From Rhodanobacteraceae bacterium (GTDB lineage: Bacteria > Pseudomonadota > Gammaproteobacteria > Xanthomonadales > Rhodanobacteraceae), in contig JAEUPP010000050.1 of assembly GCA_016790075.1 (NCBI GenBank), positions 1-35,807 of the forward strand: a DNA stretch of 35,807 bases, read 5' to 3'. The position numbers and the translations under genes are program-made. The notes under the pieces were generated by a model. That model was given only the letters and a program-made list of their open reading frames with translations. It was not told the DNA's origin and did no database searches. Shown in pieces: positions 1 to 35,807 of the stretch. Position 1 is the first letter of the stretch. Each line of letters begins with the position of its first letter.

Positions 1-1467
1 GTCGGTGTAGCGGCGAGTTACACGCTGCAGGTCACGAATACCGGCACGGCAGCCACGACGGCAGTAGCCACGATCACCGACACGATTCCGGCCGGACTCA
101 CGATAGGTACCTTGCCGGCCGGTTGTACGGCAGCGGGTCAAACCGTGACCTGCAGCATTGCGAGTGGCCTGGCGGTCAGCGCGAGCATCAGCTTCGTGAT
201 CCCGGTAACGCCAACGGCAGCGGCGGTGCCCAGCGTGACGAATACGGCCAGCGTCAGCGGTGGTGGTGATGCAGGCTGCCCGGCCGCGCTGCGCTGTATC
301 GATACCGAAGGCCCGACCGGCGTCAATGCTCCGCAGCTGACCCTGACCAAGACCGCGAGCGCCAGTCCATGGACGGTCGGTGTGGCGGCGAGCTACACGC
401 TGCAGGTCACGAATACGGGAACGGCAGCCACCACGGCAGCCGCCACGATCACCGACACGATTCCGGCCGGACTCACGATAGGCACCTTGCCGCCCGGTTG
501 TACGGCAGCGGGTCAAACCGTGACCTGCACCATTGCGAGTGGCCTGGCGGTCAGCGCGAGCATCAGCTTCGTGATCCCGGTAACGCCAACGGCAGCGGTG
601 GTGCCCAGCGTGACGAATACGGCCACGGTTGGTGGTGGTGGTGATTCAGGCTGTCCAGCCGCACCCCGCTGCAGCGACACCGAAGGTCCAACCGGCGTCA
701 CTACGCCGCAGCTGACCTTGACCAAGACGGCCAGCGCCAGCCCGTGGACGGTCGGTGTGGCGGCGAGCTACACGCTGCAGGTCACGAATACGGGTACGGC
801 AGCCACCACGGCAGCCGCCACGATCACCGACACGATTCCGGCGGGCCTGACCATCGGTACCTTGCCGGCGGGTTGCACGGCAGCGGGTCAAGTCGTGACC
901 TGCACCATCGCCAGCGGCCTGGCCGCGAGCGCCAATGTCAGCTTTGTGATTCCGGTAACCCCGACAGCCGCCGCCATACCGAGTGTGACCAATACGGCCA
1001 GCGTTGGCGGTGGTGGTGATGCAAGCTGTCCGGCCGCACCGCGTTGCACTGACACGGAAGGTCCGACCACGGTTGGTAACGCCAATGTGCCGCTGCTGAC
1101 GCTGACCAAGACGGCCAGTGCAAGTCCGTGGACGGTGGGGGTGGCGGCGAGTTATACGCTGCAGGTCACCAATACCGGTACGGCCGCCACCACCGCGCTG
1201 GCCACGATCACGGACACGATTCCGGCCGGTCTGACCATCGGCACCTTGCCGGCGGGTTGCACGGCAGCAGGTCAGACCGTGACCTGCACCATTGCCAGTG
1301 GTCTGGCCGTGAGTGCGAGCACAAGTTTCGTGATTCCGGTAACGCCGACTGCGGCTGCGGTGCCCAGTGTGACCAACACGGCAACAGTCAGCGGTGGCGG
1401 CGACGCAGGTTGCCCGGCTGCCAGTCGTTGTATCGGCACGGTTGGCCCTGTCGTCGTCAATCTGCCG
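1..1467 (+). repeat. Tandem 375-bp coding repeats
   Basis: Units begin at 1, 376, 751 and 1135, each at the codons for VGVAASYTLQ. Spacings are 375, 375 and 384 bp, all multiples of three. The units are nearly identical at the DNA level, including at silent positions, which suggests recent duplication or gene conversion. The first visible unit is cut by the window edge, so the full copy number is unknown. Confidence 0.9.
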
Positions 1468-1938
1468 GCCAGCGCCGATCTTGAAATCACCAAGTCGGCT
1501 GACAACCTCACTCCGGCAGTTGGTGCCACGGTGAGCTTCACCCTGACCATCCGCAACCTGGGCCCCAGCACCGCAACAAATGTGGTGGTCACGGACGCAT
1601 TGCCGTCGGGCTACACCTTTGTCAGCACTACGGCGAGTCAGGGCAGCTATACGGCCCCGACCTGGGCAGCGGGGACGCTGGCGGTGGGGCAGTCCGCTAC
1701 GTTGCAGATACGGGCGCTAGTCAATCCCGCCGGTGACTATCGCAACGTGGCGTCGATCAGCTCCGACCTGACGGATCCGGTCATGAGCAACAACTCCAAT
1801 GCGGTAATCCTGGTTCCGGCCGGCAGCACTCCGCCGGTTCCGGTTCCGGCCGCCGATCCCCGGGTGTTGTTCATCATGCTGCTGATGTTGTTGGGCCTGG
1901 GCATCTATCGCGTACGGCGTGACGGTTTGCGCTACTAG
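1..1938 (+). CDS. Surface-anchored DUF11 repeat protein, 5' end missing
   Basis: The reading frame is open from the first base to a TAG at 1936-1938, so the N-terminus and signal peptide lie outside the window. The visible 645 residues are four copies of a roughly 125-residue unit, then a single more typical DUF11 domain (about residues 488-610), then a Pro-rich stretch, a hydrophobic segment (VLFIMLLMLLGLGIY) and a basic tail (RVRR). Each unit carries a PAGCTAAGQ-VTC and a GCPAA-RC motif, so four Cys per unit that may form disulfides in the exported protein. DUF11 domains are Ig-like folds typical of large bacterial surface proteins. The Pro/TM/Arg ending resembles PEP-CTERM or IPTL-CTERM sorting signals, but the exact motif is not one I can name. 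The role is probably adhesion or surface structure, by inference. Confidence 0.85.
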   Translation, partial: VGVAASYTLQVTNTGTAATTAVATITDTIPAGLTIGTLPAGCTAAGQTVTCSIASGLAVSASISFVIPVTPTAAAVPSVTNTASVSGGGDAGCPAALRCIDTEGPTGVNAPQLTLTKTASASPWTVGVAASYTLQVTNTGTAATTAAATITDTIPAGLTIGTLPPGCTAAGQTVTCTIASGLAVSASISFVIPVTPTAAVVPSVTNTATVGGGGDSGCPAAPRCSDTEGPTGVTTPQLTLTKTASASPWTVGVAASYTLQVTNTGTAATTAAATITDTIPAGLTIGTLPAGCTAAGQVVTCTIASGLAASANVSFVIPVTPTAAAIPSVTNTASVGGGGDASCPAAPRCTDTEGPTTVGNANVPLLTLTKTASASPWTVGVAASYTLQVTNTGTAATTALATITDTIPAGLTIGTLPAGCTAAGQTVTCTIASGLAVSASTSFVIPVTPTAAAVPSVTNTATVSGGGDAGCPAASRCIGTVGPVVVNLPASADLEITKSADNLTPAVGATVSFTLTIRNLGPSTATNVVVTDALPSGYTFVSTTASQGSYTAPTWAAGTLAVGQSATLQIRALVNPAGDYRNVASISSDLTDPVMSNNSNAVILVPAGSTPPVPVPAADPRVLFIMLLMLLGLGIYRVRRDGLRY

Positions 1939-1943
1939 TGGGA

Positions 1944-1977
1944 TAAAAACGGCGGGGCTTCGCAAGCGGAGCCCCGC
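1944..1977 (-). terminator. Rho-independent terminator for the minus-strand gene
   Basis: A 12-bp stem (1952-1963 with 1966-1977, one T-G wobble, AA at the centre) is preceded on the plus strand by AAAAA at 1945-1949. Read on the minus strand this is a GC-rich hairpin followed by TTTTT, the classic intrinsic terminator. It lies 167 bp past the stop of the minus-strand gene at 2144 and just past the stop of the plus-strand gene at 1938. It may also slow plus-strand transcription, but there is no T-run on that side. Confidence 0.75.
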
Positions 1978-2143
1978 TGCAACAGTCTTCACCTTCTATC
2001 CGCTGATGAACGAGCGTGCATGGCGAGGTGAGTTGGTCCTTGACGGAGATCGCGCAATTGCCGGGACCGAAGGTCAGATCTGCCGCCGTGCATCGCTACC
2101 ATTGCCAACGGCAGCGACGCGGCGGATGAAGACACTTGGAACC

Positions 2144-2695
2144 TCATTGCCCAATGCCACCGGGCAGCTCGAAAACGCAGGGGGGAAGGCCGGAAGAGAA
2201 CGGGTGTTCTTCGATGACTAGGGACTGATCGTCCACCACACCAGGGCCGGCCAGGCTCGGGCTTTCTACGTGACCGCGCACCTTTACCGTGTAGTTGTCC
2301 GCCAGCGAGACCGTACAGGCCACTACGGTTCCGACACTCTTGGCGCGCAGGTTGCTCTCGGTCGTGTCGCCGTCGTTGGAGCACAGTGCACTCAGCGAGT
2401 CATTGGTCGGCGGTACCTGCCGTGCGGTTACCGCCAGGATGCTTCGATTCACCACGATGTCGTATTCGACATGGCCGCGCTCAACCTGGCATTCGGCGAA
2501 ATAGTGGATAACCAACGTGCTGGGGCCGCGGACATTGACGGTCTTGGCGATGAACTCGGCATCCAGCGGACCTGTCGGCACCGGAACGGCGCCGGTATTG
2601 ACTTCGACGTTGATCGCATCAGCAGCGGCCAGCGGGGAAGCCACCAGGCTGAGCATCAGCAGCAGGAGGGATGACGCGCGAGCGTAGACATTCAT
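2144..2695 (-). CDS. Small secreted protein of unknown function
   Basis: This 183-residue protein begins MNVYARASSLLLLMLS and has a clear Sec signal peptide, with likely cleavage after SPLAAA. The mature part has four Cys (in ECQ, LCS, ACT and PCV contexts) and a beta-rich composition with no domain I recognise. The ATG at 2695 is preferred over an in-frame TTG at 2710 because AAGGA sits at a suitable distance upstream of it. The gene is transcribed alone, away from the large exoprotein gene at 3060, and has a terminator at 1944-1977. A periplasmic or extracellular location is likely; no function is assigned. Confidence 0.8.
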   Translation of the reverse strand: MNVYARASSLLLLMLSLVASPLAAADAINVEVNTGAVPVPTGPLDAEFIAKTVNVRGPSTLVIHYFAECQVERGHVEYDIVVNRSILAVTARQVPPTNDSLSALCSNDGDTTESNLRAKSVGTVVACTVSLADNYTVKVRGHVESPSLAGPGVVDDQSLVIEEHPFSSGLPPCVFELPGGIGQ

Positions 2696-3059
2696 GGACC
2701 TGTCCTTCAAGGGGATTAGTGGATTTGTCAGGTGGACGATGTCTGCCTGACCGTCGGTCCCAGCGGCGAGTTAGGTGCAGCGGCAGTCTTTGGGCTACAA
2801 ATGCACTCCGCCTGGAGTGCTTCTACCTACGCAAGGCGGTAGCACTCGGGATCACGCAGCGGAAGGCAGTTGCGGCGGGCGCTTTCACGCAGTGCCGTCG
2901 GGTCCGGTTTGCAGCTGGCTTGCTGGTTTGCCGTAATGGCTCACCTGCCCAGAAGGCTTGGGCGGGCAGCCGGAAACACGCCTATACTTGCCGCGTCTCC
3001 GGCAACGCCAGAGTTCATTGACGCGAAAGCGGCAGGATTGTCGCGAAACAGGGGGCGTC
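2696..3059. other. Divergent intergenic region
   Basis: This 364-bp gap separates two divergent secreted-protein genes, so it should hold promoters for both. It contains a perfect hairpin with 7-bp arms (2803-2809 and 2814-2820, loop GCCT). It also has a plus-strand TATACT at 2983-2988 that could be a -10 box for the large gene, but its best -35 partner (TTGGGC at 2958) is 19 bp away. An AGGGGG ribosome binding site at 3050-3055 precedes the ATG at 3060. I see no other gene here. Confidence 0.5.
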
Positions 3060-6000
3060 ATGTTATCGAGTTCGTTCTCGCTTTGTGCGCGGGCGCTTGG
3101 CGGCTTTGTTGCTGCGCTTGCCACATCGGCCCTCATGGCCTCGACGCTGAATCCGTCGGGAGACCTCGACACCAGCTACGACAGCGACGGCAAGGTCCAG
3201 CACAACTTCGGCACCGTCCTGGTGCCTGCCGACAGCCGCGCGCTGGTGGTGCAGCCCGGCGGCAAGATCGTCGTCGGCGGCGGCTCGAACAACGGCCTGT
3301 ACAAGGACTATGTGCTGACCCGCCTCAACACGAACGGGACCATAGACCCGTCCTTTGGCGACGGCGGCGTCACCCAGACCGACATGGGTTTTGATGACCG
3401 CATCCTGGCGATGGCGCAGAACGTGGCGGGTACCCGCTTCTGCGGCGGCGGCATCAGCGGTGCGCTGTTCGGGGTTGCCTGCTACAGCGCCAACGGCCTG
3501 CTCGATACGGCATTCGCTGCACCGAATGGTTTTGTGCGGGAAAACGCACCGGCTGGCGTCAACGGCGGTTCCAATGTAGGCCGTATCGAAGGCATGACCT
3601 TCGACCGCAACGGCCGGCTTGTCGCCGTGGGCTGGGGTGATTTTCCCAGCGGCCGCGACTGGGTAATCCGCCGCTGGAACAGCGACGGCAGCGGTGATTC
3701 GAGTTTCGGCAATCAGGGCTGGGTCACCGTCGATCACGGCGGCAGCGACAGGGCTTTCGACGTCGCCATTATCCCGGGTGCATCGATCGCGCAGGACATC
3801 ATCGTCGTGACCGGCACACGCACGACGACGCCGAATCGGGCCGTCATCACCTTGCTGAAGATGGACGGTTCTCTGTACACGACCAGTAACCAGATTACGG
3901 GCACCACCGGCAAGGGTTATTTCGAGCCTGGTGGCATGACCCAGTTCCGCGGCGTCGCCGTGCAGAGCGACAACGATCATGTGGTGGTGACAGGGCAGGG
4001 CAATGGGTTTCTGGTCGCGCGCTACTCGCTCTCGACTGCTGGCGCGCAGGTCTCGGCCAACCTCGGCACGGACGGCAACGATGTCGGGTTCCGCGCGCGT
4101 ATTGCCACGGTAGGCGGCAATGAACGGGTCTATGTGAGCGGCACGCGCAACAGCGGTGTTGATTTCGATGTGGCGCGCCTGCCGCTGAACCTTGGCGCGG
4201 CCGAGTACAACACCGGCACCAGCCTGTCGCCGCAAAGCGATTTCGCCCAGGATCTTGCGGTTGACACCAGCAATGGCTTCGTGACGGTCGCCGGCACCAC
4301 ACAGGGCAATCTCAACACCATCGCGGTAACGCGTTATACCGCCGCCGGCGTGCTCGACACGAATTTCGCCACCGATGGCGCCTATTACGCCGCGATCACC
4401 GGTGGCAGTACCGATGAATCCAAGGCGTTTGCGGTACAGGCCGACGGCAAGATGATCGTCGCCGGAACGACCTTCAACAGCAGCGGTGACTACGATCTGC
4501 TGGTCACGCGCATCAACAGCGATGGCACGCGTGACAGCGCGAACTGGGCCAATGCGACGGCAGGCTGGGACACACGCGGCTTCGTCGCCAGCAGTGCGGA
4601 AAGCGTAAGCCCGAACAGTGTGGCGATCGATTCGAATGGCAAGGCGGTCGTCGTCGGCGGCACCAGTGGCACCGGCTTTACCGATTATTTCGCGGTTCGC
4701 TACAACGCCAATGGCACGCTGGATACCGGTTTCGATAGCGATGGCATCGTGCGCGGCAACTGGGGTACGAACTCGCTGGGCAAGGTCGTTGCCATCGATG
4801 CCAGCAACAACGTCATCGTCGGCGGCGAGATCACGCTCAATGGCTCGTTCAAGTTTTCCCGGCTTGCGGCATCGAACGGCGCAGTCGACAACAGCTTCGG
4901 TACCAGCGGCACAGCCACTGTCGATATCGTCGCGGGCCAGTCCGATGTGCTCAAGGCTATGGCCATCGATCCCGGCGGCAAGATCGTTGCTGCGGGCTCC
5001 TGTTTTACCGGCGGCGGAAGCGGCCGCTTCAAGATCTGCCTGGCGCGGCTGAACAGCAACGGCACGCTCGACAACGGATTCGACGGCGACGGCAAGGTCC
5101 TGCACAACGTTGCCGGGCTCGATTCCTTCGACCTGCGTTCGATGCAGTTGCTGCCCGACCTCGATACGCCCAGCACGACCGATTACAAGATCGTCGTAGG
5201 CGGCCAGTACATACAGGACAGTCCCTCCCAGTCGAAGTGGCTGGTTGCGCGCTTCAACATGGATGGTTCGGCGGATACCTCCTTCGGTACCAACGGATAT
5301 CGAAGTTTTACCGCAGGCCCTTCGACCTACATCGGCGCGGCGAACTCGGTTGCGCTGCAGCACGACGAGAAGATCGTCGTATTCGGCGAGAGTTCCGCGC
5401 CGGATACGCAGAACCCGGGCTTCTTCCTGTTCCGCCAGATCACGCTGGCGCGCCTGAACTGGGACGGCTCGCTGGATACGACCTATGGCGACAACGGGTT
5501 TCGTTATGCCACCCAGGGCAGCGATCCGGGTGAGGCCTATCAGGGTTATATTTATCCACAAAGCAATTCGGTGCTGAAAGGCCGCGCGATCGCAGCGAAC
5601 TTCATCATCGCCGGGGATTTTGCTTTCACCCGCTATCGCGAAGACCCGGCACCCCTCAGCGGGGCGGGCACGCCCGATCTGGTCGCCGCCAGCGACAGTG
5701 GCCGCAGCAATACGGACAACATCACCAACGACACGACGCCAACGTTCAGCGGCAGCTGCAGCGAAGGCGAGACGATCTATCTGCTGGTGAACGGGGCCAA
5801 TACGCAGCCACGCACGCGCCAAGTCTGTCCGGCTGGCGGCGTCTATTCGCTGACCCCGTCGCTGCCGGGCATACCACGCACCGGCTATACGATTTCGGCG
5901 ATGTCGCAGAGTGGAATCGGGGACAGCGCCGCGTCGGGATCAATCCAGGTAACGGTCGATGCCGAGATCAACCCGGCGGCAACCATCAGTGTCCCGACCG

Positions 6001-9000
6001 CCGGCAGCAATGTGCCGCTGAACCCGACTGTCAGTGGTACCTCCGAGGCTGTGGCTGATGTGGTCGTGACAACCAGCCATGCACTGGCCGGCGGCTGTGC
6101 CAGCCCCAACCTGGCCAACGGCAACAGCAATGGCAGCGGCAGCGGCAACTGGACCTGCGCCTCGAATTTCAAACAGGGCGCACACACGATTACGGTCAAG
6201 CAAACCGATCTTGCCGGCAATACGGATGCCACGGGTGTCACCCGCAGTTTCAATGTGAAGGTCGCAACGACGACCTCGATCACGAGCAGCGCGAATCCCT
6301 CGAAGTTCGGCCAGAGCGTGACATTCACCGCAACCGTTGCGCCGGCCGGCCCCCACAACCTGGATATTGCCGGTACCAGCGTCCGCTTTGTCGAAGGCGC
6401 GACCACGCTGGCAACCGTGCCGCTGGATGCGGCCGGCCGGGCGACTTACACACCGGCGGGGCTAGGACTCACTGTCGGCCTGCACACGATACAAGCGGTG
6501 TATGACGAGAACGCCTACTGGCTCGCGAGCCAGGACCAACTGGTGCAGGAGGTGCAGAAGGCCGACACCACGACCACGCTGGCCAGCTCGGCCAATCCCA
6601 GTGTGTTTGGACAGCCGATAACGTTCACCGCGACAGTCGCCGCTGTTGCGCCCGGTGCCGGCATTCCGGGTGGAACGGTGGATTTTGTCATCGACGGCGC
6701 TGCGCCGCAGAACGTGGTGCTGGATGCTTCCGGCCGCGCGACACTTTCCACGGCGGCGCTGTCCGTGGGCACCCATACGGTGGTGGCGAGTTACAACGGC
6801 AGCACCAGCTACAACCAGTCCTCGGGTGCGTTGAGCCCGGTGCAAACGGTGAACAAGGCGTCGACTGCGCTGGGGCTGGCCTCGTCATCGAATCCGTCCT
6901 CGCGTGGCCAGAACCTCACGTTTACGGCGACGGTGCTCGCTGTTGTGCCGGGGGCGGGCCTGCCCTCGGGCACGGTGAATTTCTTCCTCGATGGCGCGGC
7001 AACACCAAGCGGCAGTGGCACGCTGACGGCGGGTGTGGCGACCTTCAGCATCAGCACATTGGCTGTCGGCACACATACGCTGACCGCCACTTATCCGGGC
7101 GACGGCAATTTCCTGACCAGCAACGGGACGCTGTCGCCGGTGCAGACCGTCAACAAGGCCAGCTCGACGACAACGCTGGCGTCTTCACTCAACCCGTCGG
7201 TGTTCGGCCAGAGCGTAAGCTTCACCGCCACCGTCGCCGCTGTCGCGCCGGCAAGTGATATCGCAACGGGAACGGTCGACTTCGTCATTGACGGCGGTGC
7301 GCCCCAGGCGGTGACGGTCGATGCGAACGGCAAGGCTACCCTCACTACGGCTGCACTCAGCGGCGGCGGCCACAGTGTGCAGGCAAACTACAGCGGCGAC
7401 GGCAATCTCAATAGCAGCAGCGGCATGCTGACGGGGCAGCAGCAGGTCAGCCGGGCGGATACCGCGACCCAGGTCAGCGCCAGTTCCAATCCGTCCAGCG
7501 TGGGGCAATCGGTCAGCTTCACGGCTACGGTCGCCGCTGTCGCCCCGGGCAGCGGCATACCCGCCGGCAGTGTGAATTTCGTGATCGACGGCGGCACGCC
7601 CCAGCCGGTTGTGCTCGATGCATCGGGCCAGGCGAGCTACAGCACCAGCTCGCTCACGGTCGGGCCGCATAGCGTGGCCGTGTCATACCTTGCCAGCACC
7701 GACTTCAATGCCAGCAGTGCAAACCTGAGTCCGAACCAGGTCGTCAACCGGGGCGATACCCAGGCAACGCTGGCGTCTTCGGCGAACCCATCGCAATACG
7801 GTCAGCCGGTCACGATCACGGCCAGCATTGCCGCAGTGCCGCCGGCCGGTGGTACACCTACCGGAAGCGTCACGTTTTCCGTCGACGGTGGTGCGCCTGG
7901 CGCAGCGGTCACGCTCACCGGCGGCCAGGCGGTGCTGGCCTTGCCCACCCTCAGCGTCGGCACCCACACGGTTGTTGCGAACTACAGCGGTGATGCCGGG
8001 TTCAACCCCACCTCGGCTACGTTGAGCCCGGCCCAGCAGATCGACAAGGCGGCGACAGCCGCGTCGCTCACCAGCACGCCCAACCCGTCGATCCGGGGCC
8101 AGAATGTCGACTTCGTGGCGACCGTCAGCGCCGTTTCTCCAGGCGCGGGTATACCGACCGGCATGGTCCAGTTCTTCCTCGACGGCGCTGCCGCACCGAC
8201 GGCCAGCGTCGCGCTGGCCGGTGGCAGCGCGACTTATTCCAGCGCCGCGCTGGCCCTGGGCCCGCATACCATGGCCGTGAATTACGTCGGTGATGACAAC
8301 TTCGCGGCGTCCACCGCCACGCTGGCGGCGGCGCAGGTCGTCAACGGCGCACCGTCGACGACGACGTTGTCGTCGTCCCTGAATCCTTCCCGCTACGGCC
8401 AGGCGGTGACGTTCACGGCCGCTGTTACCGCGCCGTCCTCGCCGCAGCTTCCGGGTGGCAGCGTGAACTTCGTGATCGACGGTGGCACGCCGCAGCCGGC
8501 CACGCTGGATGGCAACGCCCGCGCGACGTTCACGACTTCAAATCTTGCGGCCGGAACCCACACGGTTGTTGCGAACTATGCGGGTGATGCCAATGCCGCC
8601 GCGAGCAGCGGCACACTGGCACCGGTACAGACGGTCGATCCGGCCATCACGTCCTCGGCACTGGTTTCAAGCGCCAACCCTTCGAGCTTTGGCCAGTCCG
8701 TGACCTTTACGGCCAGCGTCAGCACAAGCGCGCCGAACACGCCGGTAGGCACTGTGGAATTTGTCGTCGACGGCGGTAGTGCCGTGCCCGTGACGCTGGA
8801 TGCAGCGGGCCAGGCTACCTTCACCACATCCGCGCTGAGTGTCGGCACGCATAGCGTCAGCGCCAACTATCCCGGCAGCAGCAACTACGGCGCGAGCAGC
8901 AGCAGCCTGACACCGCAGCAGACGGTCAATGAAGCCGCTGCCGCGGTCGCGCTGCAGAGTTCACAAAATCCCTCGGCGCAGGGTAGTGCGGTGACATTCA

Positions 9001-12000
9001 CCGCGACCGTCACGGCTGTTGCGCCGGCCAGCGGCGTGCCGGCGGGTGCAGTCGACTTCGTCATCGACGGCGGGACGCCAACCACGGTAGCCCTTTCCGC
9101 CGGCGTGGCAACACTCACCACTTCGGCGCTGACGCCGGGTACGCATACGGTGGTCGCGAACTATGACGGCAGTGATCCGCGTTTCCTCACCGGCAGCGCT
9201 ACCCTGACGCCGAATCAGAATGTGTTCCCGGTCGACTATGGCGACGCCCCGGCGCCCTATGCGACGCGGCTGGTGAACGACGGAGCACGCCACCACATGA
9301 CCGGGCCCAGGCTCGGCCTGCTCGTGGATGCCGAACCCGACGGCTTGCCGAGTGCAGACGCCGACGGTGACGATACCAACGCCAGCGACGACGAAGACGG
9401 TGTGAGCGTGGCCGCCGCCCTGGTTCCGGGCCAGAACGCCGCGGCCACCATTACCAGTTCAGCCGCGGCCAAACTCGACGCCTGGATCGACTTCAACAAC
9501 GACGGCGACTGGCTTGATCCGGGTGAGCAGATCTTTGCCGCAACATCTCTTGCTGCGGGAGCGAATACGCTGAGCTTCGCGGTGCCGGCCACGACGGTAG
9601 TGAACAGCAGCGTCTACGCCCGGTTCCGGATTTCTACCGCAGGCGGCCTTTCCTTCTCCGGTTTTGCGCAAGATGGTGAAGTGGAAGATTATAAATTGAC
9701 AACTTCGCCGCTGATCGATCTGCAGGTCACGCAGGCCGAATCGACAGACCCGGTTGTTGCAGGTTCAGGCACAGGCAACCTTGTCTACACCATTAGCGTG
9801 CGCAACAACGGCCCATCCGACGCGAGCGGTGTCGTACTGTCGGAGGCACTGGTGCTGCCCAACGGTGTGAGTCTGGGCAGTGCAATGCCCAGCGCCGGCA
9901 CCTTCAGCGCAGGCTCCTGGACTCTCGGCGCGCTGGCACGAAACACGAGCGCGACCCTGGTGCTGACGCTTACCGCAAACGCCAGCGCGACGGCTGGCAG
10001 CGGCACGGTCTGCACTACGGCCGCCGTCGCCAGCAGCACGGAACCACGAATCAATATCGGCGACGACAGCAGTACTGAGTGCAGCTCGGTGGCGCGGCAG
10101 GTTGATCTGGTCTTGACCCAGACCGAGTCCATAGACCCGGTCATTGCCGGCAGTAGTGCAAACAATCTCGTCTACGTACTGACCGTCGCCAACGCGGGAC
10201 CATCCGTAGCCAGCAACATCGCGATCAGTGATCTGCTGACGCTGCCGGCTGGTGTCACACTCGCCTCCGCCAGTCCCAGCCAGGGCAGTTACACCGGCTC
10301 CAGCTGGGCGCTGGGCAGCCTGGCCAACGGCGCGAGCGCGACGCTGACGCTGAACCTCAGCGCCGGGCCCGGCGCTGCCAGCGCCAGCAATGCGATCTGC
10401 TCCGCGGCGGCGGTAGCCGGACTTGCCGAGCCGCTGATCAACCCGGGCAATGACAACGTGACCACCTGTACCTCGATCTCTCGGATGATCGATCTTGAGG
10501 TCAGCAAGACCGAATCGATAGATCCGGTAGGCGCGGGCAGTGGTCTTGCCAACCTCACCCATGTCGTGAGCGTGAGGAATGCTGGGCCGTCCGATGCCAG
10601 CGGCGTTGTGTTGTCCGAGCTCATCAGCCTGCCGGCTAACGTCGTGATCGATTCCATCACGCCCAGCGGCGCGGGCAGTTATGCATCCGGCAGCTGGGCC
10701 GTAGGCCATCTTGCCGTGAACACGAGCGCTACATTGACGGTGAAGTACACCGTTGCCGCGAACGCCCAGCTCGGCGCGCAGGTATGCGACACGGCAACCG
10801 TTACCGCGAGCAATGAGATACGCGTGAACACGGGCAACGATGCCGCGACGGAATGCACGGCGATAACCCGGCAAGCCGATCTGGCACTGACCAAGACGGC
10901 GAATGTGACGGGAATCGGTGCCGGTCAGCCCTTGACCTATACGCTGACAGTGCGCAACGCCGGCCCCGCTGATGCGAGTGGCGTGGTAGTTACCGATGTG
11001 TTGCCGCCGGCACTGTCGCTGGTCAGCACCAGCGGCTGCAGCCAGGACCCGGCCGGTGCGCCGGCCTGTACCATCGGCACGATACGCAGCGGACAGACCG
11101 CAACTGTGGCCATCAACGTCATGGTCAACGCCAACCCGCCGGCCCAGATCGTCAATACAGCCAGCGTGACAGCGACCGAAGCCGACCCGGTTCCGGCCAA
11201 CAACAATGCCAGCGCCACCGTATCCACCGATGTCATAGCCCCGACAGTAAGCGCCGTGGACACGGCGCTGGCCACGTCGGATCAGGCCCTGAGCAACTGC
11301 GAGACCGTCAATCACCGCGTCACCGGCGCGACGGTGGTGTTCAGCGAAGCCATGAACGCAGCGGATGCCAATACCGTAGCGAACTATCGCCTGGTTCGTG
11401 CCGCACCGACGGCATTGTTAGCGACCAACAGCTGTGCCTCGCCGCCGGGTAGCGATACCGCGATCGCCATGGCGGCCACCTATGACAGCGTATTGCGCAA
11501 GTCCACGCTGAGCTTCGGCGGCCAGTCGATCAGCGATGGCGTCTATCGCCTGCTGGTCTGTGGCAGTCTGCGCGATCTTGCCGGCAATGCCCTGGACGGC
11601 GGCGGCGGTACCGGAACCGATCTGCTGCGTACCTTCCGCGTTGACTCGAACAACTGGCTGCGGGCGGGTCATTTCGATACGTATGATGTTTCCGCCTGCA
11701 GCGCCACGCCGTGGATTTCCAGCGTCCCTGCAGCGGTCAGCGTCAGCGCTGCGCCTGACGTTACCGGCTCACCGCTGTCGGGTTCGGCGCACAACACGAA
11801 CTCGACCACCGGCTTTGATCTGGAACAGTGCGCGGCAGTCCCGGCCGGGCAGGCCGATGCGGTGCTGGAAGCTGACATACGAGTTGATGCCATCGCGGGA
11901 ACGCTGGTCAGCCTTACGCCGACCTGCCGCTTCTTCAGTCAACTGGCCTGTGCGGGTTCGCAGCTGTCCAGCGCCACGGCACCGTTGCTGCTGGGACCTA

Positions 12001-12167
12001 CTGCGTCGAATTTCCTGCACCTTAACCGGGGGATCACTGTGCCCGCGGCTGCGCAGTCGGTACGTTGCACCGTCACTGTCAGCCGGCAGGCCGGTACGGC
12101 CTTCAACGCGTATCTCGACCGCCTGTTCCTGGGCCCCGATCGGCTGTTTGCCAATGACTTTGAATAA
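3060..12167 (+). CDS. Giant mosaic exoprotein (delta-60, Ig-like, GEVED, DUF11)
   Basis: This 3035-residue secreted protein starts MLSSSFSLCARALGG with a signal peptide, likely cleaved after ALMA. The ATG at 3060 has AGGGGG just upstream; an in-frame TTG at 2958 would put about 34 extra residues before the signal peptide and is rejected. Domains in order: about a dozen delta-60 repeats with LDTSFG-DG-type motifs (residues 30-870); Ig-like segments (870-1065); ten Ig-like repeats of about 98 residues with the SSANPS-FGQ-VTFTATV signature (1070-2055); a GEVED domain starting DYGDAPAPY with DFNNDGDW and DGEVEDYKL (2058-2214); four DUF11 domains (2218-2725); an SbsA-type Ig-like domain with VVFSEAMNAAD (2728-2865); and a C-terminal beta-rich domain ending LFANDFE. 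No enzyme active site is visible. An adhesive or structural surface role is likely. The acidic GEVED segment (DADGDDTNASDDEDG) suggests calcium binding. Confidence 0.9.
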   Translation: MLSSSFSLCARALGGFVAALATSALMASTLNPSGDLDTSYDSDGKVQHNFGTVLVPADSRALVVQPGGKIVVGGGSNNGLYKDYVLTRLNTNGTIDPSFGDGGVTQTDMGFDDRILAMAQNVAGTRFCGGGISGALFGVACYSANGLLDTAFAAPNGFVRENAPAGVNGGSNVGRIEGMTFDRNGRLVAVGWGDFPSGRDWVIRRWNSDGSGDSSFGNQGWVTVDHGGSDRAFDVAIIPGASIAQDIIVVTGTRTTTPNRAVITLLKMDGSLYTTSNQITGTTGKGYFEPGGMTQFRGVAVQSDNDHVVVTGQGNGFLVARYSLSTAGAQVSANLGTDGNDVGFRARIATVGGNERVYVSGTRNSGVDFDVARLPLNLGAAEYNTGTSLSPQSDFAQDLAVDTSNGFVTVAGTTQGNLNTIAVTRYTAAGVLDTNFATDGAYYAAITGGSTDESKAFAVQADGKMIVAGTTFNSSGDYDLLVTRINSDGTRDSANWANATAGWDTRGFVASSAESVSPNSVAIDSNGKAVVVGGTSGTGFTDYFAVRYNANGTLDTGFDSDGIVRGNWGTNSLGKVVAIDASNNVIVGGEITLNGSFKFSRLAASNGAVDNSFGTSGTATVDIVAGQSDVLKAMAIDPGGKIVAAGSCFTGGGSGRFKICLARLNSNGTLDNGFDGDGKVLHNVAGLDSFDLRSMQLLPDLDTPSTTDYKIVVGGQYIQDSPSQSKWLVARFNMDGSADTSFGTNGYRSFTAGPSTYIGAANSVALQHDEKIVVFGESSAPDTQNPGFFLFRQITLARLNWDGSLDTTYGDNGFRYATQGSDPGEAYQGYIYPQSNSVLKGRAIAANFIIAGDFAFTRYREDPAPLSGAGTPDLVAASDSGRSNTDNITNDTTPTFSGSCSEGETIYLLVNGANTQPRTRQVCPAGGVYSLTPSLPGIPRTGYTISAMSQSGIGDSAASGSIQVTVDAEINPAATISVPTAGSNVPLNPTVSGTSEAVADVVVTTSHALAGGCASPNLANGNSNGSGSGNWTCASNFKQGAHTITVKQTDLAGNTDATGVTRSFNVKVATTTSITSSANPSKFGQSVTFTATVAPAGPHNLDIAGTSVRFVEGATTLATVPLDAAGRATYTPAGLGLTVGLHTIQAVYDENAYWLASQDQLVQEVQKADTTTTLASSANPSVFGQPITFTATVAAVAPGAGIPGGTVDFVIDGAAPQNVVLDASGRATLSTAALSVGTHTVVASYNGSTSYNQSSGALSPVQTVNKASTALGLASSSNPSSRGQNLTFTATVLAVVPGAGLPSGTVNFFLDGAATPSGSGTLTAGVATFSISTLAVGTHTLTATYPGDGNFLTSNGTLSPVQTVNKASSTTTLASSLNPSVFGQSVSFTATVAAVAPASDIATGTVDFVIDGGAPQAVTVDANGKATLTTAALSGGGHSVQANYSGDGNLNSSSGMLTGQQQVSRADTATQVSASSNPSSVGQSVSFTATVAAVAPGSGIPAGSVNFVIDGGTPQPVVLDASGQASYSTSSLTVGPHSVAVSYLASTDFNASSANLSPNQVVNRGDTQATLASSANPSQYGQPVTITASIAAVPPAGGTPTGSVTFSVDGGAPGAAVTLTGGQAVLALPTLSVGTHTVVANYSGDAGFNPTSATLSPAQQIDKAATAASLTSTPNPSIRGQNVDFVATVSAVSPGAGIPTGMVQFFLDGAAAPTASVALAGGSATYSSAALALGPHTMAVNYVGDDNFAASTATLAAAQVVNGAPSTTTLSSSLNPSRYGQAVTFTAAVTAPSSPQLPGGSVNFVIDGGTPQPATLDGNARATFTTSNLAAGTHTVVANYAGDANAAASSGTLAPVQTVDPAITSSALVSSANPSSFGQSVTFTASVSTSAPNTPVGTVEFVVDGGSAVPVTLDAAGQATFTTSALSVGTHSVSANYPGSSNYGASSSSLTPQQTVNEAAAAVALQSSQNPSAQGSAVTFTATVTAVAPASGVPAGAVDFVIDGGTPTTVALSAGVATLTTSALTPGTHTVVANYDGSDPRFLTGSATLTPNQNVFPVDYGDAPAPYATRLVNDGARHHMTGPRLGLLVDAEPDGLPSADADGDDTNASDDEDGVSVAAALVPGQNAAATITSSAAAKLDAWIDFNNDGDWLDPGEQIFAATSLAAGANTLSFAVPATTVVNSSVYARFRISTAGGLSFSGFAQDGEVEDYKLTTSPLIDLQVTQAESTDPVVAGSGTGNLVYTISVRNNGPSDASGVVLSEALVLPNGVSLGSAMPSAGTFSAGSWTLGALARNTSATLVLTLTANASATAGSGTVCTTAAVASSTEPRINIGDDSSTECSSVARQVDLVLTQTESIDPVIAGSSANNLVYVLTVANAGPSVASNIAISDLLTLPAGVTLASASPSQGSYTGSSWALGSLANGASATLTLNLSAGPGAASASNAICSAAAVAGLAEPLINPGNDNVTTCTSISRMIDLEVSKTESIDPVGAGSGLANLTHVVSVRNAGPSDASGVVLSELISLPANVVIDSITPSGAGSYASGSWAVGHLAVNTSATLTVKYTVAANAQLGAQVCDTATVTASNEIRVNTGNDAATECTAITRQADLALTKTANVTGIGAGQPLTYTLTVRNAGPADASGVVVTDVLPPALSLVSTSGCSQDPAGAPACTIGTIRSGQTATVAINVMVNANPPAQIVNTASVTATEADPVPANNNASATVSTDVIAPTVSAVDTALATSDQALSNCETVNHRVTGATVVFSEAMNAADANTVANYRLVRAAPTALLATNSCASPPGSDTAIAMAATYDSVLRKSTLSFGGQSISDGVYRLLVCGSLRDLAGNALDGGGGTGTDLLRTFRVDSNNWLRAGHFDTYDVSACSATPWISSVPAAVSVSAAPDVTGSPLSGSAHNTNSTTGFDLEQCAAVPAGQADAVLEADIRVDAIAGTLVSLTPTCRFFSQLACAGSQLSSATAPLLLGPTASNFLHLNRGITVPAAAQSVRCTVTVSRQAGTAFNAYLDRLFLGPDRLFANDFE
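6267..9222 (+). repeat. Ten Ig-like coding repeats of about 295 bp
   Basis: Ten copies of an Ig-like module lie back to back. Each starts near an NPS-xxGQ motif and ends near SPVQTV-N. Unlike the 375-bp repeats at the window start, these differ clearly at both protein and DNA level, so they are older duplications. Typical unit length is about 98 codons. Confidence 0.85.
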
Positions 12168-12235
12168 ATACGCGATTTGACCAAGCACGCAACACGCCCT
12201 GCATTACCGGCAACGAACCGACACGAGGAAGGCAA

Positions 12236-13042
12236 GTGATCAAGCGGCTAGGGTGGTTCACCTGCATGGCACTAGGCATCGTGCTCGCCCCAGCAGCGAG
12301 CGCGATCGAACTGACCTTTCTGCCGCGTAGCGGCGCACATACGCCCGCGACCCCGCCATTGCCATACGGATCGGTGCTGCCGGTGCAATTCGTGCTTGAT
12401 GACAATACCCAGGAGGGGGCTTTCGGGTTTGTCTCCGGAGCCGGCGCAGCGCAATTCCTCTGGTTCAACCGCTTCACCGTACCCAACGCCGTGCTGCCGC
12501 TGCGGCTGGATCAGGTCTGGGTGCTGTTTCCCGCCGGCGCCAACATGGCCGCGGGCAATGCGGTGCAGGTCGTCGTGTATCAGGACAGCGACAGCGATCC
12601 GTCCAACGGTGCGAGCCTGCTCACCCAGTTCAACACCACGGTACAGGCCGCTGACGGAACGACGTTCTCGATCTACAACCTTGCAACGCCGCTGCAGCTG
12701 ATGCAGCCCGGCGATCTCCTGATCGGTGTCATTCCGCGCTTCATCACCACGGGCCAGACCTCGCCAACGAGTCCGGCCGCCGTCGATAACACGGCCAGCG
12801 CCGGCCGTTCGTGGATCGCGGTCTGGAACGGCGATCCACCGGCGCAGCCGACGCTGCCGCCGGATGTGCTGATCACGACCATCGACGCCCTGCAACCCGG
12901 CGGCGGGAACTGGATGATCCGTGCCTTCGGCACACCACTGCCGCGAGTGCCGGTACCGGCTAGCCAGCCGTCATTGCTCGCCCTGCTTGCTACTGCACTG
13001 GTTCTTGCCGGGGCACAGGCCATGCGGCGCCGACAGAACTAG
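12236..13042 (+). CDS. Secreted protein with C-terminal membrane anchor
   Basis: This 268-residue protein starts at GTG 12236, with a strong GAGGAAGG ribosome site 3 nt upstream. The signal peptide is MIKRLGWFTCMALGIVLAP, with likely cleavage after ASA. The mature part is a beta-rich domain I do not recognise. It ends with VPVPASQPSLLALLA, a hydrophobic run and AMRRRQN, a Pro/TM/Arg ending like PEP-CTERM or IPTL-CTERM signals; the same VPVPA start occurs in the anchor of the protein ending at 1938. It follows the giant exoprotein by 68 bp and is probably co-transcribed with it. Its TAG stop overlaps the stop of the convergent usp gene. Function unknown. Confidence 0.85.
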   Translation: MIKRLGWFTCMALGIVLAPAASAIELTFLPRSGAHTPATPPLPYGSVLPVQFVLDDNTQEGAFGFVSGAGAAQFLWFNRFTVPNAVLPLRLDQVWVLFPAGANMAAGNAVQVVVYQDSDSDPSNGASLLTQFNTTVQAADGTTFSIYNLATPLQLMQPGDLLIGVIPRFITTGQTSPTSPAAVDNTASAGRSWIAVWNGDPPAQPTLPPDVLITTIDALQPGGGNWMIRAFGTPLPRVPVPASQPSLLALLATALVLAGAQAMRRRQN

Positions 13043-13857
13043 TGACGCAACAACACCGGCAGACGCGCTTCGGCCAGCACATGGCGGGTGGCGCCGCCGA
13101 GTATCCATTCGCTGAAACGGCTGCGGCCGTAGCCGCCCATCACCAGCAGGTCGGCGCCTTGCACGTGGGCCGCTTCGAGCAAGGCCGCGCCGGCGGCATT
13201 GCCGGATTCCGCAATGCCCAGGATCTCTGCGCTGAGGTCGTGATAAGCGAGGTAGTCGGTCAGGCTGAATGGCGGCAGCCAACCGGTCTCGGCATAGGTT
13301 TCACGCAGTTCGCCACGCAGGATCACGATGCGTCGTGCGCGACGTAGCAAGGGCTGCGCCGCATGAATCGCCCGCAGCGATTCGGCGGTGCCGTTCCAGG
13401 CCAGGGCGATGCAATTGAATTGCGCCGCTCCGCTCCAGTTGACCGGTAGCAGCAGCATCGGCAATCCGCAATGCAACAGGATCTCGCCCAGCCTGGCCTG
13501 TTCGGTGGCGCCGTTCTCGCGCGACAGGATGAGCAGGTCATGCCGGTTGCCCAGGCGCTGCAGGGCGGAGGCTGGTGCACCTTCGGCCACTTGCCAGGCG
13601 GCGCGGACACCGTGGGCTTTCGCCCAGGCGACGAAGCTGTTTGCTTCCTGGCTGGCCTTCAGCTCCTCGGCCCGCGTGCTGGCGACCAGCGTCGCAAAGG
13701 TCTGGTCGACACCGTAGAGCCCATCAGGAATTGCTGGAGCAGGGCATACATGGACGCCGGTAAGCCGGGCATTCAGTTGAGCTGCCAGGCGCGCGGCAAA
13801 ACCGAAGCGGTTTTCCCAGTCACCATAGCCTGTCGAATAGGCGAGCAAGTCATTCAT
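13039..13857 (-). CDS. Tandem-domain universal stress protein (UspA family)
   Basis: This 272-residue protein contains two Usp folds in tandem. The second ends with GGYGRSRFSEWILGG (about residues 241-255), the nucleotide-binding G-2x-G-9x-G motif of ATP-binding Usp proteins. The first domain lacks an obvious copy. Usp proteins are cytoplasmic and help survival under growth arrest, low oxygen or oxidative stress. The ATG at 13857 is chosen over the in-frame ATG at 13902: GGAG lies 9-12 nt upstream of 13857, and 13902 falls inside the predicted promoter spacer. An Anr/Fnr-like box at 13911-13924 is placed exactly as in a class II activated promoter. It is divergent from a second usp gene at 14164. 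Confidence 0.93.
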   Translation of the reverse strand: MNDLLAYSTGYGDWENRFGFAARLAAQLNARLTGVHVCPAPAIPDGLYGVDQTFATLVASTRAEELKASQEANSFVAWAKAHGVRAAWQVAEGAPASALQRLGNRHDLLILSRENGATEQARLGEILLHCGLPMLLLPVNWSGAAQFNCIALAWNGTAESLRAIHAAQPLLRRARRIVILRGELRETYAETGWLPPFSLTDYLAYHDLSAEILGIAESGNAAGAALLEAAHVQGADLLVMGGYGRSRFSEWILGGATRHVLAEARLPVLLRH

Positions 13858-13878
13858 CGCGCTGCTCCAAAGTTGACG

Positions 13879-13924
13879 ATTCACTGTAGTCGCTTTCTGC
13901 ATCTTTGGTATTGACGCGGATCAA
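13879..13924 (-). promoter_or_regulatory. Anr/Fnr-type activated promoter of the minus-strand usp gene
   Basis: On the minus strand TTGATCCGCGTCAA (13911-13924) matches the Fnr/Anr consensus TTGAT-N4-ATCAA in 9 of 10 bases. Exactly 22 nt downstream is TACAGT, a -10-like hexamer (4 of 6). This is the spacing of a class II promoter with the activator centred at -41.5. The predicted start of transcription leaves a leader of about 20 nt containing GGAG before the ATG at 13857. Confidence 0.65.
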
Positions 13925-14002
13925 GCTGAAAGCGCCTTGTTTCGCTGCGCGTTGCGGACATACAAGGCCCGGCAGCACGGTTTGCCGGACGCGTGCGGAC
14001 AG

Positions 14003-14043
14003 TTGATTCAAGTCAATGAGACGCGCGGCAGTCGGCGTAGGCT
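14003..14043 (+). promoter_or_regulatory. Anr/Fnr-type box upstream of the plus-strand usp gene
   Basis: TTGATTCAAGTCAA (14003-14016) matches the Fnr/Anr consensus in 9 of 10 bases and has the same half-site order toward its gene as the box serving the minus-strand usp gene. TAGGCT lies 21 nt downstream (14038-14043) and could be a weak -10. The leader to the ATG at 14164 would then be about 110 nt, so the exact promoter is less certain than the opposite one. Confidence 0.55.
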
Positions 14044-14163
14044 TGCAGATGCCGCCTTTGCCACGACGGCTCTGGCCGGCAGCAGGTCGGTGCTGCCGAT
14101 GAATTCGTGCCGTTGACGTGCAGATGGCTGCAACACCATGTTGGAGTATCAAAAGGAACGCCT

Positions 14164-14652
14164 ATGTATCGACGCTTGTTGTTATGCACGGACGGCTCCG
14201 ACCGCGCGCAGCAGGCCGCGCGCGACGGACTCAAGCTGGCGGCGGCGCTGCATGCGTCCACCGTGGCGCTACTGGTCTCCCCGCCGTTTGAGCCACCAGC
14301 TGGCTATGAAACGACACCGCTGGCAGAACAGATCCTGCGCCATGAGCGATCGAGCAAGCTGGCGGCAAGCCGTGCGCTGGACGCCATCACCCGGCGTGCA
14401 AAAGTCCTGGGCGTGACCTGCAAGGCGTTGCACATCGGCCGCTATCCGCCTGCAGAAACCATCGTTGACACCGCATTGAAGGAACGCTGCGACCTGATCG
14501 TGCTGGGCTCACACGGCCACGGCGCCCTGAGCCAGCTGCTGCTTGGATCCGTGACCACACGGGTCGCGGCAACCTGCACCGTCCCGGTGCTGATTGTGCG
14601 CACGCCGGTCGCAGCGACGCGGCGCAGCCGGTCGCCTCGCCTCGGGACGTAA
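14164..14652 (+). CDS. Single-domain universal stress protein (UspA family)
   Basis: This 162-residue protein begins MYRRLLLCTDGSDRAQ, the usual first strand and ATP-contacting Asp of Usp folds. It carries GSHGHGALSQLLLGS (G115, G118, G128, S129), a full G-2x-G-9x-G-S nucleotide-binding motif, so ATP binding is expected. The ATG at 14164 has AAAAGGA 6 nt upstream; an in-frame GTG at 14107 lacks such a site. It stands opposite a tandem Usp gene and probably responds to the same oxygen-linked signal through the box at 14003-14016. The C-terminal tail (TRRSRSPRLGT) is basic and slightly long. Confidence 0.93.
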   Translation: MYRRLLLCTDGSDRAQQAARDGLKLAAALHASTVALLVSPPFEPPAGYETTPLAEQILRHERSSKLAASRALDAITRRAKVLGVTCKALHIGRYPPAETIVDTALKERCDLIVLGSHGHGALSQLLLGSVTTRVAATCTVPVLIVRTPVAATRRSRSPRLGT

Positions 14653-14716
14653 CGGCTTCGCGCCCGGCACCGCATAGCGCGGGGCAGGTGGCGATACCGT
14701 TCCAATGCTGCGCCTC

Positions 14717-14754
14717 CTGCGTCAAGACTTGCGGGTTACAGACGCATGTTTTTT
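14717..14754 (+). terminator. Possible weak terminator after usp
   Basis: TGCGTC and GACGCA can pair (6 bp) around a loop of about 17 nt, followed closely by TTTTTT. The T-run is good but the stem is weak and the loop long. It lies about 70 nt past the usp stop. Confidence 0.3.
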
Positions 14755-15132
14755 CACATCGTGGTCGACGACAACACAAACAACTCGGTGGTCTCCGAAG
14801 CCGTGTGCTTGCGTTGGATGCAGTAGAGGTCCCGGTCGGTGCCGACGGCGAAGGCCCAGTGGGAGTTGCTTTCTTCCAGGGCTGTGCCGGTCTGCAGGGA
14901 AAAACTGGCGTAGTTCGATGCCGAGGTCAGGATCTGCACTTCGGTAGTGCCTGTGCCGGTATCCCAGCGGCGGATGGCGTAGAGGTCGCGGTTGGTCGCG
15001 AGGCCGAATCCCAGTGTTCGTCAGTGGGGTGCAACGCGGTGCCGGTTTGCAGTGAGAACTGCTGGTAGTTCGTTCTGACTAGCGGTTCGGGCGGGCGTTT
15101 CGGTGCCGCTCTTGCTGCAGGCGTCCGCTGCC
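14754..15132 (-). pseudogene. Decayed secreted repeat-protein gene
   Basis: The minus strand encodes two copies of a motif, NY-xx-FSLQTGTAL then HW-FA-xxx-RDLY-I-R then TTEV-ILTSAS, spread over different frames. From the TGA at 14754-14756 back to about 15006 one frame is clean. There a single base is missing inside the HW-x-F codons, because the downstream copy reads HWAFAVGTDRDLY without a break. A second frame change lies near 15070, and farther upstream the match fades. No start codon or signal peptide remains. From memory, this repeat type (SGTG-TEV-VL, NYQSF-LQTGTAL) occurs in VCBS-like secreted repeat proteins. The 3' end FVLSSTTM may be the natural C-terminus. Confidence 0.6.
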
Positions 15133-15300
15133 GTTGTTGGTGCGGCATCAAAACGGCGCAATTACTTCGATGAGCACCGCAGAATTGCTCGGGCATTGGG
15201 GGCGAAGGGCCAAACCAGCGGCCACAGCTGCTTGGCAGTCCCGACGCCAACGGCCATACGGCAGTCGCCGGACGGGAGATTGGCGACGTATTTCCCCGGA

Positions 15301-15331
15301 TGCACCGCGGCCTGGATCAGGCCGCGGTGCA
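15301..15331. terminator. Strong perfect hairpin downstream of the TonB receptor gene
   Basis: Arms of 14 bp (15301-15314 and 15318-15331) pair perfectly around the loop GAT. It lies about 70 bp past the stop of the minus-strand receptor gene. No T-run follows on either strand, so it is either a terminator that does not need a U-tract or an mRNA 3' stabilising hairpin. The rest of 15133-15401 shows no gene I can support. Confidence 0.45.
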
Positions 15332-15401
15332 AATTCACTTCGGGAAACAGCCCTGTTCAGCCGATTCGACAGCGGGGCAGGGTACTGCCACCGCATCGAA
15401 C

Positions 15402-17984
15402 TCAGAACTTCCAGCCTACACGTGCGTAGTAGAAGCCGCCGTTGAAGCCATACGGCGAATGCACCGGGTACTTGGCACCCGCGACCGGAGCGCCCCAGGG
15501 GTTGTCGTCTGGCGTCTTGTCGAACACGTTCTGTGCACCGATGCGGACGAAGAGGCCCGAGTCCCACTTCCAGCCGGTTTCAATGTCGACCGTGACTGCG
15601 CTGTCCTCGTAGATCGGCAGGCCGCCGTCCGCGATACTGACCACGTCGCTGTCGAGATGGTCTTCGTACCACGAACCGTAGTAGTTGACCCGTACCAGCA
15701 AGTCCCACACCTCGCGGTGATGGTGGATGGAGAAGTAGCCCTTGGTGCTGGGCAGCGACTCCTTGAGTTTCTTGATGCGCGCCTCGCTGATGATGCCCGG
15801 CGTGAAGTCCTTGACCTCGGTGTCGTTCCAGTTGAACGCGGCGGTGTAGCTGGTTTCGCCGCCGAAATGATCGGTGTCGACGCTGGCAACGAGGTCAATA
15901 CCCTGGGTCGTGGTGTCGAAATCGTTGACGAAGAAGCCCACACGGCTGATCGACGCCGCCTGGACGACGCCAGCTGCAATCAGCGCAGCGCGGTCTGCCG
16001 CAGTGATCGTGAAATCGGTACTGCGCGCGATGCGATCGTCGACGTTGATGTGGTAGTAGTCGGCCGTGAGGTTCCACGGACCATTGGTCCAGACCAGACC
16101 CAGCGATGCGTTCTCGGATTCCTCGGGTGTAAGCGGCTCGGCACCGTAGAATGCAGCGATCCGGTTCGTCGGCGGCAGCGTCGCCGTGTCACGCAGCTCA
16201 CCGTCAATGAAGGCGGTGGTGATCTGGCTCACGTTCGCCTGGCCCGGCGTTGGTGCGCGGAAACCCGTGCTGAGTGCGCCGCGCAACGCCCAGTTGGAGT
16301 TGAAGTCGTAGCGGCCCGTCAGCTTCCAGTTCGAGGTGCTGCCGAAATCTTCGTAGTCCTCGTAGCGCACGGCACCGGCGACGAGGAACTTGTCGGTGAC
16401 CTGCGATTCAAGATCCGCGTAGACCGCCCAGCTGTCGCGGCCGAACTCGCCGGCAGTCTGCTGGTTGAATCCGGGAAAACCATTCGATCCGATGCTAAAG
16501 CCCTGTTGTGTCAGCGGCCCGATTGCGGTCGACGCGGCATCACCGGCGCCGATGCGGAATTCCTCGCGGCGCCACTCGGTGCCCAGGGCCAGGTTGAAGC
16601 GATCGAAGGACTTGCGCAGGTCGAAGTTGAACATGTGCTCGGTCTGTTCGTTCGAGCCCGGATGGAAAACATACCCGGCCGGCTGGTTCGGTCCCAGTGA
16701 TGCGTTGACCGTATTGCGCATCGTGAAATCGATTTCGTTGTTGCCGTACGAGCCGCTGAAATCCCAGTACCAGTCGTTACCCCACATGCCCTTGATGCCG
16801 GCGGTGAGGCCGAGGTCTTTCATTTCGCCGCCGAACCGTGGCGTGAAGCCGCCGGTGAAGACGTTGAGGAAGGTGAAGCAGTTGCTTGGCAGCGCTGCAA
16901 CCTGTCCGGCTACGGTCGCGTACGGAATGAGATTGCCCGCGGCGTTGCGCAGCGCAATCGTCGGGCAGGAGGATGCGTTGCCATTCAGCGCGCCGACCAG
17001 CAGCGTCTGGCCGCCGTCATTGGAATACACGCCGGCACGTGCAGTCGGGTTGCGATAGTAGAAGCCGCCTTCCGTCTCGCGCTTGGACAGGTTGCCGAAG
17101 CCATAGATTTCGACGTTTTCACCCTTCCAGCCAAAGTTTCCGACGAACTTGTGATCGCTCTTGACCTCCGGCGAACCCCAGATCTGTGCCGGGTTTGGCA
17201 CGTTCGGGTAACCCGCGGCTATGGCTGCCGCCGCATCGTCGCGCTGCACGCTGCGCGAGGTCGGGTCAGCTTCGCGCCATTCGGCAGTGAGGGTCGCAAA
17301 GCCGTCGGGACCGAGCGGGAAACCGATCTGGCCGTCGACCTGTTTCGAGAGTCCGTCGCCATCGTAGTGTTCGCCGCCGAAGATCTCGACCTGGCCGCCT
17401 TGATTCAGGCGTTTCAGTCCGAAATTGATGACGCCGGCGATGGCGTCGGAACCATATTGCGCAGCCGCACCGTCGCGCAGCACTTCGACCTGATCGAGCG
17501 CCAGGGAGGGGAATACGGAGATGTCGACACCCTGGGAACCGTCGGACAGGCCGTGACCGAGGAAGGTGATGACGGCCGAGCGGTGGCGGCGCTTGCCATT
17601 GACGAGAATCAGGGTGTTGTCCGGCGGCAGGCCGCGCAAGTTCGCAGGCCGGATCAGCGTTGCGGCGTCGTCGATCGGGATCGTGCTGACGTTGAACGAC
17701 GGTACAACCACCTTGAGTGCATCAAGCACATCGGTAGAGCCCTGATTGTGCAGCTCTTCCGCCTTGATGATGTCGATAGGCACGGCCGAATCGGTTGCGG
17801 TGCGCGCCGTGCCGCGGGTGCCGAGTACCGAAACGGTCTCGAGCGTTTGTGTGTCTTCGTCGTCGCTAGACTGCGCCTGCTGTGCGAGCGCGGTGGTACT
17901 GAGGACCAGGGCTAGGCTTCCGAGTGCCGTTCTTACTCCGACCGCGAGACTATTCATTACGAATACGCGCTTTGAAGACTTCAT
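15402..17984 (-). CDS. TonB-dependent outer-membrane receptor
   Basis: This 860-residue protein imports a ligand across the outer membrane using TonB-ExbBD energy. It has a signal peptide (cleavage after ALA at 34), a TonB-box-like stretch LETVSVLG (48-55), and a plug domain with IRPANLRGLPPDNTLILVNG, the QVEVLRDGAAAQYGSDAIAG motif and VINF. A long 22-strand barrel follows, ending in ARVGWKF with the terminal Phe needed for barrel assembly. The ATG at 17984 has GGAGGG upstream. The length is normal for the family. The substrate cannot be told: the receptor resembles the broad group with LVNGKRRHRSA plugs, and no siderophore or sugar genes lie beside it. It is transcribed alone. Confidence 0.96.
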   Translation of the reverse strand: MKSSKRVFVMNSLAVGVRTALGSLALVLSTTALAQQAQSSDDEDTQTLETVSVLGTRGTARTATDSAVPIDIIKAEELHNQGSTDVLDALKVVVPSFNVSTIPIDDAATLIRPANLRGLPPDNTLILVNGKRRHRSAVITFLGHGLSDGSQGVDISVFPSLALDQVEVLRDGAAAQYGSDAIAGVINFGLKRLNQGGQVEIFGGEHYDGDGLSKQVDGQIGFPLGPDGFATLTAEWREADPTSRSVQRDDAAAAIAAGYPNVPNPAQIWGSPEVKSDHKFVGNFGWKGENVEIYGFGNLSKRETEGGFYYRNPTARAGVYSNDGGQTLLVGALNGNASSCPTIALRNAAGNLIPYATVAGQVAALPSNCFTFLNVFTGGFTPRFGGEMKDLGLTAGIKGMWGNDWYWDFSGSYGNNEIDFTMRNTVNASLGPNQPAGYVFHPGSNEQTEHMFNFDLRKSFDRFNLALGTEWRREEFRIGAGDAASTAIGPLTQQGFSIGSNGFPGFNQQTAGEFGRDSWAVYADLESQVTDKFLVAGAVRYEDYEDFGSTSNWKLTGRYDFNSNWALRGALSTGFRAPTPGQANVSQITTAFIDGELRDTATLPPTNRIAAFYGAEPLTPEESENASLGLVWTNGPWNLTADYYHINVDDRIARSTDFTITAADRAALIAAGVVQAASISRVGFFVNDFDTTTQGIDLVASVDTDHFGGETSYTAAFNWNDTEVKDFTPGIISEARIKKLKESLPSTKGYFSIHHHREVWDLLVRVNYYGSWYEDHLDSDVVSIADGGLPIYEDSAVTVDIETGWKWDSGLFVRIGAQNVFDKTPDDNPWGAPVAGAKYPVHSPYGFNGGFYYARVGWKF

Positions 17985-18188
17985 CTGAGTTCCCTCCGTG
18001 ACGATATGGTTAATCAGCAGGCGCTATGCACCCGCCCGAACTGCCGGGCCCCGCCCGATTACACATTCTTAACAGAGCCTGAGGCCTCCCGGCAAATTTG
18101 GCAACTGTGTGTTCAGCGGCGAATGTTTTGGTCTAAGCTCCGGCGGCTTTCCTGACCTCCCGCTTCCCAGCCATCGACCTTGATCCCG
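17985..18188. other. Divergent intergenic region, receptor and GNAT genes
   Basis: This 204-bp region must hold the promoter of the TonB receptor gene on the minus strand and that of the GNAT gene on the plus strand. On the minus strand an AT-richer patch (GTTAAGAATGTGTAAT, around 18057-18072) could hold the -10 box, but no convincing -35 partner is seen. No Fur-like palindrome was recognised. Confidence 0.35.
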
Positions 18189-18767
18189 ATGAGTGTCGAA
18201 TACAGCCTTGTGCGTGCTCCTCGCGACGTGGAACAGATCCTCGCGCTGCAGGCCGAGAACCATCGCGACGTCGTCGACGCGCTGACCGCGCAGCGGGAAG
18301 GCTTCACCAGCGTGCGCCACGAGCCTTCGGTCCTTCATGCGATGAACCGTGCGTATCCGTCGGTGATCGCGACCTCAGGTGACGTGCTCGCGGGTTACTG
18401 CCTGATGATGGCGCAGCAATTCCGCGCTGCGGTGCCGCTGCTTGATCCGATGTTCGCGCTGTTCGATCGCCTGCAATGGCGCGGCACGCCGCTTGCCGGC
18501 CACCCGCGCTGGTTTGTAATGGGCCAGGTCTGCGTGGCGCGCGCATTCCGCGGACAAGGTGTATTCGACGGCCTTTATCACACGCTGCGCGAGGCCTATT
18601 CCGCACCGTTCGACTTCGTCCTTACCGAGATCTCGCAGCGCAACGAGCGCTCGATGCGTGCGCATCGCCGTGTCGGATTCGAGACACTGCACGTCTATCG
18701 CGATCCGGCTGGCGACGAGACCTGGGAGGTCGTGGTGTGGGATTGGCGCGGGGGATCAGGCTGCTAG
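18189..18767 (+). CDS. GNAT-family N-acetyltransferase
   Basis: This 192-residue protein has the GNAT fold, transferring an acetyl group from acetyl-CoA to an amine. The acetyl-CoA pyrophosphate loop is visible as VARAFRGQGVFDGLY (R121-G122-Q123-G124), followed by LTEISQRNERSMRAHRRVGF, the motif B helix with N152 and the closing GF. The substrate is unknown. The ATG at 18189 is preferred to the TTG at 18180, though no good ribosome site precedes either. It stands between a divergent receptor gene and a convergent TetR gene, with no evident functional link to either. Confidence 0.9.
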   Translation: MSVEYSLVRAPRDVEQILALQAENHRDVVDALTAQREGFTSVRHEPSVLHAMNRAYPSVIATSGDVLAGYCLMMAQQFRAAVPLLDPMFALFDRLQWRGTPLAGHPRWFVMGQVCVARAFRGQGVFDGLYHTLREAYSAPFDFVLTEISQRNERSMRAHRRVGFETLHVYRDPAGDETWEVVVWDWRGGSGC

Positions 18768-18894
18768 CGCGTCGCTGCCGCAGCGTGGCTTCCTTTGACG
18801 GTGAAGCCTCTGGTGCCGGCATGCACCAAGGCGTTCACTTGTGCCACGGCGGCTTGAGTGTGCCTCGCGCTTCGTGACCGCGGCCCCACATTGC
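18768..18894. other. Convergent intergenic region
   Basis: The GNAT and TetR genes end toward each other here. A short hairpin (CGCTG-CCG-CAGCG at 18773-18785) followed by a pyrimidine-rich stretch may act as a weak terminator of the GNAT gene. Nothing else is recognisable. Confidence 0.25.
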
Positions 18895-19485
18895 TCAGTG
18901 TTCGGACAGGAATCCTTGCTCAAGTCCGTCGAGCGCTTCCTGGCCTAGCCTTGCGAGGTCGGGTTTGCCGTCTTTTTCGTACCAGTAGCGCATCGTTGCG
19001 CGGATGACACCGATTGCGGCGCCGGCCATCAGGCGGGCACGGCGCTCGGAGGCGGCGCCGCGACCGAAGCGGCGGTGGAATGTGGCGGCCATCGCCGTCT
19101 CCCAGTCACGGTCGATCTCGTGCTCGCGCGCAGCGAGCGCAGGTACCGAATCGACCAGGCGCTGCTGCGCCAGAATTGACACGCGGTTGGCCGAGTATTC
19201 ATGTGCGAAGGTCGCGCAGATCGCGCGCAGGCCGTCGACTGGGTTGGGCGAGCGGCCGACCCCGTCCAGCAGTGCGAGGAAGCGTTCGAGACGCTCGCTA
19301 CGGTGTGGAAACGCGAGCGCTTCCTTGTTCTCGAAATAGCGGAAGAAGGTGCGCCGGCTCACTCCAGCGTCGGCACAGATCTCGTCTATGGTCGTCTGCT
19401 CGAAGCCCTGGCTGTGGAAGCGGCGGTTCGCTGCGCTGACCAGCGCTTGTCGCACGGCGGCCTTCTTGGCTTCTCGCAGTGGCAT
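18895..19485 (-). CDS. TetR-family transcriptional regulator, likely of the PUFA operon
   Basis: This 196-residue protein has an N-terminal TetR DNA-binding domain: TTIDEICADAGVSRRTFFRYF (residues 31-51) is the helix-turn-helix with the usual TIDEI, AGVS and TFFRYF elements. The C-terminal ligand and dimer domain is poorly conserved, as is usual. The start MPLREAKKAAV at 19485 has GGAG upstream; the open frame continues to 19812 but runs antisense through pfaD and is not used. The gene is divergent from pfaD with a 46-bp gap that holds an imperfect palindrome, the standard layout for a local repressor. The effector may be a fatty acid or acyl-CoA, by inference only. Confidence 0.9.
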   Translation of the reverse strand: MPLREAKKAAVRQALVSAANRRFHSQGFEQTTIDEICADAGVSRRTFFRYFENKEALAFPHRSERLERFLALLDGVGRSPNPVDGLRAICATFAHEYSANRVSILAQQRLVDSVPALAAREHEIDRDWETAMAATFHRRFGRGAASERRARLMAGAAIGVIRATMRYWYEKDGKPDLARLGQEALDGLEQGFLSEH

Positions 19486-19502
19486 TTCTGCTCCAGCAGG
19501 GC

Positions 19503-19541
19503 TATAACGGCGGCCCACAAAGTGCCACTGAGTGCCAGTTT
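19503..19541 (+). promoter_or_regulatory. pfaD promoter -10 and candidate TetR operator
   Basis: TATAAC at 19503-19508 matches the -10 consensus in 5 of 6 bases; no clear -35 is seen. Just downstream is an imperfect palindrome, AAAGTGCCA (19519-19527), CTGAG, TGCCAGTTT (19533-19541), with 7 of 9 positions symmetric. A repressor bound there would cover about +5 to +27 of the pfaD transcript. The right half overlaps the GTG assigned as the pfaD start. Confidence 0.45.
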
Positions 19542-21163
19542 TGGCTAGTGTCCCCCTGGTTACCCCTCCCGCGTCGGCGCAGTGGCGCGGCGCCGCGCCG
19601 GTGTTCGCGCCGGCTGAACTTGCGGGCGCCTGCGCCCAGGTGCGCCATACCGCGGTCGTCATTCGTGATGATCGCAATGGCCGGCTCGGCCTTGGGCTTG
19701 ACGGCACGCTGGTCGCTGCCGGCGGGAGCGATGCGTGGCCGGTGCTCGGCATGTTGCCGCCGCTGTATCCGGAGTGGCTAGGCGACCGCACGTTCAACGA
19801 GACACATGGCACGCGTTTCCCTTATGTCGCCGGTGCTATGGCAAACGGCATCGCCACGGCCAGGCTCGTGATCGAAATGGCGCGTATGGGCGGCCTTGGT
19901 TTCTTTGGCGCCGCCGGCCTGTCGCTGGCGCGCGTGGAGGCGGCAGTCGACGAACTGGACCGCGAGCTCGGTCCGCAGGCGCTGCCCTGGGGTGCAAACC
20001 TGATCCATAGCCCAGGTGAACCCGCGATCGAAGATGCGGTCGCGGACCTCTTTATCCGGCGTGGCGTGTGCTGCGTCGAAGCCTCGGCCTTCATGGGCCT
20101 GACCCCGGCGATCGTGCGCTACGCGGCAAGTGGCCTCCGGGTCGACAGCGCTGGCACCATCCAGCGCCGGCATCGCGTTCTGGCCAAGGTCTCGCGCGAG
20201 GAGGTGGCCAAGCAGTTCATGGCGCCTATGCCGGGCGCGATACTCGATGCGCTGGTCGCACGCGGCCAGCTCACGCGCGCCGAAGCCGAGCTCGCCACGC
20301 GCGTGCCGCTGGCGGAAGACATCACGTGTGAAGCCGATTCCGGCGGCCACACCGACAACCGGCCGCTGGCCGCGCTGCTGCCGACCATCATGGCGCTGCG
20401 CGATCGCATGCAGGCCGCACAGCGCTATCCGCGGCCGATCCGCGTCGGTGCCGCAGGCGGCCTTGGCACGCCGGGTGCGCTCGCGTCTGCCTTTGCGCTC
20501 GGTGCGGCCTATGTGCAGACCGGCTCGGTGAACCAGGCTTGTGTGGAATCAGGTCTCGGTGCCGGCGCGCGCGCGATGCTGGCGCAAGCCTCGATGGCCG
20601 ATGTGATCATGGCGCCGGCAGCCGACATGTTCGAGCTGGGCGTCGAAGTGCAGGTGCTGCGTCGCGGCACGATGTTCGCGATCCGCGCGAAGAAGCTCTA
20701 CGAGGCCTACCGCGCGTATCCCTCGCTGGAAGCTGTGCCGGTCGCCGAGCGGACGAAGATCGAGAAGGAGATGCTGCGGGCCAGCTTCGAGCAGGCCTGG
20801 GCCTCGACACGTGCGTTCTGGTCCTCGCGTGATCCCTCCCAGGTAGTCCGCGCCGAGTCCGATCCCAAACACCGTATGGCGCTGGTATTCCGCTCCTACC
20901 TGGGGCTCTCCAGCCGCTGGGCGATCGACGGCGTGAGCGAGCGGCTGACCGATTACCAGATCTGGTGCGGCCCCGCGATGGGCGCGTTCAACACCTGGGC
21001 TACGGACAGTTTTCTGCAAACGCCGGCCGGGCGCACGGTGGTGCAGGTTGCGTTGAACCTGCTTGAAGGTGCTGCGGTGCTCACCCGCGCGCAGCAGCTG
21101 CGCACCTTCGGTTTGCCAATCCCGGCGTCCGCATTCGATTTCCGCCCGAGGCCCCTCACATGA
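19532..21163 (+). CDS. pfaD: PfaD: FMN-dependent enoyl reductase of PUFA synthase
   Basis: This 543-residue protein is the trans-acting enoyl reductase that reduces selected double bonds during PUFA chain building. It is a TIM-barrel FMN enzyme of the nitronate monooxygenase-like group. Family motifs include TRFPYVAGAMANGIAT, GGLGFFGAAGLS, the EADSGGHTDNRP signature (267-278), and GAAGGLGTPGALASAFALGA leading to YVQTGSVNQA for FMN phosphate binding. Length is normal. The GTG at 19532 follows an in-frame TGA directly, so the start cannot lie upstream. No ribosome site is visible, so translation may be leader-poor or start at a later codon. The stop overlaps the pfaA ATG by 4 nt (ATGA), indicating coupled translation. 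Confidence 0.95.
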   Translation: MPVLASVPLVTPPASAQWRGAAPVFAPAELAGACAQVRHTAVVIRDDRNGRLGLGLDGTLVAAGGSDAWPVLGMLPPLYPEWLGDRTFNETHGTRFPYVAGAMANGIATARLVIEMARMGGLGFFGAAGLSLARVEAAVDELDRELGPQALPWGANLIHSPGEPAIEDAVADLFIRRGVCCVEASAFMGLTPAIVRYAASGLRVDSAGTIQRRHRVLAKVSREEVAKQFMAPMPGAILDALVARGQLTRAEAELATRVPLAEDITCEADSGGHTDNRPLAALLPTIMALRDRMQAAQRYPRPIRVGAAGGLGTPGALASAFALGAAYVQTGSVNQACVESGLGAGARAMLAQASMADVIMAPAADMFELGVEVQVLRRGTMFAIRAKKLYEAYRAYPSLEAVPVAERTKIEKEMLRASFEQAWASTRAFWSSRDPSQVVRAESDPKHRMALVFRSYLGLSSRWAIDGVSERLTDYQIWCGPAMGAFNTWATDSFLQTPAGRTVVQVALNLLEGAAVLTRAQQLRTFGLPIPASAFDFRPRPLT

Positions 21164-24100
21164 GTTCCCTGCAGCGCCAGCCGATCGCCATCGTCGGTGT
21201 CAGCGCGATCTTTCCTGGTTCGCAGGATGCGAACGGCTTCTGGCGCGACATCCTCGCCGGCAAGGATCTGTTGAGCGACGTGCCGGCTACACACTGGCGC
21301 ATCGACGACTACTACGATGCGGACCCGGCGGCGCCCGACAAGACCTACGCCCGCCGCGGCGGTTTTCTTGCACCAATGGAATTCGATGCGCTGGGCTGGG
21401 GCATTCCGCCTGCGACGATCCCGGCCACCGACACTTCGCAACTGCTTGCACTGATTGCAGCGCGCGCCGTACTTGAAGACGCCGCGCGCGAGCAGTTCGA
21501 GACCATGGACCGCTCGCGCATCTCGGTGATCCTGGGGGTCACCAGCGCGCAGGAGCTGCTGTTTTCACTGGTATCGCGCCTGCAGCGCCCGATCTGGCAG
21601 AAGGCGCTGCGCGAGATGGGCCTGCCCGAAGACGACGTGCAGGAGGCCTGCGAGCGTATCGCCGCGCACTACGTGCCGTGGCAGGAAGCGTCGTTCCCGG
21701 GGCTGCTGGGCAATGTCGTCGCCGGGCGTATCGCCAACCGGCTCGGCCTGGGTGGCACCAACTGCGTGACCGACGCGGCCTGTGCCTCGAGTTTTTCCGC
21801 GATCCAGATGGCGGTGAACGAGCTGCAACTGGGTGATTCCGATCTCGTGATCAGTGGCGGCGTCGACACACTCAACGACATCTTCATGTACATGTGTTTC
21901 TCCAAGACGCCGGCATTGTCCCCTAGCGGTGATTGCCGGCCGTTCTCGGACCAGGCCGACGGCACGATGCTGGGCGAAGGGCTGGGCATGGTTGCGTTAA
22001 AGCGGCTCGCCGATGCGGAGCGCGACGGCGACCGCATCTATGCGCTGCTGCGCGGCGTTGGTACCTCGTCGGACGGCCGCGCGAAGTCGGTGTACGCGCC
22101 AGTCGCTGCAGGGCAGGCGGTCGCATTGCGCCGCGCCTATGTGCAGGCGGGCTTCGGCCCCGACACCGTCGAACTGGTCGAGGCGCATGGTACCGGCACC
22201 AAGGCGGGTGATGCTGCCGAGTTCGAGGGCTTGCGCAGCGTCTATGCCGAGGCAGATGCGGCACGCACGCAGTGGTGCGCGCTGGGCTCGGTGAAAAGCC
22301 AGATCGGCCATACCAAGGCGGCCGCCGGCGCCGCCGGTCTGTTCAAGGCGGTGATGGCGCTGCACCACAAAGTGCTGCCGCCAACGATCAAGGCCGACAT
22401 TCCCAATCCCAGGCTTGACCTGCCGCGAAGCCCGTTCTATCTCAACAGCTCGGCGCGGCCGTGGATCCGCGGCGCGTCACACCCGCGGCGTGCCGCGGTC
22501 AGCGCGTTTGGTTTCGGCGGCTCGAACTTCCATCTTGCGCTGGAGGAATACACCGGCCCGGCACCGCGGGCGCAGCGGCTTGCCACGCAGTCGCATGAAC
22601 TCGTCCCGCTGAGCGCGGCCAGTGCCGCGGCGATGGTCGAGCGGATCGCGCAGCTGCGGCGATCCAGCGCAAGCAATGTCCCTTTGGCTGCGCTTGCACG
22701 CAGTGCGCGGGAAGCGTTCGACCATGGCGCTGCGGTGCGCCTCGCCCTTGTCGCGGCCAGCGCTGCCGAGCTCGATGCAAGGCTTGACCTGGCACAGAAA
22801 AAGATCAGCACCGACCCGGCGCAGCCATTCCAGCTGGCAGACGGCAGCAGCTACGGCCTGGGCGCGCCTGACGGCGCGCTGGCGCTGCTGTTTCCGGGGC
22901 AGGGCAGTCAGTACATCGGCATGGGAGCTGCCGCGGCGATGCAGTTCGACGCGGCGCGCGCGGTATGGGATCGCGCTGCCGATCTGCGTATCCACGAGAC
23001 CGTGTTCGGCAATTCGGCCGACGCGCTGATGCGCACCGAAAACGCCCAGCCGGCGCTCGGCCTTGCGTCGATGGCGCTGCTTGCCGTGTTGCGTGGGCTC
23101 GGAGTCGAGGGCGCGATGGCCGCCGGCCACAGCTTCGGCGAGATCGTCGCCCTGCACGCTGCGGGAGTGTTCGCCGAAGCTGATGCCCTGCGTATTGCCC
23201 GACGCCGCGGTGAACTCATGCGCGACGCGGCGAGCAATGGCAGCGGCGCAATGTGCGCGCTGGCGTGCTCGATCGAGCGCGCGCGGGAGTTGATCGGCCC
23301 TGCGCTCGCCATCGCCAACCACAACGCGCCCGAACAAGTGGTTGTTTCGGGACCGGCGGAGGCCATTGCTGCGCTCCAGACCCAGGGGCTTGCGGCGCAG
23401 CGCCTGCCGGTCGATGCCGCCTTCCATTCTGCCCAGGTCGCGTCTGCATGCGCGCCGTTCGGCGAGTTCCTCGCCGGTGTCGAATTCGCCGCACCGCAAA
23501 TGCCGGTCTATGCCAATGCACACGCAGCACCCTACACCGGCGATGCCGTTGCGCTGCTCGCGCAGCAAATTGCGCAGCCGGTGCGTTTCGTGGAAACGAT
23601 TGAAGCGATGTACGCCGCGGGCGCGCGCTGCTTTGTCGAGGTCGGTCCGGGCACGGTGCTCAAGGGCCTGGTCGGCGCCATCCTCGGTACGCGCGCGCAC
23701 CGCGCGATAGCCCTCGATCGCAAGGGCAGGTCAGACATCGAGCCACTGCTCGCAGGACTGGCGCAGCTCGTAGCCGCAGGCCATGTGACCAAGGTGTCGG
23801 CGTTGTTCGACGACGTGCGTGTTCCGCCGCCGCTGGCGGCCTACAAACACGGTGTCGCGATCAGCGGCAGCAACGTCGGCAAGCCCTATCCGCCGGCAGA
23901 TCCTTCGTGCCTGCCCACTCCCAATCCGCCGCGTGCGGAGCCTGCAGCTGTTGTCGAGGTGCTCACCGTGAAAGAAGAATCGCCGCTGTCACCAGCCTGG
24001 CTCGCCGCGTTCCAGGAAGCGCAGCAGCAGACCGCGAATGCACATGCTGCTTACCAGCGCGCACTCAGCGACAGCCACACGCAGTACCTCAAGCTGGCCG

Positions 24101-27100
24101 AAAGTGCGATCAACGGCCTCACCGCGTTGCTTGGTGCAGCTCCCGCGCCCGTAGCGCCGGCTTCAGGCGCAGCTGCAGCCCTGCCGATGGTGGCGCCGCC
24201 GCCAGTTGCGCCGATACCGGTTGCGGCGGTGGTCCCGGCGCCGGTCGCAGCACCGGCTGCTGTCACCGTTGTGGCACCGGTCGCTGCGCCTGCGCCAGGC
24301 ACCGACCTGGCGGCGCTGCTCCTTGCCGTCGTCGCGGAAAAGACCGGCTACCCCGCCGAGATGATCAGCCTTGACATGGACCTCGAAGCCGATCTCGGCG
24401 TTGACTCGATCAAGCGGGTGGAAATTCTCGCCGCGGTGCAAGAGCAAGGCGCGGTCGGCGCGCAGATCGATCGCACGAAGATGGGTGGGATGCATACCTT
24501 GCGGCAGATCGCCGAATACCTGCAGGGCGGGGCCGCGACGGGTGCAATCGCCGCCCCGCAGGCTGACGCCGAAGACGTTGCTGGGGTCTTGCTGGGTGTG
24601 GTCGCCGACAAGACCGGTTATCCGGTCGAGATGCTGGATCTGGCGATGGACATAGAGGCCGACCTCGGCATCGACTCGATCAAGCGGGTGGAAATCCTCG
24701 CCGCAATGAACGAACGCCTGCCCGGACTGGCGAAGGACCGTGCGCCACCGGCGGCGCTGCACACGCTGGCCGATATCGTGGCCTACCTCGGCGCGGTCCC
24801 GATCCCTACCGCCGCACGGCCCGATATCCCTGCACCACGCGGGAAGCCGCTGCGCCGCGCCGAGCTTGGCCGTTTCGTGCTGGAGCTCCTGCCCGCACCA
24901 GCCGCCGGCTTTGCCATGCCTGGGCTGATCGATGGCGAGCCGGTATTCGTGTTCGGTGCGGTTGGCCTGGACGCCGTGGTCGCAGCGATGCTGCGCAGCA
25001 GCGGTGTTGATGCTCACGCGGTGGATGCCTTGCCCGACAGTGCAAGGCGCTGCATCTATCTGGGCGGCCTGCGTCAGGTCGCGGACGAGGCGCAGGCCAT
25101 GGCGGTGAACCGCGAGGCGTTTGCCGTCGCGCAGCGCCTGGCCAGCGCCGAGGACGTTTTGTTCGTGACTGTGCAGGACACCGGCGGCCATTTCGGCTTG
25201 CGCAACACCGATGCGTGCCGCGCGTGGCTGGCGGGTCTGCCCGCACTGGTCAAGACAGCAGCGCTGGAATGGCCGCGCGCGACGCTGAAGTCGATCGACC
25301 TGGAGCGCGGCACGCGCGACGACGCGGCGCTGGCCGAAGCCATCGCTGGCGAGCTGTTGCGCGGCGGCGGTGAGATCGAAGTGGCTTTGCCCGCTGCAGG
25401 CGGGCGCTTCACGCTCAAGAGCATTGCGCGCGCGGCGCGCCCGTCGCTCAGCGCGATCAATGCTGGCGATGTCGTCGTCGTCTCCGGCGGCGCACGGGGT
25501 GTGACGGCGGCCTGCATCGTGGAGTGGGCCAAGCAGTGCAAGGCGCGGTTCGTTCTGCTTGGGCGTACCCCGCTGCGCGAGGAGCCCACCGATTGTGCCG
25601 GTGTCAGCGACGAGGCACAGCTCAAGCGCATCGTGCTCGCGCGCGGTGCGGCGCTGACGCCGAACGAACTGTCGCAGGAAGTCGACCGCATTCTTGGCGC
25701 GCGCGAGATCCGCGCCACGCTTGCCGCGATCCAGGCCCAGGGCGCCTCCGCGCGTTACGAGTCGGTCGCGGTGGATGATGCCGCTGCGCTGGCCGCAACC
25801 CTGGATCGCGTGCGCCGGGACTGGGGGGCGATCGCCGCTGTGGTGCATGCTGCGGGCGTGCTGGCCGACCGGCGCATCGGCGACAAGACACTGGCGCAGT
25901 TCGACCGTGTGTTCGGCACCAAGGTCGGCGGGCTGCGCGCCTTGCTAGCGGCGACAGCGGCGGACCCACTGAAGCTGTTATGTGTGTTCTCGTCAGTTTC
26001 GGCGCGTTGTGGCAATACCGGGCAAAGCGATTACGCGATGGCCAACGAAGTGCTGGCCAAGGTCGTCGCAGCCGAGGCGCGCAGGCGCCCCGGGCTGCGG
26101 GCGAAGTCGCTGGGCTGGGGCCCGTGGGAAGGCGGAATGGTCACACCGGCGCTGAAGGCGCGTTTTGCCGAACTGGGTGTGCCGATGATCCCGCTGGAGG
26201 TCGGTGCGCGGATGTTCGCCGACGAAATGGACGACGCGCGTGCCAGCGATATCGAGCTCGTGCTCGGCGGCGAACCGCGCGGCGAAGCACTGCTGATGGA
26301 CGGCGCCGAGGCGCGTGTGCAGAGCGTGGAGCTTGTTGTCTCGCGCGCCAGCCACGCCTTCCTCGAAGGCCATGCAGTGAAAGGCACGCCGGTCGTGCCA
26401 GTGGTACTTGTGGCCGAATGGATGGCGCGCGCAGCGCGTAGCTTCCGTCCTGGTCTGGCGCTGGCCGCACTGCACGAGCTCAAGGTGCTCAAGGGCATAC
26501 GGCTAGGCGGATTCGACCATGGCGGAGATCGCTGCCGCATCGAGGCAACGCCGTTGCCCAGCGAACGCGGCGTGCAGCTCCTGATGACCGTACGCGATGC
26601 ACGCGGGGCGCTGAATTACAGTGCGCGCGCGGAATTGCTGCCGGAGCCACCCAAGGCCAGGCGCGAGACGCCCGGGCTGGCCCTGGACCGGTGGAGCGGC
26701 GAAAGCATCTATCCGGAGTTGCTGTTCCATCGCAAGCAGTTCGAGCTGATCGATGCGGTGCACGGTATCTCCGACCAGGGCATAGGGGCGACGGTGCGCG
26801 GCGTCGACGCCGCGGGCTGGGACGGCGAGAGCTGGGCGCTCGACGTCGCTGCCCTGGACGGTGGCTTGCAGGTCGCCGCGCTGCACGGCCGGCGCATGCT
26901 CGGTGGCCAGACGCTGCCGACGGCAATCGCCGAGCTGCGGCACTTCGGGGCGAATCCGATCACGGGCCCGATCACCGCTACGGCCTACCTGCGCAAGGTG
27001 GGGACTAGCGACACGACTACCGATATCGTGCTGACTGACAAGAGCGGTAGCCGCTACGCCGAGATGCTCGGCGTGCAGAACCACGCGCTGCCGAACGGGG

Positions 27101-27105
27101 CCTGA
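21160..27105 (+). CDS. pfaA: PfaA: PUFA synthase KS-MAT-ACP-ACP-KR-DH
   Basis: This 1981-residue iterative synthase protein has these domains in order. Ketosynthase (1-450): DAACASS with Cys208, His343 in EAHGTGT and His384 in IGHTKAAAG. Malonyl transferase (about 575-870): FPGQGSQ at 578 and GHSFGE with Ser658. A Pro/Ala-rich linker (about 990-1045). Two acyl carrier domains: LGVDSIKR with Ser1083 and LGIDSIKR with Ser1173, 90 residues apart. Ketoreductase (about 1430-1715): SGGARG at 1442 and SDYAMAN with Tyr1625. A C-terminal PKS-type dehydratase-like hot-dog region (about 1720-1981): SHAFLEGH with His1738. All expected catalytic residues are present. Two ACPs is few: characterised PUFA synthases usually carry more. 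It overlaps pfaD by 4 nt and is followed 4 nt later by pfaC. Confidence 0.96.
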   Translation: MSSLQRQPIAIVGVSAIFPGSQDANGFWRDILAGKDLLSDVPATHWRIDDYYDADPAAPDKTYARRGGFLAPMEFDALGWGIPPATIPATDTSQLLALIAARAVLEDAAREQFETMDRSRISVILGVTSAQELLFSLVSRLQRPIWQKALREMGLPEDDVQEACERIAAHYVPWQEASFPGLLGNVVAGRIANRLGLGGTNCVTDAACASSFSAIQMAVNELQLGDSDLVISGGVDTLNDIFMYMCFSKTPALSPSGDCRPFSDQADGTMLGEGLGMVALKRLADAERDGDRIYALLRGVGTSSDGRAKSVYAPVAAGQAVALRRAYVQAGFGPDTVELVEAHGTGTKAGDAAEFEGLRSVYAEADAARTQWCALGSVKSQIGHTKAAAGAAGLFKAVMALHHKVLPPTIKADIPNPRLDLPRSPFYLNSSARPWIRGASHPRRAAVSAFGFGGSNFHLALEEYTGPAPRAQRLATQSHELVPLSAASAAAMVERIAQLRRSSASNVPLAALARSAREAFDHGAAVRLALVAASAAELDARLDLAQKKISTDPAQPFQLADGSSYGLGAPDGALALLFPGQGSQYIGMGAAAAMQFDAARAVWDRAADLRIHETVFGNSADALMRTENAQPALGLASMALLAVLRGLGVEGAMAAGHSFGEIVALHAAGVFAEADALRIARRRGELMRDAASNGSGAMCALACSIERARELIGPALAIANHNAPEQVVVSGPAEAIAALQTQGLAAQRLPVDAAFHSAQVASACAPFGEFLAGVEFAAPQMPVYANAHAAPYTGDAVALLAQQIAQPVRFVETIEAMYAAGARCFVEVGPGTVLKGLVGAILGTRAHRAIALDRKGRSDIEPLLAGLAQLVAAGHVTKVSALFDDVRVPPPLAAYKHGVAISGSNVGKPYPPADPSCLPTPNPPRAEPAAVVEVLTVKEESPLSPAWLAAFQEAQQQTANAHAAYQRALSDSHTQYLKLAESAINGLTALLGAAPAPVAPASGAAAALPMVAPPPVAPIPVAAVVPAPVAAPAAVTVVAPVAAPAPGTDLAALLLAVVAEKTGYPAEMISLDMDLEADLGVDSIKRVEILAAVQEQGAVGAQIDRTKMGGMHTLRQIAEYLQGGAATGAIAAPQADAEDVAGVLLGVVADKTGYPVEMLDLAMDIEADLGIDSIKRVEILAAMNERLPGLAKDRAPPAALHTLADIVAYLGAVPIPTAARPDIPAPRGKPLRRAELGRFVLELLPAPAAGFAMPGLIDGEPVFVFGAVGLDAVVAAMLRSSGVDAHAVDALPDSARRCIYLGGLRQVADEAQAMAVNREAFAVAQRLASAEDVLFVTVQDTGGHFGLRNTDACRAWLAGLPALVKTAALEWPRATLKSIDLERGTRDDAALAEAIAGELLRGGGEIEVALPAAGGRFTLKSIARAARPSLSAINAGDVVVVSGGARGVTAACIVEWAKQCKARFVLLGRTPLREEPTDCAGVSDEAQLKRIVLARGAALTPNELSQEVDRILGAREIRATLAAIQAQGASARYESVAVDDAAALAATLDRVRRDWGAIAAVVHAAGVLADRRIGDKTLAQFDRVFGTKVGGLRALLAATAADPLKLLCVFSSVSARCGNTGQSDYAMANEVLAKVVAAEARRRPGLRAKSLGWGPWEGGMVTPALKARFAELGVPMIPLEVGARMFADEMDDARASDIELVLGGEPRGEALLMDGAEARVQSVELVVSRASHAFLEGHAVKGTPVVPVVLVAEWMARAARSFRPGLALAALHELKVLKGIRLGGFDHGGDRCRIEATPLPSERGVQLLMTVRDARGALNYSARAELLPEPPKARRETPGLALDRWSGESIYPELLFHRKQFELIDAVHGISDQGIGATVRGVDAAGWDGESWALDVAALDGGLQVAALHGRRMLGGQTLPTAIAELRHFGANPITGPITATAYLRKVGTSDTTTDIVLTDKSGSRYAEMLGVQNHALPNGA

Positions 27106-27109
27106 TCGC

Positions 27110-30100
27110 GTGTTCGAGCCGATTGCCATCGTCGGGCGCGCCTGCGTATTGCCTGGGGCCTTGAGTCCGGCGGCGCTATGGGACGCAGTGGTCAAGGGAC
27201 GCGATCTGGTTTCGCGCGTGCCTGCAGATCGCTGGCGTCTCGCGCCCGAGCTGGCGCTGTGCGCACCCGACGCGCCACAGCCGGACCGCACCTGGTCGGA
27301 TCGCGGCGGCTATGTGGAAGGCTTCGAGTCGATCTGGAATCCGCAGGGCTTCGCGGTCGCGGCTGCCGAGCTCGATGGGCTGGACCCGCTGGTGCACTGG
27401 ACGCTGCATTGCGCACGCGAAGCGCTGCGCGAGACCCGCGTGGCAGGCCGCGTGGGAGCAATCTTCGGCAACCTCGGCTTTCCGACCACGCAGATGGCCG
27501 CGTTCTGCGAGCAGGTGTGGACAGGCGAGGGGGAGGTCGACCCGCGCAACCGCTTCATGAGCGGCGGGACTGCGGCCATGCTGGAGCGTGCGCTAGCACT
27601 GCAGGCCGGCAGTTTTTGCCTGGACGCCGCCTGTGCCTCGTCGCTGTACGCGATCAAGCTCGCCTGCGATGCCCTGCACGACCGCCGCGCCGACGTGATG
27701 CTCGCCGGAGCGGTACAGCGTGCTGATGATCTATTTCTCCACATTGGCTTCTGTGCGCTCGGCGCGCTCAGCAAGTCCGGGCGTTCGCGGCCCTTTCATC
27801 GCGAGGCGGATGGATTGGTGCCGGCCGAAGGTGCAGCGTTCCTGGCGCTCAAGCGCCTGGCCGATGCACGCCGCGATGGCGACACCATTCATGGCGTGAT
27901 TCGCGGCGTCGGGCTGTCGAACGATGGGCGCGGCAAAGGTTTCCTGGCGCCGAGCGAAGAGGGGCAGCAGCGTGCAATCCGCAGCGCGTATGTGATCTCG
28001 GGTATTGACCCTGCCCAGGTTTCGCTGCTGGAGTGCCATGCCACCGGCACGCCGGTAGGCGACGCCACCGAATTGCGCAGCAGCGCGAATGTGTTCGCGC
28101 AGACGCACAACCTGCCGATAGGTTCGCTCAAGTCCAACCTCGGTCACCTCATCACCGTTGCAGGCGCTGCGGGCCTGATCAAGCTGCTCGAAGCGATGCG
28201 CGCCGGGGTACGTCCACCGACCTTGCATTGCGCCGATCCCAATCCGGCCCTGCAGCAGACGCCATTTCGCCTGTTGCGCGAAGCTGAGCCCTGGGCCTGC
28301 GACGGCGCGCGCATCGCGGCCATCTCCGCCTTCGGTTTCGGCGGCAACAATGCGCATCTGATCGTTTCGCAAGACGAAGAACGCATCAGTGGCGAGCGCG
28401 CTGCTGCCAGTGCGCGTCCGGTCGCGATCTGTCCGGTCGCGATCGTGGGCATAGGGTTGAAGGTCGCCGACGCGCCAGATCGCGCGGCGTTCGCGCATGC
28501 GCTATTCGATGAACGTGTGTCCGGCGAAGAGACGGGTGCAGCGCGGGAAGGCCGTATGGACTGCGTCGAACTCGACATGGACGGCCTGCGCTTTCCGCCA
28601 CGAGACCTTGAACAGGCGCTACCGCAGCAGCTGGCGCTGCTCGCGGCGGCGCGCGAGGCGCTGGCCGAGACGCTGCCGCTGCCACGCGAGCGCAGCGCGG
28701 CGCTGATCGGCCTGGAGCCCGACCCGGAAGTCGCGCGCCACGGCGCGCGCTGGCGGCTCACCAACGGCCGCAACGACGCTTGGGCCGCGCGCGCGCGCGC
28801 CGCACTGGTGCCGCCGCTCGAGGCCGCCGCCGTGTTGGGTTCCATGCCCAATATTCCGGCCAACCGTCTGAGTTCGCAGTTCGACCTCGCCGGCCCGTCG
28901 TTCACGCTGCAGGCGGGTGCCGCATCCGGATCCCAGGCGCTGCGCATCGCCGCGCGGGGGTTGGCGTGCGGCGAGCTGGATGCCGCGATCGTCGGGGCGG
29001 TCGATTTCGGCTGCGAAGCGGTACAGCGTGCGGCGAGCGACGAAGTACCCGGCGACGCGGCCGTCGCCTTGGTGCTGAAGCGGCTGGAGGATGCGGAACG
29101 CGACGGCGACCGGGTGTATGCGTTGCTGGACGACACGGCTGCTGCCGAGCCGTCGCGACTGCAGTCGCGGCTGCGGCAGCGCTTCGGTTATGCGCAGGCA
29201 ACTTTTGAATTAGTGGAAACTGCTGCGGCGGCGCTGGCTCTGCATCAGCGGCGCAACATCGACGGCAAGCCGTGGCTCAGTGCCATGCCGCGCCGCGCGG
29301 CGAATCTCCGCGAAGCCTCAGCACATCCGCGCCGCGCCGAACAGGCGGTGGCGCGATTGCACGGTTTCGCCGGGGTGGACAAGAGTTCGGTGATCACCGC
29401 ATTGAAGCAGGATCGCCGCGGTCTGGACGGCCCTGCACGCTGCGTGCTCGTTGCAACCGAAGCGTCGCTGCCGACGGTGCGGGCGCGGGCGATCGCCCAT
29501 CTGGAAACCGGCGCGCCCGCAGGCCGCGGCGTGTTCTTCCGCGCCCAGCCAATAGCCGGCCAGATCGGGTTCGCGTTTGCCGGTGCCGGTGCTTCGTACC
29601 GCGGCATGGGGCGCGAACTGCTGCTGCATCTGCCGCAACTGCACGAGTCCCTGCGCAGTCGCAGTCAGCGCCTTGCGACCGCATTAGCTTGGTCGTTTGC
29701 TGCGGATGACGCGACGCCCAGCGTGTTTGAGCAGTTGTGCGGTTCCTCGGCTCTGTCGCAATTGCATCTGGCGCTAAGCGAGGATCTTCTCGGCCTTAAG
29801 GCCGACGCCTGGCTGGGCTACTCCTCAGGTGAAACAAACGCACTGATTGCCGCGGGCGTCTGGAACGACCCCGATGCACTGATGGCGGATATGGAGTCGT
29901 CCGGCTTGCTCGAACGCGAGCTGGCTGGCCGCTTCGATCTTCTGGCGCGCAGCTGGGGCGAACCTGCGACCTGGGAATGCTGGACTGTCGCCGCGCCGCT
30001 GGATGAGGTGCGCCGCGCGTTGACTGGCCTGGATCGCGCGCACATCGCGATCATCAACGACGATGCGAGCTGCCTTGTCGCGGGTGCTGCGGCCCAGTGC

Positions 30101-33100
30101 ACCCGTGTGGTCGAACGGCTGGGTGCGGCGCGCTGCCTGCAACTGGACTATTCGCCCGTCGTGCATGTGCCGGAGCTGCACGGCGTGGAGCAAGCATGGC
30201 TGGCCGTACATCGCCGTGCGACCGCGGCGCCGCGGCATGGGCGTATCTACAGCACGGCCAGCGGACGGCCTTATACACCGGACAGCGAGGCCTGCGCACA
30301 GGCGATTCTGGCGCAGGCGGTCGACACCATCGACATCCGTGCGCTGGTCGAAAACGCCTGGAACGACGGTGTACGCGTATTCGTCGAACACGGGCCCGGA
30401 GGCACCTTCGGCCGCGCGATCCGTCATGTGCTCGGCGCGCGTGAGGCGCTGGTGGTCAGCCTCGACCGGCACGGCGACGGTATCGAGACCGTGCTCGGCG
30501 CGACTGCGGCGCTGCTCGCCGCCGGTGTGGCGGTGGATCATGCCGCGCTGGAAACCGCGCTGGCACCTGTGCCACACCTCGCACCGAAACGGCCGCGCCG
30601 CTTCGACGCCCACCCTCAGCCCGTGCGCCTTCCTCCACGCGCCGAAGCGATGCAGACGATGGCGCCTGCGCCGCGGCTGCCGCCAATTCTCGAATACACG
30701 ATGCACGAGCCTGCGGTCGTGGCATTGCCTGTTGCGACATTGCCTGTTGCCACTCTTGCACCTGGTAGACCGCAGCCTGTGCGTGCGGCGCATCCTGCGC
30801 TGGCAGGCATCCGGGCGGAACTCACGCGGCTGGCCGCGGCGCAACAGGCGTATACCGAGGCGCAGACCAGCGCGCACGCGCAGTTCCTCACCTTGCAGGC
30901 CAAAGCGAGCGAAGCCCTGTTGTGCGCCGCGCGACAGGGCGTGAGTTCGCATCTGCTGCCATTCGCCCCGTTGACGCGAGCGCTGCAGTCCAGCGACTCC
31001 GCCGCCGTGTTCGCCGGACCGACACAGCAGGCTGTGCGCTTCACGCGCGATGAGCTTATGGTCCATGCCGACGGCAACATCTCGCAGATTTTCGGCGCGG
31101 CGTTTACGGCGCAGGACGGCTTCGCGCGTCAGGTACGCATGCCGCGTCCGCCGCTGTTGCTGGCTGATCGGGTAACCGCGCTCCGGGCCGAACCGATGAG
31201 CATGGGCAAGGGCTCCATCACCACGCAGACCGATGTTGGTGCCGAGTCCTGGTATCTGCATCAGGGCCGCATGCCCGGTGGTGTGATTGTGGAAGCAGGG
31301 CAGGCCGACCTGATGCTGATCTCCTACCTCGGCGTCGATGCCCTCAATCGCGGCGAGCGCGTCTACCGTCTGCTCGGCTGTGAGCTCACCTACCACGGTG
31401 AACTGCCGCGTACCGGTGAAACGATCACCTTCGCCATCCATCTGGACGGACATGCGGCACAGGGCGACGTGCGCCTCATGTTCTTCCACTACGACTGCAT
31501 GAACGGCGACCGCAAGCAACTGACGGTCAGAAATGGCCAGGCCGGATTCTTCACCGATGCCGAACTCGCCGCTTCGGCGGGCTGCCTGTGGACGCCTGAA
31601 GGTCAGGAAGTCGTCGCCCACCCACGCCTGGACCCGCCGCGCGCGGTGAGCACACGCAGTTGCTTCGATCGCGCCGCGCTGGAGGCCTTCGCCAACGGCG
31701 ACACCCACGCCTGTTTCGGCGCCGGTTTCGAGCTCGCCCGCACGCATACGCGCAGTCCACGTATCCAGTCCGGTAACATGCTGCTGCTCGACCGTGTGAG
31801 CGCGTGCGAGCCGCGTGGCGGTCCCTGGGGACGCGGCTATCTCCGCGCCGAGCTCGACATCGATCCGTCGCGCTGGTTCTTCGACGGGCATTTCAAGAAC
31901 GATCCCTGCATGCCCGGCACACTGATGCTGGAAGGGTGCCTGCAGGCGCTGGCGTTCCATCTCGCGGCCTGCGGCTACACGCTGGAGCACGACGGCGCAC
32001 GTTTCGAGCCCGTACCGGAACTTGCCTACAAACTGCAGTGCCGCGGCCAGGTTATCCCGAGCTCGATGCTGCTGGTGACCGAAGTGTTCGTTGAGGAAAT
32101 CGTTGCCGGACCGGTGCCGACGATCTGGGCCGACCTGCTGTGCACAGTGGATGGACTGAAGGCATTTCACGCACGCCGTCTTGCACTGCGTCTGCAGCCG
32201 GATTTTCCTGCGGCAGACAGCGAAGGCCTGCTTGCCTCGGCGCTAGGCCGCCCGTCGCGTGCGTTCGGTACTCGCTACCAGCGTTTCGACGGCGCGTTGC
32301 GCGCGCCACGCCTGCCGGCACCGCCCTACCTGTGCATGAGTCGCATCGTGCGCACCGACGGTACGCCCGGAGAGATGCGCGCCGGCGTGTGCGTCGAGGC
32401 CGAATACGATGTGCCGCGCGATGCCTGGTATCTCGACGTCGCCGGTGCCGCGCCGTTCGCAATACTGCAGGAGGCCGCACTGCAACCCTGCGGCTGGTTG
32501 TCGAGCTGGGCCGGCTGCGCTCTCGCCAGCGAAGAGGAGCTGCGCTTCCGCAACCTGGACGGTCGCGGTACACAGCATTCCGAATTGCGCGGCGGCGAAA
32601 CGCTCACTACGCAAGCCGTACTCACTTCGGTTTCCGCATCAGGCGGCATGATCATCGTCGCGTTCGACGTGCGCTGCAGGGTAGGCACGCGCGAGGTCTA
32701 TACGCTGAAGACCGTGTTCGGATTCTTTCCGCGCACCGCACTGGCGGCACAGGCCGGCCTGCCGCGCAGCGAGTTCCACCAGGCGCTGCTGCAGCGCGAG
32801 CCGAACACACGGCGCGAACTCGACGAAAACTCCCTGCTGCGCATGATCGACCGCATCGACGGCGTCTGGCCTGACGCGATTCGCGCACGAAAGCGGGTCG
32901 ATGCCGGCGAATGGTTCTTCAAGGCGCATTTCTTCCAGGATCCCGTACAACCCGGTTCGCTCGGTGTACAGGCCATGCTGCAGACGCTGCAGCAGTGGCT
33001 GTGCACGGCAAACCACGCAAGCTCAGGCGCGGTGGCGCCGCTGCTCGGACGCGAGCACCTGTGGAAATACCGCGGACAGGTGCTGCCGCACCACAGCGAA

Positions 33101-33238
33101 GTGGTGATCACTCTGCAGGTGACGGAATCCGGCCCTGACTACGCCATCGCCGATGCGAGCCTGTGGGCTGACGGCGAACGGATCTACGAGGCGAGCGGGA
33201 TTGCTCTTCGCCTTCGCCATGGGCAACAAGAAGGATAA
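27110..33238 (+). CDS. pfaC: PfaC with fused PfaB-type AT: KS-CLF-AT-DH-DH
   Basis: This 2042-residue protein starts at GTG 27110, 4 nt after the pfaA stop. Domains in order: ketosynthase (1-430), with Cys175 in DAACASS, His310 in ECHATGT and His346 in NLGHLITVAG; a KS-like chain length factor (about 440-690), where the Cys position is Ala604 in QAGAASGS; an acyltransferase (about 815-1130), with GYSSGE Ser905, His1019 in PVVHVPEL, and FAGAGAS in place of FPGQGSQ; a linker; then two FabA-like dehydratases, each a pair of hot-dog folds (about 1300-1690 and 1740-2040). His1384, His1594 (FFDGHFKNDPCMPG) and His1940 (FFKAHFFQDPVQPG) are visible; the third hot dog has Asp1776 at the His position. 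In marine bacteria this AT is the separate PfaB. No acylglycerolphosphate acyltransferase domain follows the last DH. Confidence 0.95.
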   Translation: MFEPIAIVGRACVLPGALSPAALWDAVVKGRDLVSRVPADRWRLAPELALCAPDAPQPDRTWSDRGGYVEGFESIWNPQGFAVAAAELDGLDPLVHWTLHCAREALRETRVAGRVGAIFGNLGFPTTQMAAFCEQVWTGEGEVDPRNRFMSGGTAAMLERALALQAGSFCLDAACASSLYAIKLACDALHDRRADVMLAGAVQRADDLFLHIGFCALGALSKSGRSRPFHREADGLVPAEGAAFLALKRLADARRDGDTIHGVIRGVGLSNDGRGKGFLAPSEEGQQRAIRSAYVISGIDPAQVSLLECHATGTPVGDATELRSSANVFAQTHNLPIGSLKSNLGHLITVAGAAGLIKLLEAMRAGVRPPTLHCADPNPALQQTPFRLLREAEPWACDGARIAAISAFGFGGNNAHLIVSQDEERISGERAAASARPVAICPVAIVGIGLKVADAPDRAAFAHALFDERVSGEETGAAREGRMDCVELDMDGLRFPPRDLEQALPQQLALLAAAREALAETLPLPRERSAALIGLEPDPEVARHGARWRLTNGRNDAWAARARAALVPPLEAAAVLGSMPNIPANRLSSQFDLAGPSFTLQAGAASGSQALRIAARGLACGELDAAIVGAVDFGCEAVQRAASDEVPGDAAVALVLKRLEDAERDGDRVYALLDDTAAAEPSRLQSRLRQRFGYAQATFELVETAAAALALHQRRNIDGKPWLSAMPRRAANLREASAHPRRAEQAVARLHGFAGVDKSSVITALKQDRRGLDGPARCVLVATEASLPTVRARAIAHLETGAPAGRGVFFRAQPIAGQIGFAFAGAGASYRGMGRELLLHLPQLHESLRSRSQRLATALAWSFAADDATPSVFEQLCGSSALSQLHLALSEDLLGLKADAWLGYSSGETNALIAAGVWNDPDALMADMESSGLLERELAGRFDLLARSWGEPATWECWTVAAPLDEVRRALTGLDRAHIAIINDDASCLVAGAAAQCTRVVERLGAARCLQLDYSPVVHVPELHGVEQAWLAVHRRATAAPRHGRIYSTASGRPYTPDSEACAQAILAQAVDTIDIRALVENAWNDGVRVFVEHGPGGTFGRAIRHVLGAREALVVSLDRHGDGIETVLGATAALLAAGVAVDHAALETALAPVPHLAPKRPRRFDAHPQPVRLPPRAEAMQTMAPAPRLPPILEYTMHEPAVVALPVATLPVATLAPGRPQPVRAAHPALAGIRAELTRLAAAQQAYTEAQTSAHAQFLTLQAKASEALLCAARQGVSSHLLPFAPLTRALQSSDSAAVFAGPTQQAVRFTRDELMVHADGNISQIFGAAFTAQDGFARQVRMPRPPLLLADRVTALRAEPMSMGKGSITTQTDVGAESWYLHQGRMPGGVIVEAGQADLMLISYLGVDALNRGERVYRLLGCELTYHGELPRTGETITFAIHLDGHAAQGDVRLMFFHYDCMNGDRKQLTVRNGQAGFFTDAELAASAGCLWTPEGQEVVAHPRLDPPRAVSTRSCFDRAALEAFANGDTHACFGAGFELARTHTRSPRIQSGNMLLLDRVSACEPRGGPWGRGYLRAELDIDPSRWFFDGHFKNDPCMPGTLMLEGCLQALAFHLAACGYTLEHDGARFEPVPELAYKLQCRGQVIPSSMLLVTEVFVEEIVAGPVPTIWADLLCTVDGLKAFHARRLALRLQPDFPAADSEGLLASALGRPSRAFGTRYQRFDGALRAPRLPAPPYLCMSRIVRTDGTPGEMRAGVCVEAEYDVPRDAWYLDVAGAAPFAILQEAALQPCGWLSSWAGCALASEEELRFRNLDGRGTQHSELRGGETLTTQAVLTSVSASGGMIIVAFDVRCRVGTREVYTLKTVFGFFPRTALAAQAGLPRSEFHQALLQREPNTRRELDENSLLRMIDRIDGVWPDAIRARKRVDAGEWFFKAHFFQDPVQPGSLGVQAMLQTLQQWLCTANHASSGAVAPLLGREHLWKYRGQVLPHHSEVVITLQVTESGPDYAIADASLWADGERIYEASGIALRLRHGQQEG

Positions 33239-33243
33239 GCTAT

Positions 33244-33325
33244 TGTCCTGTCACGAAAATACGTCGGAGAAATTCCGGGGTGAAAGACCGCGGAATTGTT
33301 CGATGGTTATTGGCGGGACAGGACA
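33244..33325. repeat. Nested inverted-repeat element (REP- or MITE-like)
   Basis: An 82-bp stretch directly after pfaC begins TGTCCTGTC and ends GACAGGACA (9-bp perfect terminal inverted repeats). Inside it a second pair, AATTCCG (33271-33277) and CGGAATT (33291-33297), forms an inner hairpin. Flanks read CTAT and CTAG. It could be a small non-autonomous mobile element, an insertion sequence remnant, or the structured 3' end of the pfa transcript. There is no transposase gene in it. Confidence 0.5.
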
Positions 33326-33776
33326 CTAGCTCGGGCAGCATCGCTGCACCGGTCGCCCCCTGCCGGGCGTTGCAGCCTGGTATGCAACTGAGCCTCGGGC
33401 AACCTCGCGCCGTCGCCTGCTCTTCAGCGTGAAGTACGCGCTTGCGCGTGTTCCAGGCTGAGCTGGAGATGCAATGCGCGACACGGGTTGCACACTGCAT
33501 CGCGCGAGCTGCCGGGGAGGTCGTTCCCGGTGGGAACGGTTGTTGCTTCAGAGCGGGCTTGACAGGGGGCAGGAGCGTTCAAGGTCGCCGCGGTGTCCCG
33601 GCTGTGTCTTATCGTGTACGGGTAAAGCACTAAACTGGCCGGGTATTCAGGGAGCGCCTGGCGAGAGCGATTCTTCGGCGCCCTTGGCAGATCGCTCAGG
33701 AATCACTTGTTGCCGTCAACAAAACAAACATCCGGCGCAGCAATTGATGCATGCAAACTCAGCACGGAAACACCAT
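33326..33776. other. Intergenic region before the DUF11-like gene
   Basis: No gene is supported in these 451 bp. They contain a short perfect hairpin (CGTTCCC-GGT-GGGAACG, 33522-33538) and a TTGACA at 33559-33564 without a matching -10. A TAAACT at 33631-33636 could be a weak -10. The region is less GC-rich toward 33720, as expected for a promoter zone of the gene at 33777. Confidence 0.35.
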
Positions 33777-35198
33777 ATGCGCATCGGTATTCTCGGCTTT
33801 CTGGGTTTTTTTTGTTTTTTCGCTGTTGCCGTACAAGCCGCGCCGTTGAGGGTCGGGGTCAGCAGCACCGACCTCGCTACGGGAACGTTCGGTGACAACA
33901 ACGGTGGCGGCCAATTTCAGGTTCAATTATATAATTTTTCAGGTGTCACTGCGGTGCAGCCGCTGACCATGAAGTTGAACATGCCTGCGGGCTTTGAATT
34001 GCGAAACTTCGTGTCTGTCACTGGTAGCTGGAACTGCACTGGTGGCAGCACGGCCAATCCCGAGCTCACGTGTATCAATAGTCAGAACATCGCCAACGGC
34101 AGCTCCGCTGCGGTGCGCATTTTTCTGAACATTGCGAGCAATGCCCCGGCTGGCCCTGGCAGCACTACGGTAACCGCCGAAAGCACGCAGTTCCCCCTGC
34201 CAGCGCCCCCGGGCTGTGTGACCACGGCATCTGGCAATGCGGTGGACTCGCAGTGTGTAACGCGGACTTTTCAGGTCGTGCAGTCCGCGTTGACCGTGGT
34301 CGATATCACAGCGGTGGACGCGCCCCTTACCACGGGCACGCAGGAGCAGGTTCTGTTGCGCATCAACAATACCGGCTACAGCGGTCTGAACCGGCCCTGG
34401 CATCTCGATATCTACTGGCCCACCGGCTTGAGTTTTGTGCAACTGGATTCGACCTTGCCCTCATGGAGCTGCAGTGCTGCGGGCACCAATCCCACGATCT
34501 GTACCAGCAACTCCACGATTATTGGAACGGTCGCAACGACCTTCCGTGTGCAGGTAGCCGCCAATATCGCAGTGCCCGGGCCGGTGAGAATCGTGGCGTC
34601 GACCGGCAACAACAATTCGCAACCGGCGCCGGCCGACTGTCTGACCAATCTGATGCAGCAGGGGTGTGGGTTCGGCGATCTGGCAACCTCTGTCCCGCTG
34701 GTGACCAATTTGGCGATCACTTCAATGGTGATCACGCCCGCAATTTTTCCTATTGGCAACAATGCGGGTCAGGTGCGGGTGAACTACGAGAATCTGGGCA
34801 ACGGGGGCGCCAGCAATTTCAACCTACGCTTCGATTTGCCGCCTGGATTCAGCTATGCCTCAACCGCCGCAGCCAGCACCTCCGCTAGCTGCAGCAGGAG
34901 TGGCAGCGTGGTCAACGGCGAGCTGGTGCATTGCGTGATGGGAACTGTGGGCCCTGCGCCGGCCAGCGGCAACCTCACGGTGACGGTAAGCATTTCACCA
35001 TCCCAAATGGTTCGGGGCGGCCCTACTCCCGAAGTTCTGGCGTCGATAGACAGTGTGTCGGGAACGCAGTCGCTGAACGTTCTGCTGAGTTGCGCCAACA
35101 ACCCGGCACAGCCGTTCTGTGGGCTGGTCGCGGTGCCCTTGATCGGAGAGTGCATGGACTACGCCGAGGACATCTTTTGCTACGACCACGAGCTTTGA
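33777..35198 (+). CDS. Secreted DUF11-like protein
   Basis: This 473-residue protein has a signal peptide, MRIGILGFLGFFCFFAVAV, with likely cleavage after QAA. The ATG at 33777 has GGAAA 6 nt upstream; in-frame starts at 33747 or earlier lack a ribosome site and would bury the signal peptide. The mature protein is three similar beta-rich DUF11-like segments of about 130-150 residues, with Cys pairs typical of exported DUF11 proteins (SWNCTGG, ELTCINS, SWSCSAAG, SASCSRSG). It ends EDIFCYDHEL, without a hydrophobic anchor, so it is likely released or held by other means. A transposase remnant begins within a few bases of the stop, so the last residues may have been altered. Function unknown; surface or extracellular. 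Confidence 0.85.
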   Translation: MRIGILGFLGFFCFFAVAVQAAPLRVGVSSTDLATGTFGDNNGGGQFQVQLYNFSGVTAVQPLTMKLNMPAGFELRNFVSVTGSWNCTGGSTANPELTCINSQNIANGSSAAVRIFLNIASNAPAGPGSTTVTAESTQFPLPAPPGCVTTASGNAVDSQCVTRTFQVVQSALTVVDITAVDAPLTTGTQEQVLLRINNTGYSGLNRPWHLDIYWPTGLSFVQLDSTLPSWSCSAAGTNPTICTSNSTIIGTVATTFRVQVAANIAVPGPVRIVASTGNNNSQPAPADCLTNLMQQGCGFGDLATSVPLVTNLAITSMVITPAIFPIGNNAGQVRVNYENLGNGGASNFNLRFDLPPGFSYASTAAASTSASCSRSGSVVNGELVHCVMGTVGPAPASGNLTVTVSISPSQMVRGGPTPEVLASIDSVSGTQSLNVLLSCANNPAQPFCGLVAVPLIGECMDYAEDIFCYDHEL

Positions 35199-35200
35199 TC

Positions 35201-35393
35201 TGGGATGGACGCGCAAAAGCAACCGGAATCGCGCATCGGTTTTGCGGCTGGGACGGGCAACTGGTGGGCTGGCATTTTCCGGGATAGCGCGAGCCGGGCT
35301 ATTCGCGCCAAGCCGGCTGTCCACGGGCAACCGCGTGTTGAGTCCGCTATTGCGCGAACCGAAACAAAAAAGCGCCCCCGCAGGAGCGCTTTT
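35201..35393 (+). repeat. Transposase 3'-end remnant with flank, copy 1
   Basis: Bases 35201-35287 encode WDGRAKATGI and then GWDGQLVGWHFPG plus TAG, matching without indels the last 28 codons of the transposase fragment ending at 35697. The shared flank continues with GCTGTCCACGGG (35316-35327) and a terminator-like hairpin at 35366-35393. Only this tail is present, with no upstream transposase sequence. Confidence 0.7.
35366..35393. terminator. Bidirectional rho-independent terminator
   Basis: AAAAGCGC (35368-35375) pairs with GCGCTTTT (35386-35393) across a short C/G-rich loop, with an A-run before and a T-run after. It can end transcription from both directions. It is the first clear intrinsic terminator after the gene at 33777. 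Confidence 0.8.
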
Positions 35394-35478
35394 GGTGATT
35401 CACCCATCATTATCCGAGGGCAGACGCACGAATCCAGGTGGAAACGGCACTGAAAAGGCTACTTCAGGCTAGTGGACG

Positions 35479-35697
35479 GTGGTGGGTTTCGTGTGGATGG
35501 GACACATCGTGAGTGCGGACGATCTGCACCAGAAACTGGCCGAGTTCCGTTACTGGTATAACCACACTCGGCCGCACCAGCACTTGTGCGGACGAACGCC
35601 TGCAGAAGTTTGGACGGGACGCAAGAAAGCGACCGGAACGCCGTACTACTTCAGCGGCTGGGATGGGCAACTGGCGGGCTGGTATTTTCCCGGCTAG
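35479..35697 (+). pseudogene. Transposase C-terminal fragment (rve/IS3-type)
   Basis: The 72 codons contain FRYWYNHTRPHQHLCGRTPAEVW, the C-terminal end of the DDE integrase-core domain of IS3-like transposases, including the YN-xRPHQ-L-GRTPAE signature. The family's usual WDG-L-G ending follows (GWDGQLAGWYFPG). The N-terminal part, with the DDE catalytic residues and the upstream helix-turn-helix, is missing, so this is a non-functional remnant. The apparent GTG at 35479 is only the first start-like codon in the open frame. A diverged copy of its last 28 codons lies 410 bp upstream. Confidence 0.85.
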
Positions 35698-35807
35698 CCG
35701 AGCTTGCGCGGCACGTGCTGGGCGGGCAGCACGTTGCTGTCCACGGGCCGCCATTGGCTGAGCTGGAAACTCCGGTGAACAAAGGCAAAAAGGCGCCCGC
35801 AAGAATG
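35611..35807 (+). repeat. Transposase 3'-end with flank, copy 2 (cut by window end)
   Basis: This matches copy 1 at 35201: the same 29-codon tail (including TAG) offset by exactly 410 bp, then GCTGTCCACGGG at 35736-35747, then an A-run with GGCGCCCGC at 35787-35800. That last part looks like the first half of another terminator hairpin, cut off by the window end. Confidence 0.65.

Follow-up and report, generated by a model that had tools for sequence, protein, structure and literature searches.

How PUFA synthases choose which double bonds stay is an open programming question, and several layouts of these synthases have been described. In marine pfaABCD clusters of the Shewanella type, PfaB is a separate protein and the enoyl reductase (ER) comes last (PMC3098273). 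The pfa1-pfa2-pfa3 clusters of Aetherobacter and Minicystis encode ER, KS-MAT-ACP-KR-DH and KS-CLF-AT-DH-DH in this order, as described in PMC8436480 and PMC6731297, the latter also giving a DH4 for Minicystis and none for Aetherobacter. The literature has described their C-terminal AGPAT as found in myxobacteria alone. Type L secondary lipid synthases combine a 5' ER with a fused pfaBC of the order KS-CLF-DH2-AT and have already been reported in the gammaproteobacterium Saccharophagus degradans (Shulse & Allen 2011, PMC3098273). The cluster of Tahibacter aquaticus DSM 21667 is likewise in print (PMC8436480, PMC13291983).

The locus analysed here lies on a 35.8-kb contig (the window; 35,807 nucleotides, the whole stretch of DNA analysed) from a host in the same genus as T. 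aquaticus (Gammaproteobacteria, Lysobacterales). It is orthologous to the T. aquaticus cluster (ER 89%) and shares its domain order, divergent TetR gene and DH3 glutamine, whereas T. aquaticus has a PKS-NRPS upstream and no such genes were found in the window. The Aetherobacter and Minicystis clusters have the same gene and domain order but are set apart, by their descriptions, by the AGPAT and the DH3 acid, and Minicystis also by DH4, which the window lacks. As in type L, by description, a 5' ER accompanies a fused pfaBC, although here the AT precedes DH2 (KS-CLF-AT-DH2). The marine enzymes are homologous and follow the same logic, but differ in their separate PfaB and final ER. The ER-first layout is already known in other bacteria; what is new is a Gln at the catalytic-acid position of DH3 in the readable Tahibacter genomes.

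Gene and domain content of the pfa cluster

Three intact, coupled plus-strand open reading frames encode proteins of 543, 1981 and 2042 amino acids (Table 1). The pfa1 and pfa2 genes overlap by 4 nt (ATGA), and 4 nt separate pfa2 from pfa3. The PfaD and PfaA profile scores of pfa1 and pfa2 exceed their cut-offs (449.25 and 1010.1 bits, respectively). Pfam found KS, MAT, two PP-binding stretches, KR and PKS_DH_N in Pfa2, the last at 24.6 bits and so under its 27-bit cut-off, and KS, AT and three FabA stretches in Pfa3. KS, MAT, ACP, KR, AT and DH motifs were all found in the two proteins; those of Pfa2 are DAACASS (205), GHSFGE (656), DLGVDSI (1078), DLGIDSI (1168), SGGARG (1442) and HAVKGTPVVP (1738). 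The CLF of Pfa3 is named by its position and missing Cys, and similar stretches occur in relatives. The locus thus combines a PfaD-family ER, a PfaA-like KS-MAT-tandem ACP-KR protein and, by Pfam, a KS-CLF with a FabA-like DH pair, the set that marks PUFA or secondary lipid synthases. In four Tahibacter relatives all three reading frames remain uninterrupted, at a dN/dS of 0.11–0.15 per gene, so this is no chance reading. The genome has one match to the PPTase family PF01648.

Table 1 Features of the pfa locus in the window.
Feature	Position	Strand	Evidence
TetR-family regulator, divergent from pfa1	18895..19485	-	PF00440, PF17754
pfa1, stand-alone enoyl reductase (PfaD family)	19532..21163	+	TIGR02814 620.6 bits; PDB PfaD 6lkc E 2.5e-156, 4yx6 E 1.2e-151
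pfa2, KS-MAT-ACP-ACP-KR-DH(PKS)	21160..27105	+	TIGR02813 1334 bits; Pfam domains; motifs
pfa3, KS-CLF-AT-DH2-DH3, stops after DH3, no AGPAT	27110..33238	+	Pfam KS, Acyl_transf_1, FabA x3; no PF01553
AT active-site motif GYSSGE, residues 903-908 of pfa3	29816..29833	+	Motif; PF00698 at residues 821-1141
Active site HFKNDPCMPGTLMLE of DH2, the first FabA-like domain, with its acid intact	31889..31933	+	Motif scan
Active site HFFQDPVQPGSLGVQ of DH3, the second FabA-like domain, with Gln1954 at the acid position (codon CAG, 32969-32971)	32927..32971	+	Alignment to FabA chains

A first-pass annotation had read the stretch from 19532 to 33238 as three coupled genes with this domain order, in a pfa1-pfa2-pfa3 rather than a marine pfaABCD layout, in a probable gammaproteobacterial host and with no AGPAT, and on all these points our analysis agrees. 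It had also placed a PfaB-type AT inside the third protein. The AT is indeed there by Pfam, but the PfaB profile TIGR02816 reached only 62.6 bits (residues 758–1095; cut-off 144.3), so the 'PfaB-type' label denotes position and weak similarity.

The Pfam scan of Pfa3 detected no AGPAT (PF01553). Among Lysobacterales, Pfa3 stops after the last DH in 10/10 frames, and the tail past DH3 is 0–4 amino acids in all nine frames other than that of the window; the ends were sought in the genomes of 29 of 80 surveyed loci and on an Azospirillum plasmid, keeping frames with a DH match above 100 bits. A C-terminal AGPAT is present outside myxobacteria too, for instance in Paenibacillus, which does not have the ER-first order. 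AGPAT is therefore not confined to myxobacteria, contrary to the printed point.

Phylogeny and distribution of the ER-first layout

In quick ER, KS1 and KS2 trees (SH-aLRT support, no bootstrap), the cluster fell in a Lysobacterales-only clade (SH-aLRT 99, 99 and 100, respectively), whose neighbours were of several groups and included Myxococcota. ER-last gammaproteobacterial rows and the PDB PfaD chains lay outside this clade. An AU test on 41 of the 116 ER rows (among them 9/12 Lysobacterales, 4/5 marine and 12/19 Myxococcota) rejected a union with the marine rows (p 0.00157), and with it a marine origin of the ER, as well as a clade of only Lysobacterales and the 12 Myxococcota (p 0.00028). 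From the KS1 set we dropped 11/100 rows whose best match was a KS2 or other PKS KS (at most 36% identity), keeping two loci (L070 and L090) that group with the KS2 outgroup; from the KS2 set, 47/100 rows that matched KS1 equally well or better were dropped, and T. aquaticus appears twice (L051 and L134). The rows cover neither hglE-type synthases nor named Aetherobacter, Minicystis or Sorangium sequences. The first-pass annotation had proposed ER and KS phylogenies, naming a place inside the marine clade or a myxobacterial host as evidence against its reading; the genes fall outside that clade and the host is no myxobacterium.

We scored layout by script in the best 80 of 572 confirmed relatives, a sample that leans to near kin. 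A pfa2-like gene follows the ER in 63/80 named loci, from seven phyla plus unassigned records; 8/80 have no nearby KS gene (seven of these are Myxococcota), the ER is last in 2/80, both Bacillota, and 7/80 were scored as other layouts, six of them mis-scored loci with a KS1 frame that overlaps the ER. A fused KS-CLF-AT gene after the ER and pfa2-like gene was found in 19 of these 80 loci (6 Pseudomonadota, including T. aquaticus, and 13 Actinomycetota) and also in Azospirillum; many other surveyed loci stop before the AT. In other Gammaproteobacteria, 7 of 18 PfaD-bearing regions are ER-first. Within Lysobacterales, the cluster occurs in at least three families, and pfa1 in 6/7 other genomes of the Tahibacter genus. 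Of the two origins initially proposed, a separate fused lineage fits the Lysobacterales-only clade, whereas a myxobacterial-type lineage is not specifically indicated by a layout found in seven phyla.

Replacement of the DH3 catalytic acid in Tahibacter

Gln1954 of DH3 aligns to the Asp of the FabA chains 2cf2, 4b0b and 4fq9, where a catalytic Asp or Glu is expected. This position is Gln in 6/6 readable Tahibacter genomes and Glu in 11/11 other Lysobacterales genomes of the lineage. Elsewhere, the scanned DH3 motifs carry Glu except for one of the two in a single locus (L261), and the same Glu-to-Gln change affects DH2 in six Streptomyces loci and one Lentzea locus; no scanned locus has Gln in both DH2 and DH3.

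Mean dN/dS in Tahibacter was 0.193 for DH3 and 0.064 for DH2 and, in other Lysobacterales, 0.238 and 0.191, from non-independent pairs, with dS near saturation in the latter group and pairs with dS of at least 1.5 (2/36 and 10/45) left out. The 15 non-independent pairs are no more than suggestive of relaxed constraint on DH3, and in relatives that keep the Glu the DH3 half likewise outpaces the DH2 half. Purifying selection on DH3 persists (0.19), so the domain may retain some function, structural or otherwise.

Proposed working and alternative readings

The reading we favour, with somewhat better than even confidence, is an iterative synthase of the PUFA ('secondary lipid') type that is complete in itself, made up of a TetR gene and pfa1-pfa2-pfa3. 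Its product would be a long-chain unsaturated acyl chain, with one of the dehydratases impaired and the AT mediating release. The MAT of Pfa2 would load malonyl units onto the two ACPs, and KS1 and the KS2-CLF pair would extend the chain. After reduction by the KR, the PKS-type DH of Pfa2 would dehydrate for full reduction by Pfa1, and the FabA-like DH2 of Pfa3 would leave double bonds through dehydration or isomerisation. DH3, its acid changed from Glu to Gln, is probably inactive or altered in Tahibacter, so fewer or otherwise placed double bonds than in EPA or DHA would be expected, and the change probably alters the lipid made. Release would probably fall to the Pfa3 AT acting as a thioesterase, or the chain be handed to host acyltransferases, without the AGPAT of Aetherobacter and Minicystis. 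A limited literature search returned no report of PUFAs in Tahibacter. More tentatively, and with chances short of even, a recurring Glu-to-Gln switch may set the double-bond pattern, Tahibacter having lost DH3 and Streptomyces and Lentzea DH2; Tahibacter would then hold a natural 'one FabA-dehydratase', AGPAT-less synthase, with AT-mediated release, for a long-chain lipid other than EPA or DHA. An acid replacement in one of two tandem dehydratases, with its mirror case in Streptomyces, offers natural variants for testing double-bond programming.

That Gln instead supports dehydration or isomerisation, leaving DH3 active and the product an ordinary LC-PUFA, is fairly unlikely. The purifying selection on DH3 would fit, as would the recurrence of the change in Streptomyces and Lentzea DH2, but nearly all other scanned DH3 motifs keep Glu, and in Emiliania FabA-like dehydratases replacing the acid with Ala abolished complementation (PMC9667614), marking the acid as essential in the dehydratases tested. 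Recent horizontal acquisition of a myxobacterial synthase whose products, like those of Aetherobacter, would be membrane lipids of the EPA/DHA type seems very unlikely. Myxobacterial synthases do share the gene order and domains, and Myxococcota MAGs are among the nearest non-Lysobacterales rows (one, L055, is the KS1 sister, SH-aLRT 87); however, in all three trees Lysobacterales form their own clade, and the spread over families, the rejected Lysobacterales–Myxococcota ER clade, the lack of AGPAT in all ten Lysobacterales frames and the replaced DH3 acid all count against it. A myxobacterial donor may lie deeper in the tree.

For T. aquaticus DSM 21667, PMC13291983 names the strain and proposes a clade IV triple hybrid, in which the synthase would supply a PKS-NRPS lipopeptide with its lipid tail. 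There, a divergent frame of 5165 aa that carries NRPS and KS domains has its near edge 9.4 kb from pfa1, and the genus is rich in NRPS/PKS. Extending this to our locus is unlikely to be right. No PKS/NRPS gene, sought within 20 kb as for clade IV, was found on the contig, but this stops 2.6 kb past pfa3 and such a gene may lie further downstream. A scan of the ten other frames in the window found no PKS/NRPS domain, and the KS matches listed for the contig belong to pfa2 and pfa3. When a 1000-aa piece of the T. aquaticus NRPS was compared with the seven other genus genomes, one of them (G002) had a close relative at 85% and the other six reached at most 41% among the matches listed, whereas six of those seven have pfa1. 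Large frames near pfa in another genome (G004) are only 34% alike, and in a further one (G007) the 16 condensation-domain matches listed, of 17, are all on a contig other than that of pfa. By sequence comparison, the genus does not conserve the PKS-NRPS that neighbours the T. aquaticus cluster as a partner of pfa, a result that bears on the printed proposal.

Regulator and upstream region

A promoter scan returned 0 promoter-like sites (1.4 in shuffles), and a terminator scan 7 terminator-like sites against 8.8 in shuffles. In six Tahibacter, a well-conserved block upstream of pfa1 reaches the first pfa1 codons; no exact inverted repeat (arms 6–10, gap 0–8) was found in this upstream region, and we therefore assign no operator to the TetR protein. 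Our script scored a divergent TetR-like gene in 7/92 loci with room upstream, missing one (G050) in which it is present at 58%. Similar TetR genes lie beside pfa in four other Tahibacter and three other Lysobacterales neighbourhoods, all that were compared (53–93% identity). The TetR-family gene likely regulates the pfa cluster, and the two are kept together while the flanks change.

Layout and precedents of the synthase cluster

The first-pass annotation had placed three synthase genes at 19532..33238, and these coordinates proved exact, with all three on the plus strand. pfa1 and pfa2 overlap by four bases, and a four-base gap separates pfa2 from pfa3. Pfam and NCBIfam back the proposed layout of ER / KS-MAT-ACP2-KR-DH / KS-CLF-AT-DH-DH, in which CLF is named by its place after the KS and by its missing Cys. 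We observed the KS Cys and His, MAT Ser, AT Ser, both ACP Ser, KR Tyr and PKS-DH motifs. An AT domain does lie within the third protein, but its assignment as PfaB-type is less secure, the PfaB match (62.6 bits) being under the curated cut-off of 144.3. Compared with their orthologues in four Tahibacter relatives, the three genes gave dN/dS of 0.11–0.15.

The 35,807-base window forms contig C47 of a draft genome of 5.6 Mb, assigned to Gammaproteobacteria, Lysobacterales, Rhodanobacteraceae, as the reading of the host as a gammaproteobacterium had anticipated. Genome G003 of the same genus is Tahibacter aquaticus DSM 21667, the 17.8-kb stretch compared with record NZ_SNZH01000009.1 being identical. 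According to PMC8436480, the pfa cluster of Minicystis shows synteny with those of T. aquaticus, Azospirillum melinis and Streptomyces; PMC13291983 counts T. aquaticus DSM 21667 among the PKS-NRPS-PUFA hybrids, and the type L clusters of PMC3098273, whose ER gene stands at the 5′ end and whose pfaBC is fused, already include a gammaproteobacterium. The cluster was correctly seen, is ordinary in kind and is partly in print already.

Features of the window, and broken copies of a second reductase in three Tahibacter genomes
Feature	Location	Strand	Description
pfa1	19532-21163	+	ER (Pfam, NCBIfam)
pfa2	21160-27105	+	KS-MAT-ACP-ACP-KR-DH (Pfam, NCBIfam)
pfa3	27110-33238	+	KS-AT-FabA-FabA (Pfam, NCBIfam); CLF from position and missing Cys
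TonB-dependent receptor	15402-17984	-	upstream of the pfa cluster
Surface-type protein, 3069 aa	2958-12167		10 Big_3_5 Ig-like stretches, DUF11 repeats, DUF5122, GEVED domain
Second DUF11 protein	1-1938
Protein without Pfam hit	33474-35198
Broken second PfaD-like reductase (L145)	G000:C53:22480-23226
Broken second PfaD-like reductase	G004:C1:3549702-3551035
Broken second PfaD-like reductase	G006:C12:18638-20020

Gene order and ancestry

ER matches were found in 14 of 61 Lysobacterales genomes searched. Seven came from the eight genus genomes, the window's own counted (G001 had none), three from other families of the order (65–67% identity) and four, at 41–50%, from longer frames that resemble enoyl reductases of trans-AT PKSs. 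A search at E 1e-40 through 398 genomes sampled from the order met the DH portion of Pfa3 in 16, one of which, G576 (36%), represents a more distant type. PfaD exceeded the cut-off in 18 of 369 genomes of the class sample, including the window's; the other 17 yielded 18 regions, of which 7 were ER-first, 5 ER-last, 5 trans-AT PKS-like and 1 too short for a call.

ER-first order had been read as a myxobacterial mark. Among the best 80 named loci of at least 572 relatives, 19 of them Myxococcota, script scoring placed ER before the KS1 gene (KS1, the KS of pfa2) in 63, which came from seven phyla and from unassigned records; 8 lacked a nearby KS gene (7 of these Myxococcota), 2 had ER last and 7 received other scores. 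Given this spread, and the ER-first order of 7 of the 18 other gammaproteobacterial regions, the arrangement is no signature of myxobacteria. A fused KS-CLF-AT turned up in 19 of the same 80 loci, from Pseudomonadota and Actinomycetota, and also in Azospirillum, many surveyed loci stopping before the AT.

Quick trees of ER (116 rows), KS1 (97 rows) and KS2, the KS of pfa3 (56 rows, T. aquaticus entered twice), recovered Tahibacter as one set (SH-aLRT 100, 100 and 99), nested in a Lysobacterales-only clade of 12, 11 and 11 rows, respectively (SH-aLRT 99, 99 and 100). ER-last gammaproteobacterial rows fell away from this clade, and the ER tree put the PfaD chains of the PDB elsewhere too; two ER-last rows of genome G064 were nearer, yet outside. 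In AU tests on 41 ER rows, with groups chosen after the first tree had been viewed, uniting 9 Lysobacterales with 4 marine rows was rejected (p-AU 0.00157), and so was a clade formed only by these 9 and by 12 of the 19 Myxococcota rows (p-AU 0.000282). The closest outsiders were mixed, comprising Myxococcota MAGs, a Pseudomonadales MAG, Acidimicrobiia and, for KS2, a planctomycete MAG, in a tree set without named Aetherobacter, Minicystis or Sorangium sequences. With neighbours so mixed, a myxobacterial donor deeper in the tree is one possibility among several.

The C terminus of Pfa3

The lack of an AGPAT domain at the Pfa3 end was borne out, a Pfam search finding no PF01553 match in the window's pfa proteins. 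Among 40 frames with a full C terminus, the tail past the last DH was 0–20 aa in 23, including all 9 from Lysobacterales, 318–379 aa in 5 (four judged to hold DH-like sequence only, and a fifth in which an acyltransferase motif could be made out by eye) and at least 592 aa in 12. PF01553 matched in all seven scanned of these 12, one match (L223, Mycobacterium) falling under the cut-off; the tails came from Azospirillum, Paenibacillus, Mycobacterium, an Acidimicrobiia MAG, a planctomycete MAG, a Myxococcota MAG and a MAG titled Pseudomonadales. The survey thus fails to bear out PMC8436480, which reports the domain as unique to terrestrial myxobacteria. Nor is its absence peculiar to Lysobacterales, because Streptomyces-type and three betaproteobacterial frames likewise lack it. 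Mycobacterium intermedium seems to carry two Pfa3-type genes, L236 (G444:C332) and L226 (G444:C155), one tail being of 716 aa and the other of 340 aa with an acyltransferase-like motif by eye.

An acid replacement in DH3

The variant of interest is a DH3 acid replacement common to the readable Tahibacter genomes, within an AGPAT-less Lysobacterales lineage. The active site of DH3, the second FabA-like domain of Pfa3, reads HFFQDPVQPGSLGVQ, and its last Gln (1954) aligns to the Asp that serves as the catalytic acid in FabA structures. A D/E to A change at the catalytic-acid site abolished complementation in PMC9667614, in accord with such a role. Gln was present in all six Tahibacter genomes with a readable DH3 (the window's and G003–G007), a count that leaves out G002, whose contig stops before DH3; G001 had no match to this Pfa3 DH stretch at E 1e-40. 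Glu occupies the position in 11 of 11 other Lysobacterales genomes of the lineage, in the distant G576 and in the remaining loci with a DH3 motif, save for locus L261, where one of the two DH3-like motifs lacks it. Six Streptomyces loci and one Lentzea locus have Gln in DH2 instead, and none of the loci scanned has it in both domains. Mean dN/dS in Tahibacter was 0.064 for DH2, the first FabA-like domain, and 0.193 for DH3 (15 pairs, six genomes), and in other Lysobacterales 0.191 and 0.238 (usable pairs numbering 34 of 36 for DH2 and 35 of 45 for DH3).

We favour iterative chain extension in which one active FabA-like dehydratase/isomerase would work beside the PKS-type DH and the ER. The chain would then be released by the AT domain, by analogy with the AT-like thioesterase of Thraustochytrium described in PMC8003026. 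The DH3 change is of experimental interest because DH2-DH3 and DH4 strongly influence product type, according to PMC6731297. Among the papers listed by searches of open-licence literature, we found none on this substitution and no lipid data for Tahibacter.

The gammaproteobacterial L261 (G064:C2) is a 1611-aa frame with two successive DH2-DH3 pairs and four FabA-like active-site motifs, Gln being in the last; its genome has a second PfaD cluster.

Surroundings of the cluster

A divergent TetR gene adjoins pfa1 in four other Tahibacter and three other Lysobacterales neighbourhoods compared, and also occurs in two Lysobacterales MAGs and two non-Lysobacterales loci; in the majority of the 92 loci with enough sequence upstream, no such gene was scored. 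Other flanks vary from species to species. T. aquaticus has a PKS-NRPS frame whose near edge is 9.4 kb off pfa1. For a 1000-aa piece of this frame, G002 alone among the matches listed has a relative at 85%, in an assembly too fragmented for judging linkage; listed matches in the remaining six genus genomes reach 41% at best. With so restricted a distribution, the PKS-NRPS is no conserved partner of pfa. It could nonetheless use the pfa lipid in T. aquaticus.

Window positions 19500-19560, around the pfa1 start, are near-identical in six Tahibacter genomes, at synonymous sites too, a pattern that may point to a regulatory element lying across the start codon. G004 carries a counterpart of the TonB-dependent receptor at 89% identity, also close to pfa; around pfa in G003, G006 and G007, nothing comparable was matched. 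A second PfaD-like reductase, probably of trans-AT PKS type judging by its similarity level, is frame-split or stop-bearing in three Tahibacter genomes, and G002:C221 carries an open copy.
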